A stretch of DNA of 64,000 nucleotides, from positions 105,156 through 169,155 of the forward strand of contig NZ_JACHXU010000015.1 in NCBI RefSeq assembly GCF_014192335.1, given 5' to 3'. The DNA is from Aporhodopirellula rubra. GTDB lineage: Bacteria; Planctomycetota; Planctomycetia; Pirellulales; Pirellulaceae. Shown one piece after another: positions 1 through 64,000 of this stretch. The stretch's first letter is position 1. Every line of letters starts with the position of its first letter. Position numbers and translations under genes: made by a program. The notes beneath the pieces were generated by a model. The model was not told where the DNA came from. It did no database searches and saw only the letters and a program-made list of their open reading frames with translations.

Positions 1-99
1 AAATTACATTGGCACCAACGCCACTGGCACGAAGGACCTAGGAAACCGACTCAGCGGTGTTGTCATCCAGGGTGCCGCAAACAACACGATCGGCGGCAC
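1..99 (+). repeat. Exact 99-bp repeat, copy 1 (other copy 550-648)
   Basis: Bases 1-99 are identical to 550-648, an offset of 549 bp (183 codons), in frame within the beta-helix coding region. The match may extend left beyond the window. Identity at silent positions points to recent duplication or gene conversion. Confidence 0.95.
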
Positions 100-1531
100 C
101 ACCGCAACGGCGCGAAACATCATTTCTGGCAACGATGAATTTGGCGTGCGGATATTTGAAACCGGATCTGGAGCCAACATCATCGCGAGCAACTACATCG
201 GCACTGCTCTCGACGGAGCCTCCGATCTTGGAAACTCTCTCAGCGGTGTGCTGCTATCCAATTCACCCAACAACAATATCGATGGCAACGTAATCTCAGG
301 CAACGATGAATTTGGAGTCTACCTGCTCGGCGTCGACTCCACAGGCAACACGGTTCAAGGAAACCACATCGGCACGGACGCGACCGGTCTCAACCCGGTT
401 GGTAACGCCGGAAGTGGAGTCGTGATCAGTAACGCGTCCCAGAATCTCATTGGCGGAACGACTCCAGAATCCCGAAACGTGATTTCCGGTAACCTCAGGT
501 CTGGGGTGTACCTGATCCGTGACGGTGCAACCGCTAACCGGGTCGAAGGAAATTACATTGGCACCAACGCCACTGGCACGAAGGACCTAGGAAACCGACT
601 CAGCGGTGTTGTCATCCAGGGTGCCGCAAACAACACGATCGGCGGCACAGTGTCTGGCACAGGTAATACAATCGCCAACAACGGATTGAGCGGCATACGC
701 GTGCTTGACAATCAAGCAATCGACAATGCGATTCATCGCAATTCGATCGTATCGAATATTGGCCTAGGAATCGATCTAGCCGGTGACGGCGCAACCGTTA
801 ATGATACTAACGACGCAGACATGGGACCCAACCGCCTACAAAACACGGCAACCACGTTAGAAATCGAAGTCACCGAGACTGGGACCACCGCGTTGATCGA
901 TTTTGAGTACCAAGTTGATACGCTACCAGACAATGCGACCTTCCCGCTGACGGTGGAGTTCTTCTTATCCGATTCCAATGGCCAGGGAATCCACTATCTC
1001 ACTGACAATCTTTACAGCACCACCGATCAAACGGTGGGACTGAAGCCATTCAGCCAAAGTTTCTTGGTCAGTTCATTCCCCTTTACTCCTGAATACGGTA
1101 GCGCGACGGTTACCGATGCGGCGGGCAATACGAGCGAGTTCAGTTCAGCAGTGCTGATCGCCTTCGGAAGTGGCGGCAGTAGCGAACCACTCGCCGCACT
1201 TTCGCCAACACCAGCGGCCGCGCATGACCCGCTGGATGTTAATCGAAATGGAAGCATTACGGCGATCGATGCTTTATTGGTTATCAATGCGTTGAACGCA
1301 AAAGATGCACAACAGGCGAAATCAGCAGACGATTCGGGAGCTAGCCGCGACGTCAACGGTGATGGACGGGTAACTGCATTGGACGCCCTCGTGATCATCA
1401 ATCGTGTGAACGAGAATGATTCGCCATCCAAGGGAATCAGCACAGTCGAACTCTACGACGCCGCCTTCGCTAAATGGGATGACGATGCACTTGCCAGCGA
1501 AGAGAGTGCCCTGGAAGATCTTCTGTTCTGA
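1..1531 (+). CDS. Secreted beta-helix protein with dockerin type I-like tail (5' truncated)
   Basis: The reading frame is open from base 2, so the start lies outside the window; the ATG at 146 is internal. The visible part has about 270 residues of degenerate repeats of the type G-N-x-I-S-G-N and N-x-I-G-T, typical of right-handed parallel beta-helix proteins. A beta-sandwich-like stretch follows. Near the C-terminus are two EF-hand-like, dockerin type I segments (DVNRNGS...DALLVINALN from about 1234, and DVNGDGR...DALVIINRVN from about 1348), each with the Asp/Asn calcium pattern. The last 30 residues are acidic. Planctomycetes carry many such large cell-surface proteins; a binding or scaffold role is inferred, and no catalytic residues were identified. 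A 99-bp exact duplication lies inside the helix region (see repeats). It ends convergently, 50 bp from the aminotransferase gene. Confidence 0.8.
   Translation, partial: NYIGTNATGTKDLGNRLSGVVIQGAANNTIGGTTATARNIISGNDEFGVRIFETGSGANIIASNYIGTALDGASDLGNSLSGVLLSNSPNNNIDGNVISGNDEFGVYLLGVDSTGNTVQGNHIGTDATGLNPVGNAGSGVVISNASQNLIGGTTPESRNVISGNLRSGVYLIRDGATANRVEGNYIGTNATGTKDLGNRLSGVVIQGAANNTIGGTVSGTGNTIANNGLSGIRVLDNQAIDNAIHRNSIVSNIGLGIDLAGDGATVNDTNDADMGPNRLQNTATTLEIEVTETGTTALIDFEYQVDTLPDNATFPLTVEFFLSDSNGQGIHYLTDNLYSTTDQTVGLKPFSQSFLVSSFPFTPEYGSATVTDAAGNTSEFSSAVLIAFGSGGSSEPLAALSPTPAAAHDPLDVNRNGSITAIDALLVINALNAKDAQQAKSADDSGASRDVNGDGRVTALDALVIINRVNENDSPSKGISTVELYDAAFAKWDDDALASEESALEDLLF
550..648 (+). repeat. 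Exact 99-bp repeat, copy 2 (other copy 1-99)
   Basis: This is the second copy of the in-frame beta-helix repeat. The copies diverge at the next base (649), where the downstream helix coil changes. Shorter similarity (the word aacgatgaatttgg at 131 and 302) shows further, older repetition in the same gene. Confidence 0.95.
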
Positions 1532-1580
1532 AGCATCAACGCAGAGCACCTAATCGAATAACACAAATTACAACTTCGAC

Positions 1581-2756
1581 CTAGACACGCGTTGGGCAAG
1601 TCAATGCCTCTACGGAGGCAGTTCGTCGCAGTTGCGAAATAACGTTGATGACCCGACTTTGATCAGCTTCGCTCATCGACGAACCACTGGGCAAGCACAG
1701 CCCGTCACGAAAAAGACGCTCAGCGACTTCGCCGCCGACATGACGACAGTCGCGATATGCTGGTTGAAGGTGCATCGGCTTCCACACCGGACGCGCCTCA
1801 ATATTTTCAGCTTCTAATGCCAAGCGAATTTGTTCACGATCACACCCCAATGCGTTCGGATCGATTGTCATCGCAGTCAACCAGCGAGTGGAATGGAATC
1901 CATCTGGTTCTGGCATAAAACAGATGCCGGGTAGGTTGCTCAGATGCCGCTGATAAACCTGAAAGATCTCACGACGACGATTTACTCGATCTTCCAATAC
2001 CTGCAATTGCCCTCGGCCAATTGCAGCGAGAAGGTTGCTCATGCGGTAATTGTAACCCATCACGGTATGCTCGTAGTGGGGAGCCGGATCTCGTGCCTGC
2101 GTCGCAAGATATCGAGCCTGCTTCGCCCAAGATTCATCGTCAGTGACCAGCATCCCACCACCCGAAGTGGTAATGATTTTATTGCCATTAAACGAAAAAC
2201 AGCCCAATTGGCCAAAACTGCCAGCTGGTTTACCACTCAATTTTGCTCCAAGCGATTCGGCGGCATCTTCAATGATGGGCACACCGAACGATTCACAAAT
2301 CTCACTAATCATGGCGTAGTTCGCGCACTGTCCATTGACGTCGACCACCATCACAGCGGCCGGTAACTTGCCAACTTGCGAGCATCGATCCAGTTCCTCT
2401 GCGAGCAGCATGGGATCCATGTTCCAGGTCGATTCCTCACTATCAATAAAGACCGGCTTGGCATTCGCGTACCGAATGGAATTTGCTGTCGCCACAAAGG
2501 TCATTGTTGACGTGAACACCTCTTGTTCTGGCTGCACATCCAACAATCGAAGCGACAGATGCAGGGCCGCGGTACCGCTCGCGACCGCGACGGCATGTTT
2601 GCGCCCAACAACGCCTGCGAACTCTTGCTCGAACGCATCAACGTGGGGGCCCAACGGTGCGATCCAATTGGAATCAAACGCGTCTAATAGCAATTCACGT
2701 TCCCGAGCTCCCATGTGAGGCGGGGAAAGAAATAGTCGCTGAGATGAAAAGCTCAT
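1581..2756 (-). CDS. DegT/DnrJ/EryC1/StrS-family PLP aminotransferase
   Basis: This 391-residue protein has the usual length for sugar aminotransferases of this fold-type I family. Visible hallmarks are SGTAALHLSL near residue 60 (cofactor phosphate binding), IIEDAAESLGA near 160 (the Asp facing the PLP ring nitrogen), and FSFNGNKIITTSGGG near 190 with the Schiff-base lysine. Such enzymes aminate a 4-keto (or 3-keto) nucleotide sugar in the cytoplasm with glutamate as donor. A CapD/PglF-type 4,6-dehydratase in the same locus (10290-12290) would supply a 4-keto-6-deoxy substrate, so a UDP-4-amino-4,6-dideoxy-HexNAc product is likely but inferred. The gene faces left, at the far end of the polysaccharide locus and divergent from the sugar transferase. 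Confidence 0.9.
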   Translation of the reverse strand: MSFSSQRLFLSPPHMGARERELLLDAFDSNWIAPLGPHVDAFEQEFAGVVGRKHAVAVASGTAALHLSLRLLDVQPEQEVFTSTMTFVATANSIRYANAKPVFIDSEESTWNMDPMLLAEELDRCSQVGKLPAAVMVVDVNGQCANYAMISEICESFGVPIIEDAAESLGAKLSGKPAGSFGQLGCFSFNGNKIITTSGGGMLVTDDESWAKQARYLATQARDPAPHYEHTVMGYNYRMSNLLAAIGRGQLQVLEDRVNRRREIFQVYQRHLSNLPGICFMPEPDGFHSTRWLTAMTIDPNALGCDREQIRLALEAENIEARPVWKPMHLQPAYRDCRHVGGEVAERLFRDGLCLPSGSSMSEADQSRVINVISQLRRTASVEALTCPTRV

Positions 2757-3104
2757 GGTAGCAACAAGTCAAAAATTGGAAGGAGTTATCGAATGAGTAT
2801 CAATTGGGATCCTATTCTACTTTGCCCAGCCTCATTATCACATTCCATCTTTGGCCCTTCTTTGTATTCACTGATCACCGACGATCACCCAGTGAAGACG
2901 ACTAATCAGGAATCGACTCAGCCGTCATTGAGAGGGCCTTCAGCGTCCCAACGCATCCTGGTTTTCGTTAGGAAAACAGCTGCCATTGCTGTTCGTGTAT
3001 GGCAAAATATCGACTGAGAACTACAATATTCAGGAGGTTGTGAATCCTCTCTGGGGCACTCGCCAACAATACTCTGCTGCTTCTCCTACTTTCATGCCTC
3101 CCCC
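2757..3104. other. Intergenic region, divergent promoters expected
   Basis: This 348-bp gap separates the leftward aminotransferase from the rightward sugar transferase, so promoters for both should lie here. I see no convincing ORF, hairpin or operator. A short direct repeat (gatcacc at about 2874 and 2884) is the only pattern noticed. Confidence 0.5.
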
Positions 3105-3689
3105 ATGACAAAACGAGTATTCGATATCGTGGTGGCATCGTTGCTCCTGATCTTGCTGGCACCTCTGCTAATCGTCGTCGCGGTATTGGTACGCACCGAT
3201 GGTGGCCCCATTTTTTTCCGAGCCGTTCGTGCGGGTCGGGACAAAAAACCCATTTCGATCCCCAAGTTCCGTAGCATGATCGTGGATGCGGATGCGTTTC
3301 TCGATTCCGCTGGACGGCCTACGAAGAACCGAATCACACGCGTCGGCCGTTTTTTACGCCGGTTCAGCTTGGATGAGCTTCCGCAGCTCTTCAGTGTGAT
3401 GGTGGGCACGATGTCGATCGTAGGACCGCGTCCGATTCAGATTTCCGATGCCGAGGAGATCGACGTTCAGTTCGATCCGCGATTCGCAGTGAGACCTGGA
3501 ATCACGGGGCTGGCCCAGGTCTCTGGTCGTAATGAGATCACATGGACGAAACGTTTTGAACTGGACTGCCAATATGTCCGCGAATGGTCACTCTGGCTCG
3601 ATTTGCGAATTCTATTGCAAACAACCACAGTGGTTCTTTGTGGAACGGGAATGAGCATGGATCGAAATCCGGATCAAGCGAGACCGTGA
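3105..3689 (+). CDS. Sugar-1-phosphate transferase (bacterial sugar transferase / PglC-WcaJ family)
   Basis: This 194-residue protein resembles the short PglC-type monotopic phosphoglycosyl transferases. It opens with KRVFDIVVAS and a hydrophobic helix (residues 8-30), then PIFFRAVRAGRDKKPISIPKFRSM, then SLDELPQLFSVMVGTMSIVGPRP, and ends with PGITGLAQVSGRN; all are family signatures, the DE pair holding the catalytic Asp. It would transfer a sugar-1-phosphate to undecaprenyl phosphate at the inner membrane and so start repeat-unit synthesis. It is the only gene of the locus on the plus strand. Its last 16 bases (3674-3689) overlap the 3' end of the convergent sulfotransferase gene. ATG 3105 is the natural start, although no clear ribosome-binding site is present. 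Confidence 0.9.
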   Translation: MTKRVFDIVVASLLLILLAPLLIVVAVLVRTDGGPIFFRAVRAGRDKKPISIPKFRSMIVDADAFLDSAGRPTKNRITRVGRFLRRFSLDELPQLFSVMVGTMSIVGPRPIQISDAEEIDVQFDPRFAVRPGITGLAQVSGRNEITWTKRFELDCQYVREWSLWLDLRILLQTTTVVLCGTGMSMDRNPDQARP

Positions 3690-4666
3690 CCAAACGGTGT
3701 CTGATCGAGTCGCTCGAACGCTTCTGCGACTTTTCCGTAGATCGGATCTGAGTTGGCGTCTCGTTTATTCGCTTGCAATGCCATTGGCATCATTTCGATG
3801 TTTTCTAGCCTGGCGCCCTGTCGTTCGAGCAACCCAGAAATTTCCTTGATCGTCGTTGCCGGATCGGAGCAAAAGTCTTCGTACTGGACGCATAGCTTTC
3901 GGTCGTCGGACAATCGGTCAAACTGTTGCTGGAATCCATTCTCAATATGCCACACTTGTCCTGCAACTTGGTCCCAGGCTGGTAGTTTTTTCAACTGATC
4001 ATAGGCACATGGAATCAGCGACATCCATTTATCCTCCGACCCTAACATCTCTCGTCGCATTTGAAAGATCGACATCGCGTTTTGGATCCGATCACGACGA
4101 ATCCAAACGAAAATGCTTTTGGGAATCTCTGCTTGCATTCGCTCAGCATACCACCCCGCCATCAAGGGTTTGAATGCAATCGGACGAAGATTGACCTGCG
4201 ACATTCGACTGATGGTCAGGCGGAGCGATGCCCAATCAACCGAGTTTCGATCATCATCGGTCGGTTCCCTGAGCGATGAGTAGCGAAGATGCTTTGCCCA
4301 GAAGTATCCGAATTCATGTGCTCCTGCTGGAACCTTCGTCTGGCCGTAATGGGAGTTAATTTCCGTTGGCCGCTCGGAATCCAACAGTTTTTTCGAAAGC
4401 TTCAAGCCTACGACTGGCGCTTCCCAAAATGCCGCCGTCAAGTTGCTGATGTAGTCAACTGGCAAGTGAGCTGCAATGGATTGATAGAGCAATGTCGTAC
4501 CACTACGCGGCACTCCGAATACGTAAACGCTCGGATGATCTGATGAGTCGTTGACGTGAAGGCTTTGGTCGAAAGATCTCAAACTTGCGTTGAGCCGCTC
4601 CAAGAACGACTCCTCTTCATCGTCCTTTTGGTACTTTCCAACCATTTCAGGGTCAGTTCTCTTCAT
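3674..4666 (-). CDS. Sulfotransferase-family protein
   Basis: The start is set at the ATG ending at 4666 because it overlaps the upstream glycosyltransferase stop in an ATGA arrangement, giving 330 residues; a longer frame reaches 4753 but would overlap that gene by 90 bp. Near residue 45, VYVFGVPRSGTTLLYQSI matches the PAPS 5'-phosphosulfate-binding loop. IFVWIRRDRIQNAMSIFQMRRE later matches the 3'-phosphate-binding region (Arg...Ser). It probably transfers sulfate from PAPS to a sugar of the nascent polysaccharide or its lipid-linked precursor in the cytoplasm, making the exopolysaccharide sulfated. It is the last gene of the leftward chain. The substrate is not known from sequence; glycolipid or other acceptors are possible. 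Confidence 0.85.
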   Translation of the reverse strand: MKRTDPEMVGKYQKDDEEESFLERLNASLRSFDQSLHVNDSSDHPSVYVFGVPRSGTTLLYQSIAAHLPVDYISNLTAAFWEAPVVGLKLSKKLLDSERPTEINSHYGQTKVPAGAHEFGYFWAKHLRYSSLREPTDDDRNSVDWASLRLTISRMSQVNLRPIAFKPLMAGWYAERMQAEIPKSIFVWIRRDRIQNAMSIFQMRREMLGSEDKWMSLIPCAYDQLKKLPAWDQVAGQVWHIENGFQQQFDRLSDDRKLCVQYEDFCSDPATTIKEISGLLERQGARLENIEMMPMALQANKRDANSDPIYGKVAEAFERLDQTPFGHGLA

Positions 4667-5880
4667 GAACAAATTCTCTTGGAAAGAAGCTCTGAATACT
4701 CGTGTTCGAGCATCACGTGGCGGTCTGATGGCTGGAATTCCCGAAGCACCCATTCTCTGGCATCGCGTCCGAATTGGCGACGCATGTTGTCATCGTGACA
4801 AAGGCGGATGACACAATCCGCCATCGCGTTGCTGTCATGAACAGGAACTAAAAATCCGGTGATACCGTCCCGAACTCCATCGCGACATCCGACGGTATCG
4901 AAAGCGACAGTCGGAATTGACATTGCCGACGCTTCGAGCACCGCGTTCGAGAAACCCTCGCGATAAGAGGGAAACAATAGAAGATCCATGGCGGCGTAGT
5001 ATTTCTCAATCGCCTCCACGTTTCCGACGATGTGAACTCGCGAATCTAAATTGAGCGCCTGCAAAATTTCGTCGACATCACCTCGTCGTGGTTCGTTACT
5101 TGCGCCCGCAATAATCAAATGGCTAGCTGGCGAGAATTCACGAACGCGTTGCCACGTCTCCCAGAGCTCTTTGACGCCTTTGTCGCGAGTAAGACGTCCT
5201 ACAAACCCGACGACGAAGTCAGACTCGGCAATCCCAAGCTCGCTTCGAGATGACGTCGCATAATTCGACCGAACGTGTTCTGGATTGAAACGTCCGTCCG
5301 CATCAACGCCTTGAGCTGACCCGCTTCCAGGTACAACCATTTTCGCTTGATCACCAATACCGAGCGAGATCAACTCGTCGCGAACAGACGGGCTCACCAA
5401 GATAATTCGATGAGCTAATGCGCAAGAGACGCGTTCACTAGTGAGCAACAAGAACTTCAAAACGCCGGTCGCTGTCATGTGTGGAAGCCCGCGCACCGTA
5501 TAGACGCGGCAGGGAACTCGGGCTAACCAAGACGCAATCCCTCCAACGAGCCCACCCTTTGGAGTGTGGCAATGGACGATTTCAGGGCGCCAACGGCGGA
5601 GGATTCTTGTGGTTTGCACAAGCGCGATGAAGTCCTGAACAGGGCTAAAACTCCTCGAAAGATTAACACTACCAATCTCAATGTTAAGATACTCAGCGAC
5701 CTCATCGCTCTTCTTCCAGCTTCCGGTAGAGCTAATGGCCTTAATTGCGAATCCCTTTTGCTTTAGATGGGCCACGACAGCAGGAAACAACCGGTACAGA
5801 GTCTGCGGGACCGTGGTAATCTGCACTACAAGCGGTCGCGAAGAACCGACCATTGAGTCCGATTGCGAAACCATGGTCAT
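4663..5880 (-). CDS. Glycosyltransferase family 4-like
   Basis: This 405-residue GT-B glycosyltransferase has an N-terminal acceptor domain with PEIVHCHTPKGGLVG and a C-terminal donor domain with VGFVGRLTRDKGVKEL. The signature FPSYREGFSNAVLEASA contains the EX7E pair typical of retaining GT4 enzymes. It should add one hexose-type residue to the lipid-linked repeat unit on the cytoplasmic face. Both ends overlap neighbouring genes by 4 bp (ATGA at 4663-4666 and 5877-5880), so translation is probably coupled. Donor and linkage cannot be read from the sequence. It is the only classical glycosyltransferase visible in the locus. Confidence 0.9.
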   Translation of the reverse strand: MTMVSQSDSMVGSSRPLVVQITTVPQTLYRLFPAVVAHLKQKGFAIKAISSTGSWKKSDEVAEYLNIEIGSVNLSRSFSPVQDFIALVQTTRILRRWRPEIVHCHTPKGGLVGGIASWLARVPCRVYTVRGLPHMTATGVLKFLLLTSERVSCALAHRIILVSPSVRDELISLGIGDQAKMVVPGSGSAQGVDADGRFNPEHVRSNYATSSRSELGIAESDFVVGFVGRLTRDKGVKELWETWQRVREFSPASHLIIAGASNEPRRGDVDEILQALNLDSRVHIVGNVEAIEKYYAAMDLLLFPSYREGFSNAVLEASAMSIPTVAFDTVGCRDGVRDGITGFLVPVHDSNAMADCVIRLCHDDNMRRQFGRDAREWVLREFQPSDRHVMLEHEYSELLSKRICS

Positions 5881-6947
5881 TCTTTTGACTCGCAGACAGG
5901 AGACACTGTTGCTCGATATGCTGGAAAATAGCCACTCGCCAACAGCGAATCAGTCGTTACCGACAATTCCGCGGATCGTTGATTGACCAATCGCTCATAT
6001 AAACTGGGATTGATAACCGATTCAGCCACCTTGAATGGAATAGGCTCTCCGCCGAAGCCTTTCTTAAAATAGAAAAGCGAATCGTCTGGCTTCAGGCCAC
6101 CACCAATATGCAGATACCTATATGAGCGCTCAGCCGCCCAACGGCATGACTCATCATAAAGGAAATTACTCACACCCAATCGATTCGCGCCCGATGCAGT
6201 CCCGACTAAATGCAAATGACATATTTCCCCACATGGCAACATCATCGCTGACGCAATTACTTCGTTCCCTTTAGCAACTTCGAAAATATAAAGATCGAGA
6301 TATCTCGCTAGCACGTCAAAGTAGGCATCCGGGAAGTAGTAATACGACGAAGCCTCAATGCGATCCATCGTCTCGGTGTACAGGCGACGAAAAACCGAGT
6401 CACTCGCGACATCTTGAGGGTTCGCCTGAAACCATCGGCCCTCGACACCGTTCTTACGGGCTTTTCGAACTTTGGTACGAGCTCGTGAGTCGAATCGGCT
6501 CCAACAGCAGTCGTAACCATCATGCGTTGCAATCGCAAGCGTTTGATTGTGAACCCGACTAGAAATTGACGGGTCACATGCAAGAAATTCATCCCGGCCG
6601 GGAACGAGCCCGCTCAATCTCAGAAATTCGCTGACGATGCCTGTGTCACGAAAATACATTTTGCAGGCGGTGCGAAACGCCAACCACTCTCGCTCAGGCA
6701 CGCTCTTCGGCCCGTAAACCCCCGAATATCCATAGGGCGACGCAACATCAAAACACCCATCATGCCCATCGATCCCTCGCTTCAAAAAAGGATAGATGAT
6801 CGGACCATCCTCCCAAACCGCGATTTGCCAGACCGCGTTATCCGATGCTTCCGACGCGAGACCATATCCATCGGTAAAATAAAAATCCGGGTACTCTAAT
6901 CCAATATCGCGTGCTTCCTTTGCCGCCAGTACGCGTAAATTACTCAT
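5877..6947 (-). CDS. FemAB/GNAT-type aminoacyl- or acyltransferase-like protein
   Basis: This 356-residue protein resembles the FemAB-like/BioF2 group of duplicated GNAT-fold proteins often found in polysaccharide and exosortase loci. Visible signs are RARTKVRKARKNGVEGRWF in the middle (a basic stretch typical of the group) and CHLHLVGTASGANRLGVSNFLYDESCRWAAERSYRYLHIGGGL in short segments near residue 270, ending with FYFKKGFGG, which resembles the FKxxFG of lipid II:glycine transferases. In this operon it may acylate or aminoacylate an amino sugar of the repeat unit, which is inference. It overlaps the GT4 gene by 4 bp; about 100 bp separate its start from the membrane-protein gene upstream. 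Confidence 0.7.
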   Translation of the reverse strand: MSNLRVLAAKEARDIGLEYPDFYFTDGYGLASEASDNAVWQIAVWEDGPIIYPFLKRGIDGHDGCFDVASPYGYSGVYGPKSVPEREWLAFRTACKMYFRDTGIVSEFLRLSGLVPGRDEFLACDPSISSRVHNQTLAIATHDGYDCCWSRFDSRARTKVRKARKNGVEGRWFQANPQDVASDSVFRRLYTETMDRIEASSYYYFPDAYFDVLARYLDLYIFEVAKGNEVIASAMMLPCGEICHLHLVGTASGANRLGVSNFLYDESCRWAAERSYRYLHIGGGLKPDDSLFYFKKGFGGEPIPFKVAESVINPSLYERLVNQRSAELSVTTDSLLASGYFPAYRATVSPVCESKE

Positions 6948-7045
6948 CGAACATTCTCATGCACATTAAACTCTCGAAAAAACACCGACCCCTGCAATCC
7001 AACAATCCTACCAGAGCCAGATCTAGCAAGGAAAATCCGGCTTCA

Positions 7046-8308
7046 CTAGCCACTAGCAGCACGTTCCCTAACAACTTTCTGCGTTTGCAGGACCGGCCCT
7101 GATATCAGAAGTAGAATCGCCGGAATCGCCATCATTTTCTGACGGACCGCAAGCCCCATATTATAGGAATAGCTAAGGTGAAACGCGAGAAAGATCAAAA
7201 CATAGATCGAACCGACTACCATCGGCTTCCTTAGCAACTGCAGCTTTGATGGCAAGCGACGTACGAACCAACCATGAACGAGTAGGAATGTCAATACAAA
7301 TGACTCCATTCCAAGAATCAGCCATGCCGGCGTCCCCCAAAACTGAGGGGGCGGTGACAATGCGAGAATGAACAATCCCGTCACAACTGGAATCGGATTA
7401 CTTTGTTGATAGATTGCGGTCGAACCAATTGACTTCCGGCTTTGGAAACTTGCATCAAGCGACCCTGTCAAGCCTTCATCTCTAACGCCTTGCATGAATC
7501 CTGGCCTCGCTAATTCGATCGCGTAAAAAGCTCCAATTCCGACAATGCTAAATGCCAAACAAGCACTAATTGCCTTACCCACACTCTGGGTAGGTTGAAC
7601 GAAACCAAAGACGAGGCCGCCTAACCACGCCGCTGCGATGTGCGGGCGTAAAAAAAACACCAAAGCCGACCCGAAAAACAAACCCGCCTTTGAACCCACT
7701 GTACGCGTGCGACCAGGTGGATACAAAACGCCATTCAAGATCAAGCCGATCCCGAAAAGCAACATTCCCTCCTTCAAGTTCAGGGGCGCCCATGCCAGAC
7801 AAGACGGCAACAAAAGAGACAGCACAACTAGCCAGACTGGACAGCGTCGCCCCTCGAAGTAACGACAGACAGAACTCAAAGTCAGCAACATCCCAGTGAA
7901 TCCAACCATCCCATTAAAACCATAGATAATCCATGGACTAGCGTTGGTTAATGCGTAGAACATTCCAAGTAACAAGCGGTAGCCTTTATTACCGACCACC
8001 AGAAACTCCGTTGGCTTGAACCCACCATCAAGCAATCGCGCGGCAACGACCCTCGCTTCGATTTCATGGATTGTCCCGTCATTAAAGTCGGCATCATTAA
8101 TGCCCGCGTACATCCCACAGAGAGTCGCTATCGACCAGACAAATGCGGAGGCAACGACAAAAGGAGCCACTCTTCGAAGTGATTGCTCTTTACGACAGAC
8201 ACGAAACGCCTGCCACACCATGACCCAAAGCATGACCGCGAATGCCCCGATTGCGAATAACTCAGTGAGCACAGGTAATAACACTTCGCAAGGGAAGACA
8301 CATGTCAT
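7046..8308 (-). CDS. Polytopic membrane protein, EpsG/Wzy-like polymerase candidate
   Basis: This 420-residue protein has roughly ten hydrophobic segments, a short N-terminus and a large loop around residues 270-310. Its position between acyltransferase and FemAB genes of a Wzx/Wzy-type locus, and its topology, suit an EpsG-like O-antigen/EPS polymerase that joins repeat units in the periplasm. Wzy proteins are too divergent for motif-based proof, and I see no defining motif. The start codon overlaps the stop of the acyltransferase gene by 4 bp (8305-8308). A second protein with a clear Wzy_C domain is encoded at 14718-17435, so one of the two may be a ligase or have another role. Confidence 0.6.
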   Translation of the reverse strand: MTCVFPCEVLLPVLTELFAIGAFAVMLWVMVWQAFRVCRKEQSLRRVAPFVVASAFVWSIATLCGMYAGINDADFNDGTIHEIEARVVAARLLDGGFKPTEFLVVGNKGYRLLLGMFYALTNASPWIIYGFNGMVGFTGMLLTLSSVCRYFEGRRCPVWLVVLSLLLPSCLAWAPLNLKEGMLLFGIGLILNGVLYPPGRTRTVGSKAGLFFGSALVFFLRPHIAAAWLGGLVFGFVQPTQSVGKAISACLAFSIVGIGAFYAIELARPGFMQGVRDEGLTGSLDASFQSRKSIGSTAIYQQSNPIPVVTGLFILALSPPPQFWGTPAWLILGMESFVLTFLLVHGWFVRRLPSKLQLLRKPMVVGSIYVLIFLAFHLSYSYNMGLAVRQKMMAIPAILLLISGPVLQTQKVVRERAASG

Positions 8309-8895
8309 TTCTCAATTGTTTGTAACTGCGAAACCATACCGATCTTCTTAGCTGGCACACCACCGACAATGGAACCTCGCTCAACTGCGCGGTTGACGAC
8401 CGCCCCTGCGGCAACGATTGAGCGTTGCTCAACAACAACTCCGGCTAGCAACCGTACTCCGCAGCCAACCCAAACATCTTCATGGATTGCGATAGGAGCC
8501 AGCTTATTCGGATTGTACTTAATGGGAAGCAAAATATTTTGGTACGAATGATTAAAACTAATCAACGACACTTGATGGGCAATTGAAACATTGTCGCCGA
8601 CTGAGACACCACCCGCTGCATCGATATAGCACATCGCGTGGATACTTACGTTTGATCCGATGCTCAACCCGCTCCAATTCCGAACACAAACAAATTTCCC
8701 AACGTACACATTGTCACCACAATCCTTTATCAGTGACTTCAGGATACAATACCTCAATGCAATAGCAAAAGGGCCATCGAAGATCCCTGAAGACGACCAA
8801 AGGAACTCACGAAGTTTGACCGGAACGATGGACAGGCAGGAAGAAAAGGCCTTCAGCAAGAAGGCATATCTCCCAAACTTTTCACGCCCTCTCAT
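8305..8895 (-). CDS. Hexapeptide-repeat (LbH) O- or N-acetyltransferase
   Basis: This 196-residue protein has the imperfect [LIV]-G-x4 hexapeptide pattern of left-handed beta-helix acyltransferases: SIGSNVSIHAMCYIDAAGG, then VSVGDNVSIAHQVSLISFNH, then IAIHEDVWVGCGVRLLAGV. It closes with the maltose/galactoside acetyltransferase ending AAGAVV...GSIVGGVPAKKIG. The likely catalytic His is in ISFNHSYQ. Such enzymes use acetyl-CoA in the cytoplasm as trimers. It may acetylate the amino sugar made by the dehydratase/aminotransferase pair (PglD-like role) or decorate the repeat unit with O-acetyl groups; the sequence does not decide. It overlaps the flippase gene by 4 bp (8892-8895). Confidence 0.85.
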   Translation of the reverse strand: MRGREKFGRYAFLLKAFSSCLSIVPVKLREFLWSSSGIFDGPFAIALRYCILKSLIKDCGDNVYVGKFVCVRNWSGLSIGSNVSIHAMCYIDAAGGVSVGDNVSIAHQVSLISFNHSYQNILLPIKYNPNKLAPIAIHEDVWVGCGVRLLAGVVVEQRSIVAAGAVVNRAVERGSIVGGVPAKKIGMVSQLQTIEK

Positions 8896-10205
8896 TCTCG
8901 CACCTCATTATTGCCATGAAATCCACTCTTTACGACCAACAATCCTCCAAAGCGATAATAGCCAAAAATAGCCAAGAACGCGTTCCACAGTATCGAAATA
9001 AACGCATAACCGATCGCGGCACCTGTTGCGCCCAAAAAATGCGACAGAATTGGCACAACAACGAGCTGCCCAACGAGAGCGAACGAGCGAGCCTTAAGCA
9101 CCACGTTTTCTAAACCAGCAGCCGTCAGCAATAAATCAAGAGGCCCCGTGGCGGTATTGAACAACTGAGCAACCGCCAGAATTAGAATCGCACTCATCGC
9201 CTCGAGATAGATTTCTCCATAGAACAGCAATATAAATTTTTCTCCGAAGAACCACAGCATGGTCGCTGCCGCCCAAGAAAACCCCGAGCCAATTAGGCAG
9301 CATCGTGCAAACACCCGCTTGACATCACAAGACCTTCCGTCATGAAAAGCACGACAGAGACGAGGGTAAAAAATTGCGTTTGCAACGTATAATCCGGTAG
9401 GAAGCAACAGGGAAACTTGAAACGCCACACGGAAGTGAGAAACGTCAGCCTCCGACGCAAAGGCACTAATTAACAACGGCGTCGAATATAGAGAAACTGC
9501 ATGAACCCAATCCACACCTGCTAGCCTCTTTACGGAACTCATTGCACGCCGGTGTTCAATACTGGAATACGCTGGAGATGGCGACAACGAAATCTTCCTA
9601 AACAGGAAGATTGAAAATACAAACCCAACAGTGACAGCCGAAAGAAACGCTGTCATCGCAACGACTGGCGTCATGATTAAATCTGGGCTCAGCCAAAAAA
9701 CCGAGGTTATAAGCAGAAACAAGCCGGGCCGCAGCAACATGTCTGAAATCTGCGATCCTGCTACCTGACCAGTTCCTCGCAAGGTGGCGTTGGAGACAAC
9801 AGTCAAGACTAGGATTCCAGCTGCTGGAATACCGACCAAGACACCACTAAGCACACTGTAGTCCAGCTTGATCAGAGCAGCGATTACGATGAAACAAACT
9901 ACAGAAGCCAACAAGATCGTCATCGACCAGGTTGCGGCAAATCGTATTGGCTTACAGCGTTCAACTGGATCTAGAATTGCAACTTCGCGAACGATATAAT
10001 TCGGCACACCAGCTACAGCAATACTGTACATCAAGAGCACAATTGATTGACTAACAATAAAAACACCAAAATCAACCTGCGACAAGGACCTCGCTAGAAT
10101 AGATGACAGCGCGAACGAACTGAACAGGTAAAAGAAACGCAGTGTGAAGACACTCACCAGTTGAAGGCGACTTCTCATGACATCGCCTTGTAATCGGATC
10201 GGCAT
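8892..10205 (-). CDS. Polysaccharide repeat-unit flippase (Wzx-like, MOP superfamily)
   Basis: The protein has about 437 residues and 12-14 predicted hydrophobic helices, starting LQLVSVFTLRFFYLFSSFAL. The topology and length match Wzx/RfbX flippases that move undecaprenyl-linked repeat units to the periplasmic face. The frame opens with a TTG at 10235, but ATG 10205 is a more natural start; ATG 10178 (MRSRLQLV) is also possible and would leave only a few residues before the first helix. The 3' end overlaps the acyltransferase by 4 bp. Specificity is unknown. Confidence 0.8.
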   Translation of the reverse strand: MPIRLQGDVMRSRLQLVSVFTLRFFYLFSSFALSSILARSLSQVDFGVFIVSQSIVLLMYSIAVAGVPNYIVREVAILDPVERCKPIRFAATWSMTILLASVVCFIVIAALIKLDYSVLSGVLVGIPAAGILVLTVVSNATLRGTGQVAGSQISDMLLRPGLFLLITSVFWLSPDLIMTPVVAMTAFLSAVTVGFVFSIFLFRKISLSPSPAYSSIEHRRAMSSVKRLAGVDWVHAVSLYSTPLLISAFASEADVSHFRVAFQVSLLLPTGLYVANAIFYPRLCRAFHDGRSCDVKRVFARCCLIGSGFSWAAATMLWFFGEKFILLFYGEIYLEAMSAILILAVAQLFNTATGPLDLLLTAAGLENVVLKARSFALVGQLVVVPILSHFLGATGAAIGYAFISILWNAFLAIFGYYRFGGLLVVKSGFHGNNEVRE

Positions 10206-10289
10206 AGGCGTGGTAGTCCAGTATCCGTTAACCAATGAATGGGGACTACCATGTTTTGAAGAAGAGCCAAGAAACCTAGCTAGTAACGT

Positions 10290-12290
10290 CTATATGGAAG
10301 TTCCAGCTGGCTCTTGACTTTTTCTATCTAGCGATTTGACGTCATTACCAGTGGTCGACAACGAATGGCTGGGCAAATAAGAAGGGATTAAACGAGTGAC
10401 GGCTGCACGTACTTCCGCAGGTGCCGCATCCGACATTTTTATCAGCGTATCGAGACCCGATTGAATTGAAAAATCCTGAAAATCACTGGCGTACGCTGCG
10501 CGTACCTTGGGATGAGGCGTCGGAATTGTGGTTTCGTCGTCAAAGTAAAGCTCCTCGTAAAGCTTTTCGCCAGGACGAACGCCCGTGAACACGAACTCGA
10601 TGCTGCCCTTTGGGAGACCACTAAGTGCGACGAGATCACTGGCAAGCTGGACAATCCTAATGGGTTCACCCATGTCCAGAACAAAAATTTCACCTCCCCG
10701 ACACTGCGCGGCCGCCTGAATAACGAGCTGTGATGCCTCCGGGATTGACATGAAGTAGCGCGTCATTCGCTCATCAGTAATCGTAATCGGCCCCCCCCTT
10801 CGAATCTGCTCTTGAAAGATGGGAATTACGCTGCCTGCACTGCCCAAAACATTGCCAAACCGAACAACAGCGAACTTAGCCTGACTCTTCTGTGCGAATT
10901 CATACACGATGCGTTCGGCAAGATACTTCGAACAGCCCATGATGCTCGTCGGATTAACGGCCTTGTCGGTGCTAACCATTACGAAATGCTCCGCGTCGTG
11001 TCGGTCGGCTAGCGACGCAATCGTCCTTGTTCCAAGAATGTTATTTTTGACCGCCTCACCGGGATGCAGCTCCATCAGCGGAACATGCTTGTGGGCTGCG
11101 GCGTGAAAGATAATTTGAGGCCGCCGCGTTTCAAAGAGCCGTTGCATCCTCGACTGGTCTGTGATGTCGCCGATCTCTATGTGAAGCGTGATACCAAGCT
11201 CGCCTGCGACCGCCTTCAGTTCCCCATGGATCGCATGGATACGATTTTCCCCCCGGCCAAGCAAAATCACTTCACTCGGACCAAATCGCATCGTTTGTCG
11301 ACAGATCTCACTGCCGATGCTTCCTCCAGCACCAGTAATCAGAACTCGCTTGCCTTGCAGCAAATTCTCCACTTCCTCGGTGTCGAGCTGAATCGGATCG
11401 CGTCGTAGCAAGTCTTCAATATTGAGCGGACGCAGTGGAATCTGCTCATTCCCATCCATCGCGTCTTCGAACCGCGGAAGCACGCGAATGCTAAGATCGA
11501 CGGCATTGCACTGGTTGGTGAGCTGCCTCAAGGTCAATCCATCCAAGACGCCTGCCGGGACCAAAACATCCTTAGTGCCAAGCTTCGCGGCGACTTCAGT
11601 TAACTCACCCAGGTGACCGAGCACAGGGACACCACCGAGTACGGCACGACGGCGATAGCCAGGCTCGACTGCAAGTAGCGCCGTGATGCGGCAAGGCATT
11701 GACTGGTTCGAATTGATCTGCGCCGCAAGCTGACCAATGCTACGATCAGTCCCAACGAGGATCGCTGAGCGTTTTCTCCGACTGGGGAGGGCTATCCCGA
11801 AAACCTCATCCACAAAACGCCATGTACATCGCAGACCACCAATCACCACTACCGTCGCCAGAGCGTCGAGTAGGATGCTTAAGCGAGGAATCGCCCAAGC
11901 AAATGGCAACAAAAAGTAGTCGACAAATGCGACCACGAACATCGACACCATCGTCACTTTCAACAGGGATTTCAGGTCAGCAAAGGTGACATATCGCCAC
12001 CAACCATGAAAGTGTGAGCCAAAGTAGAAAACGGCAAGTTTGGAAATGACCACAGGACCGAGTGTTGACCAAAACAACTGCCGATGGCTATCGAGTGGCT
12101 GAAAATTAAATCTTGCGAAGAATGCAAACGCATAGATGGCGCTGAAGAGCACGAGGTGCAAACTCAGCAGGACAGGCAGACGGACAGCGGGATATCGCAC
12201 CTTATCTAGCCACGAAAACAACCTTCCTTTCAACCCAAAAGATGACGGAATCTCGGACGGCTCTGTTTGGATTCCCGATTCGGGGGACAT
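10290..12290 (-). CDS. CapD/PglF/WbpM-type nucleotide-sugar 4,6-dehydratase
   Basis: This long-form membrane enzyme has about 666 residues. The N-terminal 140 residues hold four transmembrane helices, followed by a CoA-binding-like Rossmann domain (SAILVGTD...). The catalytic SDR domain starts near residue 320 with ITGAGGSIGSEICRQ for NAD(P). The catalytic region STDKAVNPTSIMGCSKYLAE uses M-x3-K instead of Y-x3-K, as in PglF and WbpM. These enzymes convert UDP-GlcNAc to UDP-2-acetamido-2,6-dideoxy-4-hexulose at the inner membrane. With the aminotransferase at 1581, the hexapeptide acetyltransferase at 8305 and the PglC-like transferase at 3105, the gene set resembles a diacetylbacillosamine-type pathway. 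The frame opens at a GTG (12299); ATG 12290 is preferred. Confidence 0.92.
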   Translation of the reverse strand: MSPESGIQTEPSEIPSSFGLKGRLFSWLDKVRYPAVRLPVLLSLHLVLFSAIYAFAFFARFNFQPLDSHRQLFWSTLGPVVISKLAVFYFGSHFHGWWRYVTFADLKSLLKVTMVSMFVVAFVDYFLLPFAWAIPRLSILLDALATVVVIGGLRCTWRFVDEVFGIALPSRRKRSAILVGTDRSIGQLAAQINSNQSMPCRITALLAVEPGYRRRAVLGGVPVLGHLGELTEVAAKLGTKDVLVPAGVLDGLTLRQLTNQCNAVDLSIRVLPRFEDAMDGNEQIPLRPLNIEDLLRRDPIQLDTEEVENLLQGKRVLITGAGGSIGSEICRQTMRFGPSEVILLGRGENRIHAIHGELKAVAGELGITLHIEIGDITDQSRMQRLFETRRPQIIFHAAAHKHVPLMELHPGEAVKNNILGTRTIASLADRHDAEHFVMVSTDKAVNPTSIMGCSKYLAERIVYEFAQKSQAKFAVVRFGNVLGSAGSVIPIFQEQIRRGGPITITDERMTRYFMSIPEASQLVIQAAAQCRGGEIFVLDMGEPIRIVQLASDLVALSGLPKGSIEFVFTGVRPGEKLYEELYFDDETTIPTPHPKVRAAYASDFQDFSIQSGLDTLIKMSDAAPAEVRAAVTRLIPSYLPSHSLSTTGNDVKSLDRKSQEPAGTSI

Positions 12291-12359
12291 TATATTCACG
12301 GATTATTTAGGCGATTGATCAAGGCGAGCGAGAGTTAGGCGGCGAAGTTGCTACTTACG

Positions 12360-14717
12360 CTACACCGACTGGAGAGTATTGACATTGTCACCGTAGTACG
12401 CCTTGTGGGATTCGCCGTAACCATAGCCATAGGCGTCTGCGTCGTAACCGCCTGAGTAGCCGTAACTCTTATCTTTGGTTTGATAGCCGTTGACGATAAT
12501 CGCACCGACTTCACTGCCACTACGACGCAGAATGTCAGCGGCACGAACTGCCGCCTTGCGTCCATTCTTGATAATTCGGACCGCTAAGAGCACATTATCC
12601 ATCTCCTCAGAGACAACAGCAGCGTCGGACACAGCGAGTACCGGGGGGGTGTCGACGATGATAAAATCAAACTTGTCTCGCCATACGTTCAGCAACTGTG
12701 AAAAACGATCTGACTGCAGAAGTTCAGACGGGTTTGGCGGGATCGAACCTGCACCTACTGCAAACAAGTTTTCATTGACTGTCGTTTGAACCACATCAAC
12801 AGGATCACACTGATCCATGAGTGCCTCAGCAAAACCAAGTTCACCATCAAGGTGCAACAAACGCGCTACGCGAGGTTTTCGCAAATCAGCGTCAACAATC
12901 AGGGTCCGTTTGCCAGTTTGCGCAAATGCCATCGCGAGGTTCACACTCGTCGTGCTCTTACCATCGCCGGGCAATGGCGACGTTACTTGTATAACTTGAT
13001 GCCCATTTTTCCGAGCCTCTACCAACAGTCCCGTGCGTAGAACCCGGAACACCTCTGCAGCGGGTGTCCGAGGCTGATGATGCACTCGAACTGAACTATC
13101 AATTGCAAATGGCGCATCTTTTCTTTTGCGTTTGATAGGTTCAAAACGCGGCACATGAGCCAAGACCGGAGCACCTAGAGTACGCTGCACATCATCCGGG
13201 TCAACAAAAGTTGTATCCATCAAATCCGACAGCAAGGCCATCCCGAATCCGAGCAATCCACCTGCAAAGAGCCCTAACGCCAGCACGATGATTGGCTTCG
13301 GCCAACTTGGACGCTCCTGAGGTTCTGCATCACCGATGACGTCGGTAGAGAATCCCGCGTAGTCACGGACAAAGTTGAGTTCTTTAAGGGTGTCTTGAGT
13401 ATCTTCAAAAACCTCTTGACGACGCAGCATCTCGCGTCGAAGAGATTCCGCCTGCATCTCCACTTGCTCAAGTTCTTTCGCCTTAGCAAGCTCAACATCG
13501 CTTCGACGCTGAAGCACTTCACGTTGCTGTACTAAGCCCGCCAAGTCATTCCTTAACAAGCCAACATAGGTTTGCAACATCTCGGCAGGTTGCATTCGTT
13601 CACGTGTATCACTCGCCGTAATTTTCGCGGAGTTATCATCGATAAATTTTCGCATCATCGCAATTTGCTCCCGCAGCGACACAATCTGCGGATGACCATC
13701 GCTGAACTTCTCACGAAGCTTTTTTTCCTTCATTACCAAAGAAAGGTACTCATCGTACTCCGCTTGAGCAGTTGCCTGACGTATAGGCTGCTCCGCCTGG
13801 AATGCTTCGCTCGCGACATCTCCTCGAGTCACCTCATACATCAACTTCAGTCGGTTTACCTCTTTCTCACTTAGAAGTGCCAACCTGTCGAAATCCGAAA
13901 CAGTATTGGGAGCGTTATTACTGAGAAAGCTGGTGATCACCGCCAAACGAGAAGCGGTTTCTGCTTCAGTTTCGGTGAGATCGTGAAGATCTTCCTCAAT
14001 CTTGTCGAGTCGCTCCTTATGGATGTTCCTGGTCTTCTCCCCGTCCCACATGATCGCCGAATTTGCTAATTGATCTGCGAGTTGTTTTTCAGCTTCGCGG
14101 ACATCACGCCCGGTTTCGTTAGCAAGCTGCGTTAAGAGGTCGACAGCTTGGGTGCTAGTGCCCTCGAAGTGTTGCTTCAAGTAGGTTGAATACTCATCGA
14201 ATATCGCGCGCAAAATCGTCGCACAGTCCATAGGGGACGGATCATCGTAAGTTGCCTTGAGGGTATGCGCATCGCGAGCAACACCGTCGCCGCCTTTCGT
14301 CACATCAAGGTTATCCAAGATGTAAACCAATGGAGTAACACTGTCACTTTTATTGACCGCCTCGACGACACTCGAAATCTTATCGAGCTGATGCTCTTTG
14401 ATCGCTGCTGCAACAATCCGCCGACTTGTCATTAATTGGATGTGCGTGGAAAGCACATCTTCTTCGGTGTCAACGCCTTCTACAGACGATCCTGAACTCG
14501 CTCCTTTGACCAAGTCGCCTGATTTTTGGCCAACTAAGATTTCCATTTCGGCGCGGAACGTGGGTGGCGTTAGGAAGTAGTAGAGTGCCGCTGCGGCGAC
14601 GCCGAGGAAAAGGCCGAGGGCGATGAGGCCTTTGCGGCGGCGGAGGATACCGAGCAGGTCTAGCAAGTCCGTTTCTTGATTTGCTTGAGCTGGAGCGAGT
14701 GCTGCGGTGTCGTTCAT
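12360..14717 (-). CDS. Polysaccharide co-polymerase / BY-type tyrosine autokinase (Wzc-like)
   Basis: This 785-residue protein has two parts. The N-terminal Wzz-type domain has a first transmembrane helix (about residues 33-50), a long periplasmic coiled-coil-rich region and a second helix near residue 480 (PIIVLALGLFAGGLLGFGMA). The cytoplasmic kinase domain has Walker A SPLPGDGKSTTS (about residue 584), Walker A' LIVDADLRKPR and Walker B FIIVDTPPV. The tail is tyrosine-rich (YGYSGGYDADAYGYGYG), the usual autophosphorylation cluster. Such proteins control chain length and export of capsule or EPS through cycles of phosphorylation. The start codon directly abuts the stop of the polymerase/ligase gene (TAA ATG at 14720-14715), implying coupled translation. 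Confidence 0.93.
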   Translation of the reverse strand: MNDTAALAPAQANQETDLLDLLGILRRRKGLIALGLFLGVAAAALYYFLTPPTFRAEMEILVGQKSGDLVKGASSGSSVEGVDTEEDVLSTHIQLMTSRRIVAAAIKEHQLDKISSVVEAVNKSDSVTPLVYILDNLDVTKGGDGVARDAHTLKATYDDPSPMDCATILRAIFDEYSTYLKQHFEGTSTQAVDLLTQLANETGRDVREAEKQLADQLANSAIMWDGEKTRNIHKERLDKIEEDLHDLTETEAETASRLAVITSFLSNNAPNTVSDFDRLALLSEKEVNRLKLMYEVTRGDVASEAFQAEQPIRQATAQAEYDEYLSLVMKEKKLREKFSDGHPQIVSLREQIAMMRKFIDDNSAKITASDTRERMQPAEMLQTYVGLLRNDLAGLVQQREVLQRRSDVELAKAKELEQVEMQAESLRREMLRRQEVFEDTQDTLKELNFVRDYAGFSTDVIGDAEPQERPSWPKPIIVLALGLFAGGLLGFGMALLSDLMDTTFVDPDDVQRTLGAPVLAHVPRFEPIKRKRKDAPFAIDSSVRVHHQPRTPAAEVFRVLRTGLLVEARKNGHQVIQVTSPLPGDGKSTTSVNLAMAFAQTGKRTLIVDADLRKPRVARLLHLDGELGFAEALMDQCDPVDVVQTTVNENLFAVGAGSIPPNPSELLQSDRFSQLLNVWRDKFDFIIVDTPPVLAVSDAAVVSEEMDNVLLAVRIIKNGRKAAVRAADILRRSGSEVGAIIVNGYQTKDKSYGYSGGYDADAYGYGYGESHKAYYGDNVNTLQSV

Positions 14718-17435
14718 TTACGGCGTCTCGGTGGGGAGAAGTGTGGTCGATTGTCGGTGATGCAGTCGCTTGGACTGATCGAAAAGATTCTTATAACGGT
14801 CGTTGCTCGGTTCCAAATTCATGGCAACCCTTGCCTGGGATGCAGCTTCCTCTGCGTCGCCGGATTGGTAAAGCGATCGAGCGTAGCGATATCTTAATTC
14901 GGGGTCTTTGGGGTCTGCTTGTACCGCTTGTGAATAATGGTTAGCTGCGACGCGGAAGTCGCCCTTCGCCGAAGCAATTGCCGCTAAGGCTGATTGCTTC
15001 GGTATTGGCTCCATCTCTGCAGTCGACGCAATTGAACTGGCTTTGTCGAATAGCGATCGCCGCAAATCATCTGTCCCCGGCTCGCTTCGAATCACCAACG
15101 CCAGTCGATAAGGTGCCACCCACATGTCGGGCATCAGGCGTTCAGTGATTACTTCGTCCGTCAACTTTAGTCTGGACAGGCGATAGATCAATTCCAAATG
15201 CGTCAGATCAACCGAAAGCGTTTGTCGCCACTGACCTGTCATCGCTTCGATGTCGCCGGCCGCCCATGCGAGCAGGCCGTTGCCCAATGTCTGACGCGAA
15301 TCCACCGCGGAAAGCCGCATTGAATTCGCGAAAATATCCTTCCATGGACGGCCCGATGCGGCGCCGAGCTGGGCCATTCGCATCTGCGTTTTCGGCTGGA
15401 CCGGGTTGGCCGCGAGCGAAAGGCTGAACTGCTTCCACGCGGCAGCGAGAGACGGCTCTATCGCAATCTGTTGATTAATGCGCTGTTTCTGCAACTCGGT
15501 GGGCCCCGTATCACTGTCGTCGTACAACTGCATGATGATGGAATTCAGCGACGTTCGGTCCCAATCTGCGATCGGATTGGTAGGACGAGCCCGTGCAATT
15601 TGGCCGGCACGGATCTGGTCATAGGTCGCTCGTTGGGCACGATGCATCAGCAATTGAATCAAACGCCGATGCAAACGTTCATTAAGCGAACTGTTTCCTA
15701 ATTCTTGCTGAAGTTCTTCGATCCATTCGTCCGCGGTCGCGACAGTTGGTGACGGTGTGCGGGGAGCAAACGTCGTGGACGCCAACAAACGATCCGCTCT
15801 CACACAGCGTGCTTGATGCCAGATTGCCCAGGACAGCCCGCCGCCGAGGAACACAATCAGAGAACCGGTAATGATCATTGGCCCCTTGGTCGCTGAACTC
15901 ACAGACAACCGAAACGAACCTAACGACGTCGCATCGCCAGCTTCAGACGATCGGCTCTTTGAAACCCGGATTCGTCCTGAAGGCGATGCTGCAACCGATG
16001 CACCTATCAGCACCGATGCGGTGAGCAGGTTCGCGGGCATCAATAAACCGAACTCAGTAACCGCATGGAGCGACTGAAAAAGCAACGCGCCTAACCCTGC
16101 GATCCCCAGGGCCTGCTTCTCTCGCGTGCGACTGGACTGACACAACGAAATTGCTGCTCGACCGGATACGAATATAAACCCAACGACTAACAAAATTCCT
16201 GGGACACCAGCTTCGACGATCGTTTCCAGATATTGATTGTGTGCGTTCGGTAGCCAACCACGACTGGTCGTCGGCTCAAACGGTAATATTGCATAGCCGT
16301 ACGTTCCAAGACCTGAACCAAGCGGCAAGAAATGCGATAGCGCCGGCAAAGAGTCACGCCATAGCTGCCAGCGTCCGTCTGCCATCACACGATCAACGTC
16401 TAGATCACCGACGCGATCCTCGAATCGATCCAAAAGGCCAATCGCTTGTATCACCACCATGCTCAGCAACGCGACGACGAGGAATCCCGCGAAACGCCCA
16501 ACTCGACGTGGCGCACCGACGTGCTTCCAAATCAGCACGATCGCAACCGCCGTGATTACAAACGAGGTCCAACCACCACGCGAGTTACTGCAGATCAGAC
16601 CAACGGCGAGCCAAACGACCAACGCTCCCACTGCAAGGATGCCCGGATGGCTTAACACGGATGACCAACCGCCGCTAACGCCATAACCGCCCTCTTTCGA
16701 TGAGCCATTTTGCTTCAACATGAAATGCAGCAAACCGATCGCACAGAACAATGACATGCCGACGAAATCCGCACCGTGATTTCGAACTAAAAAGGTGCCA
16801 AAGGGTGTTGTTCCACCTTCGTTGGGAACACCCCAAAAGATTTCATTGGGATGCACCACAATCTGAACAATGCCCCAGAAAACTTGCGCAGCACCACAAG
16901 CTGCGATGGCCCCGAGGAGGAACAGCTTGGTCTTTGGAGTCTGAAAAAGCCCAGCCCCGAGAAACAATCCAACGATGCCAATCAACGCCATCGCGATCCA
17001 GTTGAAGGTCTCCCAAGGGACCAACGAAATCATTGACCAACTCGATGCATCAAGCCCAGCATACTGCTCTCGCAGCGAGAACGTGCCACTCGCAATGGCC
17101 GCCAACCAAGGAGGCGTTGGAATGAGTTGCACGACACCGATGGCCAGCAACCCAAGACAGAGCCCCCACAACCACCCCGTAGCGCGGAGCATCGGTGTCA
17201 CGTGGCGTAGATCGAGCCACGCGAGGACCAGGGCGGCAGCCAATGAACTGAGGATTAGAAAGCGTGGCAGGTGATAGAAACCACCAATAAGCCACACGGC
17301 CATCCAAATCGTCGCCATCAAAACAACGCGTGAAGCGTCTAAAAAAGGTGTCTGGCCCCAAATCCCTACTTGCCCCGTCGCGGTGCGTCCGGCGTGCCGC
17401 CTTTTATGTTTGGCAAGAGAAGCGTGGTGGGGCAT
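14718..17435 (-). CDS. O-antigen ligase/polymerase (Wzy_C) with C-terminal TPR-like domain
   Basis: This 905-residue protein is the first gene of the leftward polysaccharide chain. Residues 35-480 hold about a dozen membrane helices. The Wzy_C signatures are SNSRGGWTSFV, GSGLGTYGYA and NAHNQYLETIVEAGVPG, the last spanning the periplasmic loop and helix common to WaaL ligases and Wzy polymerases. After another helix near residue 530, the C-terminal 350 residues look alpha-helical with at least one clear TPR motif (FRVAANHYSQAVQADPKDPELRYRYARSLYQSG). Membrane proteins with this Wzy_C-TPR design are common in planctomycetes. It could polymerise the EPS or ligate it to an acceptor. Confidence 0.88.
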   Translation of the reverse strand: MPHHASLAKHKRRHAGRTATGQVGIWGQTPFLDASRVVLMATIWMAVWLIGGFYHLPRFLILSSLAAALVLAWLDLRHVTPMLRATGWLWGLCLGLLAIGVVQLIPTPPWLAAIASGTFSLREQYAGLDASSWSMISLVPWETFNWIAMALIGIVGLFLGAGLFQTPKTKLFLLGAIAACGAAQVFWGIVQIVVHPNEIFWGVPNEGGTTPFGTFLVRNHGADFVGMSLFCAIGLLHFMLKQNGSSKEGGYGVSGGWSSVLSHPGILAVGALVVWLAVGLICSNSRGGWTSFVITAVAIVLIWKHVGAPRRVGRFAGFLVVALLSMVVIQAIGLLDRFEDRVGDLDVDRVMADGRWQLWRDSLPALSHFLPLGSGLGTYGYAILPFEPTTSRGWLPNAHNQYLETIVEAGVPGILLVVGFIFVSGRAAISLCQSSRTREKQALGIAGLGALLFQSLHAVTEFGLLMPANLLTASVLIGASVAASPSGRIRVSKSRSSEAGDATSLGSFRLSVSSATKGPMIITGSLIVFLGGGLSWAIWHQARCVRADRLLASTTFAPRTPSPTVATADEWIEELQQELGNSSLNERLHRRLIQLLMHRAQRATYDQIRAGQIARARPTNPIADWDRTSLNSIIMQLYDDSDTGPTELQKQRINQQIAIEPSLAAAWKQFSLSLAANPVQPKTQMRMAQLGAASGRPWKDIFANSMRLSAVDSRQTLGNGLLAWAAGDIEAMTGQWRQTLSVDLTHLELIYRLSRLKLTDEVITERLMPDMWVAPYRLALVIRSEPGTDDLRRSLFDKASSIASTAEMEPIPKQSALAAIASAKGDFRVAANHYSQAVQADPKDPELRYRYARSLYQSGDAEEAASQARVAMNLEPSNDRYKNLFDQSKRLHHRQSTTLLPTETP

Positions 17436-17582
17436 AAAGCAGTTGACGAGGTGAAGTGTAGCGCCGCGTCCATACGATCATCTAAGGGGATGATGAGCGT
17501 GTTTAAGTCTAAATAAAACTCCTGATACCACCATCCATGAACCTGAAATTTCACAGAATGCTTTTGCCAGTAACGCAAATAA

Positions 17583-17610
17583 AAAACGCCGTTCATGTGA
17601 ACGGCGTTTT
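17583..17610 (-). terminator. Rho-independent terminator for the Gly-rich protein gene
   Basis: A perfect 13-bp inverted repeat (aaaacgccgttca / tgaacggcgtttt) flanks a 2-nt centre. On the minus strand it is followed by a run of T. It lies 28 bp after the stop of the 17638-18243 gene, between it and the polysaccharide operon, and so insulates that operon from upstream transcription. Confidence 0.9.
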
Positions 17611-17637
17611 CGTATTCAATATGATTCTAGATGCGAA

Positions 17638-18243
17638 CTACGGCCGGACGTAAACAACGTTGTCATCGTCATCCAACCCAGCAAGACCGGCGAGACCAGC
17701 GAGACCGGCAAGGGCCAAACCACCACCGCCGAATCCACCACCACCGCCGCCACCCATACCGCAAGAACTACCGTACCCACAACCCATCATCGGGGCCGCA
17801 GCAAGAGGTTCTTCGACGAGGATTTCTTCTTCGCAGAGGATCGTCTCTTCGATGATTTCGATCGGCTGCTCACAAGTGCAGATTTCGACTGCGTGACCAC
17901 AGCAAGGTGCCACTGGCGTAACAACTTCTGCGTGACAAGGCTGGCTGAGACGGCAGCCAACGAGCGACTCGCGTTCGGCGAGAAGTTCTTCCTCGTTCTT
18001 GGCACCTTGGTCAAGCTTGAGATCGAGTTCGATGATCTCGATGTCGAGCTTGGTTACGAGTTGCTTGCAATCCAGGTTATTTTCTTTGCCTTCGGCCAAG
18101 ATCTTGGAGACGAGTGTCTCGCGGTTTTCCTGCGTTGATTTTGTGTCAGAGACCACGGCTTCACTGCTCACTGCGAACGCCTGGACACCGAGACCCGCGA
18201 TACAGATGCCTGCAATCGCCAATTTTCCGAATGTCTTCATCAT
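17638..18243 (-). CDS. Small secreted Cys/Glu-rich protein with Gly-rich, AGL-repeat tail
   Basis: The likely start is the ATG at 18243 or the next codon, giving MKTFGKLAIAGICIAGLGVQAFA as a classical signal peptide (shown here in one short run), cleaved before about residue 24. The mature part has a charged coiled-coil-like segment (residues 40-100), a cluster of Cys residues (CHAEVVTPVAPCCGHAVEIC), a Glu-rich stretch, then MMGCGYGSSCGMGGGGGGG and four AGL repeats before an acidic end (LDDDDNVVYVRP). I do not recognise a family. A surface or cell-wall structural role is conceivable for a Cys/Gly-rich secreted planctomycete protein, but this is speculation. A strong terminator follows at 17583-17610. 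Confidence 0.7.
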   Translation of the reverse strand: MMKTFGKLAIAGICIAGLGVQAFAVSSEAVVSDTKSTQENRETLVSKILAEGKENNLDCKQLVTKLDIEIIELDLKLDQGAKNEEELLAERESLVGCRLSQPCHAEVVTPVAPCCGHAVEICTCEQPIEIIEETILCEEEILVEEPLAAAPMMGCGYGSSCGMGGGGGGGFGGGGLALAGLAGLAGLAGLDDDDNVVYVRP

Positions 18244-18754
18244 GATGTATACCCTTGGTTTGGTGACCAAATCAGACTCGCGAGTGGTACCGACACAGCA
18301 TCCTCCTACAAGTTCGATTGGATAATAGGGCCGGAAGCAGGCCGAATCAACCCCCTATTGCCCCTATTTTGTCAATTCTGGCGATTAAACGGGGGGAACG
18401 GGCTCGCACGTGCCCAAACACGCACCTGTAAACGTCTGCACACATACATCCTTAGTAGTTTGTCCGCCTGAGACGCTATAGCCAACAAGGCTCAACTGCG
18501 CCCTCAAAACGGCTTTAATAACTCAAAATCACGGTATTCTGCACCCACCACTCGACAATGGGTTCGGCGGTCCTCGTCCCAGCAGGAAAGTCCGTTCGCT
18601 CGTCACGGATCCTAAAATCAACCTCCGCGTTGCCGTGTTATCCGTAGACCAATCCAGGAAGAGAAATGGGACACTTGTTTCCCGACTGGCCTCCGCTACC
18701 AGAGGGAGACCATCGGTATACCCTTGATTTGCTAGCTGAATGAGCCGTCGGCAC
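18244..18754. other. Intergenic region
   Basis: This 511-bp gap lies between the Gly-rich protein gene (whose promoter should be here) and the 3' end of the symporter gene, both on the minus strand. It contains a direct repeat cccctatt at about 18352 and 18361. An 84-codon frame (18529-18783) looks random in composition and overlaps the symporter gene, so it is not annotated. Confidence 0.5.
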
Positions 18755-20125
18755 TCAGCTGGGCTTGGCCGCAGGTTCCTCATCAGGGATCGTTACTCCG
18801 ACCACAGCGGCTCCGACGCTGTCGCCGAAAACGTTGACAGTCGTGCGGAATCGATCGAGAAGCCAGTCAACCGCAAGAATCAGTCCGATGTATTCCAGGG
18901 GCAGTCCAACGGCACCGAGGACAATCAGCATCGTCACCAGCCCAGCTTCGGGAATACCGGCCGCTCCGATGGCAGCAAGAGTTGCGGTGACGGCAACAAT
19001 CGCCTGTTCCCCCATCGTGAGTTCGATCCCGATCGCCTGAGCGATGAAAATGGCAGCTGCGGCTTCGTACAGCGCCGTTCCGTCCATGTTGATCGTCGCC
19101 CCTAAAGGGATCACAAACTCGGTAGATCGTTTGGGGATTCCCGCCGACTCGGCGCACTCGAGCGTGACGGGCAACGTCGCAGAAGAACTCGCCGTCGAGA
19201 ACGCCGTCAAAAGCGCTTGACTCATTGAGGCAGCGAAACGATATGGGTTCTCCCGACGAACGATCCAAAAGATCAACGGGAGAACGATGAAGGCATGAAT
19301 GGCCAACCCGATCAAAACTGCGGCAAAGTACCAACCGATCTGTCCGAGTTCTTCGAAAAAGCGCCCGTCCGCCTGCGCCTTGCCAAACCGTGCGGCTACC
19401 AAACAAAAGATGCCCAGCGGCGCGATCTTCATCAGCGCCATCACAAACGATAGTAATGCATGGTTCGCCTCGGTGACAAATTTGCTGATCGTGCGAGTTT
19501 CATCGGGCATGGTCGTCAACAGGGCACCGAAGCAGATCGTGAAAACGATGATCGGCAAGAGCTGAGTTTCGACCGCGGCACCAAACAGGTTATCCGTGAC
19601 AAGCATCAATGCGAGGTTTTTCAATATGACATCGGTAGTCGGAGCCTCATCGTTGTCCGCGGGCAGATCGGTGAACACGCTCGCGACCTGCGTTTCGCTC
19701 AATCCACTTTCGTCGGCCAGTGTGCGACGAAGAATCTGATCAGGCTTTTCAGTTGCCTTCGAAAACCGTTCCAACTGAGCCTGGTCAATCGTGCCGACGC
19801 CTGGGCGCACGATATTGACAACGACCAACCCGACAATCACGGCGATCACTGTCGTACATAGGTAATACCCCACGGCCGCGGCCCCTGGTTTTCCAAGTCG
19901 CCGAACGTCTCCGAGCCCCAGGACACCACACATCACTGAGGTAAATACCAGTGGAACGACAATCATCTTGAGCGCACGCAAGAACAACTCGCCGCCGAGA
20001 TCAAAATGAACCGCGATATTTGGAAACATCAATGCAATCGCGATTGCCGCCACAATCGCACCGGCGATCCAGTACGTCAGCGAGTTGCTGTGTTTTGGCG
20101 GTTTTGAATGCTCGGTCATCTTCAT
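18755..20125 (-). CDS. Dicarboxylate/amino acid:cation symporter (DAACS, GltP-like)
   Basis: This 456-residue protein has the glutamate-transporter fold. TM helices run from residue 16, with MIVVPLVFTSVMCGVLGLGD in the TM3 region, the serine-rich hairpin-1 AFSTASSSATLPVTLEC, the TM7 cation motif GATINMDGTALYEAAAAIFIAQ, and hairpin 2 AAIGAAGIPEAGLVTMLIVL. Members co-import glutamate, aspartate or C4-dicarboxylates with Na+ or H+. After TM8 come DWLLDRFRTTVNVFGDSVGA, holding the substrate-binding Asp and Arg region. A periplasmic loop near residues 120-175 is longer than in GltP, as in many planctomycete homologues. The gene stands alone; ATG 20125 and ATG 20119 are both possible starts. Confidence 0.92.
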   Translation of the reverse strand: MKMTEHSKPPKHSNSLTYWIAGAIVAAIAIALMFPNIAVHFDLGGELFLRALKMIVVPLVFTSVMCGVLGLGDVRRLGKPGAAAVGYYLCTTVIAVIVGLVVVNIVRPGVGTIDQAQLERFSKATEKPDQILRRTLADESGLSETQVASVFTDLPADNDEAPTTDVILKNLALMLVTDNLFGAAVETQLLPIIVFTICFGALLTTMPDETRTISKFVTEANHALLSFVMALMKIAPLGIFCLVAARFGKAQADGRFFEELGQIGWYFAAVLIGLAIHAFIVLPLIFWIVRRENPYRFAASMSQALLTAFSTASSSATLPVTLECAESAGIPKRSTEFVIPLGATINMDGTALYEAAAAIFIAQAIGIELTMGEQAIVAVTATLAAIGAAGIPEAGLVTMLIVLGAVGLPLEYIGLILAVDWLLDRFRTTVNVFGDSVGAAVVGVTIPDEEPAAKPS

Positions 20126-20326
20126 GGTCCTTCGAAAATGCTTGAAAACACGGGGACATCAATCGGAGGTTCATAACAAACCCTGCCCTGATTGCCATCA
20201 TGGCATGGGCGGCAAAGCTAACAAAATACCCTTTTGGGCCCCCCGAATGTGTGCGCGATGTTCAAACGTGACCTACTTTTGAATTGAATCTCCTTCACTT
20301 TTCCTTTGCTCACATTTGGTAGGAAC

Positions 20327-22015
20327 ATGCTCATGGGGCTGTTTCGCTCGTTACAATCGACTCGCGGCGGTTTTCGTCGTGCCTCGTTCGGTACACTTTT
20401 GATCGTCTGCGGAATCGCAGCAGCGGTCTTTGCAGGAGTACCGATGCTACATCAGTCGTTGACAATAACCCAAACTCCGGTGCAGCTGAGTTGCGTCGAA
20501 CTGTTACGTGGTGGCCTCCCCGACAACACATCGATTGTCGTTTTGCGTGATGCGCAGGTTCACCCGCCAGGCGAACTGGAACTGAACGTCGATGGCGGCG
20601 CAGCATCCCCGATGCTTGGAAAAGTGCAAGCGGTTTTAGCACACCCCCGCGCCGCGGTGCTGGTCGATCGACTGGTTCGCGGTGACGTTCTGCCTCGCGG
20701 AATGACAAAGCGTCCCGGCCCACAGCCGCTGCGGTTGACGCCCGGACGAGAGACTGCAGAAGCCGCACTGAACGAAACCAAAGAGACAGGTTCGTTGACG
20801 GTACATGTCAGCGAAGACCCAACGGCCAAGCTGATCTGCAAAATTGCCGATCGCCTCAGCCTGCCGATCCCCGAAGGCATACGACAGGCCGCAGAGATTC
20901 CTTCCTTCTCGCTTAAACCGGCTAGTTTGATCGCAACTCAGCGTGAGGCCTTGCTGTGGTGCGTTGGCGGTGGATTGTCGATTGCATTCGGACTCATCCT
21001 GTGCGGCAGTTCGCCGATCGGATGGTGGGCAGTGGTCTCGCCAATCTCCGCACTCATCGGACTCCCGGGTGTGATCCTGCGTAACGGACGTGGCGGATTG
21101 ATCACTTGGATTATGAGCTTGCTTGCGGGCGGCACAGCTTTGGCTGCAGGCTATCACCTCGCGTTTGAAATGGGTCGGCTTGGACAAGCCGGTGGCATTT
21201 GGCTGTGGCAATCGGCAGGACTATTGTCAGCGTCATTCGGCCTGGCGGCGATCGTGGGCACCCTGTTGAGCATCCGAGCGAAACGTAGAATTGGCGACGA
21301 CAATCATGACGCGTTGGCGACGATGGTCCCCTCCGTCACCTCGAGTAGCACCAAGAAGAACCGCCGCAACACAGAAAACGAAGAGTCTTCGACAGAACCG
21401 CGTCCTGCGGCACTGCAATCGATGATCTCTACCAATGACTACACACGGCGTTATCTGGATCCACGACTGAACGTTTCCGTCAACTTGGAAACGGCCGCAG
21501 ACGTTCAAAAGCAAACCGCGAGTCTTGAACGGCTGCAGTTCGACAGCCCGTTGATTATTGAAATCGCACGCGGCGAAGACACTATCGAAGCGACCGTCCA
21601 GGTAGGATGCCGCAACCTCGTTTTGGCGATGACCGATTGCCTCGACGAAAACCTGCGACTGCGAATGGTCAGTATTCTCGAAGACGGGCATGTCGTCATC
21701 AGCGGCAACGGTGCCGACGAACGATTGACCGACACAACCGATGGTGACACATCCAGTTTGCGAATGCATGCCACCGGCAAGACCGCGAAATTGGTTACCA
21801 AGCACCTCGAGGTTGCTGCCGAGATCGCGGAAAAACGTCGAACCAAGATGGTCTTGCTCGAACCTAATGAATGGCGTGATGTGATTCACTACAGCGAGCG
21901 ATGCATGGCGGATACATTGCACCACGCTCATCTCGAAAAGTGGGACATCTCAAGTGCGTCCTATGGACGGTTCGCGTTTCCACCGCAAGAAGTCTCCATC
22001 CCCGCAATGGTCTAA
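20327..22015 (+). CDS. Membrane protein of unknown function
   Basis: I do not recognise this family. ATG 20327 is preceded by AGGA and is preferred over a TTG at 20306; ATG 20333 is also possible. The protein has about 562 residues: one helix near residues 15-35, an extracytoplasmic region of about 170 residues, then four helices (residues 205-310), an Arg-rich and low-complexity junction (SSSTKKNRRNTENEESS), and a soluble C-terminal domain of about 200 residues, presumably cytoplasmic. A divergent promoter region of about 200 bp separates it from the symporter gene. No catalytic motif was found. Confidence 0.7.
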   Translation: MLMGLFRSLQSTRGGFRRASFGTLLIVCGIAAAVFAGVPMLHQSLTITQTPVQLSCVELLRGGLPDNTSIVVLRDAQVHPPGELELNVDGGAASPMLGKVQAVLAHPRAAVLVDRLVRGDVLPRGMTKRPGPQPLRLTPGRETAEAALNETKETGSLTVHVSEDPTAKLICKIADRLSLPIPEGIRQAAEIPSFSLKPASLIATQREALLWCVGGGLSIAFGLILCGSSPIGWWAVVSPISALIGLPGVILRNGRGGLITWIMSLLAGGTALAAGYHLAFEMGRLGQAGGIWLWQSAGLLSASFGLAAIVGTLLSIRAKRRIGDDNHDALATMVPSVTSSSTKKNRRNTENEESSTEPRPAALQSMISTNDYTRRYLDPRLNVSVNLETAADVQKQTASLERLQFDSPLIIEIARGEDTIEATVQVGCRNLVLAMTDCLDENLRLRMVSILEDGHVVISGNGADERLTDTTDGDTSSLRMHATGKTAKLVTKHLEVAAEIAEKRRTKMVLLEPNEWRDVIHYSERCMADTLHHAHLEKWDISSASYGRFAFPPQEVSIPAMV

Positions 22016-22439
22016 AGCGGATCGGTCCGACGGCGAACCGGCACATGTGGAGCATTCCCGCCGGATCACCATCGCGGAATGTCACGATCGACCGACGCAG
22101 GATGATCTATCAGACGGGATGCGGACCGAAACGCTTGGGTCTCATCTGGATTCCCAGACAGCACGCCATATCGGCACTCTCTCGCTCAGAAGCTTGCTCA
22201 GCGATCGCTCTCGCGGCCGAGTCAACTCTGGTAGGTGCTCGTCGTCCTCGATGATCGACGAATTGGAAGATACGTAAGTAACGCTCTATTCACTCGCCGG
22301 TGAGTTTTGCTAATACGTCGCCTTGTCCAGTCGCGTTTGGACGATCGTGACGCCACGTTTCACGGGCGTGAAACACGAGAACGCGCGACGGGCCTTGGTT
22401 ACGCACTGCCATTTCCCTTCATTTCTTGCGCCCCCACAC
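22016..22439. other. Intergenic region before the LptF/G-like gene
   Basis: The gap is 424 bp. The reading frame of the next gene is open back to 22323, but residues encoded before 22440 look unlike protein of this family, so it is treated as leader. No structure or operator was recognised. Confidence 0.4.
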
Positions 22440-23636
22440 GTGATTCCTACCCGATTAACGCGAACGATTTTGTGGGAGATTCTTCGGATCTTCGTAGTCG
22501 CGTTGGTCGTGCTGACGACCATCATACTGCTGATCGCGGTTGCCCGAGAACTAATTCGCAAGGGTCTCGGCCCGATGGCTGTTTTGCACCTGCTGCCGTT
22601 CGCGATGCCGATCTCGCTGCAGCATGCGGTTCCTGCAACGGCGTTATTCTCCGTCTGCTGCGTCTACGGCCGGATGGCAGCCGATGGCGAGATCAGCACG
22701 GTCAAGTCATCAGGCATCTCTCCACTGAGGCTCCTGCAACCAGCCATCATCTTCGCGGCCCTACTCAGCCCGATCGCGGTCTACTGCAGTGACATGGCGG
22801 TCTCATGGGGCAAACCCGGCGTCAAACGCGTTGTCCTGCTATCGGTGGAAGACATCGCGTACAAGGTGCTCGAAGCCCAACACTCATTCACATCCGATCA
22901 TGGATTCTCGATCCACGTTCGAGAAATCAAAGACCGCCGGATGATCTCGCCGACCGTCGTGATTCGCGGGAGAGGTGACGAAGCGTTTGAGGTTACCGCG
23001 AGTGAAGGCCAACTCGTCATGGACGAAGAACGTCAGGCCCTCGTGCTCAAACTCGTCGACAGCAAAGTCGTTCGAGGCCGTGGATTTGGTGGCACACTTC
23101 CTGGCGAATCAACATTCGAAATCCCACTGGGCAACGCTCTCGACGAAGACGACACGGCCTCAAAAAGTCCGAGCGAATTACCACTGCGTTTGATCAGCCG
23201 CGAAAAATCACGACAACGTGAAGACACGCACGCGACGATCGGACAACTGGCCGCCTTCACCGGATTCGCCCTTCTGCAATCACGTCCAGAGACAATCGGT
23301 GGTCCTGAGGCCCGAGGAATTCACAACTCGCTCGAATCGAGCCGCTATCGACTGACGAGACTCCGAACCGAGCCGTGGCGTCGTTGGGCGGAAGGGTTCA
23401 CATGTTTCTTCTTCGTCTTCGTGGGTGCACCACTGGCGATTCTCGCTAAAACGAGTGACTACTGGACCACGTTCGGAATGTGTTTCCTGCCCATCATCCT
23501 GATCTATTACCCACTGTTCCTCTTTGGGCTGGACCAAGCCAAGTCGGGTGACCTGCCACCGTATGGTGTGTGGACCGGGAACGTCGTCCTGGCCGGCATT
23601 GGGACGATTTTGATGACAAAGGTGCGACGGCACTGA
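22440..23636 (+). CDS. LptF/LptG-family permease (YjgP/YjgQ)
   Basis: The protein has about 398 residues if it starts at GTG 22440 (VIPTRLTRTILWEILRIF), which places a short basic N-terminus before TM1 as in LptF/LptG. TM1-TM3 fill residues 10-120, with a characteristic cytoplasmic coupling segment RMAADGEISTVKSSGIS that contacts the LptB ATPase. A periplasmic beta-jellyroll follows (residues 140-260), then TM4-TM6 at the C-terminus (from FTCFFFVFVGAPLAILAKTSD). Such permeases extract lipopolysaccharide, or a related glycolipid, from the inner membrane. No partner gene lies nearby. A TTG at 22323 would add 39 atypical residues. Confidence 0.85.
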   Translation: MIPTRLTRTILWEILRIFVVALVVLTTIILLIAVARELIRKGLGPMAVLHLLPFAMPISLQHAVPATALFSVCCVYGRMAADGEISTVKSSGISPLRLLQPAIIFAALLSPIAVYCSDMAVSWGKPGVKRVVLLSVEDIAYKVLEAQHSFTSDHGFSIHVREIKDRRMISPTVVIRGRGDEAFEVTASEGQLVMDEERQALVLKLVDSKVVRGRGFGGTLPGESTFEIPLGNALDEDDTASKSPSELPLRLISREKSRQREDTHATIGQLAAFTGFALLQSRPETIGGPEARGIHNSLESSRYRLTRLRTEPWRRWAEGFTCFFFVFVGAPLAILAKTSDYWTTFGMCFLPIILIYYPLFLFGLDQAKSGDLPPYGVWTGNVVLAGIGTILMTKVRRH

Positions 23637-23737
23637 GCGCGGTTGCCGCGGGGAAACAATTCTTCTGCATGTAGGCCGGTCTCATTCTCGCCATGGACAA
23701 TTTGGCAAGCATCGAGCCAACTGAACGACCGCGCATT

Positions 23738-23769
23738 AAAAAACCGTCTGGCGTTTGCACGCCAGACGG
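23738..23769 (-). terminator. Rho-independent terminator after the PQQ-propeller lipoprotein gene
   Basis: An 11-bp perfect stem (23744-23754 with 23759-23769, loop ttgc) is followed on the minus strand by a run of six T. It lies about 50 bp beyond the stop at 23820 and also separates the convergent LptF/G-like gene. Confidence 0.9.
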
Positions 23770-23819
23770 CAATGATGTTCGTCTGAGACTCAATCAGCGG
23801 TTGATTTAGCGAGTAAGAC

Positions 23820-25910
23820 TTATTCGTCCGATTTACCGATCGCAAACAGCTTGTCTTTCGTGCTAATAAAGATCGTTTCATCGGCGGCAACAGGGGTGCT
23901 GTAAACGCTGCTGCCCATGTTAATTTCCTCGATCGGTTCCTTGTTGTCGGCACCGAACTCGAAAACGCAAACGTCGCCGTCTTCGTCACCGATGTAAACC
24001 TTGCCGTCGGCGATCAATGGACTGCCCCAGCTCTGAGCGAACATGTCGTAGGTGAAGTGCACGATCGCCATCCCGTCCGGAGTGCCTTTCGCATCGAGGC
24101 AGTGAAGCAGACCGGAGAAGTCAGCGATGTAGAGCACATCGTCTTTGATCGCGACGGTACCGCAACTGCGGTGCATTTCTTCTTCGAAATCAATCTCACC
24201 GTCATCGTTTTGATCGGCGAGTGAGTAGTGCCAAACGACCGCGGAATTCGGGTTATCGATCGCTGCTTCGCCCTTTTCGGGTTCGACGGCTTGGATGCGT
24301 TTGTGTTCGATCGGCACGCGTTGGTTGCCTTCCATCTTGACGGCGAGTTGAGGTGAAACGTCGCCTCGCTTCGTCGGATCGATGCACCACAGGTGACCTT
24401 CACCTTCGCCGTGCTCGGGGTCCTGACCGACCGCAATGTAGACAAGTCCGTCATAGGCAACCGGAGTCGCAATCAAGTTGTTCCGTGTACCTTCACCGCC
24501 GAGTACCCATTTCGAGGTCTTGGGGTTGCAGTCGAATTGCCACAACAACTCGGGCTTTCCATCTTTCCCTGCGTCGGCACGGAAACTGTAGAGGATGCCG
24601 TTGCCGCCACAGAACATAACCTGCGGAACACCGCCGAGGACTTCAATTGAAGGGCTCGACCATTGTCCGTGAAGGATGTTGTTACCTGGAGACTGATCGG
24701 TCCAAAGCACTTCGCCGGTATTCTTGTTCATGCAGATGAAACTAGGTGCTTCAGGCGCGGGCAAGTTGATGTGCGATTCGTCCAAACCGTTGCTGGTGTT
24801 GACGAACAACAGATCTCCGTACGTGGTCACGCTGCACGAACACATGTTGTGTTGGCTGACACCGAGTTCGTCCATCATGTTGAAAACCCAAATGACGTCA
24901 GCGTCTTGTTTGTCGTTGACGCCGAGTGATTTGAAGATCGAGATCCGAGGCCCGATCTGCTTGATCGCGAGTTCGCGTTCGACGCCGCCGAAGGTGCCCT
25001 TTGCTTTCCAAGACTTGTTCGGGGCGAGCGTTTCGATCGAGATGTCGTCACCCGCTTCGCTGCCTGCATCGGCGAGTACTGTTCGGAGAGCATCGGTGAG
25101 CTTTCCGTCGTTGAGTTGGCCGAGTGACTCTTCGAATTCGCTGCCTTCGCCGCTGTCCATGAGGTCGGCAACGCGGGCTGGTTCGTTCTGGACAACTCCA
25201 TCGTCTTCGTTATCGAGAAACCCTTCCGTGTCGAGACAACGGACTTCGCCACGACTGGTCACGAACCACAAACGTTCGCCTTCGACCAAAGGAGCACAGC
25301 AGATCCCTTGAAGGGGCCAGTCGTGCACACGACCGGTGATCAATTTCTCGCTGCTGTGTTGCCACAGAAAGTCGCCGGTCTTTTGATCGAACGCGAGCAA
25401 ACAACCCAAGTCAACTTTGGAAGGATAACGAGCTAGGTATCCGGCGCCGTTATTGGTACCCACGAAGACCTTGCCACCTGCAACAACGGGGTTGCCGTAA
25501 GTTTGGCTGCCGAGCTCAGCGTACCAGCGAAGATTCTCGGCCTTGGTGTTGTCCCAATCGCCCGTCCGACGATCAAATTTTCCGATGTCCCAAACCTCAG
25601 GCAAATTCTTGACGTTCGGAACGTTATTGCGAACCCGCGTTCCGCCCCACTGCGGCCATTCCTTGCCTTCGTTGAGGATCGTTTCAGGTTTTACGAATTC
25701 GTCGATGGTGATTTTGGACGAATTGGTCGCAGACGCCTTGGGAGCTGATTCAGCGACGACATCCGGGGCGATCGCAGCGGCACTGACAACGCTCGCCGGC
25801 AAAACCATGCTGACCGGTGGTTGGCATCCAGCGACGAGGACTGTCGTGATCGCACCTAAAACGGACGAGACGAACATCAAAAACAATGCGGTTAATTCTG
25901 TACGAGCCAT
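23820..25910 (-). CDS. PQQ-binding-like beta-propeller lipoprotein
   Basis: This 696-residue protein begins with a lipoprotein signal: hydrophobic core then LVAGC with the lipidated Cys near residue 29, so it is probably exported and membrane-anchored. The body carries repeated beta-propeller blades with the pattern aspartate-x-x-T/N-G-x-x-x-W (FDQKTGDFLWQ, MNKNTGEVLWT), as in BamB and PQQ-dependent dehydrogenases. The W-shaped blade repeats are seen, but no catalytic dehydrogenase residues or heme site were recognised. A non-propeller insertion around residues 225-330 is rich in Asp/Glu. It is a paralogue of the neighbouring 25982-28270 product, transcribed in the same direction 71 bp downstream. 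A dedicated terminator follows. Confidence 0.85.
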   Translation of the reverse strand: MARTELTALFLMFVSSVLGAITTVLVAGCQPPVSMVLPASVVSAAAIAPDVVAESAPKASATNSSKITIDEFVKPETILNEGKEWPQWGGTRVRNNVPNVKNLPEVWDIGKFDRRTGDWDNTKAENLRWYAELGSQTYGNPVVAGGKVFVGTNNGAGYLARYPSKVDLGCLLAFDQKTGDFLWQHSSEKLITGRVHDWPLQGICCAPLVEGERLWFVTSRGEVRCLDTEGFLDNEDDGVVQNEPARVADLMDSGEGSEFEESLGQLNDGKLTDALRTVLADAGSEAGDDISIETLAPNKSWKAKGTFGGVERELAIKQIGPRISIFKSLGVNDKQDADVIWVFNMMDELGVSQHNMCSCSVTTYGDLLFVNTSNGLDESHINLPAPEAPSFICMNKNTGEVLWTDQSPGNNILHGQWSSPSIEVLGGVPQVMFCGGNGILYSFRADAGKDGKPELLWQFDCNPKTSKWVLGGEGTRNNLIATPVAYDGLVYIAVGQDPEHGEGEGHLWCIDPTKRGDVSPQLAVKMEGNQRVPIEHKRIQAVEPEKGEAAIDNPNSAVVWHYSLADQNDDGEIDFEEEMHRSCGTVAIKDDVLYIADFSGLLHCLDAKGTPDGMAIVHFTYDMFAQSWGSPLIADGKVYIGDEDGDVCVFEFGADNKEPIEEINMGSSVYSTPVAADETIFISTKDKLFAIGKSDE

Positions 25911-25981
25911 GGCGGAGGGTAGATTGCAGAGGGGGGGGTAAAATTGGGGGAGGTTGGAACGCAGGTTACGAAACGCGACGA

Positions 25982-28270
25982 CTAGTTCTCAGTGACTTCG
26001 AGGTTGTCGATCGCGATCTCAGCAACCTTGGCGTTGCCGTACAAACCAGGACTCGCGGTCATGACGGGCGATTGATCTCGCGCGGTCACCGTCCATGACT
26101 CCGGTTCAGCTTCGTCGCGAGGCCAGATTTTGCCTTGCAACACGGCAACCGCGTTCTCGCCGCTGCCTTCGATTTGGGCTCGCAATTTCATGCGGTACCA
26201 TCGATCCGGTTCCCAAGGGAAATCGACCGTCTCAGCCATTCGGAGCTGTGGCGACCAGGTGCGGATCTGAAGTTGTTGACTATTGCCCATCAAATCGAGC
26301 ACGTAGCCATGAGCCGTCAGACCGATGTCCGGCATCTGCCCGTTGCTACGTTTGCCCTGAACGTCCGCTGCGATGGTGTAGTTCTTCAGGTCGCTCGATC
26401 CCATCCAAGCGCGGCTACGAGCACCCTTGGGAATCGTGCTGACCTTCACCAACGCGGGTGAACCATCGACCGGGCGAATTTGATGGCGGTAGCGTGCTCC
26501 GACCCAAGTCACCGGTGGGTCACTGAGATCATCGAACGTGAATTTCCAAGGCAGTGGCGGCACGATTCGCACACGCGCTGAACCGGAAACACCATCCACC
26601 GTTGCTGTAATTGTCGCCGCTTGATGGGACGCGTCTTCGTTGGCCGTGAAAGTCGCATTTTCGATTTTGCCCGGGCCTGCCACCGAGTAAGTGACGTCAC
26701 CTTCGGCGGGTGTGGCGAGCTGCTGGCCTAACTTGTTGAAGACGCGGACCGACAAATCCACCGACTCACCGGGCTCGAGCAACAATTCCGCTGGCACAAC
26801 CAACAACTGCGAAATGCTCGGGTTTTCATCGATCGGAGTCTCACCAACGAGTTGCTCGGCGAGGCTGACCGGGGTTTGCTTCCCGTCTTCGGTGCCGACG
26901 CAGTAAAGTGCCGACGTGCCTTGGAAGTAAAGTTTTCCGCCTGCGAGAATTGGCGAGGCATAGAACGCTTCATCGCGAAGGCGTCCCTTATTGATGAAGT
27001 CGACGCCGTCTTCGGTAATCTCAAGAATCGCCCACCGGCCGTTCTCGGTCAGCACATAAATTTTCTCGTCCGCATATAGGAGACTCGGCCATTGCTTGCG
27101 GTCGCCGATCGCGATTCGTTCAGCAATCATGTCTCCCGATTCGGCATCGATCACCCACAGCTTGCAACGGTCATCGACGACATACAAACGGCCGTCGATC
27201 ACGATCGGGGCACTTCGCCCAACAACGAGTTCATCGAGTTTCCAGATCTCTTTGACGGTCGTGTCGTCACCGGTGCCGGATATCTCCATCGCCGCAACGG
27301 TACCCATCGCGCTTCCCGTCACGTTTTCTTCGCTGTGACTGCCGTAAACACGATTTCCGTCGACCAGAGGCGTCGCGAAAATGCCACGTCGCGACAGATT
27401 GTGATGCCACAACGGTTTGCCAGTGCGTGGTTGGAAACCCCAAATCGCTCCGTCACCGGTGCCCAAAATCATCTGACGCTGACCATCAATCGTCGTCAGG
27501 GTCGGCGCCGAGTACGTCGTATCATAAGGCAGGTCTCGCGTACCGGAGAACCAAACCACCTCTCCGGTGAGTTTGTCCATCGCGATCAGGCGATGGTTCG
27601 GTTTCGCAGCATCGCCCCAGTTGATGACGATCCCACTGATGATCACGAGGTCTTCATGAACGACGGGAAAGTTCGTCCGACCGCCGTAGGTGCTCAGCAA
27701 TCCGAACTGTTCGTGGAGCGGTTTACTCCAAATCGTTTGGCCCGTTTTCCCATTAATGCACAGGAACAAATCACAGACGCCGAGTGCATAGACATTCCCC
27801 GATTCCGGGTCCGCCACCACGCTGCTCCAACCGACGCGGGTGTCTGGAACATCCGACATCCAAACGTTGAAGCGGTTTTCCCAAAGGGTCTCTCCCGTTT
27901 CGGCATCCAGGCAAACCACCTTTTCGCCCTCGATCGGTGTTCCCCGGTCGGCACGCGTGATGGTGTACAGTCGCCCATCCATCACAACCGGAGTGCTGCG
28001 GGCACCCAAGTCGTCGCGTTTCCACAACAGATTGCTGCCCTCGCCACCTTCGGCATCCCAATCGTCGACCAGTCCTTCGGCTTCGGCGGTGCCGTTGAAC
28101 ATTGGTCCACGCCAGTAAGTCCAATCGGCCCCATCGTCCGCGGAGGCTGAAAGCGTCATCAACGTGGACAAAACAAGGACCGTCGCGGTCATCACCGAAC
28201 CGAACTTTGATCGGGAGAAGACATTGTCAGCACATACAGTGCGGCAGATTGTCGAGGTCGTGGGGGACAT
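25982..28270 (-). CDS. Secreted PQQ-binding-like beta-propeller protein
   Basis: This 762-residue protein has an N-terminal signal peptide (hydrophobic stretch MTATVLVLSTLMTLSASA ending near residue 44). A propeller of about seven blades follows, with LDAETGETLWE, INGKTGQTIWS, MDKLTGEVVWF, FQPRTGKPLWH and IDAESGDMI. Beyond residue 480 there is an Ig-like beta-sandwich (PAELLLEPGESVDLSVRVFN) and a C-terminal lectin-like jellyroll of about 180 residues. This architecture is common and abundant in planctomycetes, and its biochemical role is not established. A residue pattern for true PQQ binding cannot be confirmed by eye. It probably forms one transcription unit with the lipoprotein paralogue. 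Confidence 0.85.
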   Translation of the reverse strand: MSPTTSTICRTVCADNVFSRSKFGSVMTATVLVLSTLMTLSASADDGADWTYWRGPMFNGTAEAEGLVDDWDAEGGEGSNLLWKRDDLGARSTPVVMDGRLYTITRADRGTPIEGEKVVCLDAETGETLWENRFNVWMSDVPDTRVGWSSVVADPESGNVYALGVCDLFLCINGKTGQTIWSKPLHEQFGLLSTYGGRTNFPVVHEDLVIISGIVINWGDAAKPNHRLIAMDKLTGEVVWFSGTRDLPYDTTYSAPTLTTIDGQRQMILGTGDGAIWGFQPRTGKPLWHHNLSRRGIFATPLVDGNRVYGSHSEENVTGSAMGTVAAMEISGTGDDTTVKEIWKLDELVVGRSAPIVIDGRLYVVDDRCKLWVIDAESGDMIAERIAIGDRKQWPSLLYADEKIYVLTENGRWAILEITEDGVDFINKGRLRDEAFYASPILAGGKLYFQGTSALYCVGTEDGKQTPVSLAEQLVGETPIDENPSISQLLVVPAELLLEPGESVDLSVRVFNKLGQQLATPAEGDVTYSVAGPGKIENATFTANEDASHQAATITATVDGVSGSARVRIVPPLPWKFTFDDLSDPPVTWVGARYRHQIRPVDGSPALVKVSTIPKGARSRAWMGSSDLKNYTIAADVQGKRSNGQMPDIGLTAHGYVLDLMGNSQQLQIRTWSPQLRMAETVDFPWEPDRWYRMKLRAQIEGSGENAVAVLQGKIWPRDEAEPESWTVTARDQSPVMTASPGLYGNAKVAEIAIDNLEVTEN

Positions 28271-28500
28271 CTAGCGAACCGGATTGGAAGGGAGAGGTGG
28301 GAAGATGGAAGGAGAGTGCCGAGTGACACCCCTGCACTTTAACAGTCAGTCAAAATTTTCGGGAGGCGCCGAATCGACACAGTATATCGATTTGGCCATT
28401 TGAGTATGTAATCGATTGGAAGGGTCATCTCGTTTAGTAGGGCGTCCACGATCAAAACACGGTTCAAACACGCCGTTAGGCGTGACATCTAAATAGCGGA

Positions 28501-28854
28501 TCAATTTTCAGTGAGCACTTCATCAAGCGGATCAAACTCGGGATGGCAAATGATCAGCGTCCTGATTCGCCCGATCGCCCGGTGGACGACTCCAGGCGGG
28601 ATTGCGATCGCCGTTAGGGGTGCGACGGGCGTCCGTATCCCATCGAGCTCGATCGCCGCATCGCCGTCACAGTCCAGGATCACATAGATTTCAGTGTGGT
28701 CGCGGTGCGAATGTGACTGGGCAGTCGCCTGGATTTCCGTCAAATGCACGGTTCCGGGGAACGCCGCGAAATCCGCAAACGCACGTCGAGCCAACCCGCA
28801 CGGGCAGGCAATCGGCTCGATCGCGGTCAGATCGACGATCTGAGGTTCAGCCAT
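28501..28854 (-). CDS. Small cupin-domain protein
   Basis: This 117-residue single-domain protein fits the cupin fold. Motif 1 is seen as ATAQSHSHRDHTEIYVILDCDGDAAIELDG, containing the H-x-H...E metal ligands in the G(X)5HXH(X)3-4E(X)6G pattern with the first Gly replaced. Motif 2 is TAIAIPPGVVHRAIG, with the conserved P-x-G-x-x-H. It should bind a divalent metal; whether it is an isomerase, dioxygenase or sensor cannot be told. Gaps of about 230 bp on the left and over 600 bp on the right make it a single-gene unit. Confidence 0.8.
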   Translation of the reverse strand: MAEPQIVDLTAIEPIACPCGLARRAFADFAAFPGTVHLTEIQATAQSHSHRDHTEIYVILDCDGDAAIELDGIRTPVAPLTAIAIPPGVVHRAIGRIRTLIICHPEFDPLDEVLTEN

Positions 28855-29099
28855 GGTGAAAGGCGACGGAGAGGGAAACAGGCGGGAGATTCAGTTTCAC
28901 AGGGCGTGAAACGGCGAGAGTGGTAGTCTACACCGTTTAAACGCGTTGCGAGGGCGGTTTGTTCAATGCAACGGAATTCACCGGCAATTCAAGCCAAAAC
29001 CGCATAAACCTAAAAGCTTAACAAGCCACAAAAAAGCAATCCTTCGGCTATTCCTGAGCGTCAACGTCGCCGATACCTCTCTGTGTCCAAGGACGACCC

Positions 29100-29257
29100 C
29101 GCACTTCACCCAACTTCACCAAGTTGGTGGGACGACAGGGAACGCTCCTGTGACAGACCCAGAAATGCCGACAGCGGATGTCGGTATCTGACAGATTCCA
29201 AGAGGAAAAGTAGAGAGTGCGATGTTAACTCGGAGACTCTTGTCTCCGAGGCTTTTT
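29100..29257 (+). ncRNA. Candidate structured RNA ending in a terminator
   Basis: Four consecutive hairpins end in a typical Rho-independent terminator with no ORF in front of it, 212 bp before the next start codon. This arrangement fits a small RNA, or a cis-acting leader that terminates early. I do not recognise a known riboswitch or housekeeping RNA core. The 5' boundary is arbitrary. Confidence 0.3.
29229..29257 (+). terminator. Rho-independent terminator in the leader region
   Basis: An 8-bp GC-rich stem (ctcggaga / tctccgag, loop ctcttg) is followed by gcttttt. It faces the same way as the Cys-rich protein gene, so it would act on a transcript started upstream in the intergenic region. 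Confidence 0.7.
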
Positions 29258-29468
29258 GGTAAACGTGAACTGAACGAAGTCAGCGGGCCGGGTGTCCGCA
29301 CCTGGTTCGTGAGTGTTTACAAAACGACTTCGGGAAATGATCGTCGGCGACTTCGTCCGACGACCGCGTCCCCCAGTCACCAAACGGTCTGATCAAAACA
29401 ATCCGCTGGCCTCATTGGAAAGCTGTCTTTCCAATCCCGCAAAATTCTAGAGAGGGAGATTGATCTCC

Positions 29469-30362
29469 ATGAAGCGGACAATCCTAACATTAACGATGGT
29501 TTTGGCGAGTTCAGTTTGTAGCCAAAGTTTTGGCTTTGACTTGCTTGACCGTATGCTCGGCATGAAGGGCTGCGGCAGCTCGAGCTCGTGTTGCGAAGCC
29601 CCTTGTTGTGACGACCCTTGCTGCGAACCAGCTTGCGGTTGCGAAACTACTTGCTGCGAACCGACCTGCTGCGAACCGGCCTGCGGCGCTGAGTCGACCT
29701 GCTGCGAGCCTACTTGCTGCGAAGCTCCTGCATGCTGCGAAGCACCTTCGTGCTGCGAACCAGCTTGCGGATGCGAAAGCACCTGCTGCGAGCCTACTTG
29801 CTGTGAGCCAGCTTGCGGTTGCGAAAGCACCTGCTGCGAGCCAACTTGCTGCGAAGCACCTACGTGCTGCGAAGCTCCTAGCTGCGACAGCTGCTGCGGA
29901 AGCAAACCAGCTTGTGGTGGTCTCCTCGGCAAGCTCTTCGGTAAGAAGAAAAGCTCTTGCTGCGAAGCACCTGCATGCTGCGAAGCTCCTGCATGCTGCG
30001 AACCAGCTTGCGGTTGCGAAAGCACCTGCTGCGAGCCAACTTGCTGCGAAGCACCTTCATGCTGCGAAGCTCCTAGCTGCGACAGCTGCTGCGGAAGCAA
30101 GAAGAGCGGCGGCCTGCTGAGCAAATTGTTCGGCAACCTGTCGTGTGGCAAGAAGAGCAGCAGCTGCTGCGACATGGGTTGCGACACTTGCAGCACCGGC
30201 TGCGGATGTGGCGCACCTGCCGCTGCTCCTTACGCAGCACCAGTCGAAGCTCCTGTCTACGAGCAAGCCGCACCGATGCCACCAGCACCGATCGTCGATC
30301 CAAGTGCTAGCATCTCCCGCACTCGTCGCGTCATTCAGGCCAGTGCCAGCTACGCTCGCTAG
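29469..30362 (+). CDS. Cys-rich repetitive secreted protein (CCE-P repeats)
   Basis: The start is ATG 29469, with agagggag ten bases upstream; a TTG at 29460 is rejected. The 297-residue protein starts with a signal peptide (MKRTILTLTMVLASSVCSQS). After residue 35 it is dominated by more than twenty copies of a 4-6 residue unit around C-C-E-[PA]-[TAP], interrupted by CGCEST and by two modules SCDSCCGSK...GGLL.KLFG. Cysteine exceeds a quarter of the repeat region, mostly as vicinal pairs. The C-terminus (about 55 residues) is Ala/Pro-rich and ends in a basic segment. Such composition suggests a disulfide-cross-linked or metal-binding envelope protein; planctomycete walls contain Cys-rich proteins, but this protein's role is unknown. 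A hairpin-rich leader precedes it and a terminator follows. Confidence 0.85.
   Translation: MKRTILTLTMVLASSVCSQSFGFDLLDRMLGMKGCGSSSSCCEAPCCDDPCCEPACGCETTCCEPTCCEPACGAESTCCEPTCCEAPACCEAPSCCEPACGCESTCCEPTCCEPACGCESTCCEPTCCEAPTCCEAPSCDSCCGSKPACGGLLGKLFGKKKSSCCEAPACCEAPACCEPACGCESTCCEPTCCEAPSCCEAPSCDSCCGSKKSGGLLSKLFGNLSCGKKSSSCCDMGCDTCSTGCGCGAPAAAPYAAPVEAPVYEQAAPMPPAPIVDPSASISRTRRVIQASASYAR
29808..29905 (+). repeat. 98-bp in-frame repeat, copy 1 (other copy 30003-30100)
   Basis: Within the Cys-rich gene, 29808-29905 and 30003-30100 (offset 195 bp, 65 codons) differ at only two positions, after an exact 54-bp stretch. The two SCDSCCGS modules were therefore produced by a recent internal duplication. 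Confidence 0.9.
30003..30100 (+). repeat. 98-bp in-frame repeat, copy 2 (other copy 29808-29905)
   Basis: Second copy. The surrounding sequence repeats the same codons (tgctgcgaagc units) with less identity, so the whole region is a slippage- and recombination-prone array. Confidence 0.9.
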
Positions 30363-30420
30363 TGAATTCGTTCACTGACTTGCTTATGCAACACTGCGTC
30401 AAACAGACGTGACACAACAA

Positions 30421-30458
30421 CGCCCCAGAGGAAGGAAACTTCTCCTGGGGCGTTTTTT
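30421..30458 (+). terminator. Rho-independent terminator of the Cys-rich gene
   Basis: An 8-bp perfect outer stem (cgccccag / ctggggcg) with further imperfect inner pairs is followed by six T. It lies about 60 bp after the stop codon at 30362 and separates the gene from the convergent transglutaminase-like gene. Confidence 0.92.
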
Positions 30459-30535
30459 GTTGAATCGGTCTCGTTTCTTCACGTCGCTAATATTGGAACG
30501 TCCCATTCGCTGGAACATCCAGCGAGACGATCGCA

Positions 30536-32290
30536 TCAGTCCGCTTTCTCTACCACCGCTGCGGACACCGACATGCTCATCGATTTTAGAATCGACAAGT
30601 AGCGATTGACGAAAGTCTTGGTATCGATATTGGAAAGGTCATCGATCGCCAACGCGATGCAGTCCGCGGCTGTCTCCGCTCCCGTGGTCGCGTCCAGTGA
30701 AATCCAGTCGTCCTCGGCCTTCGCAATCACCCACGCGTGATAAACGAATCGGTTCGTTTCGGGACTCGCCACATCCGGTTGCACCTTCCTAGGCAAGTAT
30801 CGCATCCCGAGACACATGCGGGCAGGAACCCCTTTCGCTCGCAACATCGCGATCAGCAAAATCGCATGCTCGGTACTGTCAGCAATATTCGCACCGGCTA
30901 CCGCACTCGCGGATCGCAACCCAACGGACAAAGGGTCAAACGATAACAACGAGTGAACGGTGCGATTGAGTTCAATGGCTTTTTCTTGATCGCTCATCCC
31001 CGTCATGGACGTCGCGACATTCAACACCTTACGCACACCGGCCGAGCGGAAATCGACCAATTGAGTTACCGCAGAATCGGCAGCGAACGAGCGCGTGTTG
31101 TAGACGTCAAAGCGGCCGGCCAACTTCTTGGCAGACACCGGACGATTCGCGGTGATCACTCGTTGATGCGTTTCATCAATGTCCTGCACATATTGCCGAG
31201 GGGCCGCAATGAGTTGGCTCGCCTTGCTGATGGGTGGAGCCTCTGACGCCTCGCTAGAAACTTCACGCTGGGGCTTGAACTCGATATTGAGCGCGAGCTG
31301 CCTGATTTGTCCCGGCGGAATCGGTTTGCCCGGCACTTCGATGGAGATCGGATAAATATCTTGCAGTAAGCCTTGAACACGTTCGCGGTACTGATCCTCG
31401 TCGCAACGATACGTGAATCGACTTTCGCCTGTAATGTTGGTCGCTTGCACCACGCCGTCGTCGTCGTACCAGTAGTAACGTTCGCGCCGTCGAACTTCAT
31501 CGATCGAAACCATTGCCACGGCCTCGTGTAACGAATCCAAAACCAATCCTTGTTCGGTCATCCGCTTTGCCAACGCATCGCTGCGGCCACGAATCTGCAA
31601 CGTCGCGAGAGTCTCCTGAATCGGCAACAACACTTTCGATTCACGCACCTCTCGCGGTCGCAGCGGATTTCCGAGCAACGACTGGTAAACAGCGAGCGGT
31701 CCCCCGAGTGCTCCATGATGAATCACTCGCTTCTTTGATTGGGACGTCAAATGGTCGACATCGAAACGAACCTCGTCACCAGAGATCTCAATGTACTTTG
31801 ATGTCTGCAAGGGTCCACGACGGACGCGACACTCGATCCGCGATAACTGCCCGTCGTCGGAATGCCAGAACACCTGCTCATTCGAATGCAAGCACGCGAT
31901 CGCGTTGAACTGCCAACTGGCGTCCGGCGACGCACCGTCGCTGCCACCGAATTTCTCCAGCGTTCGCTCGCTCAATTCCAATTTGATCTGGCCGGAATCA
32001 GTGCGTTGCGATTGCATCACACCACCACCGATCACGCCGTCGGGATCGACATGGTGCAAATACCAAAACTGCCAATCTGCTCGAGGTGCCGTGGCGTTTG
32101 AGTTCTCTGGTACGAGACTCGCCGGCTGAACGTTGACGTCGTTGGTAGGGTCCCTGGGCGGTTCAACCTCCCAAACCGCTGGCTTGCGAAACATCGCGAT
32201 GTCGTGCCGATCGGGCAAATCACAACCGCATAGCATCAGCCCAACGACCAGCCCCGTTAGCACGCCACATCCCCAGCGGGAAGCACGCAT
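30536..32290 (-). CDS. Transglutaminase-like lipoprotein with Ser at the catalytic Cys position
   Basis: ATG 32290 gives MRASRW, a hydrophobic core and LMLCGC, a plausible lipobox; ATG 32329 would add 13 residues. The protein has about 584 residues. The C-terminal third resembles a transglutaminase/protease-like core: NIADSTEHAILLIAMLRAKGVPAR near residue 472, the His motif FVYHAWVI, and WISLDATTG with the Asp. In the family the first motif normally reads D-C-T-E-H, with Cys as nucleophile. Here the codon at 30877-30875 is AGT (Ser), one base from TGT. The His and Asp are kept. It may be a non-catalytic or serine-type variant, or the base may be a sequencing error. The N-terminal part is beta-rich and of unknown function. 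The gene stands alone, convergent with the Cys-rich gene. Confidence 0.8.
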   Translation of the reverse strand: MRASRWGCGVLTGLVVGLMLCGCDLPDRHDIAMFRKPAVWEVEPPRDPTNDVNVQPASLVPENSNATAPRADWQFWYLHHVDPDGVIGGGVMQSQRTDSGQIKLELSERTLEKFGGSDGASPDASWQFNAIACLHSNEQVFWHSDDGQLSRIECRVRRGPLQTSKYIEISGDEVRFDVDHLTSQSKKRVIHHGALGGPLAVYQSLLGNPLRPREVRESKVLLPIQETLATLQIRGRSDALAKRMTEQGLVLDSLHEAVAMVSIDEVRRRERYYWYDDDGVVQATNITGESRFTYRCDEDQYRERVQGLLQDIYPISIEVPGKPIPPGQIRQLALNIEFKPQREVSSEASEAPPISKASQLIAAPRQYVQDIDETHQRVITANRPVSAKKLAGRFDVYNTRSFAADSAVTQLVDFRSAGVRKVLNVATSMTGMSDQEKAIELNRTVHSLLSFDPLSVGLRSASAVAGANIADSTEHAILLIAMLRAKGVPARMCLGMRYLPRKVQPDVASPETNRFVYHAWVIAKAEDDWISLDATTGAETAADCIALAIDDLSNIDTKTFVNRYLSILKSMSMSVSAAVVEKAD

Positions 32291-32329
32291 TCGGACTGCG
32301 TCTAACAGGTCATTCGTCTCGGTTACCAT

Positions 32330-32982
32330 CGATCCATCCTTAACTTCACCAGATTACCTGCCGCCCGGCCCACCACCGCCCGACCTCGCCATCCTTGATG
32401 ATACCCTGACACGTACTTTTCTGGCACCGTTGATCTGCGGCGCGTGAGGGATCTGCATCGAAAGGTGGATCTGCGATACCAGGGAGGAGCCTATCGCAAA
32501 GGTTCAACCACGGAACTTCGCACTGTGAAATCCAACCCTGAGTTTCTCCCGACTCAATCTTTCGAAACCTGACTGTGGAGCCGTGATTAAACGAGCCTCG
32601 CGAACATTTTCGAGAGCCGCCAAAAGGTGCGACCAAAACCACCACGTCAAAGTGACGACTCAGGGCCGTTGCGTTTCCGCAAAGGTGGTGCTCGTTTAAG
32701 CACAGATGTGGTGTTTTCTCAACACGAATCCTGATCAATTTGATCGCATTTTGAGGGCCGATTGAACGCTCTGGATCGATAGTGCCGGCTGTACCGAAGA
32801 GATAACACAGCATTCTGTTCATTCTGCACGTTTTTTATCGTTGGATCAGGCTCCGGACGCCTCAACCGCTGTGTGACCTAATTTTGGTTGTTCACCTGAC
32901 GCACCGGTGGACCGTCTCAAAAAGCCGGCTTGCTTGCTTTTCGAAACGATCTCAAACCGCGTTTCATGATTTGATCAACAAG
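32330..32982. other. Intergenic region
   Basis: This 653-bp gap has divergent genes on both sides, so two promoters should be present. A 158-codon minus-strand frame (32346-32822) covers most of it but shows no signal peptide, motif or plausible composition, and would overlap the promoter of the transglutaminase-like gene. It is not called. No strong hairpin was seen. Confidence 0.4.
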
Positions 32983-33693
32983 ATGGGCTTCCTCAAACGC
33001 ATTCTTCGTCCGACCCCGCAAGACACCGCCGACGCCCCCGTGGCTCCAGGCAGTTTCGAACGCCTCAGCGATGAAGAACTCCAGGTTCACATGGGCATTA
33101 AAACCTATGGAGCCTTCGAACTCACCGACGCGATCCGTCCGTCCTACGACGTGCAAATCGCTCCCCGCCAAGGGTTCCGTTACGACAAATACGTCGACGA
33201 AGCCTCCGGTGCGACAACGCCCGTCATCATGGCAGCGGCGACCAAATCGATCCTGCTCGATACGTTTCTCGAATTAATCGATCACCTCGGAAACGTAGTG
33301 GACGTGGTTCTCGAAACGAGCCATCACAGCAGTTCGCATCACGAAGACCTTTATCGCGAGCACATCGACGTTCCTGTCCTCAAGAGCATCTTGATGGAAT
33401 TCGAAGACGTGCTGACGGATGACGGTTGCACCGGAATCGCAATCATCAACCCGACGAAAAAGCAGGAAGTTCAACTCGATGAACACAAACTGCTGATCGC
33501 TTACGGTGCCCCGCTGGATCCGTTCCGCGAAACGCTGATCGGTGCGGACATTTATCCGGACAAATCCATCCGGTTCATCACCGAAGCCGAACATGTCCAC
33601 AGCAGCAGCGAACGGATGTACGACCGATTCCTCCAGCTGCAAACACGACTCGGTGTGGAAGACGAATCGTCGGAAGATACCGCGGCTTGGTAA
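32983..33693 (+). CDS. Conserved-looking hypothetical protein
   Basis: I do not recognise the family. ATG 32983 (MGFLKRIL) is chosen because the frame upstream of it (from 32884) looks like untranslated leader. The 236-residue product is soluble, acidic and mixed alpha/beta: FERLSDEELQVHMGIKTYG near residue 25, a central ILLDTFLELIDHLGNVVDVVLETSHHSSSHH with a His cluster, and a C-terminal EAEHVHSSSERMYDRFLQLQ helix. The two His clusters could bind metal, but this is speculative. Codon use and length argue for a real gene. Confidence 0.7.
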   Translation: MGFLKRILRPTPQDTADAPVAPGSFERLSDEELQVHMGIKTYGAFELTDAIRPSYDVQIAPRQGFRYDKYVDEASGATTPVIMAAATKSILLDTFLELIDHLGNVVDVVLETSHHSSSHHEDLYREHIDVPVLKSILMEFEDVLTDDGCTGIAIINPTKKQEVQLDEHKLLIAYGAPLDPFRETLIGADIYPDKSIRFITEAEHVHSSSERMYDRFLQLQTRLGVEDESSEDTAAW

Positions 33694-34335
33694 GTCGACC
33701 TGATCGCGCCGCGGGATACCTCGACGTCGCCAGCCCCCTCGAAGAGAACCGCATTAAGGGACCAACCTCAAGTCTTGCCCACGCTTGAGTCACGCCCCGA
33801 AATGCAGACACCTTCGCGGAAGCTGCCTGGCAGAAAGTCTCCCTGCGGATGCGTTTCGCCAATCGCACGATAGCCAAACCGTACGACTCTCCCTAACCGG
33901 GCTCAGCCAACCCGGATGCCCTGGCATCGCCAGCATGGCCGGCAGCGCGACACAGCCTGCCCAGCGCCACGGCAATTCTGCCCGCGCAGGCCATCTCCGC
34001 GATCGAGCACCATCGGGCTGCGTTCACAACGCCCCCGATCTCTTCCGACCCGCCGGCCCCGCGGAACCTTCTCAGGCAAACCCCGCCTCAGCCTCAGCCT
34101 GCTGTCGCCCTGCCCTGCCCTGCCCTGCCCTGACCTGACCTGACCTGACCTGACCTCTCCGACAAACCGTCGTTTTTCACAGCCTACAATCGTGTTTTTA
34201 GCCCGAATACGCATTGCAAAGCAGCCGTCAGATCGTCACACTGTGCGGCCCTTCGGCGAGTCGGCTGATGCATGCGTGTTCGCAACCTTCGAGCCGACCG
34301 ACATAGACCATTCGCCTTTCTGTTATAGGAAAAAC
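33694..34335. other. Intergenic region with pentanucleotide repeat, upstream of rpsR
   Basis: This 642-bp gap holds several overlapping open frames on both strands (33578-34214), which reflect GC-rich, stop-poor sequence; none has protein-like composition or a family motif. The notable content is the tandem repeat at 34108-34157 and the AGGA ribosome-binding site of rpsR at 34327. Confidence 0.5.
34108..34157 (+). repeat. Pentanucleotide tandem repeat (CCCTG)5(ACCTG)4-5
   Basis: Five units of ccctg are followed by four to five of acctg and a partial unit. The repeat is non-coding and lies about 180 bp upstream of the rpsR start codon. Short perfect arrays like this are prone to slippage. Confidence 0.95.
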
Positions 34336-34614
34336 ATGCCCCCACGTCCCATGAGCACGCGTAGCCGTGCCCGCAAACGATCACGCGTCCGCAGCCGTAC
34401 CCGCAAAAAAGATCCGATCTTCGTCGATGGCCATCGCCCTCGTCCGATGTACGTTGACTACAAGGACATCGATCTGCTGTCGAAAATGGTGAACCGCCAA
34501 GGCCGCATCATGGGTCGTCGCAAGAGCGGTTGCACCGCCGCGAGTCAGCACGCCGTGACCGCTGCGGTCAAACGAGCCCGCTTCATGGCTCTGCTCCCCT
34601 ATGTCGGCGAGTAA
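34336..34614 (+). CDS. rpsR: 30S ribosomal protein S18
   Basis: The start is ATG 34336, six bases after a clear AGGA; the longer frame from 34192 is rejected. The product has 92 residues. After a very basic N-terminal extension (MPPRPMSTRSRARKRSRVRS, then RTRKKDP) comes the S18 core: YKDIDLLSKMVNRQGRIMGRRKSGCTAASQ in overlapping short segments, then QHAVTAAVKRARFMALLPYV. S18 binds S6 and 16S rRNA on the platform of the small subunit. In many bacteria rpsR sits between rpsF/ssb and rplI; none of these is nearby here. A thioesterase gene follows nine bases after the stop, possibly in the same transcript. Confidence 0.95.
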   Translation: MPPRPMSTRSRARKRSRVRSRTRKKDPIFVDGHRPRPMYVDYKDIDLLSKMVNRQGRIMGRRKSGCTAASQHAVTAAVKRARFMALLPYVGE

Positions 34615-34623
34615 TCTCGCCCA

Positions 34624-35052
34624 GTGAGCGATACACCAGCTCGCTATCGGACGAAGCGTCGTGTGGAATTTAGAGACACCGACGCAGCAGGAATCGTGCA
34701 TTTTTCGGCCTTCTTTCCAATCATGGAGTCGGTCGAGCACGAATTTTTGCGATCCATCGGCGTCGTTGTCATGCCCAGCCACGACAGCCCCGATTCACTC
34801 ACGTGGCCGCGAGTCTCCGCCGCCTGCGAATATCTCGGACCCGCTCGATTCGAGGACATCCTCGATATCTCGCTAATCGTCGAACGGGTCGGCACCAGCA
34901 GCGTGCACTACCGATACGAAATCGATTGCGAGACCAAACCAGTGGCGATCGGCCGGATTTCCGTAGTCTGCTGCCAACTCGGCTCCGGCGGCAAACTCAC
35001 CAAAAAGCCGGTGCCGGATTCGATTCGGTCCGCTCTCCTGGCGAACGACTGA
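34624..35052 (+). CDS. Acyl-CoA thioesterase, 4HBT hotdog fold (YbgC-like)
   Basis: This 142-residue single-domain protein has the 4-hydroxybenzoyl-CoA thioesterase motif VEFRDTDAAGIVHFSAFFPIMESVEHEFL, containing the active-site Asp of the D-x-D-x-x-G-x-V/H pattern. The remaining strands, including RFEDILDISLIVERVGTSSVHYRYEI, complete a hotdog fold. It would hydrolyse an acyl-CoA (or acyl-ACP) thioester in the cytoplasm; the acyl chain is unknown. The start is GTG 34624, nine bases after the rpsR stop codon, suggesting co-transcription. No Tol-Pal genes are next to it, unlike E. coli ybgC. Confidence 0.88.
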   Translation: MSDTPARYRTKRRVEFRDTDAAGIVHFSAFFPIMESVEHEFLRSIGVVVMPSHDSPDSLTWPRVSAACEYLGPARFEDILDISLIVERVGTSSVHYRYEIDCETKPVAIGRISVVCCQLGSGGKLTKKPVPDSIRSALLAND

Positions 35053-35095
35053 CGCCCACCCGATCCCGCCCCAACGCCCTCTCAAAATCCAGACC

Positions 35096-35548
35096 ATGCC
35101 CGCAACCTTTGAAGGCTTCGGACTCAAACTTCTGTATCCGGATAACTGGACCCTCACGCCCCGCGGCGAGGACGAAGGAGACCAAGGCTTGACGCTGGAA
35201 CTCCCCAGCGGCGGATTCCTTTCGATCGAAACGCTTCCGATTACGCGAGGGGATGACGAAATCCTCAGCGAAATCGATGAAATGCTGCGAGAACAGTACG
35301 GCAGCATCGAAAGCCATGAGGTTCAACTCGAAGGTGCAGACGAGGACGAACGCACCGTCGACATGAGCTTCTACCATCTCGATTTGGTCGTGTTTTCCCG
35401 AATCGTGCTACTCGACGCCCCCGCATCGACCCGCGACCAAATGCCAATCGCCGGACGACTGTTGATTCAGTTCCAAGCTGAAAGCCGCGACTTCGACGCA
35501 AACGAATTGGTGTTTACGGCTTTGCTAAAGCAAATTCGCGATACCTAG
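35096..35548 (+). CDS. Hypothetical protein
   Basis: Family not recognised. The 150-residue soluble, strongly acidic protein begins FEGFGLKLLYPDNWTLTPR and has alternating beta strands (GLTLELPSGGFLSIETLPI, RTVDMSFYHLDLVVFSRIVL), then LLIQFQAESRDFDANELVFTALLKQI. The pattern resembles small beta-sandwich proteins that begin with a 'YP.NW' strand (PsbP/Mog1-like folds), but this is only a fold impression. It follows the thioesterase gene by 43 bp in the same direction and could be part of the rpsR transcript. Confidence 0.65.
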   Translation: MPATFEGFGLKLLYPDNWTLTPRGEDEGDQGLTLELPSGGFLSIETLPITRGDDEILSEIDEMLREQYGSIESHEVQLEGADEDERTVDMSFYHLDLVVFSRIVLLDAPASTRDQMPIAGRLLIQFQAESRDFDANELVFTALLKQIRDT

Positions 35549-35653
35549 TGGCCGGCTAGCACGACGAGGCTGACGCATCAAACGCGGCACTGATCTTGCA
35601 CCCAGAATGTCTCGCCGAACGGAAGTCACCAGCAGCTTAGAGACGGGTAAAAG

Positions 35654-36823
35654 ATGAGTGAGCCTCGACGAAACGCGTCCCATCAACACGACTCCTCGCT
35701 CACCGGCGAGGCCCATCCGTTTCTAACCTCACGCGGGCTGTGGCTACAACAGAACGCGAGAGTGAATCTTCCCGATGGCATCCCGCTGCCTTCGACGGCC
35801 CCAGGACGCGGGCAACACCACCGCAGCCCTGGCGATGCGGAGACGGAACGCCGAATCGATCCATCGATGCCGTGGCAATCCCCAACGAAACCACCGCTGC
35901 TAGGCCGATTCGATGACTCGCCCTTGGAGTCAGGTTCGCTGCAAAACCTTCGCCCCGCCAAACGTTTTCCCGACCTTACCGAACTGCGTCGCCGACCGCT
36001 CACCTCACTATTCCGCTCTGCACTGGCAACGGACGTTCTCTGGACTAAAGAAACCTCTACCCGGGGCCAATCCCAAGAGCACGCTGCGGACAATGAAAAC
36101 TCACTGGCCATGCAACGACAAAACATCGCCAGGGCCATCGGCAAACTGGTGATCCGACTGCCCGGAAGCCATGCAGGACAATTCGCGAGCGGGTCAGCGT
36201 TCATCACCGGTCCCAATACGCTGATGACGTGTGCCCACAACTTGTTCGATTCCAACGAACGCACGTGGTCGCAAGCTCTCGAGTTTTACCCCGGCTACGA
36301 TTTCTATTCGAACGAACCACAACCCGTCTGCCGGGTCGTAACGGCGGTCATCCCGAAAGCCTATCTCAATAATCCACTCAGCAATCATGACCTTGCGATC
36401 TGCAGGGTCGATTCCAACATTGGCGATCAAGTCGGCGCGGAACTGGCAATTCAAACAGTAGAGAACATTGAATTCTTCGATTCGGCTCGCGTCGATATCA
36501 TGGGCTACCCCGCGGGAAGCGGATTCGATTTTGGTAAACAATTGTGGTGCAGCCGCGGCCGATTTCTGTTTGGCGTCAGCGGTGGTGGCGGCGACGAGTA
36601 CGCACCCACATTCGCAACCGACTTCGGAGGCGGCGCGAGCGGATGCCCATGGATTGTTACGGATCCAGATTCCGGTCGCCCCGCGGCGGTAGGAGTGACA
36701 TCGGGACACGCCAAGCTCAAGCACGACATTGCAGAACCTAATCTGATGTCACTCACCTCCGCTCTTCTAAGCGACCGCAACCTCAACCGGCTCAATGAAG
36801 ATTTTATAGAACACCGGTTCTAA
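35654..36823 (+). CDS. Trypsin-like serine peptidase (V8/glutamyl endopeptidase type)
   Basis: This 389-residue protein has an N-terminal Pro/Arg-rich region of about 165 residues without a signal peptide, followed by a chymotrypsin-fold domain. The triad is visible: GSAFITGPNTLMTCAHNLFD (His in TCAHN), NNPLSNHDLAICRVDSN (Asp), and FGGGASGCPWIVTDPDSG (Ser in G-A-S-G-C-P, where G-x-S-G-[GS]-P is usual). The layout, with a short N-terminal beta-barrel and G-x-S-G-x-P-W, resembles extracellular V8-like peptidases. The absence of a signal peptide is odd; a start further inside the gene does not create one. Substrate unknown. The gene seems monocistronic. Confidence 0.82.
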   Translation: MSEPRRNASHQHDSSLTGEAHPFLTSRGLWLQQNARVNLPDGIPLPSTAPGRGQHHRSPGDAETERRIDPSMPWQSPTKPPLLGRFDDSPLESGSLQNLRPAKRFPDLTELRRRPLTSLFRSALATDVLWTKETSTRGQSQEHAADNENSLAMQRQNIARAIGKLVIRLPGSHAGQFASGSAFITGPNTLMTCAHNLFDSNERTWSQALEFYPGYDFYSNEPQPVCRVVTAVIPKAYLNNPLSNHDLAICRVDSNIGDQVGAELAIQTVENIEFFDSARVDIMGYPAGSGFDFGKQLWCSRGRFLFGVSGGGGDEYAPTFATDFGGGASGCPWIVTDPDSGRPAAVGVTSGHAKLKHDIAEPNLMSLTSALLSDRNLNRLNEDFIEHRF

Positions 36824-36966
36824 AAAGACTCAGCCGCGACGAGAGCAGCTCCCATGCACGCGATCGCCTGCCAGCCTGCGAATTCCCGATCAACCGGGAC
36901 GATTCCCAAAAGGGGCCATGCATTCTCTCATAGCACGCCTCTCGCGTTTCTCCGTCGCACTGAGGA

Positions 36967-38079
36967 TCACGAAAACATCTCTTCGATTTGCTCGATGTAG
37001 TCGAGTGCCTCCTCAGGCTCCTCTACCTCAGCACCGGGGACCCTGCCGTGACGATCGCACTCACCGAGCAACAAGAGATCCTCATAGAGAGGATGAGCGG
37101 TGAGTCGTTTTCGATGCCGGGCACCGATCGAATGATCGATGATTTTGTGAACATCCATGTGATGCGCGATCAGCCACGATGTTCGCGGTGTGATGAATCC
37201 TTCGAGAGCCTCCAGCCCCGCAGAAACATGATCACTGGGATCGATCGCTTTGCCGACGTCATGCAACAAGGCGGCCAATAAAAATTCCTCGTCGTACGGC
37301 ATCGCCTCTTTCGCCAACGCGTACACCTGCATGCTGTGGAAGAGTGCATCGCCTTCGGGATGCCAACGCAGGTTTTGCTTAACCTTCTCCAGCGGCATCA
37401 GCAACGACAAGAACACATTCGCTCGATCCGGACACGTATCCATGTCTGCCATACGACTGACTTGCTCGCGTGGTTCGACGTCGTGTTCGATCGCGATCAA
37501 TCGTTCGAGTTCATTCAGTCCTGCGCGATCGATCGTTTTGCCGGTAATCGAGCAACGAAACCGGAACCCCATCAACGACGGAGCATACACGGTCAATTCG
37601 ATCGGAAAATGGTCCTTCACATGCAAATGAGTGAACACCCGAGCCTCGCCATCTTTTCGAATCCGCTTGCGTTCGAGGTCATACGCAACACCCAAATCAT
37701 CCAACACGATGGTGATCGAATGAACGTTCGCTGCAAAAACGTGGATATCGATATCCGAGCCCTCGCGGATGCTTCCCTTAAGCACACTACCGATCAACTT
37801 TGGGTGGAACTGCGCAAGCTTCCTCAACCACCATGCCGCCCGCAATCGCATTTCCAGTAGTCGCTGCGGAACACCCTCGGCACCCTCACTCAGCCGAGTG
37901 AAGTACATGACTTGTTCCCGGATCTCGGCGTTACTGGGCAAATCGGCTGGCTTGACCCAGCCCTTGTAGATTCGCCGCGCCGCTTTTTGTTTGGCGGTGT
38001 AGTACTCGCTCACTTCTCGCGAGTACATCAAGCGTGCCGCTTCCCAAGCGATTTGGCGACGCAGTTTTTTCGAAGACAT
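36967..38079 (-). CDS. Nucleotidyltransferase-HD domain fusion protein
   Basis: This 370-residue protein has three parts: an N-terminal helical segment; a nucleotidyltransferase-like domain with LIGSVLKGSIREGSDIDIHVF near residue 100 (the hG-S...G-x-D-x-D metal motif) and a third carboxylate in FPIELTVYAP; and an HD phosphohydrolase domain from about residue 245, with FHSMQVYALAKE, LLAALLHDVGKAIDPSDH and LIAHHMDVHKI. CCA-adding enzymes and GlnD also join NT and HD domains, but the size, the helical N-terminus and the lack of the tRNA-binding neck motifs differ. The substrate is unknown: nucleotide, small alarmone or RNA end are possible. The gene is single and leftward. Confidence 0.8.
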   Translation of the reverse strand: MSSKKLRRQIAWEAARLMYSREVSEYYTAKQKAARRIYKGWVKPADLPSNAEIREQVMYFTRLSEGAEGVPQRLLEMRLRAAWWLRKLAQFHPKLIGSVLKGSIREGSDIDIHVFAANVHSITIVLDDLGVAYDLERKRIRKDGEARVFTHLHVKDHFPIELTVYAPSLMGFRFRCSITGKTIDRAGLNELERLIAIEHDVEPREQVSRMADMDTCPDRANVFLSLLMPLEKVKQNLRWHPEGDALFHSMQVYALAKEAMPYDEEFLLAALLHDVGKAIDPSDHVSAGLEALEGFITPRTSWLIAHHMDVHKIIDHSIGARHRKRLTAHPLYEDLLLLGECDRHGRVPGAEVEEPEEALDYIEQIEEMFS

Positions 38080-38203
38080 TCAAGGAGCTTGTCGATGCAA
38101 GCTCAGCACAATTCGAAGAAAGAAATAAAAGTCAATTCCGATTGTCATCCCCTTCACCCGCGAGTGTCAAGCCTCGCTCGGCAAAGTCAAAAGTCGACGG
38201 CAA

Positions 38204-39466
38204 CTAGTTTTGCGCCGGGGGCGGCAACGTCTCGTCCCCAAATCGGTCTTCGGGCAACGCGAGCGGGTCAGTCGGCGGAGATACCTCACGACGGTTCGGT
38301 GCGGGGAGCTCGCTGTCATTGCCGGGGCTCGCCGGAGTTAGGTTGCCCGACGCGTCCGCTTCCGATGCCGTCGACTGACCAGAGAAGAAGCTTCCGAGAG
38401 CCGAACCGACACCACCGAGCAGACTCTCACCAGCCGACGGCTGATCGGCTGGCGTTTCAGCGACTGACTCTTGATTCGGTTCCGACGTATCTAAGACCGA
38501 TTTCCCTTCAACAGTCTTCTTAAGGTCGGTCGCCGATTGAGCGGGCACTCCTCCGGGACCGCCCATTTCGGCTTCGATTTCTCGCATCGAATCTCCGCGA
38601 ACAATCCCGAGGGTGACCGACTCACCCGGATTGAGCAACGCAAGTTCGCGAACCAATCCACTCGTATCACGAACCAATCGTCCTGCCGCCGAAACGATTC
38701 GGTCATCGGGTTTGATCCCCGATCGCTCACCTGCACTGCCTTCTTTGACGGTCACGACCAACACACCTCGCTGAGGGCTCGCGTCACGAGCTTCGAGCCC
38801 CAACGACCCTCGCGGACGAGCCAGTGTCGGTCCGGTCTTCGAACGGTCGACGGGAGGTTTCGCGGATAATCGGGCGTCATCGGACGCTGAATCATCTCCA
38901 TCAATCGTCGCCAATTTTGTCTGATACAGCCGACCGCCACGAAGGATGTGGACGACGGCCTGCGTCCCCGACGCGACCCGGCGCTGAGCCGCAGCAACGG
39001 CTTCCATCGAATCGGTTCGCACGCCATCGATCGAAACGATCACGTCGCCAAGCCGAATCCCCATCTTCGGAGCGTTCGATTCAGCGGTAAAGCCGAGAAC
39101 TTGCAAACCGCGGTACCTGCCCGAGGCGACCGGGGACACTTCAATTCCGAACGTCGGCGACGATGTCTCATCCTGTTCCGCATCTTCAGCGGACGCGGAA
39201 CCGGACGCTCCCTGGGATTGGCCGCCCTGCCCCGGGACGGGTGTCGCGAGCACTCGAGGAGAACCCGAATTGGCGGGCGATTGATAGGGCGGCGTGACGG
39301 GCGGTTGAGGAATTCGTCGTGCTTCAATCCGTGCACGCCAACGATCCAATAATCGCTGCGCCGACGCAGGCTGGCAAAAAACGCCTTGCATCATCACAAA
39401 CAAAAACACGCTCGCGAGCGACAGGCAAACCGATCGAGATTTCTTCAGACACACCGACACTAACAT
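38204..39466 (-). CDS. Exported protein with two PDZ domains
   Basis: This 420-residue protein has an N-terminal hydrophobic signal (SVCLSLASVFLFVMMQGVFC, cleaved near PASAQ). Two PDZ-like domains follow. The first has RGLQVLGFTAESNAPKMGIRLGDVIVSIDG at about residues 118-147; the second has GVLVVTVKEGSAGERSGIKPDDRIVSAAG at about 233-261. There is no protease domain, so it is not DegP/HtrA. The C-terminal 130 residues are low-complexity, rich in Ser, Pro, Glu. It may be a periplasmic scaffold or adaptor presenting peptides or binding C-termini; the partner is unknown. Confidence 0.85.
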   Translation of the reverse strand: MLVSVCLKKSRSVCLSLASVFLFVMMQGVFCQPASAQRLLDRWRARIEARRIPQPPVTPPYQSPANSGSPRVLATPVPGQGGQSQGASGSASAEDAEQDETSSPTFGIEVSPVASGRYRGLQVLGFTAESNAPKMGIRLGDVIVSIDGVRTDSMEAVAAAQRRVASGTQAVVHILRGGRLYQTKLATIDGDDSASDDARLSAKPPVDRSKTGPTLARPRGSLGLEARDASPQRGVLVVTVKEGSAGERSGIKPDDRIVSAAGRLVRDTSGLVRELALLNPGESVTLGIVRGDSMREIEAEMGGPGGVPAQSATDLKKTVEGKSVLDTSEPNQESVAETPADQPSAGESLLGGVGSALGSFFSGQSTASEADASGNLTPASPGNDSELPAPNRREVSPPTDPLALPEDRFGDETLPPPAQN

Positions 39467-39735
39467 TCAATCAACCTAGATATTTTGGCGAACCACCAGC
39501 AGGAAATTAGTTTTCGCGATGAAAACGACAGGCCAGCAGAATACGGCTTGAGAGGAAACAATCCATTGAATCACGCCGACAAGACACCCCCCAATCATAG
39601 AGGGATCATCTGCACAGTCCATCCGCTCCAGACGATTTCGGCAAAAGACGCTAAGTTGTCGGAACGTCTTTCTTACAATTGGTTCGCCGTCCTCCCACGG
39701 CGCGGGAATCCGCGTCGGTTAGCAGATTCGCCTCG

Positions 39736-41022
39736 ATGCCACGCGAGTCCAACGCCCCATCCGTGCCCGCGACCTCCTCCACAATGGGCAAAGCTTCGGC
39801 GGAGGCCCCTGCGGTCGTCGTCTGGACATTGTCGACCGCGGAATTAGCAACCGCTCTGTCGACCACCTTCGTCCGAATTTCGCCCGCTCGTGCGGGGATT
39901 GTCACGGACCAACTCCGTGCCGTCCTGAAATCTCAGTCAACCGGACGGCTCGTCGTGCAGGCCGCGTCCCCCGCCCCACAGAAACTGCAAAACGCTCTTC
40001 TCGCGATCACGCTCCTCCCGGAATCCGGCGACACGGCCACCATTTTGCATGTCGACTGGATCCACCCCCAAAAATCCAGTCTCCCATCGATCCCGTCGAC
40101 TCACACGAATTCCGACGGCGAGTCGACAGTTGGGCAAGACGACACGAACTCTCACTACGCGACTCTGAAACGCCGGCTCGGTGAATCGCTATGGCAAGAA
40201 CTCTCCACGATCCTCGCCAACCGTGGAATGCACTTCATTCAATGGGCGACCGACCCCGTTTTGCCTCCTACCGAGACACTCGATTCGGGTGCCATGGACG
40301 CTGCAAACCGTTGGCCACAATCGCTCCAATTCTCACAAATCGGAACCCTCGAATACCTGGCGCTCGATTGCGATGGACACGGCCAATGGCCTCAAACCAA
40401 CCGGCATGAAACAAGCCTGCCCACCGGACACCCGGACGAGTCGCAACAGTCCAACTCACCATCGGCGGATCAATTTTCCATCGACCTCGAACCACTCGAT
40501 CATGACGATCCTTCCCAGCGAGAGATCTTTGAAAAGCTGGTGAAGCGAACCTACATCGATTCACTCGACTGCCCACCTCTCGAACGATTCCGAACGGTCG
40601 GCGATATCATCTCCGGATATCAGACCGCCGCCGCCTACGCGCCCGATCAGTGGTACATCATTCACGAAAAAAACACCGGCGATTCAGCCCCACATCATCA
40701 GGATGCCCGTCCGGGTGTTGGCTGCCTGATCCTCGCTCAGCACCCAGGCTCATCTCCGCTGGACGACGAACCCGAGAATCCAGCCGCTGTCATCGAACTC
40801 GTTTACATGGGAATCGCGCCGGAGTACCGCGGGCGAGGCTACGGACAGCAGATCATGCAAAGGATCACCGAGATTTGCCAACGACTGTCGGCCGAACGAC
40901 TGATTCTCGCCGTGGACCGCGACAACCTCCCCGCGATCGCCGCCTATCGGGCAATCGGGATGCAGCCACTCTTCCGCGAAACCGTGTGGGGTCGTTCGGT
41001 TGAGAACACGACTGACGCTTAA
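39736..41022 (+). CDS. GNAT-family acetyltransferase
   Basis: ATG 39736 gives a 428-residue product; the TTG at 39679 is less likely. The N-terminal half (about 270 residues) is not recognised. The C-terminal domain has the GNAT acetyl-CoA motif A, VYMGIAPEYRGRGYGQQIMQRI (R-G-x-G-x-G/A-type P-loop), followed by ERLILAVDRDNLPAIAAYRAIGMQ (the motif B core, N-x-x-A-x-x-x-Y). The acceptor could be an amine of a small molecule or a protein. The gene is convergent with mutL and shares the palindromic TTAA (41019-41022), which supplies both stop codons. Confidence 0.85.
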   Translation: MPRESNAPSVPATSSTMGKASAEAPAVVVWTLSTAELATALSTTFVRISPARAGIVTDQLRAVLKSQSTGRLVVQAASPAPQKLQNALLAITLLPESGDTATILHVDWIHPQKSSLPSIPSTHTNSDGESTVGQDDTNSHYATLKRRLGESLWQELSTILANRGMHFIQWATDPVLPPTETLDSGAMDAANRWPQSLQFSQIGTLEYLALDCDGHGQWPQTNRHETSLPTGHPDESQQSNSPSADQFSIDLEPLDHDDPSQREIFEKLVKRTYIDSLDCPPLERFRTVGDIISGYQTAAAYAPDQWYIIHEKNTGDSAPHHQDARPGVGCLILAQHPGSSPLDDEPENPAAVIELVYMGIAPEYRGRGYGQQIMQRITEICQRLSAERLILAVDRDNLPAIAAYRAIGMQPLFRETVWGRSVENTTDA

Positions 41023-43181
41023 GACGTCACGCGGCCGCGTGGCCCCAAACGTCCAAACATGCGGTCGAGTTCGTCGCGACTGAAGAACAGCGCCGTTGGT
41101 CGTCCATGGGGACAGTGATGCGTGTCTTGGTAGAGGTCTTTCTGCTCGAGCAGACTCGTGATCTCTTCCGGCGATAGTGGATCGCCGGCTTTCACTGCCG
41201 CTTTACACGCCACCGTACTAAGCAGGTGATTGAGAAGGTCTTTCGGATTCGGATCGCGACCGGCGCCCATCACGGATTCTAAAATGGTTCGCAACATCTC
41301 CGCCGGATCTTTGCTCGGCATGATCGCCGGATACGATTGAATCAGAATCGTCTCCCCACCGAATTCTTCGATTTCCAAACCAATGCGGGCGAGCGTGTCT
41401 TTGACATCGAGGGCCGCCGCTCGTTCTGATGGCGTCAACGACACCGGCTCTGGAACGAGCAATCGCTGCGCCTCGAGGGACGCGTTCTCGCCGAGGACTT
41501 TCTTGCAGACCCGTTCGTAAAGCACGCGTTCGTGAAGGGCATGCTGGTCGATGACGACCATGCCTTTTTCGTCCTGCGTGACCAAATACCGATTGTGCAC
41601 CTGAAATCCGAGATAACAAACACTCGGCGAAGGAGAGGTACCACCCAATGCACCGGAGCCGTCGGCACCGACGGACGCGTTTGAGCCGGATGTGGGCTCG
41701 GGTTCCAGATCCCAGGGAGCGATATCTCCGGGAACGACCGCTTGCGACGCCGAGGAGCCATCCGGCTGCGAACCGACAGACGGCGAAACCGGGGAACTCG
41801 CACCATTGGGAAAAGGCTGGAAGTCAGGCACACCGCCGAACCCCGTCGGCATCGTGTTGGCCGACGGCGTATGGATAGGGGAAGAGTGAATCGGTGACCC
41901 GTCGATGCGGTTCACGCTCGACGAAGACGAGGCAACCGTAGGCCCATTGCTGGCCGATGATTCTTGTCCCGTTCGGGCCCACTCGATCACCGATTGACGT
42001 TGCTCATCAACCTCGCGAGCGGGCATCCCCATGACGGACTCGCCTCGCGATCGCAATGCATCACCCGTCATCGGTTCGGGTGCAGGAGCCGATCCGACGC
42101 GGTGCGTCATGTCGGTTGACAGAAATCGTTGACGCAGCGTTTGCAATAACCGACTGTAAACCCGGCCACTGTCGGTGAACCGCACCTCCAACTTTGCCGG
42201 GTGAACATTCACATCGATCATCTCCGGTGGCATCGTCATCCGCAAGAAACACACCGGGTGCCGCCCCACCATCAATAGCCCTCGGTAGGCTTCGCCAAGA
42301 GCATGCTGCAACGCGCGGTCACGAATGTGTCGCCCGTTAAGAAACAGGTACTGCATGCGATTGTTGCCTCGATTGACGGACGGGTCGCAGGCGAACCCAA
42401 AGATTTTGACTTGCGCGTCGTCGCTCTCAATCAGAATCAACGACTCCGCAATTTCAGCCCCGAAGAACGCTTCGATACGATCTGCCCAACGTGGCGTGGG
42501 CAGCAAATCGAACATCTCCTTGTCACCGTTTCGCAACACGAAATGAACTTTCGGGTTAGCAAGTGCCAACCGCGTGAACGCTTCGACAATATGCCCACGT
42601 TCGGTTTGCGGTGTCTTGAGAAACTTGCGTCGGACCGGTGTGTTGAAGAACAGATTGCGGACTTCAATCGTCGTCCCGACCGGGCAACCGCACGGTCCCG
42701 GCGACTCAATCACGCCGCCGCGAATATCGATCTGACTTCCGCTCTGCGAACCTTCTGCCCGACTGCGGATCGTCATCTGCGAAACACTCGCGATCGAAGC
42801 GAGCGCCTCGCCACGAAACCCGAGCGTACCGACATGAAACAGGGAATCGTCCTCCGGCAGTTTGCTGGTCGCGTGACTGGTCACCGCGAGTGGCAATTGC
42901 TCGGCCGTCATGCCACAACCGTCGTCGCTGATCCGGATCATCTCGACGCCGCCACCGGCGATCGCCAGTTCAACGCGGGACGCGCCCGCATCAATGCTGT
43001 TTTCGAGCAGCTCTTTGACGACCGAAGCGGGTCGCTCGATCACCTCCCCCGCGGCAATCTGATTGACCAATTGAGGCGGCAATTGACGGATAATCCGCGG
43101 TCCGGCAGGAGGCTGCGACGCCGCCCCCGCTGATTCGGTGGAGGCGGATTCAGACGGTGCGGGGGTGGAGGTAGCGCTCAT
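41019..43181 (-). CDS. mutL: DNA mismatch repair endonuclease MutL
   Basis: The start is ATG 43181 (MSATSTPAPS), because upstream residues are atypical and would overlap the next gene's 3' region. The product has 720 residues. The GHKL ATPase domain shows IAAGEVIERPASVVKELLENSIDAGA (motif I, in consecutive short runs), DDGCGM, and LGFRGEALASI. The linker (residues 360-520) is Ser/Pro-rich. The C-terminal dimerisation/endonuclease domain has VIDQHALHERVLYE, the DQHA(X)2E(X)4E nicking motif, and CPHGRPT near the end. The protein is therefore a latent endonuclease type, as in organisms without MutH. No mutS is present in the window. Confidence 0.95.
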   Translation of the reverse strand: MSATSTPAPSESASTESAGAASQPPAGPRIIRQLPPQLVNQIAAGEVIERPASVVKELLENSIDAGASRVELAIAGGGVEMIRISDDGCGMTAEQLPLAVTSHATSKLPEDDSLFHVGTLGFRGEALASIASVSQMTIRSRAEGSQSGSQIDIRGGVIESPGPCGCPVGTTIEVRNLFFNTPVRRKFLKTPQTERGHIVEAFTRLALANPKVHFVLRNGDKEMFDLLPTPRWADRIEAFFGAEIAESLILIESDDAQVKIFGFACDPSVNRGNNRMQYLFLNGRHIRDRALQHALGEAYRGLLMVGRHPVCFLRMTMPPEMIDVNVHPAKLEVRFTDSGRVYSRLLQTLRQRFLSTDMTHRVGSAPAPEPMTGDALRSRGESVMGMPAREVDEQRQSVIEWARTGQESSASNGPTVASSSSSVNRIDGSPIHSSPIHTPSANTMPTGFGGVPDFQPFPNGASSPVSPSVGSQPDGSSASQAVVPGDIAPWDLEPEPTSGSNASVGADGSGALGGTSPSPSVCYLGFQVHNRYLVTQDEKGMVVIDQHALHERVLYERVCKKVLGENASLEAQRLLVPEPVSLTPSERAAALDVKDTLARIGLEIEEFGGETILIQSYPAIMPSKDPAEMLRTILESVMGAGRDPNPKDLLNHLLSTVACKAAVKAGDPLSPEEITSLLEQKDLYQDTHHCPHGRPTALFFSRDELDRMFGRLGPRGRVTS

Positions 43182-43314
43182 GCGTTTGAATGTAACGAAT
43201 GAGACTCTCTGGACAATCGCAAACCGCATCGGTGCCACCCCAATTGGACCTCGAGGTGATCGGATTGCACAGAAAAGGAGACCTGCCGCCGCTTTGACGA
43301 TGAACTGAAATCGA

Positions 43315-44190
43315 TCAGACAGGGGGCTCTGACGTACCGGCCCCCACTGGACGGACTTTTCGGGTTCCGACATTGCCAATTCGGAGAGCCATCATGCGAT
43401 GTACCAACACAACAATGATTAACGAAGCGGCAGGTGCCAAACAAACGATTTTGGAGGCATAGTCGAAATCAATTTCGACAAGATTTTTCCAGTTTTCGAG
43501 CGAAAGAACACCCGATTCCGCGGCCACCATGCTTGCCCACCCCAGGGCTCCGACCACCACGACAATCAACCATCGCACTTTTCCCGAACGCAACCCCGCA
43601 ATCGTGTTTCCCACCAACGCGGACATCATCGCCAAACCTAAATACGCCAGGACAACGAGATACTGACCGCCGTCTTCGGCGACTCGAATGATCGCGATCA
43701 ACACGGCCGCGATCACTGTCATCATCAACAGCCAACCGATTGACGCTTTTTGGTCCCGACCGGATCGCACCGGACGGATGACCCAGGGCGGCACTCGAGT
43801 CATCCGTAATACAAACACCTGAATTGCCGTCACAATCGTGCTGACGACAAATAGCTCAAAGACTCCGTTGCTCTGTAAAGAAAAAATGACACCGCCAATC
43901 AACACCGCCCCCGTCGCCACCGCGAAGTGATAGCGACTAAATCCGGGCGAAAGCAAAATGGCCGCGAGGGTTGGTGATCCGATCATTAAAGAAACGAACA
44001 ACACCCAGTCCCACGGGCTATCGCCACTAAAGCTGGTTGTCCGTTCAATCACCAAAAACGCGATGAACTGGCCGATGAGATACGCGATCGGCATCACCCA
44101 CCATTTGCGTCCGATCGCGAATTCACGATCACGCGTAGGCCGCCTGCCTCGCGCCCCGATGCTGCTAGTTGACGTTTGCCGTCCACTCAC
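43315..44190 (-). CDS. Integral membrane protein of unknown function
   Basis: Family not recognised. The 291-residue frame starts at GTG 44190; an ATG at 44094 is an alternative. About seven or eight hydrophobic helices are visible (MPIAYLIGQFIAFLVIE, WVLFVSLMIGSPTLAAILL, FAVATGAVLIGGVIFSL, then others up to VCLAPAASLIIVVLVHRMM). The cytoplasmic N-terminus is Arg-rich. No transport or enzyme motif was found. It lies between mutL and mnmA on the same strand, 133 bp upstream of the mutL start. Confidence 0.65.
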   Translation of the reverse strand: MSGRQTSTSSIGARGRRPTRDREFAIGRKWWVMPIAYLIGQFIAFLVIERTTSFSGDSPWDWVLFVSLMIGSPTLAAILLSPGFSRYHFAVATGAVLIGGVIFSLQSNGVFELFVVSTIVTAIQVFVLRMTRVPPWVIRPVRSGRDQKASIGWLLMMTVIAAVLIAIIRVAEDGGQYLVVLAYLGLAMMSALVGNTIAGLRSGKVRWLIVVVVGALGWASMVAAESGVLSLENWKNLVEIDFDYASKIVCLAPAASLIIVVLVHRMMALRIGNVGTRKVRPVGAGTSEPPV

Positions 44191-44291
44191 GCGAGGACCT
44201 TCAATGGGGATTCAATCTCTGACATCCATTCATCGCGAAACGTCATCCATGAAAGACGACCACGCCAAACGATTCGGAGCGAGTTTTGAGA

Positions 44292-45470
44292 TCAGTCGAC
44301 CGTGGGGCGAACGATCCATCCCCCACCCAACACGCGATCTCCATCGTAAACGACGGCGGCTTGTCCTGGGGCGACCGCTTTCTGTGGCTCGGCAAATCTC
44401 ACCGCGAAACGACTCGCATCGGCAGCATCAAACCGGACGTGGGCCGCATGAGGGCGGCCGTTGTAGCGAATCTGAACACTAACGTGTTCCGGCAAATCAC
44501 TCGGATCGATCAGCCAGTTCGCTTGGTCAGCCTCGAGTCCCGGAGCCAACAAATCGGCCGCGTCTCCGAGCACGACCCGCCGCGTGTCGGGCTCGATCCG
44601 GACGACAAACTGTGGCTTGCCGAGCGCCACCCCGAGTCCTTTCCTCTGGCCGACGGTGTACGCTTCAAATCCGTCATGTTTGCCAACCACGCGACCATCG
44701 ATCGTCACGATTTCTCCCGCCGTGGCACCGACCATCTCGGGACGCCGCGATTTCACGAAATCACTGTGGTGCCCCTCCGTCACAAAACAAATCTCCTGGC
44801 TATCTTTCTTTTCCGAGACACCTAGGCCGAGAGAAGCGGCAATTTCGCGGATTTGAGACTTTTCGAAGTCGCCCACCGGCAGCATCATTCGCGACAACCG
44901 CTCGTGACCGATCCCGAACAACGCGTAGGACTGATCCTTCGAATCATCGAGCCCGCGGCGGAGTTGCCGTCCCTCCGAATTTTCGCTCATTCGAGCATAA
45001 TGCCCGGTCGCGACGTAATCCGCATCGACACCGTCTGCGTAGTCAAACAGTTTGCCAAATTTGATCCAGTGGTTGCACTTCACACACGGGTTCGGTGTCC
45101 GAGCGTTCAGATAGTCGTCGACGAAATAGTCCACGATTTTGCGAAAGTCTTCCTGCAAATCGAGCGAATAGAAGGGAATGTCCATCGACATCGCCACGCG
45201 GCGTGCGTCGGCCGCATCGGTCGCGCTGCAACACCCCTGTTTGTGGTCAGCCCGTTTTCCCTGCGAGGCCGACGTCGAAACTCCTCCCAAGACGGGCAGC
45301 CCCAACGGATTCGGGTCCGCCGCGTCATCGGTTTGAATCCGACACGCCGAAGCAGACGCCTCTCCGTGCCGCATGAAGACACCGATCACCTCATGACCAG
45401 CTTGGGTAAGCAGGTGGGCCGCGACGCTGGAATCAACTCCACCACTCATCGCGAGAACGACACGTGACAT
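44292..45470 (-). CDS. mnmA: tRNA-specific 2-thiouridylase MnmA
   Basis: This 392-residue protein starts with the ATP-pyrophosphatase loop VVLAMSGGVDSSVAAHLL (SGGVDSS). Further signatures are RTPNPCVKCNHWIKFG (catalytic Cys in NPC), GHYARMSENSEG, DQSYALFGI, and KKDSQEICFVTEG (second catalytic Cys). The C-terminal beta-barrel domains with GQRKGLGVALGKP are present. It activates U34 of Lys, Glu and Gln tRNAs with ATP and inserts sulfur delivered by a sulfur relay. An insertion of about 45 residues after VIGVFMRHGE (residues 38-83), with Cys pairs (KQGCCSATDA), is longer than in E. coli; the 'GCC' part is typical of MnmA. It is divergent from prfB with about 77 bp between the start codons. Confidence 0.95.
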   Translation of the reverse strand: MSRVVLAMSGGVDSSVAAHLLTQAGHEVIGVFMRHGEASASACRIQTDDAADPNPLGLPVLGGVSTSASQGKRADHKQGCCSATDAADARRVAMSMDIPFYSLDLQEDFRKIVDYFVDDYLNARTPNPCVKCNHWIKFGKLFDYADGVDADYVATGHYARMSENSEGRQLRRGLDDSKDQSYALFGIGHERLSRMMLPVGDFEKSQIREIAASLGLGVSEKKDSQEICFVTEGHHSDFVKSRRPEMVGATAGEIVTIDGRVVGKHDGFEAYTVGQRKGLGVALGKPQFVVRIEPDTRRVVLGDAADLLAPGLEADQANWLIDPSDLPEHVSVQIRYNGRPHAAHVRFDAADASRFAVRFAEPQKAVAPGQAAVVYDGDRVLGGGWIVRPTVD

Positions 45471-45547
45471 GTATAAACAACTTGGTAAAAAAGCACTGAG
45501 CTACAAAAGATTACTTCCCTTATCATACCTATGGAGTCCAATCCGTC

Positions 45548-46676
45548 ATGGACGCTGAACTAACCACCCGCAGTAAATCGATCCGTGCTCGCCTGATCCA
45601 ACTACAGGACTCTCTTTGACCACGCTGCCAAGAACGACAAAATCAAGGCAATCGAAGCCAAAATGTCGGCCCCCGATTTTTGGGACAACAGCGAAACGGC
45701 TCAAAAAGTCGTCATGCAGCTAAAAACCCTCAAAGGGATTGTCGGTCCCCTCGACGACCTCACCGAATCGGCGGGTGACCTCGACGCCCTTTTTGAAATG
45801 GCTGAGGAAGACGAATCGATCGAACAAGAGGTACGTACCGAAATCGAACGACTCGAGGAAGTCCTCGACGATTTGGAATTGAAAGCCCTCCTCAACGGGC
45901 CTCACGATTCGGCCGGCGCGATCGTCACGATCAACGCACGCGACGGCGGAACCGATGCCAACGACTGGGCCGACATGATGCTGCGGATGTATTCCGCTTG
46001 GGCGGTCGGACAGGGTTTCAAGATCGAACTCCTCGACCGACAAGAGAACGAAGAAGCAGGCATCAACAACGCCTCGATCGCCGTCCGTGGACCGATGGCC
46101 TACGGGTATCTCAAAGGCGAACAAGGGATGCACCGACTCGTTCGGATCAGTCCTTTCAACAGCGAAGGGAAACGCCAGACCAGCTTCGCGGCGGTGAACG
46201 TGTCCCCCGAAATTGACGATTCGATCAAGATCGACATCGAGAAAAAGGATGTTCGCGAAGACACCTACCGCGCCGGTGGTGCCGGTGGGCAACACGTCAA
46301 CAAAACCGACAGTGCGGTTCGGTTGACGCACATCCCGACAAACACCGTCGTGCAGTGCCAGAACGAACGCAGCCAACACCAGAACCGTGACACGGCGTGG
46401 AAGATGCTGCGAGCGAAAATGGCACGAATCGAAGAGGAAAAACGCGAAGCCGAAGACGCGTCAAAATATGCGACGCAGGCCAAGACCGGATTCGGAAGCC
46501 AAATCCGAAACTACTTCTTGCACCCCGACCAGCGAGTCAAAGACTCTCGAACCGGGCACTACGTCGGCAACTTCGAAAGCGTCCTCAACGGGAGTGAACT
46601 GCAGGGGTTCTTCGACGCCTTCCTGCGACTCAAAGCCGGAAAGACCGAAGCCGTTGCCGACGACGATGATGAGTAG
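45548..46676 (+). CDS. prfB: Peptide chain release factor 2, expressed by +1 programmed frameshift
   Basis: The gene is in two frames. ATG 45548 opens 23 codons (MDAELTTRSKSIRARLIQ, LQDSL) ending at in-frame TGA 45617-45619. A +1 shift at CTT-T-GAC (skipping T45617) continues as DHAAKNDKIKAIEAK into the main frame, open to TAG at 46676. The product, about 375 residues, has the stop-codon-recognising SPF tripeptide (RISPFNSEGKR) and the catalytic GGQ (GGAGGQHVNKTDSAVR). RF2 releases peptides at UGA and UAA; the shift makes synthesis depend on RF2 level, as in E. coli. An AGGA element lies four bases before the CTT. Initiation at the internal ATG 45663 would lose the conserved N-terminal helix. 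Confidence 0.96.
45606..45620 (+). promoter_or_regulatory. prfB recoding site (SD-like element plus CTTTGAC)
   Basis: The sequence aggactctctttgac contains the SD-like AGGA, a 4-nt spacer, the slippery CTT codon, the UGA stop and the adverse 3' C context, matching the known prfB frameshift signal. The spacer is one base longer than the E. coli arrangement. Confidence 0.93.
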
Positions 46677-46798
46677 CAACACCAGCTCTCTCAGTCGACG
46701 CTCGACGCGTTCGCCCAGCCACTCGCCGTCGGTGCGATTTTCCAAAATCATATCGATGGTGAGTTCAGGCGAACGCGATCGGACGTCTACGCCAGTCG

Positions 46799-48313
46799 TT
46801 AAAAATCAATCTGCGCACGTGTAGCAAAGATGCCCGCCTCGCTCTCTCCCTCACGCCAAACATTGGCGTGAATGTAGTTGAGTTGGAATTTGGTTCGAGG
46901 GTTGAGATACCAATTCAGCCCGGCGGTGAAATTGCTCATCCGACCACCCGTAATGTTCTCGTCGCTCAAATCGATATAGGAACAGCGTGCGGCAATTTCC
47001 CAAGCACCGATGCCCCCATCTTTTCCGACGCTTTGTTTAGGGATCACACGACCAAAAACGCCGCCCTTGCCGTTGTAGACTCGCGTCTCGCCGGTCAAAA
47101 AGTATCCGGCGTGGACGTAGGCGCCCGGCAAGAACAACGTTGGCCCATCCGTTTGATCAACGACACTGTAGATCGCTTCGGACTGCGCGTAGAGTGAACC
47201 GCATACCATTGCCAACTCGGCGCCAAACAATTGCGTGTGCTCCGTCGCAATCAAACCGGTATCAACAAACGGCGGCAGGTTATTCGGCACGCCCACCGGT
47301 ACACCCCCGCCGGTCTCACCTATGAAGACCTCCGGCGTGCTCCGATATTGGAGCACATCATTTGCGGGATCGATCAGGCTGTAAGCACCTCCGATATGAA
47401 CGAGCCCCCGTCCGTCATCTTGACTCAATACCACTGCGGTCGCCCGAGTCGCCAACGCATAGCCGCCGTTGTCACCGACGTTGCCTCCATAAAAGTCCGA
47501 CGGGAACCGATACGCCGACAACGCCCATGCCGCGAGTTCGTCTTCACGCGCCCCCGACAGCATCACTCCGGTTTGCCGAAACGGCAAAAACGTGGCAGGC
47601 AATCCTCGTTCGAGAAATGTCATCTCGCGTGCGCTCGTCATCACGTCCATGCCGATCGGTTGTCGGAAAAAACCGACACGTAAATCGCAACGTCCGATCA
47701 CATCTTCAACATCCAATCGCACATCGGCGAAACTGGGCCGGCCCCCAAAACCGAAATCCATGTCGATGCAGAACCCGACATTGTCCCACGCCTTTCCCAC
47801 CGCCGACAAACGCGTCCGCCGGAAATCAGCCCCATCCTGCACGTCACCGACCAAATCACGGTTGGCCGCATCTTGACTGAACCATGCCGCGTCAGTTTGC
47901 AACAAACCCGACAACCGCACCGTGGGATACTTCGGTTTGTCGGTCGTGGCTTGCGCCGGTGCCGCGATCGCGACGGGTTGGATCGCGTCCTCAGGTTGTT
48001 GCATGGCCGACTCATCAACAAATCGCTGCGACCACAACTCATCAATCTGACGCTGTAAGTCAGCGAGTTCCGCGGCGACCGATTCGCGATCCGAATCAGC
48101 TAAACCTGTATCGAGCGCACCTGCTACCTCGCCGACCATCAATTGATCAGACAGGGTCACGCTGCCGTCCTGAGCGCAAACGGAATTACCAAACGCCATC
48201 AACACACCAACGAGTGTCCATCCCATGACAGGAGCCATCGATATGAGCCATCGACGCGTCCATTCAACCGGCGACGAACCGCGTGCGATCTTCGGACTGT
48301 CCGTTAAATTCAT
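46799..48313 (-). CDS. Outer-membrane porin, OprP/OprO (phosphate-selective)-like
   Basis: ATG 48313 (MNLTDSP) gives about 504 residues with a signal sequence (WLISMAPVMGWTLVGVLMAFG, cleaved near SVCAQ). A short coiled-coil (ADLQRQIDELWSQRF) follows, as in trimeric porins of this group, and then an antiparallel beta-barrel pattern: TVRLSGLLQTDAAWF, FRRTRLSAVGKAWDNVGFCIDMDFG, and the closing strands NFTAGLNWYLNPRTKFQLNYIHANVW, ending in aromatic F. These fit the OprP/OprO family. Phosphate or pyrophosphate selectivity cannot be inferred without the arginine ladder. The frame is open further upstream to 48466, but that part is unlikely to be translated. It is convergent with prfB. Confidence 0.85.
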   Translation of the reverse strand: MNLTDSPKIARGSSPVEWTRRWLISMAPVMGWTLVGVLMAFGNSVCAQDGSVTLSDQLMVGEVAGALDTGLADSDRESVAAELADLQRQIDELWSQRFVDESAMQQPEDAIQPVAIAAPAQATTDKPKYPTVRLSGLLQTDAAWFSQDAANRDLVGDVQDGADFRRTRLSAVGKAWDNVGFCIDMDFGFGGRPSFADVRLDVEDVIGRCDLRVGFFRQPIGMDVMTSAREMTFLERGLPATFLPFRQTGVMLSGAREDELAAWALSAYRFPSDFYGGNVGDNGGYALATRATAVVLSQDDGRGLVHIGGAYSLIDPANDVLQYRSTPEVFIGETGGGVPVGVPNNLPPFVDTGLIATEHTQLFGAELAMVCGSLYAQSEAIYSVVDQTDGPTLFLPGAYVHAGYFLTGETRVYNGKGGVFGRVIPKQSVGKDGGIGAWEIAARCSYIDLSDENITGGRMSNFTAGLNWYLNPRTKFQLNYIHANVWREGESEAGIFATRAQIDF

Positions 48314-48554
48314 GTCGACTCGAGCATCAGCACCGGCAATGAGATTGCGTCCAACAAAGATGGCATCACTGACATTGTCGGAAAAACCGGCCCGTCGTTT
48401 GAGACCGTGAATGCCAATCGTTACAACCGGACCGCGGGAGTACGCATTCCATTTGCATGGGTGCAAATCGCAACCTATTCATTGAGCGATTGACTTCCGG
48501 ACTCTCTTTTGACTCCGGCCACTCCGCTTTCTCCTTTTTCAAACGGTTCACCTC

Positions 48555-49019
48555 GTGGCTTTGCTCCGACGCTTTTGGGCTCCTGCTCTGATCCTACTCA
48601 TGGTTGCGATTCACGCAGCCGTGATCGGATACGTGCGCAGCCGCGTTGCCCGGCTGAGCAATCTCGAAAGTTCCGCCGTTGAAATCGGTCGATTGCGGTT
48701 CCAGAACGTGAACGAGCCCGACATGGTTTACCAGTTGGTACTTCATGCGGTTGTCGATCCGACACGCCATTTCCGTGGTGAACAGCGACTGACTCAAACC
48801 AGAATGGAAATCATCGAGTCGGCCGAACAAATGCTCCGTCAAGTCGAACCGGCCTGGTTGGCGGACCCCGCTCAGAAAGAGATTCGCGAGCGGTTAATGG
48901 ACGTCGTCCTGCAAAATCTCGATGAACCTCTCGTCCAAAGGGTGTTGATCACCGACTGGCTCCGCATCCCCAGCTCCCAGACGTCTCCGGCCATCGGCGC
49001 CACGCCTCCGTTGCTCTAA
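48555..49019 (+). CDS. Hypothetical membrane-anchored protein
   Basis: Family not recognised. The GTG-started 154-residue protein has one N-terminal transmembrane helix (WAPALILLMVAIHAAVIGYV) and then a mainly helical or mixed region: VEIGRLRFQNVNEPDMVYQLVLHAVVD, MEIIESAEQMLRQVEP, EIRERLMDVVLQNLDEPLVQRVLITDWL. The general layout (one helix, beta strand, helix, C-terminal strand) recalls FliL-like proteins, but no motif supports this and no flagellar gene is nearby. slyX lies about 150 bp downstream in the same direction. Confidence 0.6.
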   Translation: MALLRRFWAPALILLMVAIHAAVIGYVRSRVARLSNLESSAVEIGRLRFQNVNEPDMVYQLVLHAVVDPTRHFRGEQRLTQTRMEIIESAEQMLRQVEPAWLADPAQKEIRERLMDVVLQNLDEPLVQRVLITDWLRIPSSQTSPAIGATPPLL

Positions 49020-49172
49020 AACGAAGCGATCCTCCGTCGTGAACACGACGATGGAGTTTGTACCGGACCTTCATCCGGATTGAGGCATCCGGATTTAGGC
49101 GTCCAGATTCAGACCTCAATCCAGCCCCCGGGCCTGTCTCGCAACCCTTCGTCCCCCTGCCCGCATCGTTCT

Positions 49173-49394
49173 ATGTCGGACACCCTCAACGAGCGCATCA
49201 CGCAACTCGAAATCCAGCTCGCACACACTCAGCGAACCTGTGACCAACTCAACGAAGTCGTCACGAAACTATCGCTCGACGCCCAAACGCGTGATCGCAT
49301 GTTGCAGCGATTGATGGACCAAGTCAAAGACTTCAAGAACAAACTCGATGATGGCGGCGGATCGCTCGAAGACGAGAAACCGCCGCACTACTAA
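49173..49394 (+). CDS. slyX: SlyX-family protein
   Basis: ATG 49173 gives 73 residues, matching SlyX length; the frame upstream is leader. The sequence is one coiled-coil (LNERITQLEIQLAHTQRTC, DQLNEVVTKLSLDAQTRD, RMLQRLMDQVKDFKNKL) followed by an acidic linker and the characteristic C-terminal KPPHY, which also ends E. coli SlyX. The molecular function of SlyX is not known; the name comes from a phiX174 lysis suppressor mutation. It is convergent with the following Gly/Pro-rich gene. Confidence 0.88.
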   Translation: MSDTLNERITQLEIQLAHTQRTCDQLNEVVTKLSLDAQTRDRMLQRLMDQVKDFKNKLDDGGGSLEDEKPPHY

Positions 49395-49412
49395 ACCGCC
49401 TCAATCGCCTTG

Positions 49413-50042
49413 TTAATCGCGATAATTCGGATGGTAGCCGTCATAGTAAGGAGCGACCGGATACGGTGTGCCCCGCCCAGAGGGATAGGGTGCAAAACCG
49501 TCGGTTCCCGCCGCCGGATTCGGGCGACGCCACTGCTGCCCTGGCCGCTGCGGACCATACGGGTTCCCGGCTCCACCGCCGTTGCCAGGATTGCCAGGGT
49601 TTCCGCCGCCTCCTGGACCTACCGGAGCGATCCCGCCACCATAACCTTGGCCGAAGCCGGGGTAGATGTTGTTGAAACTCAAACCCGCATACGGTGCACC
49701 CCAGTTCGGATAGGGCGTGCTGTAAGGTCGGTATGGAAAACGCCACTCACCATAGGGACGCACGGGATCTCCCCATTGCTCGACCTGGTGGTAGTTGTCG
49801 GCCGATTGACCGTATGCCAGCGAACTACGGTAGTGCGTGTAACCGCTCGTTCTCAGAGGCGGCATGACTGCCGTCGAAGGGGGCTCCACCGGCGCGAACT
49901 GCGCCACACGTTCACCGGTAAGAACGTCATGCGTGAAACGGCTCGGCAAAGTCAACCAATCGGCAGACACCGATTCGAAAACACTGCCTGCGAACACGGC
50001 ACAGACGCATGCGAACAATGGGAGGAGGGTGACACGTTTCAT
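49413..50042 (-). CDS. Secreted Gly/Pro/Tyr-rich protein
   Basis: The start is ATG 50042 (MKRVTLLPLFACVCAVFAGS), a clear signal peptide. The 209-residue product has no recognised domain. The mature part is rich in Pro, Tyr and Gly: EQWGDPVRPYGEWRFPYRPY, then PNWGAPYAGLSFNNIYPGFG, then GGGIAPVGPGGGGNPGNPGN and PYPSGRGTPYPVAPYYDGY. It appears intrinsically disordered. Similar Gly/Tyr-rich exported proteins can be matrix or wall components, but nothing specific is known here. Confidence 0.7.
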   Translation of the reverse strand: MKRVTLLPLFACVCAVFAGSVFESVSADWLTLPSRFTHDVLTGERVAQFAPVEPPSTAVMPPLRTSGYTHYRSSLAYGQSADNYHQVEQWGDPVRPYGEWRFPYRPYSTPYPNWGAPYAGLSFNNIYPGFGQGYGGGIAPVGPGGGGNPGNPGNGGGAGNPYGPQRPGQQWRRPNPAAGTDGFAPYPSGRGTPYPVAPYYDGYHPNYRD

Positions 50043-50284
50043 GTGACCCAAAATAGTTCGTGTTCCCAATTCAGGCGGCCTGCGAGAACGAAAAGATCAT
50101 TCACTTCGCCGACGAACACGTCAAAACCAACCTAACCGGTACAATCCAACTCAATCATGCCGGTGGGCTCTCTGAACGCCTCGTTAATTCGCGGGCGCCT
50201 CTGACGCAGTGACCGGCAGACCGTGTTGCGAGTCTCAACTAACGGAGTCGTTCAGCTCGCGGATCAATCCGGCAGACAACCTGG

Positions 50285-50986
50285 TTAAGAAACCTGAGTC
50301 GCCTTTTGAATCCGTTCGTTCGCATCCTTGAGCAACAACCGCATCGCTTCGCGGGCCGCCTCAGGATCGCGAGCGCAAATCGCATCGAGCACGTTACGGT
50401 GCGGCGGAATGGACGTGCGATTGTCGGACGCCTGACGGTTGGTGACTCGCAAACTCGATGCTAGCGAAACGTGAATCACGTTCGCGACCGGCGAGAAAAA
50501 CAAATTCCCCGTCGCGTGCAAGATCTCAGTATGAAATTGGAGATCAGCCTTCAGGAATTCATCAAGCTTGTCAGTATTCTCTTCCATCTGTTCGAACGCT
50601 TCTCGGATGGCCTGCAACTGTTCGTCGCTCGCCCGCTCCGCAGCAAGCGCCGCGGCCGCTGGTTCGATCGTCTGCCGAAACTCCGTCAGAAAAAACAGTT
50701 GCGAATCACCGGTATCTGCCCGCGACTGCCAATCAAGAACTTCCGGATCGAGATAGTTCCACGACCTCGCTGGTAGCACAATCGTGCCACGCTTGGCCCT
50801 GGAGTCAACCAAGCCCTTCGCCGCCAGCGATTTGATAGCTTCGCGAATGACCGTTCGGCTGACGCCCATCTTGTCACAAAGCACAGCTTCCTGGGGTAAC
50901 GGGTCGCCTGGCTTCACATCTCCCGCCAAAATCTGACATCCCAGATCGTGAACGACTTGGCCACAAAGATTTCGACGAGAACGCAT
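50285..50986 (-). CDS. GntR/FadR-subfamily transcriptional regulator 1
   Basis: ATG 50986 is preferred since MRSRRNLCGQVVHDLG aligns with the paralogue's first residues; the frame extends to 51163. The 233-residue protein has an N-terminal winged helix (PGDPLPQEAVLCDKMGVSRTV, IREAIKSLAAKGLVDSRAKR, GTIVLP). The C-terminal all-helical FCD domain has FLKADLQFHTEILHATGN with the D-x3-H metal ligands and IPPHRNVLDAI with a further His. Such regulators usually repress sugar-acid catabolic genes and are released by the pathway substrate. It is a close paralogue of the regulator at 51662 and precedes the anhydrogalactose-type operon. It probably senses a sugar acid of this pathway, by inference. Confidence 0.9.
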   Translation of the reverse strand: MRSRRNLCGQVVHDLGCQILAGDVKPGDPLPQEAVLCDKMGVSRTVIREAIKSLAAKGLVDSRAKRGTIVLPARSWNYLDPEVLDWQSRADTGDSQLFFLTEFRQTIEPAAAALAAERASDEQLQAIREAFEQMEENTDKLDEFLKADLQFHTEILHATGNLFFSPVANVIHVSLASSLRVTNRQASDNRTSIPPHRNVLDAICARDPEAAREAMRLLLKDANERIQKATQVS

Positions 50987-51661
50987 GTTTTCCATGTAGT
51001 TTAGGCAATCAATACCGATGCTTGGATGACAATTAAAAGAGGGCCTGCGAAGCGTATCAGTATGATTCGAACTTCCTCCAACAGATACAGAGATTACCGA
51101 GATACGCCGACAATAACGCGCAACGAATACGCATTTTTGTTGTTTTGCGCGAAAAAACGGCACAACGTCGCCTTACGGACAATCGGGGGGAATGACTCCA
51201 CACCGAATCTGCAGGAAAACACGAGCTATCGTAGACTCCTCGCCCAACAAAGTCTATTGACTTCACTCAGAGGTTCTTCTGCTGCCAAGATAAGATGAAC
51301 AGCGGTTTCCTAATCGATCGTTGCATTTTCGCGTGGTTTTGTGGTGAGGCAAGAACTCGCCTAGCACAATCCGGTCCCGCAATTTTGCGATCGGCAGCGA
51401 ATCCGATCGACTACGTCCCATCAACCGAACAATTTGCCACATTCAGTTTGCTACCAACCTCGCCTCATCCGCCGCACAATTCTGCGTTTTCACGAGACAG
51501 GTGGGTAGACCACTGCTCAAATCTCACTCAGTTCCTACTCAATACGGCTGAACTGGATCTTCAAGATCGCGTTTGGGGGGAGCAGATTCGGCGAGGCAGT
51601 TTGGCCGGACAGGCGGCGCATTCTGCTCGCAAGGGTTCATCCATCTGGCACGGTACAGCCG
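50987..51661. other. Intergenic region between the two FadR-type regulators
   Basis: This 675-bp gap should hold the promoter of regulator 1. The short string caaagtctattg at 51249 resembles caaagtctatttg beside the operator at 52421, but the operator core TTGTATTACAA is missing. A 181-codon plus-strand frame (51295-51840) has an unconvincing composition and overlaps regulator 2 antisense, so it is not called. Confidence 0.4.
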
Positions 51662-52387
51662 CTATTTTGGACTGGCATCTGACGTTTTTTGGATCGCTCT
51701 TTCAATCCGTTTCGCAGCGTCCATTAGCATCGACAGCATCGCGTCGTGGGCTGCCATTGGCCGGTGTTCAACGATCGCCCGCAACACTTTTTCATGCAGT
51801 GGTACCGATGGAATGTTGTCAGGCGGCAGGCAATTGGTGACCCGCAGGCTGGACTCGAGCGACGCACCAATCACGTTCGCGACGGGTGAAAAAAATGGAT
51901 TGCAGGTCGCTTGCATGATCTCGGTATGGAACCGAATATCCGCGGCGAGAAACGCCTCAACGTCATTGCCAGCCGTTCGATCCATCTCTTCCCATGCCTC
52001 ACGGATCCGATCCAACTCAGGCGTCGACGCGCGCTCGGCAGCCATAGCGGCCGCCTTCGGTTCAACGGCTTGGCGAAATTCAGTCAAACAAATGAGATTC
52101 TGACCACTCTCGTCCGAGCGAGCACGCCAAGCGATCACGTCTTGATCGAGGTGATTCCAAACACACGACGGACGCACAATCGTCCCGCGCTTCGCACGCG
52201 ACTCGATCAACCCTTTCGCCGCGAGCGATTTGATCGCCTCCCGAATCACCGTGCGACTGACGCCCATCTGTTCGCACAACATCCATTCCTGCGGAATCGC
52301 ATCGCCCGGCTCGATTCCGCCTGACACGATACGAACACCGAGATCGTGCACGACCTGCTCACAAAGATTATGACGAGTTCGAGACAT
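51662..52387 (-). CDS. GntR/FadR-subfamily transcriptional regulator 2
   Basis: This 241-residue paralogue of the 50285 product shares near-identical DNA-binding residues (CEQMGVSRTVIREAIKSLAA, then KGLIESRAKRGTIVRP). Its FCD domain has FLAADIRFHTEIMQATCNPF and SVPLHEKVLRAI, so the metal-binding Asp and His residues are kept. The C-terminal domains differ more, so effectors may differ. The start is ATG 52387. The FadR-type palindrome at 52421-52431 lies 34 bp upstream of it, in the shared region with the divergent enolase-superfamily gene, suggesting autoregulation and control of the catabolic operon. Both claims are inferred from position. Confidence 0.92.
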   Translation of the reverse strand: MSRTRHNLCEQVVHDLGVRIVSGGIEPGDAIPQEWMLCEQMGVSRTVIREAIKSLAAKGLIESRAKRGTIVRPSCVWNHLDQDVIAWRARSDESGQNLICLTEFRQAVEPKAAAMAAERASTPELDRIREAWEEMDRTAGNDVEAFLAADIRFHTEIMQATCNPFFSPVANVIGASLESSLRVTNCLPPDNIPSVPLHEKVLRAIVEHRPMAAHDAMLSMLMDAAKRIERAIQKTSDASPK

Positions 52388-52742
52388 TTTTCCTCACACC
52401 ACTTGATTGCCAAAGTCTATTTGTATTACAATACCACATTCACCGCAAGCGTTCGCCCACGGTGCAACGAGAGTGATTCAAAAGGCGACAAGGATCCGTT
52501 GTAAATGCGGGACTGCGACGCCCCAGACTCAACAAGACAACGTTTTTTGTTTTGACACGGGGAGTGCATCGGCAGACGCTGTGGACGACAAGAGACATCC
52601 TCGCAAACAAATGATTGAAGACATGGATAATCAGGATTGGTGCCCCACGACCTCGCCAGTTTCGATGTCATCAGCACCCAGTCGAGTTATCTCGCCTCGC
52701 GCAACCACGAGCGAAAACTCAAATCAAATCGGCTCGTCTGGC
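52388..52742. other. Divergent promoter region with operator
   Basis: This 355-bp gap lies between regulator 2 and the catabolic operon. It contains the 11-bp palindrome at 52421-52431. The frame of the next gene is open to 52407 but lacks family-like residues before 52743, so about 310 bp are taken as leader. Confidence 0.6.
52421..52431 (+). promoter_or_regulatory. Putative FadR-type operator TTGTATTACAA (copy 1)
   Basis: The perfect 5-bp inverted repeat TTGTA-T-TACAA fits the FadR-subfamily consensus TNGTNNNACNA. The same 11-mer recurs at 57729-57739, with matching flanks (ctatttgtattacaatacca versus tctttttgtattacaatatc). It is the best candidate site for the two adjacent regulators. Confidence 0.75.
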
Positions 52743-53897
52743 ATGAAGATCCAATGCATCCGAACACACCACCTGCGTGACCACCTCGATGTGCCATTCG
52801 GTTTTTCACAATGGTATTACGACACGCGAAACACTTTGTGGGTTGAGATTGTTGCCGAGGATGGTACGACCGGTTGGGGCGAGTGCTATGGGCCGTCAGA
52901 AATTTATCAATCCGCGATCAACAGTTTCTATGCGCCGAGACTGCTTAATCAAAACGCCTTAGCAACGGATGTCTTATGGCATTTGATGTGGCGTTCCTCG
53001 CTCGACTTCGCACGCGGCGGAGTGATGATGGGTGCGATGTCGGGAATCGACATGGCTCTTTGGGATCTCCGTGGAAAGGCGCTTGGACAGTCGGTTTCCG
53101 ATCTGATGGGTGGTCGATACGCCGACGAGATTCCCTGCTATGCCACCGGCATGTACTTTAAAGAGATGCCCGAAGCAGACCTAATTTCGTCAATCGTCGC
53201 GGAGGCATCGAGTTACCAACAACAAGGTTTCCAAGCACTCAAGATCAAGGTGGGCAAGAACCTGGCCTTCGACGCAAAACAAATCGAAGCCCTCCGAGAT
53301 GCATTACCGAACATGACCATGATGGCCGATTCGAATCACGCGTTCGATCTACCCGAAGCGATTCAAATCGGACGTATTCTCGAAGAGAATGACTTCAGTT
53401 GGTTCGAAGAACCGCTGTCACCTGAATTCGAAGGACAGTTTCGACAACTCCAAGACAAACTTGACATTCCCATCGCGACCGGCGAATGCGAACAAACGCG
53501 ATATGGCTTCCAACGAATGTTATCGACCGGCGGCGTACAAATCGCGCAACCCGACCTTGCCTATTGCGGCGGTCCTTCCGAAGCATTGAAGATCCGCAAT
53601 CTAGCCTCCTCGATGGGGATCAACGTGGTGCCGCATTGCTGGGGTACCATGCTCAACCTAGCATCAGCGACTCACTTCATTGCATCGGGATATCGCGAAC
53701 CCGGTCGAAAAGAAACTCCGTCGCCACTGCTTGAATACGATCGCACCCCCAACGCACTTCGTGATGAACTTTTTGAAGTTCCCGTGGTCGTTCGCGATGG
53801 CATCGCCCAAGTCCCAACGGGACCGGGACTCGGCGTGATTGTGAATGAAGAAAAGATGCAGTCTTTCGTCGTGAACCAAACCGAAATCAAGGCTTGA
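52743..53897 (+). CDS. Enolase-superfamily (MR/MLE) sugar-acid dehydratase or cycloisomerase
   Basis: ATG 52743 (MKIQCIRTHH) starts a 384-residue protein of the mandelate racemase group. Visible catalytic residues are K167 and K169 in ALKIKVGKN, metal ligands D196 (MMADSNH), E222 (WFEEPL) and E248 (ATGECEQ), and H298 (VVPHCWGTML). These abstract the proton alpha to a carboxylate. In the context of aldehyde dehydrogenase, KDG-type kinase and aldolase genes it would make 2-keto-3-deoxy-galactonate, either by cycloisomerisation of 3,6-anhydrogalactonate or by dehydration of galactonate. The former is favoured because the operon has an aldehyde dehydrogenase and no galactose dehydrogenase. This is inference; other MR-type sugar-acid dehydratases are possible. 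Confidence 0.88.
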   Translation: MKIQCIRTHHLRDHLDVPFGFSQWYYDTRNTLWVEIVAEDGTTGWGECYGPSEIYQSAINSFYAPRLLNQNALATDVLWHLMWRSSLDFARGGVMMGAMSGIDMALWDLRGKALGQSVSDLMGGRYADEIPCYATGMYFKEMPEADLISSIVAEASSYQQQGFQALKIKVGKNLAFDAKQIEALRDALPNMTMMADSNHAFDLPEAIQIGRILEENDFSWFEEPLSPEFEGQFRQLQDKLDIPIATGECEQTRYGFQRMLSTGGVQIAQPDLAYCGGPSEALKIRNLASSMGINVVPHCWGTMLNLASATHFIASGYREPGRKETPSPLLEYDRTPNALRDELFEVPVVVRDGIAQVPTGPGLGVIVNEEKMQSFVVNQTEIKA

Positions 53898-53901
53898 AGG
53901 G

Positions 53902-55338
53902 ATGCTGAACCATCGTTTTTCGATGTTGATCAATGGCAAGTTGATTCACACGGACAAAACATTCCCGGTAACCAATCCGGCTACCGGCAAAGTCGTCGCG
54001 GAAGTCCCCGAGGTGGACGATGCATCGATCCAACTGGCACTAACTTCGGCGCACGACGCCTTTCAAATCTGGTCCCGGATGCCGCTGTCTCAGCGACAAC
54101 CGATCATTGAAAAATACCGCCAACTGCTCGAACGCAATCGCGAAGAAATCATCGGACTGCTGATCACAGAAACCGGCAAACCGTACGACAATGCCGAATA
54201 CGACTTTGGAATGCTGACGACATGCCTTCGTTTTTTCTGTGATGAAGCCGCTCGCATTGACCAACAGGTGATTCCTGACCCCGATGGTCGTTTTTTGAAC
54301 TACACCCTACGTCAGCCTCTGGGAGTGGTGGTGGGATATCTCGCGTGGAACTTCCCGCTGCTGAACCTCGGATACAAACTCGGACCGGTATTGGCATCCG
54401 GATGCACCGCGATCATCAAACCATCTCAGGTCACCCCGCTGGCGACGCTCCGATGTGCAGAATTGCTGATTGATGCAGGCGTACCCGATGGCGTCATTAA
54501 CATTTTCAGCGGCACCGATTATGACGTCACGGCCCCGCTGCTCGAGAGCGGCATTCCTTCGATGTTCACGATGATCGGATCGACGCGAGCAGGTGTCGGC
54601 GCGATGAAGTCGGCCTGCACGAACGTCAAACATTTCTCCGTCGAGTTAGGCGGAAACGCCCCCGTGCTCGTTTACGACGATGCCGACATCGAGGCCGCGG
54701 CTCACAGCATTGTCGATCTGAAATTCGCTAATTCGGGTCAAGTCTGCGTTTCCCCCAATCGCTGCTTCGTCCACGAATCCGTGTATGAGGAATTCTTGTC
54801 CGCCGCGGCCGCTCGCGCGTCGGGCATCACCCTCGGCGCCGGACGAGGTGACGGACGACGAATGGGGCCAGTGCTCACTTCTCAAGCACGTGACCGAATG
54901 TTGTCATTGATTTCAGCCGCACAGGAAAAAGGGGCCTCGATCGTTTGTGGGGGCAAGGCTCCCGACCCAGCCATGGAAGGCTTTTTCATTGAACCGACCA
55001 TCCTTCGCGATGTCAGCCGAGACATGGCACTGTCATGCGACGAAATTTTCGGCCCGATCCTGCCCGTCATCCCCTTCACTGACGATGACGACGAAATCGC
55101 ATTAGCCAACGATACCGAATATGGATTAGCCGCTTACGTGTACACGACGAACATCACCCGAGGGCTCCGAGCAGCCGCCGAGATCGAAGCGGGCAGCGTT
55201 TGCGTCAACGAAGTCCACTACGCCGTGCACCTGCCTCACGGCGGGTTGAAACAAAGCGGCGTGGGCAAAGACTGCTCCCGCTACAGCTTGCAAGAATACC
55301 TCACGCTCAAACGGGTTTCTGTCCTCGTTGGTCCGTAA
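53902..55338 (+). CDS. NAD(P)-dependent aldehyde dehydrogenase (anhydrogalactose dehydrogenase candidate)
   Basis: This 478-residue protein belongs to the classical ALDH superfamily. It shows WNFPLLNLGYKLGPVLASGCT (NAD(P) and oxyanion region with N150), KPSQVTPL, MIGSTRAG, the general base E248 in FSVELGGNAPV, and the nucleophile C282 in NSGQVCVSPNR. Start ATG 53902, four bases after the preceding stop, implies translational coupling. Its closest general types include succinate-semialdehyde, lactaldehyde and sugar-aldehyde dehydrogenases. In this operon it may oxidise 3,6-anhydrogalactose to 3,6-anhydrogalactonate; the enzymes known for that step are of the ALDH superfamily. Substrate and cofactor preference are inferred, not seen. 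Confidence 0.92.
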   Translation: MLNHRFSMLINGKLIHTDKTFPVTNPATGKVVAEVPEVDDASIQLALTSAHDAFQIWSRMPLSQRQPIIEKYRQLLERNREEIIGLLITETGKPYDNAEYDFGMLTTCLRFFCDEAARIDQQVIPDPDGRFLNYTLRQPLGVVVGYLAWNFPLLNLGYKLGPVLASGCTAIIKPSQVTPLATLRCAELLIDAGVPDGVINIFSGTDYDVTAPLLESGIPSMFTMIGSTRAGVGAMKSACTNVKHFSVELGGNAPVLVYDDADIEAAAHSIVDLKFANSGQVCVSPNRCFVHESVYEEFLSAAAARASGITLGAGRGDGRRMGPVLTSQARDRMLSLISAAQEKGASIVCGGKAPDPAMEGFFIEPTILRDVSRDMALSCDEIFGPILPVIPFTDDDDEIALANDTEYGLAAYVYTTNITRGLRAAAEIEAGSVCVNEVHYAVHLPHGGLKQSGVGKDCSRYSLQEYLTLKRVSVLVGP

Positions 55339-55402
55339 TGACGCCCCTACCGAATCGATCCGGTTCAACACAATCACCGCATATCGGCATCCCGCACTCC
55401 TC

Positions 55403-56044
55403 ATGAACTTCCCGACCGAAATTTTAGACCGACTAAGAAAGTCAGGCGTCGTCGCGGGTTTCTCGGTAGATAATGTCGCGCACGCAATCCCGCTGGCCAA
55501 AGCACTCCTCGCTGGCGGCATCGACGCCATCGAACTGACACTGCGAACGCCCGCGGGACTCGAGTCGGTCAAAGCGATCTGTGAAAACGTTCCCAACATG
55601 CTAGTGGGCGTTGGCACCATTTTGACGCCGGAGACCGCTATCGAAGTCAAAGCAGTGGGCGCCGATTTCGGCGTTGCTCCGGGAATGAATCCCCGTGTCG
55701 TCCGCGCCGCACAAGAGGCAGGCCTTCCCTTCGCACCCGGCATCGCCACACCATCGGACCTCGAAGCCGCGATCGAGCTGGGTTGTCGATTCGTCAAATT
55801 CTTCCCGGCCGAACCGGCCGGAGGAATCACGTACCTTCGCAGCATGGCGGCCCCCTATCAACATTTAGGCATCGAGTACTTTCCTCTCGGTGGAATCAAC
55901 GCCGACAATATGTCGAGCTATCTCCGGGAACCCAACGTTCCGGCCGTCGGCGGATCCTGGATCGTGCAAAAGGAATTAGTCGATCGCAAAGATTGGTCCG
56001 GCATCACCGAACGTGCTGCCGCAGTATTCAAGCGCACGAAATAG
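55403..56044 (+). CDS. 2-keto-3-deoxy-6-phospho-galactonate/gluconate aldolase
   Basis: ATG 55403 (MNFPTEILDRL) gives 213 residues, the usual size for class I KDPG/KDPGal aldolases; the frame upstream from 55328 is leader. Active-site residues are E44 in AIELTLRTP (with R48), and the Schiff-base K132 in GCRFVKFFPAEPAGG. Other family features are GVGTILTPE, GVAPGMNP, PFAPGIATPSDLE, and FPLGGINADNMSSYL for phosphate binding. It splits the phosphorylated ketodeoxy sugar acid into pyruvate and D-glyceraldehyde-3-phosphate in the cytoplasm. The kinase for the preceding step is the next gene. Confidence 0.93.
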   Translation: MNFPTEILDRLRKSGVVAGFSVDNVAHAIPLAKALLAGGIDAIELTLRTPAGLESVKAICENVPNMLVGVGTILTPETAIEVKAVGADFGVAPGMNPRVVRAAQEAGLPFAPGIATPSDLEAAIELGCRFVKFFPAEPAGGITYLRSMAAPYQHLGIEYFPLGGINADNMSSYLREPNVPAVGGSWIVQKELVDRKDWSGITERAAAVFKRTK

Positions 56045-56207
56045 CGTTCAGGAAATTTCGTGCGGCAACGTTCGATTGCAATCCGCATCGTTTCCGCTCA
56101 CGTTCACGAACGTCCCGCCTGTTCTTCAATAACGAAACCATCAATCGGATGCTTCCGTCGGTGATTGCATCTCCCCATCAAACTCGACAATCATGTGGAA
56201 TGAGCCA

Positions 56208-57296
56208 ATGAATACGGTCGTGACCTTTGGCGAAATCATGGGACGACTCGCCGCTCCGGATAACCTTCGACTCCGACAAACCCGCGAACTCGAGGTGACG
56301 TACGCCGGTGCTGAAGCCAGCGTGGCGGCATCGATTTGCAACTTCGGTGGTTCAGCACGCTATGTGACCGCGTTGCCCAAACACGCATTGGCTGACGCAA
56401 CAATGGACGCCGTTCGCGCCGTCGGTATCGACACCCGTTATGTCCTGCGGACCGACAACGGACGCCTCGGCCTCTACTTTCTCGAAACCGGTGCCAATCA
56501 ACGCCCTAGCAATGTGATCTACGATCGCGCCGACTCCGCGATCGCCATCACACCCGCCGATCAATACGACTGGAACACAATTTTTCACGATGCTCAGTGG
56601 CTCCATCTCAGCGGCATCACACCGGCACTTTCAAAAAATTCAGCCAATGCCACGCTCGTTGCCGCGAAAGAAGCCAAACAAGCGGGTGCCACAGTCTCAA
56701 TCGATCTCAACTTTCGAGGCAAGCTATGGAAATGGGCGACACCGAAATCGTCGCGCGAACTCGCTCAAGAAACGATGAAGAGCGTTTTGCCTTATGTCGA
56801 CGTTGTCATCGCGAACGAAGAAGACTGCCATGACGTTCTCGGCATCCAAGCCGGCGACACTGATGTGCATTCCGGATCCTTGGACACGTCGCGTTACCCT
56901 GACGTGGCCCGCCAAGTCATCAAGATGTTTCCCAACATCAGCAAAGTTGCCATCACGCTTCGCGAAAGCCTCTCGGCAACGCACAATAACTGGGGCGCGA
57001 TGCTGTTTGACGCGGCATCGGACCAACCGGCATTCGCTCCGGTGGACCACGCTGGTAACTATCAGCCTTACGAAATCAAAAACATCGTCGACCGAGTCGG
57101 GGGTGGCGACGCGTTCGCAGGAGGGCTGATCTTTTCCCTCATCACCGCAGAACTGAGCGAGCCACAAACAGCAGTCAAATACGCCGTCGCCGCATCCTGC
57201 TTGAAACATTCGATCAAGGGCGACTTCAACTACTCCACCCGCGCTGAAGTAGAGTCACTCATGGGAGGCTCAGCGTCAGGACGCGTTGTGCGTTAG
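56208..57296 (+). CDS. PfkB-family sugar kinase (2-keto-3-deoxy-gluconate/galactonate kinase type)
   Basis: The start at ATG 56208 (MNTVVTFGEIMGRL) matches the usual KDG-kinase opening; ATG 56193 is five codons longer. The 362-residue product has the N-terminal substrate lid and AGAEASVAASICNFG near residue 33, SIDLNFRGKLW (typical of KDG kinases, with Arg for the carboxylate), VIANEEDC, and the PfkB signature 2 DRVGGGDAFAGGLIFSL with the catalytic Asp (D301). It would phosphorylate 2-keto-3-deoxy-galactonate (or gluconate) at O6 using ATP. The gap to the aldolase gene is 163 bp with no terminator seen, so one transcript is likely. Confidence 0.9.
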   Translation: MNTVVTFGEIMGRLAAPDNLRLRQTRELEVTYAGAEASVAASICNFGGSARYVTALPKHALADATMDAVRAVGIDTRYVLRTDNGRLGLYFLETGANQRPSNVIYDRADSAIAITPADQYDWNTIFHDAQWLHLSGITPALSKNSANATLVAAKEAKQAGATVSIDLNFRGKLWKWATPKSSRELAQETMKSVLPYVDVVIANEEDCHDVLGIQAGDTDVHSGSLDTSRYPDVARQVIKMFPNISKVAITLRESLSATHNNWGAMLFDAASDQPAFAPVDHAGNYQPYEIKNIVDRVGGGDAFAGGLIFSLITAELSEPQTAVKYAVAASCLKHSIKGDFNYSTRAEVESLMGGSASGRVVR

Positions 57297-57779
57297 CTCG
57301 CGTCTTTCGCTCAACCCGGAAAACACACTACGCCACAACTTGCAAACCCGAACCTCCGGTTGCTCTGCACTCGAATTACCGCGCGTAACATGCACGCGTT
57401 TTGATTGGAGCATGCCGACCAGGCACGTCCCCATTTCACCGACAGTCACCTGTTCACGATAGAGCAGTGCCAAACAGCAGCAATACCCACGAGCAGCCCG
57501 CAATCGCTCCCAGCAATTAACGCGAGTGCGCACGAGAATTGCACGCGATTTCTACCAGCTCTCAACGGCCCCGCGACCTCAGCAACCATGCGCCGTACGG
57601 CCCCGATAGCGCACGAAAACCGTCTGGAAAAGATGGCGACGGATCCGCCGACGTCCCCAACGGATCCGTCATTCGCTTAATCGCCCTCTATTAAATACCA
57701 TCACCCCATTGACGACGCCCTCCTCTTTTTGTATTACAATATCACCTACCGGAATTCACCTCAACGTGGGACATCGACC
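57297..57779. other. Intergenic region between the two catabolic units
   Basis: This 483-bp gap contains the second operator copy at 57729-57739 and presumably a promoter. No hairpin terminator for the first operon was seen. Short frames here have no protein-like composition. Confidence 0.5.
57729..57739 (+). promoter_or_regulatory. Putative FadR-type operator TTGTATTACAA (copy 2)
   Basis: Identical to the 52421 palindrome. It lies 41 bp before the sulfatase ATG (57780), where it could block initiation. The site contains the TTG that would otherwise be a long-frame start of the sulfatase, which supports the ATG. Confidence 0.75.
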
Positions 57780-59180
57780 ATGCACGCCTCGCGGATCCTG
57801 TTCATCGCAGCAGCCATGCTTCTACCGGCATGTTGCCTGGCAGCGGAAAAGCCGAATATTGTCTTGCTCTTTGCCGACGACGCAGGGTACGGCGACTTCG
57901 GTTTTCAAGGCAGTCGCCATTTCAAAACGCCCCATTTAGACAAACTCGCAAAGTCCGGCGTCCGGCTAACCCAGTTCTACGTGTCGGGAGAAACGTGCGG
58001 CCCATCTCGTGCAGGATTGCTCTCGGGTCGCTATCAACAGCGATTCGGTTACGAGGAAATCAACGTTCCCGGAATCATGAGTTCGCACAGCAAACTGCTC
58101 GGTGATGAAATGGGTTTGCCGACTCATTTAAAGACGATGGGGAACCATCTGCAGGACCTAGGCTATCGCACGGCCGTGTTTGGCAAGTGGCACATGGGTG
58201 TCGCCGATCGATACCACCCGCTCCGCCGCGGATTTGACGAGTTCTACGGGATGCGAGGTGGCGCCCGGAGTTTCTTTGCGTATGAAAATCCAAACCAGAC
58301 CGCGCGCGAAAACCTAATCGAACGCAACTTTGAAAACTATCAAGAACACGACGGTTACCTGACCAACGCGATCGCGGATGAAGCATGCGAGTTCATTGAG
58401 CGCAACCAGGATTCTCCCTTCTTTGCCTACGTTTCTTTCACCGCAGTGCATACCCCAATGCAAGCGGACCCGAATGACAAAGACTCGTTTCCTCAATTGG
58501 ATGGGACTCGCCGAACCGCCGCCCAAATGATGCTGTCGATGGATCGTGCATGCGGCAAAATCCTCGACAAACTCAACGCGCTCGGCGTCAGCGAAAACAC
58601 TCTCGTTGTGTTCACCAATGACAACGGCGGTCCGATGGATAAAAACGGATCGAGCAACTATCCCTTGAGCGGAGTGAAAGGCACACAACTCGAGGGCGGC
58701 ATTCGCGTCCCGGGAATCGTCTCATGGCCGAACAAGTTAAAAGGTGATTCGGTTTTTGACTCGCCGCTTATTACGCTCGATCTCCTGCCCACATTCATCG
58801 CCGCAGGCGGCGGTGATCCCTCGAAGATTGACGACCTCGACGGCACTAACATGTTGCCTTTTCTGCAAGGCGACACCTCCACATTACCGCACAAAACGCT
58901 GCACTGGAAAATGGAAACGCGTGGCGCCATTCGAGAAGGCGATTGGAAGTTACTACGTTTCCCAGACCGCCCTGCGGAGTTGTTCGACCTCGCCAAAGAC
59001 CCCGCCGAACAACACGATCTCGCCCGCCAGCACCCTGAGATCGTCAAACGTCTCTTTCGCAGCATGTTCGCGTGGGAACTCGAACTCGAACGCCCCCTGT
59101 TTATGCTTCGCCGGGCAGAAGAAGGATGGTCATCCCGGCGGACAGACCAATTCCGATCGCCACCCGCCAAAAAATACTAA
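57780..59180 (+). CDS. Secreted formylglycine-dependent sulfatase (S1 family)
   Basis: ATG 57780 gives 466 residues with a signal peptide (ILFIAAAMLLPACCLAAE). Family features are NIVLLFADDAGYGDFGFQG (metal ligands D33, D34) and CGPSRAGLLSGR at residues 73-84, where C73 is the site converted to formylglycine (C-x-P-S-R-x4-x-G-R). FGKWHMG (Lys and His) and FTNDNGGP (Asp, Asn) complete the calcium and catalytic site. It hydrolyses sulfate esters of a carbohydrate outside the cytoplasm. Being first in a unit with two GH16 enzymes and a GH127 enzyme suggests a sulfated galactan substrate; the position of the sulfate is unknown. A formylglycine-generating enzyme must be encoded elsewhere. Confidence 0.95.
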   Translation: MHASRILFIAAAMLLPACCLAAEKPNIVLLFADDAGYGDFGFQGSRHFKTPHLDKLAKSGVRLTQFYVSGETCGPSRAGLLSGRYQQRFGYEEINVPGIMSSHSKLLGDEMGLPTHLKTMGNHLQDLGYRTAVFGKWHMGVADRYHPLRRGFDEFYGMRGGARSFFAYENPNQTARENLIERNFENYQEHDGYLTNAIADEACEFIERNQDSPFFAYVSFTAVHTPMQADPNDKDSFPQLDGTRRTAAQMMLSMDRACGKILDKLNALGVSENTLVVFTNDNGGPMDKNGSSNYPLSGVKGTQLEGGIRVPGIVSWPNKLKGDSVFDSPLITLDLLPTFIAAGGGDPSKIDDLDGTNMLPFLQGDTSTLPHKTLHWKMETRGAIREGDWKLLRFPDRPAELFDLAKDPAEQHDLARQHPEIVKRLFRSMFAWELELERPLFMLRRAEEGWSSRRTDQFRSPPAKKY

Positions 59181-59258
59181 TACGAACTCATTGATATCCC
59201 CAACCATATCGATCGCTTTCTATCTCAATTTCATGTTTGCCAAGTCAACGAACTAACC

Positions 59259-60746
59259 ATGAGAATCGCTAGCCAAAATTTCTCCGTAGCGCGAAACCTC
59301 CTCGGCATCAGTCTCCTGCTATTCGCGTCCGCCAACACGCAGGCACAAGACAATCACCTCACTTCGAAGGCTCCGGCACCCAAACACCCCGGTACGGTGT
59401 CACCCGCGTCCGACCCATCCAACTCAGGCAACTGGAGCCTTCGCGAAGATATCAGTGATGAGTTCGAAGGCGACGAAATTGACCAGTCGAAATGGTTTGT
59501 CGAAGGGAATAATGGTGACTACTACATCTGGAAGGGCCGGGCACCTTCGCAATTTGCTCCCCATAACGTGATCGTCGAAGACGGCAAACTGAAGATCCGG
59601 TCACAATGGGAACCGGCATTCAATTTTGCCAAAGACGAAGGACATGAAGGCAATACCTACCGAACCCACGAAGGCAAAGACGTCCCCGTCACGACCGGAG
59701 GCGTGGTCAGTCGCAAACGTTTTCTAAACGGATACATGGAAGTCAAATCCAAGCCGGGTGATTCGGCGATGACCGCCGCGTTCTGGGCCATCGGCTACGA
59801 ATCAGAACTCGATATCTACGAACAGATGGGTAACCCCAACGCCGGCAATGATATCCAAGAAGACAGCACCAAAATGAGCGTGCACGACTGGCAGCCACCG
59901 GCGAAGCGCCCGACGAGAAAGTTCGGTTACAAAAAGAAACTCCCCTACCGCGTCGCAGATGACTTTCACGTCTTTGGTTGCGAATGGGGCGAAGATTACC
60001 TGAAGTGTTTTATCGACGGCGAACTCGTTTATGAAACCACTCAGGAACAAGAAGGCAAGAACTGGGTGCTGACCAACCCACTAGAAATTTGGTTGGACTC
60101 CGAGATCTTCGTTTGGCTCGGTCTCCCAACTGAAGATGAACTGCCTACCGATTTTGAAATCGAATATCTTCGGGTTTGGCAGCAGTCGCAATCCAACCTC
60201 CTCGATCGTGCCTTCTTCGGCTTCGAAGGTCCGTTCCTGTTTCAAGAGAACCCACGGCCGCTGGATCTGGTCCCCGAAAGTTCAGTCAACAATGACTATC
60301 AACAGTTCTGGCGCATCAATGATGCATCAGCGAAACACTTCTCAATCGTCCGGCACAAGGAATTCGCATCCGGCACACGCAGCCTGATGTTGACGACCGA
60401 AGACGAACTTTCCGCAAACGACGTTTTCGTTGAAGGCCCCGAAGGGTCCGTTGATATTGCCGCGGGCACCTACGATTTCACCGTGAAAGTTTGGGTCGAT
60501 TCCAATAGCACTGCAGAGAAAATCCAGTTTTCTCTCGCGGATCCAACCTTCGAACTTCCTGCAATCGACCTGACGTCGTGCGAGAAGGGTGAGTGGGTAA
60601 CGGTCACTCAGTCGTTCACAAAAGAACAATCCTCCACCGATTCAGATCGTTTGAAGATCTCCATTGACCGCGTTAACACCCCCAGCGGCAAAAATCTTAT
60701 CTATCTCGATGAGATCGCTATCCAACGCTCTGAAGCGTCAAAATGA
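59259..60746 (+). CDS. Secreted GH16 glycoside hydrolase with C-terminal carbohydrate-binding-like domain
   Basis: The 495-residue protein has a signal peptide (NLLGISLLLFASANTQAQ). The GH16 domain spans residues 58-315: it opens WSLREDISDEFEGDEIDQSKWF, has GGVVSRKRFLNGYMEVKSKP, and contains the catalytic signature E183-L-D185-I-Y-E188 in FWAIGYESELDIYEQMGN. The nucleophile and acid/base are the first and last Glu; the extra residue between Asp and Glu marks the beta-bulge type found in agarases, porphyranases and kappa-carrageenases. From residue 335 a beta-rich domain resembling a CBM4/CBM9-like jellyroll follows. It should cut beta-1,4 bonds of an algal galactan outside the cytoplasm; exact polysaccharide unknown. 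Confidence 0.88.
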   Translation: MRIASQNFSVARNLLGISLLLFASANTQAQDNHLTSKAPAPKHPGTVSPASDPSNSGNWSLREDISDEFEGDEIDQSKWFVEGNNGDYYIWKGRAPSQFAPHNVIVEDGKLKIRSQWEPAFNFAKDEGHEGNTYRTHEGKDVPVTTGGVVSRKRFLNGYMEVKSKPGDSAMTAAFWAIGYESELDIYEQMGNPNAGNDIQEDSTKMSVHDWQPPAKRPTRKFGYKKKLPYRVADDFHVFGCEWGEDYLKCFIDGELVYETTQEQEGKNWVLTNPLEIWLDSEIFVWLGLPTEDELPTDFEIEYLRVWQQSQSNLLDRAFFGFEGPFLFQENPRPLDLVPESSVNNDYQQFWRINDASAKHFSIVRHKEFASGTRSLMLTTEDELSANDVFVEGPEGSVDIAAGTYDFTVKVWVDSNSTAEKIQFSLADPTFELPAIDLTSCEKGEWVTVTQSFTKEQSSTDSDRLKISIDRVNTPSGKNLIYLDEIAIQRSEASK

Positions 60747-61987
60747 AACGCCATATCCGCATCGACCATCTCCCCCACGTCGCCATGAAAACGATAAGTC
60801 CGATCGCCAGCCACTCACTCTTCGCACCTATTCTCCTCTTACTGATGGCCTCGCCGTTGATGGCGTTAGAACCGTCTCCCGTAGGGGAAATTTTCCAAAA
60901 TAGCCCAGGAGATTGGGAGTTCGTATCAAACCAATCGGATGAATTTGATAGCGACCAAGTTGACACGGCGAAATGGAACATCAATACCGAAGATTTGGGA
61001 ACATGGAGTTGGGAACCCGAAAATACTTTTCAACTCGACGGCATCATGCATCTGCGAATGGTGCAAGAAGACCACCAACGAGGTAACAATAAACTCGCCT
61101 ACAAATCTGGAATTGCCCGCCAATACACAACGGCAACGTATGGCTATTTTGAAGCACGCGTGAAGGGATGTGATTTGTTCCCGGGTGCTTCTCCGGCATT
61201 TTGGTTGCACAGCAAGGGACCTGAGAATCGTTTCATGGCAACGGATGGAGAAACCGTTGCCTATTCCGAGATCGACGTCATCGAACTTCAGCAGGGGGAA
61301 TACAACGACACGACCAAGCAAAATAACGGCGTTGATATCATCGACTGCAACCTTCACGCCGTTTTGATTCGCGATGGCAAGCGACAGTGGATCCGTCCTG
61401 GCACACACCCGGAAACGAACAAAAACGAATATCACGCTTCGTTTGACCCTCGCAAGGATTTTCACGTCTACGGCGTTGAGAACAACAAAGACTTTGTCAT
61501 CTGGTACATCGATGGCAAGGAAGTAGCACGCAAACCCAATCTCTACTGGCATCTTCCCATGCACATCACCTTGTCGTTGGGTTTGCGACGGCCGTTTGAA
61601 ACCTACAAAAACGGTGGACGCGAAGCGGTCCTCGAAAACACGACTCGAGAGGGCTTTCCGACAGAAATGTTGGTCGACTACGTGCGTGTCTGGAGAAACA
61701 AAAACACCATCGCAGAGTCATCGACACCCAACAAACAATCAAACGGCTCGAAAGTAAAAACGAAAACCCGATCCGGCAACCAACTCGACAACGAGGTCGC
61801 TGGCCATTCAATGAGCAAATCGCAATTTGTCGCCATGGAGAAAGCCAAGTGGGAAAGCAACGGCTGGCCATGGAATCGCGAAAAGGTGGAATCCAACTTT
61901 GAAGAAATCGATGTCAACAACGACGGAGTCGCTTCGGGAATCGAACGTCAAAAATGGTTTGCCAAAAAGAAGGCTTCGCTGAAGTAA
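60743..61987 (+). CDS. Secreted GH16 glycoside hydrolase with C-terminal EF-hand-like tail
   Basis: The gene overlaps the preceding GH16 gene by 4 bp (ATGA, 60743-60746). The frame has 414 residues; ATG 60785 is an alternative closer to the signal peptide (SLFAPILLLLMASPLMALEP). The catalytic signature is SEIDVIELQQG (E176-I-D178-V-I-E181), again the beta-bulge type. The strands FEARVKGCDLFPGASPAFWLHS and DFHVYGVENNKDFVIWYIDGKE are typical of GH16. The last 60 residues contain an EF-hand-like loop DVNNDGVASGIE. The pair of divergent GH16 proteins suggests complementary cleavage of one or two related galactans. Confidence 0.88.
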   Translation: MKRHIRIDHLPHVAMKTISPIASHSLFAPILLLLMASPLMALEPSPVGEIFQNSPGDWEFVSNQSDEFDSDQVDTAKWNINTEDLGTWSWEPENTFQLDGIMHLRMVQEDHQRGNNKLAYKSGIARQYTTATYGYFEARVKGCDLFPGASPAFWLHSKGPENRFMATDGETVAYSEIDVIELQQGEYNDTTKQNNGVDIIDCNLHAVLIRDGKRQWIRPGTHPETNKNEYHASFDPRKDFHVYGVENNKDFVIWYIDGKEVARKPNLYWHLPMHITLSLGLRRPFETYKNGGREAVLENTTREGFPTEMLVDYVRVWRNKNTIAESSTPNKQSNGSKVKTKTRSGNQLDNEVAGHSMSKSQFVAMEKAKWESNGWPWNREKVESNFEEIDVNNDGVASGIERQKWFAKKKASLK

Positions 61988-62076
61988 CCGTACGCCATTC
62001 GAACCAGCTAAATTGTACTCATCGGATCATCGCTGCTCCGATTGCCAACACCCCCAAATGTTCGACGAAGCCCAAC

Positions 62077-63669
62077 ATGAATTCTTACAAGACGAACGCG
62101 ATGATTTACTCAACGATCGTCGCGATGGGAGGCTTTCTGTTCGGGCTCGATGCAGCTCTCATTTCAGGAACGATCGATTACATCACGGCCGAGTTCTCGT
62201 TAACGCCCGAGCAACTCGGAACCGCCGTCAGCGCTCCCGCGTTGGGTGTTCTGGTCGCTCTGCCGTTTGCGGGCTACATCTGCAATCAGTTCGGGCGCAA
62301 AAAAGCGATCCTCTTGATCGCAATCCTCTACCTGGTCTCCGCAATCTGTTCGTCACTGGCCCCGAGTTACTGGACTTTGGTTGCCGCTCGTTTCTTAGGT
62401 GGTCTCGCATTCAGCTCCATCTCACTGGCGTCCATGTACATCGGCGAGATCGCACCACCCAAACTACGAGGAAAACTCGTTTCGATGACCCAAATCAATA
62501 TCGTGATCGGGTTATCGGGCGCTTACTTCGTCAACTACCTGATCAATCACTGGGCGACGTCCGGTGCACCCTGGGTGGTCAACATGGGACTCGACACCAG
62601 CACGTGGCGTTGGATGCTGGGGTCTGAAGTACCGTTCGCCGTACTCTGGTTCGGGCTCCTATTGTTCATCCCGGAAAGCCCATCGTGGTTTGTGTTTCAA
62701 CATCGGGACGAAGACGCAAAGCAGACCTTGCGCAAACTGATGCCCGAGGATGAGATCGATGCCCACGTGGCCGAGGTTCGTGAAAGTATCCACAAAACCA
62801 CCGATGACCATTCCATCCAAGCACAGTTACGGGGGATCTTTGGCAAACCGATGCGATTGACGTTTGTGATAGCATTGACGATTGCGATTGCACAACAATC
62901 CACGGGCATCAACGCGGTCTTGTTCTACGCTCAAACAATTTTCAAACAACTCGGTATTGGCTCAGACGCCGCGTTCGTGCAAGCCATATGGGTTGGTCTG
63001 ACCAGCATCGTATTTACGGTCATGGGGCTACTACTCGTTGATCGACTCGGCCGTCGCCCGCTGATTATCTGGGGAATGGTTTGGATCATTGCGAGCCTGG
63101 GCATCTGTGCCTACGCGTTCCACAACGCTCGCTACGTCGTCAGCGAACAAACAATTGCTGCCATCGAAGCCGACGAACAAAACGCTCTCAGCGAAGTAAG
63201 CCGACTTCAATCCATCGCGGGAGTCCAACATACCAGCGACATCGAATTCAAACAGGCGATTCGCGACACATTGGGCCCCGACGATGCGAACAAACACATG
63301 GGAACGATCCTGGACGCCTCGATCCAAATCGACGCAAAACTGGTCCTATTCGGCATCCTCAGCTTCATCGCCGCGTTCCACTTTTCCGTCGGCCCGGTGA
63401 TGTGGGTTCTGTTCTCAGAGATCTTCCCCGTTTCGCTTCGTGGCATCGCGATTCCCTTCTTCACGATTGTGACCAGTCTGACGAGTTGGCTCGTTCAGTT
63501 TTTTTTCCCGCGACAACTTGAGAGCATGGGAATGACGTCCGTGTTCCTTTTTTACGCCGGAACCGTATTCGCCGGGTTGGTGATTTTGTTCTTCACACTA
63601 AAAGAAACCAAGAACATGAGCATCGAGGAAATCGAAACAACACTGCGAACGAACGGAGCAACCACGTAA
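62077..63669 (+). CDS. MFS sugar transporter, sugar porter family
   Basis: ATG 62077 (MNSYKTNAMIYSTIV) gives 530 residues with 12 helices; the frame upstream to 61954 overlaps the GH16 gene. Sugar-porter signatures are FGLDAALISG in TM1, GRKKAIL after TM2, LGGLAFSSISLASMYIGEIAP, PESPSWFVF before the central loop, QQSTGINAVLFYAQTIF in TM7, and RLGRRPL after TM8. It resembles XylE/GalP-type proton symporters. A loop of about 80 residues near residue 390 (YVVSEQTIAAIEADEQN...) is longer than in those proteins. It likely imports a monosaccharide released by the hydrolases (galactose or anhydrogalactose), which is inference. Confidence 0.9.
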   Translation: MNSYKTNAMIYSTIVAMGGFLFGLDAALISGTIDYITAEFSLTPEQLGTAVSAPALGVLVALPFAGYICNQFGRKKAILLIAILYLVSAICSSLAPSYWTLVAARFLGGLAFSSISLASMYIGEIAPPKLRGKLVSMTQINIVIGLSGAYFVNYLINHWATSGAPWVVNMGLDTSTWRWMLGSEVPFAVLWFGLLLFIPESPSWFVFQHRDEDAKQTLRKLMPEDEIDAHVAEVRESIHKTTDDHSIQAQLRGIFGKPMRLTFVIALTIAIAQQSTGINAVLFYAQTIFKQLGIGSDAAFVQAIWVGLTSIVFTVMGLLLVDRLGRRPLIIWGMVWIIASLGICAYAFHNARYVVSEQTIAAIEADEQNALSEVSRLQSIAGVQHTSDIEFKQAIRDTLGPDDANKHMGTILDASIQIDAKLVLFGILSFIAAFHFSVGPVMWVLFSEIFPVSLRGIAIPFFTIVTSLTSWLVQFFFPRQLESMGMTSVFLFYAGTVFAGLVILFFTLKETKNMSIEEIETTLRTNGATT

Positions 63670-63756
63670 ACTCATCCTGAACATCATTTCCTTGCTGTAA
63701 TTCAGAATTTCAGTGACGCCCGTCGCGTTCAATACTTCCACGATTCGTTAAGAGTT

Positions 63757-64000
63757 ATGATCGACACATCCAACAGTCCTCACGTCAAACTTAAGAACAT
63801 CGGCATCGGTGAATGCCAATGGACGGAGGGATTCTGGGCAGACAAATTCCGGCAATGTGAAGAGATCATGGTGCCCCACATGGGCACCCTACTCAAAGGC
63901 GATATTGGACACGGCTACAACAACTTCAAAATTGCGGCAGGTCTAAAAGAGGGCAAACATCAGGGTTTTGCTTGGCACGACGGAGACTTTTTCAAATGGA
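63757..64000 (+). CDS. GH127 (DUF1680) family protein, 3' truncated
   Basis: The gene starts at ATG 63757 and runs off the window after 81 codons. The fragment contains FWADKFRQCEEIMVPHMGT and NNFKIAAGLKEGKHQGFAWH, then DGDFFKW. This matches the N-terminal part of GH127 enzymes, where the beta-L-arabinofuranosidase HypBA1 has the related NLKVAAG and DSDVYKW. The catalytic Glu and Zn-binding Cys residues lie downstream. GH127 members also act as alpha-1,3-(3,6-anhydro)-D-galactosidases in carrageenan degradation, which fits the surrounding genes, but the fragment cannot show specificity. There is no signal peptide, so a cytoplasmic enzyme acting on imported oligosaccharide is likely. Confidence 0.8.
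   Translation, partial: MIDTSNSPHVKLKNIGIGECQWTEGFWADKFRQCEEIMVPHMGTLLKGDIGHGYNNFKIAAGLKEGKHQGFAWHDGDFFKW

Follow-up and report, generated by a model that had tools for sequence, protein, structure and literature searches.

The right-hand part of the analyzed DNA, a 64,000-nucleotide stretch of the genome of the marine planctomycete Aporhodopirellula rubra herein referred to as the window, very probably carries an island for the utilisation of red-seaweed carrageenan (kappa, beta/kappa and probably iota) under a FadR-family regulator. The assignment is based on sequence relatedness, subsite residues, synteny and site conservation; the activities and localisation of the proteins, the binding and direction of regulation and the role of a DUF1559 protein are predictions. 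Because carrageenan loci were reported in 2017 from four phyla, Planctomycetes among them (PMC5698469), the island is not new as a concept. The pathway is conserved among planctomycetes and one of its orthologs is fitted by an enzyme that has been assayed, but its enzymes add little new; the control site matters more. New here are the TTGTAnTACAA palindrome, a DUF1559 gene behind its third copy and a C-terminal EF-hand-like module.

Gene content and conservation of the island

All genes listed in the earlier note were found in the order given there, as open reading frames with profile matches: reg1–reg2, dauB–dauA–dauD–dauC and S1a–GH16_13–GH16_17–MFS–GH127, followed by two S1 sulfatase genes past the window. 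Revised starts were assigned to reg1 (about 50995, minus strand), dauD (55403), S1a (57780), MFS (62077) and dauB (52623, an in-frame ATG; the N-terminal extension is also present in congeners). Reg1 (50285..50995, minus strand) is a GntR/FCD regulator of the FadR family (FCD 103 bits, GntR 64 bits), and Reg2 (51662..52387, minus strand) is its paralogue with 59% identity.

The genes from dauB to GH127 lie on the plus strand. The dauB gene (52623..53897) encodes a predicted 3,6-anhydro-D-galactonate cycloisomerase of the MR/MLE type (MR_MLE_C 188 bits), with Zobellia DauB (5olc, 343 bits) as the best PDB match, followed by 4ggb (290 bits). Its K, D194, E220, E246, H296 and W298 are invariant across the five planctomycete rows of the alignment and agree with the residue numbers given for AtGCI, which is outside the alignment, in PMC5698469. 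The predicted 3,6-anhydro-D-galactose dehydrogenase DauA (53902..55338; Aldedh 474 bits) best matches 6pnu (401 bits, next 354). This entry is among those of PMC6923384, which describes DauA, and is taken as DauA because its chain is named aldehyde dehydrogenase. The remaining genes of this group encode a KDPG/KDPGal-type aldolase, DauD (55403..56044; PF01081 197 bits; TIGR01182 213 bits, cut-off 156), and a PfkB-type 2-keto-3-deoxy-sugar-acid kinase, DauC (56208..57296; PfkB 107 bits; best PDB match the KDG kinase 2afb, 288 bits).

S1a (57780..59180; S1 sulfatase profile 187 bits) is predicted to be of the exo-4S-kappa-carrageenan type, with PDB matches to 6prm (601 bits), 6psm (596 bits, same enzyme name) and then 6bia (300 bits). 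Following the contig to the right of 64000, as had been proposed, completed GH127 (650 aa) and added two further S1 sulfatases, S1b (L010:about 2979-4694) and S1c (L010:about 4872-6509). The nearest structure to S1b is an S1_19 sulfatase with unstated substrate and the second an iota-carrageenan sulfatase, while S1c best matches the arylsulfatase 6hhm and then an iduronate-2-sulfatase. The formylglycine motif of S1 sulfatases is C-x-P-S-R, and the translations of the three proteins contain CGPSR, CGPSR and CSPSR.

Two GH16 genes were found, encoding a beta/kappa-carrageenase (furcellaranase) of GH16_13 type (59259..60746) and a GH16_17 kappa-carrageenase (60743..61987), with the ExDxxE motif in both (SELDIYE, SEIDVIE). 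The former best matches characterised members (9ijc/9int, 185 bits; next 112) and has 32% identity to furcellaranase Ce385 over 511 columns; its subfamily number follows PMC6952198 and PMC13168452 and was assigned without a subfamily HMM. The latter exceeds the cut-off of NF041449 (515 bits versus 350) and best matches 1dyp (222 bits). Residues of subsite -1, read against the Colwellia echini enzymes through the residue numbers of Table 1 in PMC6952198, divide the two into a predicted 4-sulfate-binding kappa-carrageenase, with the 4-sulfate-binding Trp and Arg, and a predicted furcellaranase type, with a Gal-binding Glu instead of Arg. A second candidate island in the same genome, the C11 region with paralogues of both GH16s, GH43-type, GH29-type and GntR/FCD genes, was rejected: TTGTAnTACAA is absent from its 60 kb even with one mismatch allowed, and in its GH16_17 the 4-sulfate Trp is replaced by Arg and the C-terminal module is lacking.

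The island ends with a sugar-porter MFS gene (62077..63669; PF00083 314 bits; TIGR00879 301 bits, cut-off 238) and GH127 (63757..64000, running off the window; full gene L010:912-2864; PF07944 316 bits). GH127 is 53-59% identical to the GH127 proteins of three gammaproteobacterial dau loci; its paralogues in the same genome include two on C9 (23-27%), one on C1 (65%) and another on C5. DagA is absent from its seven PDB matches, the best of which is named beta-L-arabinofuranosidase. GH127 is predicted to be a DagA-like 3,6-anhydro-D-galactosidase, and no signal peptide was seen in it by eye. By homology, dauA, dauB, dauD and the GH127 gene dagA, the 30-species core that defines a carrageenan utilisation locus, are thus found in one locus.

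DauB is present in 11 of 241 genomes of the family. The entire island order is kept in two genomes of the same genus (G150 and G157), and in another genus (G143) it is kept except for reg2 and the part past the contig end; because of this conservation the grouping of the genes is not due to chance. In Rhodopirellula sallentina (G159, same genus), dauD, dauC, S1a, GH16_17, GH127 and S1b are together on one contig, and no GH16_13 or MFS match was found between the island genes of that contig. Horizontal acquisition was also considered from the GC content, which is not informative (53.5% in the island versus 54.8% at positions 1-50000).

A putative operator and a distal prepilin/DUF1559 gene

The palindrome TTGTATTACAA occurs twice in the 64 kb, between reg2 and dauB (52421..52431) and about 40 bp upstream of the S1a start (57729..57739). 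With at most one mismatch, TTGTAnTACAA adjoins regulator or dau genes at all 11 dau loci of the family and precedes S1a in six of seven; such a site upstream of S1a was found in G150, G157 (one mismatch), G159, G146 and G148, and none at up to one mismatch in G143. Exact sites number 12 in regions with dau genes or enzyme clusters (458 kb) versus one in the other planctomycete regions examined (631 kb), a count that is not independent, as the motif was discovered in those same regions. The dau locus of the gammaproteobacterium Gayadomonas also contains two exact sites. FadR-family regulators bind operators that are TNGTNNNACNA-like palindromes. The sequence found here fits such an operator and its position is conserved; TTGTAnTACAA is a putative operator of Reg1 and Reg2. 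Ten of the 11 loci have a match to reg1, the exception being G159, where the contig stops short of the expected position; reg2 was seen in only four genomes, all of the same genus as the window.

Exactly three exact sites are present in the 8.55 Mb genome. The third, at C1:248128, lies before a prepilin/DUF1559 gene at C1:248632, the product of which matches DUF1559/SBP_bac_10 (213.7 bits, cut-off 23.3) and N_methyl (29.6 bits, cut-off 21.2). Coincidence is a possible, though less probable, explanation of this site and of the DUF1559 neighbours of dau genes, given tens of DUF1559 copies per genome and the few exact sites expected in 8.5 Mb. The reversed pattern, used as a control, has 11 exact sites versus three, and 74 DUF1559 genes have been counted in R. 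baltica (PMC2754498). The dau-linked DUF1559 proteins form no clade of their own, except for the pair involving strain CA13; the linked gene in G157 and an unlinked one (G000_C22) both have only a two-mismatch site, and a DUF1559 gene was seen neither in the island described here nor near the dau genes of six genomes (G150, G159, G146, G048, G049 and G063). Coincidence is less easily reconciled with the chance of about 0.6% that a random site falls in the 600 bp upstream of a DUF1559 gene, or with the 89% identical ortholog in strain CA13, which is part of that strain's dau locus and has an alignable leader. At 5 of 12 planctomycete dau loci a DUF1559 gene is next to dau genes or the regulator, and at 4 of 12 one lies at most 3 kb before dauB, versus about 0.5 expected (P about 0.001, assuming independence and with the 3-kb limit chosen afterwards). 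An AlphaFold model of the CA13 DUF1559 protein, built on an alignment of two rows, is of low confidence (mean pLDDT 28.8) except in the N-terminal helix.

Substrate, predicted pathway and uptake

Kappa/beta-carrageenan rather than agar is the likely substrate, because the best PDB matches of DauB, DauA, S1a and both GH16s are carrageenan-pathway proteins. It is very unlikely that the MR/MLE, ALDH, aldolase and kinase genes serve galactarate or galactonate and only adjoin the carrageenan enzymes. The second-best structure for DauB, 4ggb, is the galactarolactone cycloisomerase AtGCI (so named in PMC5698469), and most DauB homologues at 38-42% identity have no DauA match at their locus; however, three of these homologues, used as the outgroup, are set apart in the DauB tree by a long branch with full support, and among the 35 named loci whose DauB is at least 58% identical, 30 have a DauA-like match and many also GH16, S1 or GH127 matches. 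No DauA match was found at the other five, not all of which are on short contigs. An agar or porphyran island, with dau-like genes processing L-anhydrogalactose and the GH16s being agarases or porphyranases, is scarcely credible: GH16_13 matches porphyranases (71 bits) and DauB the L-anhydrogalactonate cycloisomerase 5xd7 (122 bits), but the matches to carrageenan enzymes are far better and the assayed R. sallentina kappa-carrageenase fits an ortholog by length and mass.

The earlier note had proposed a dau-like anhydrogalactose operon with carrageenan/furcellaran- or agar-type enzymes, and by relatedness a dau-type D-3,6-anhydrogalactose operon with carrageenan/furcellaran enzymes is borne out; none of the groupings it had named as contrary (with laminarinases, plant arabinofuranosidases or an unrelated dehydratase) was found. 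Agar and porphyran as substrates are not supported, with NF041449 at 515 bits, Zobellia DauB and exo-4S-kappa sulfatase as nearest relatives and an iota-carrageenan sulfatase as second match of S1b.

In the DauB tree, the Pirellulaceae except G190 are apart from a mixed group of G190, Adhaeretor, Kiritimatiellota, Verrucomicrobiota and Desulfofustis, and in the DauA tree Adhaeretor likewise groups with Kiritimatiellota and Verrucomicrobiota. This mixing suggests exchange among these phyla, in no given direction and with many forks open, in trees built without Bacteroidota, the gammaproteobacterial loci L125, L129-L134 and L137, and DauB below 45% identity apart from the outgroup. The dauC and dauD trees were poorly resolved.

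In the pathway proposed for carrageenan, secreted GH16_17 would cleave kappa-carrageenan at 4-sulfated galactose and GH16_13 where that galactose is unsulfated, and the S1 sulfatases would take off 4-sulfates and possibly one other sulfate. Neocarra-oligosaccharides would cross the inner membrane, most likely through the MFS porter, and GH127 would free D-anhydrogalactose in the cytosol. Oxidation by DauA and ring opening by DauB would give 2-keto-3-deoxygalactonate, which DauC would phosphorylate and DauD cleave to pyruvate and glyceraldehyde-3-phosphate. Reg1 and Reg2 would control both transcription units through TTGTAnTACAA and, in the window's genome, the distal prepilin/DUF1559 gene as well.

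Sugar-porter MFS proteins are an inner-membrane type of carrier. The supposition of the earlier note that the porter stands in for SusCD of Bacteroidota is not supported; the Zobellia locus has its own MFS permease (ZGAL_3149; PMC5698469, Table 1), and the MFS of the Colwellia echini locus is 38% identical to that of the island. The genes identified between 46000 and 64000 and in L010 include no susCD pair, as a Bacteroidota-type PUL would have. The DUF1559 pilin is a candidate for the outer-membrane capture step. In planctomycetes, crateriform structures and fibres, the latter binding gold-labelled dextran, have been speculated to form a polysaccharide route (PMC5394234).

The kappa-carrageenase ends in an EF-hand-like module (61817..61984, plus strand) of about 50 residues; its strong matches number 27, and every one belongs to a carrageenan enzyme, with three enzyme families represented. 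It scores 12-18 bits against Pfam EF-hand_5 (cut-off 25.9), the EF-hand loop residues fit by eye, and the predicted structure has three helices (mean pLDDT 74, loop block 56). No publication joining planctomycetes, EF-hand, sulfatase and carrageenan was found in the open-access literature searched. Only tentatively, substrate-specific pilins might replace SusCD in planctomycetes: the carrageenan regulator would switch on one DUF1559 family member through TTGTAnTACAA, the pilus-like product would capture carrageenan and bring it to an enlarged periplasm, and the EF-hand-like tag would keep kappa-carrageenase, furcellaranase and iota-type sulfatase attached to one another or confined to a common site. 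If so, the DUF1559 paralogues, tens of them in each genome, would be a glycan-specific capture set in which every member is coupled to a separate catabolic operon. With a DUF1559 gene tied to a single substrate, outer-membrane uptake and DUF1559 function both become testable, and the module common to three enzyme families gives a second handle, on localisation.

Comparison with known systems

The candidate regulon member at C1:248632 belongs to the DUF1559 (SBP_bac_10) family of Planctomycetes, termed a solute-binding family in PMC2754498 and the largest paralogue group in P. limnophila (PMC10632474); no link to carrageenan was found in the available text of either. To the knowledge of the authors of a 2024 survey (PMC11131199), planctomycete CAZyme clusters were without functional characterisation. 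The kappa-carrageenan-hydrolysing RsCgk of R. sallentina (369 aa, 42.5 kDa; PMC9783963) fits, by length and mass, the GH16_17 (369 aa, 42,512.7 Da) on the contig with S1b, GH127, S1a, dauC and dauD, and would be the ortholog at this dau-linked locus; the term "gene cluster" is absent from the text of that one-enzyme study. This ortholog is 64% identical to the island GH16_17 over 93%, C-terminal module included, whereas its locus, unlike the island, lacks GH16_13 and MFS matches between the neighbours.

The CarPUL of Pseudoalteromonas fuliginea PS47 (PMC6923384) provides the best PDB matches of the island DauA and S1a (DauA and S1_19B), and both systems pair a kappa-type with a beta-type GH16. 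The PS47 system relies on GH167 and on TonB-dependent uptake, and neither was seen among the island genes identified; a GH42 search as a proxy for the GH167-like step gave two matches (37 and 22 bits, cut-off 21) far from the island. The CAR PUL of Colwellia echini (PMC6952198) shares kappa-carrageenases (Ce343/Ce384), furcellaranases (Ce385/Ce387) and dauB-dauA, but its kinase is by eye of another kind and its aldolase only 32% identical; no iota-carrageenase for a GH82 comparison was found in the stretch examined.

The Zobellia galactanivorans PUL ZGAL_3145-3159 (Ficko-Blean 2017, PMC5698469) shares dauA-D, the GH127 DagA, S1 sulfatases and an MFS permease with the island. No SusCD gene was seen at the island locus, while the Zobellia pair is distal to its PUL. 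The kappa-carrageenase of Zobellia belongs to the regulon, whereas in the island this enzyme and GH16_13 are encoded inside the locus, and the regulator is of the FadR family in the island and AraC in Zobellia.

Gene content and spread of the island

The analyzed genome, in which the window occupies C15:105156-169155, comprises 8.55 Mb in 75 contigs. All the genes named in the earlier note were recovered by ORF reading and profile matches, in the order it gave: two GntR/FCD regulators (reg1, reg2), dauB-dauA-dauD-dauC for the D-3,6-anhydrogalactose pathway, and genes for sulfatase S1a, GH16_13, GH16_17, an MFS transporter and a DagA-like GH127. The right-hand extension proposed there, beyond position 64000, completes the GH127 gene (L010:912-2864), which starts in the window, and adds two further sulfatases downstream, S1b (L010:about 2979-4694) and S1c (L010:about 4872-6509), followed by a BBP2 porin. 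Large nonribosomal-peptide-synthetase-like genes, seen as ORFs by eye, lie downstream of the island (L010:9770-19998).

The enzymes were compared by sequence with PDB entries. The best matches were 5olc for DauB (343 bits; next 290), 6pnu for DauA (401 bits; next 354), the KDG kinase 2afb for DauC (288 bits), and the exo-4S-kappa-carrageenan sulfatase 6prm for S1a (601 bits; next different enzyme 300). The second GH16 enzyme, GH16_17, matched the kappa-carrageenase 1dyp best (222 bits) and scored 515 bits against NF041449 (cut-off 350). S1b matched 9hh3, described as "family S1-19" with no substrate given (622 bits), 6bia (558 bits) and the iota-carrageenan sulfatase 6b0j (550 bits). The entries nearest to S1c were 6hhm, an arylsulfatase, and then an iduronate-2-sulfatase. 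DagA was absent from the seven PDB matches of GH127.

DauB was found at E <= 1e-80 in 11 of 241 family genomes (13 matches, two of which, from G048 and G049, are 40% paralogues) and in two of 392 genomes drawn over the phylum, namely the window's own and one with 42% identity. NF041449 exceeded its cut-off in 17 of the family genomes. Two of the compared genomes, Aporhodopirellula aestuarii ICT_H3.1 (G150) and Rhodopirellula sallentina SM41 (G159), belong to the same genus as the analyzed one. The complete island order recurs in G150 and G157 and, without reg2, in G143 up to the contig end. The dau genes are accompanied by GH16_13, MFS and GH127 in G048 and G049 and by S1a, two GH127 and S1-type genes in G146; they lie about 55 kb from the enzyme cluster in G148, and fewer island genes are kept in G063 and G190. 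In the DauB tree, G190, a Pirellulaceae genome, groups with Kiritimatiellota, Verrucomicrobiota and Adhaeretor, apart from its own family.

In the scan of named genomes, 80 loci were retained of 105 relatives. Close relatives of dauD and dauC (57% or more) were found only at PVC loci; at gammaproteobacterial loci, dauD matches reached 31-37% and no dauC match was found. Within the stretches examined, 30 of the 35 named loci with DauB identity >= 58% have a DauA-like match. None was found in the other five (L118, L125, L133, L134, L148), three of which (L125, L133, L134) include 10 kb on each side. These five loci and the incomplete R. sallentina locus (see below) slightly reduce our confidence that this is a carrageenan island, which nevertheless remains high.

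A second GH16_17/GH16_13 pair is located on contig C11 (L047:6647-18955), together with a GntR/FCD regulator and aldose-epimerase-like, GH29-type and GH43-type proteins. In the GH16_17 of this pair, Arg occupies the position of the Trp that binds the 4-sulfate in kappa-carrageenases, so the substrate of this enzyme may differ from theirs. Away from dau loci, kappa-carrageenase genes often adjoin an S1c-type sulfatase gene (61-75% identical; G190, G143 C10, G158, G109, G002, G170, G139, G056, G160, G544); no such neighbor was found in the stretches examined of G006, G169, G172 and G145.

Palindromic site and DUF1559 gene

Comparison of the dauB upstream sequences of 11 genomes yielded the palindrome TTGTAnTACAA, which we take to fit the FadR-type consensus TNGTNNNACNA. 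The window has two matches at <=1 mismatch, both exact, between reg2 and dauB (52421-52431) and before S1a (57729-57739); 0.49 were expected, and two were reached in 8 of 100 shuffles. With 0-1 mismatch, the site lies beside reg1, reg2 or dauB in all 11 family dau loci (seven exact, four one-mismatch) and before S1a in six of the seven genomes with S1a nearby, G143 being the exception. Regions with dau genes or an enzyme cluster (458 kb in total), from some of which the motif was derived, contained 12 exact sites, versus one in 631 kb of the other regions examined. At <=1 mismatch there were 27 versus about 9 in base shuffles, so chance must account for some of those with one mismatch. The whole genome has three exact sites, versus 11 for the reversed pattern. 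Two exact copies are also present at the Gayadomonas locus, outside the planctomycetes.

The third genomic site (C1:248128) precedes by about 0.5 kb the gene for a 419-aa prepilin-like protein (N_methyl, 29.6 bits; SBP_bac_10/DUF1559, 213.7 bits); site, small lipoprotein-like ORF and gene span L277:10128-11891 (C1:248128-249891). Among 10 other proteins of this type found by prepilin pattern in the regions examined, its nearest relative (89% over 416 residues) is encoded inside the dau locus of strain CA13, between reg1 and dauB. The CA13 gene has a one-mismatch site 615 bp upstream, the best within 600 bp having three mismatches; by eye, the two leaders are alignable, best over the small lipoprotein-like ORF. 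DUF1559 genes were also found in the dau loci of G157 (between reg1 and reg2; two-mismatch site), G143 (between reg1 and dauB; one-mismatch) and G190 (beside reg1; one-mismatch). Adhaeretor has a GntR-DUF1559-lipoprotein-sulfatase run divergent from dauB (L138:3933-9421), and no site at <=1 mismatch was found in its dau locus. For six unlinked DUF1559 genes, the best sites within 600 bp had two (one gene), three (four) or four (one) mismatches.

In total, DUF1559 genes occur within 3 kb before dauB, a limit set afterwards, in four of 12 planctomycete dau loci, two of which (G159, G063) have < 1.5 kb of contig there. About 0.5 were expected, presuming a genome size for R. baltica (P about 0.001 assuming independence, though the genomes are related). 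Two observations argue against the link: the dau-linked proteins form no clade of their own apart from the C1/CA13 pair, and no DUF1559 gene was found in the stretches examined of G150, G159, G146, G048, G049 and G063, nor in the window's own island.

C-terminal module of the carrageenan enzymes

The C-termini of the island kappa-carrageenase (61817-61984) and S1b (L010:about 4542-4691) share a similar stretch of ~50 residues, 56% identical, with a loop of EF-hand type. The Pfam EF-hand match to this module was below cut-off. Structure prediction from three rows gave three helices (mean pLDDT 74). A single-sequence search returned two proteins of the own genome and a weak third match (E 0.4). 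With a 14-row profile, the 241 family genomes yielded 26 matches at E <= 4e-13 (next 5e-4), and the 392 phylum genomes yielded one strong match beyond the window's own two (next 2e-4). All 27 strong matches are on carrageenan enzymes: 20 kappa-carrageenases, including one contig-end fragment and one decayed remnant, two GH16_13 and five S1b-type sulfatases. The remnant (G160:C1:393087-393227, L256) adjoins an S1c-type sulfatase gene. The module is present on 17 of the 23 family kappa-carrageenase matches above cut-off; the six lacking it are closest to the C11 paralogue, or are it. At E <= 0.01, the 80 named loci gave no match to it outside planctomycete loci. As a guess, the module could serve calcium-dependent anchoring or docking.

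Comparison with known carrageenan systems

Carrageenan loci have been described in 29 further species from four phyla, including Planctomycetes, with dagA, dauA, dauB and dauD as common core (PMC5698469), and kappa-carrageenase genes were already reported in Rhodopirellula (PMC4807772); the island thus belongs to a known kind of locus. The putative control site, its candidate DUF1559 target and the shared module were not seen in the literature searched and are apparently new.

The R. sallentina enzyme RsCgk (369 aa, 42.5 kDa) hydrolyses kappa-carrageenan (PMC9783963). By length and mass it fits the dau-linked GH16_17 of that species, whose ORF, read from its second Met, encodes 369 aa with a mass of 42,512.7 Da; no listed Met start of the other GH16_17 copy yields 369 aa. 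The contig also bears S1b, GH127, S1a, dauC and dauD. No GH16_13 or MFS match was found between S1a, GH16_17 and GH127, so the island is only partly reproduced at this locus.

The Colwellia echini enzymes Ce343, Ce384, Ce385 and Ce387 were located on their contig through the residue numbers in Table 1 of PMC6952198, and all four agreed. In alignment with them, the island GH16_17 has the Trp and Arg for 4-sulfate binding and lacks the Gal-binding Glu, whereas GH16_13 has this Glu and lacks the Arg. From these subsite residues, the pair is predicted to divide the polymer by sulfation, the same split as in C. echini.

By eye, signal-peptide-like N-termini were found in S1a-c and both GH16s, and not in the island GH127 or its orthologs in the genus. 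This distribution suggests that oligosaccharides would enter via the MFS transporter and then be cut in the cytosol. A second DagA-like GH127, 65% identical to that of the island, has a signal-peptide-like N-terminus (L278:6497-8569; C1:221497-223569, also placed at C1:222181), and may represent an additional, periplasmic form. The MFS transporter had been proposed to stand in place of SusCD, a reading that does not hold, since the Zobellia locus, as given in Table 1 of PMC5698469, includes an MFS transporter as the island does.
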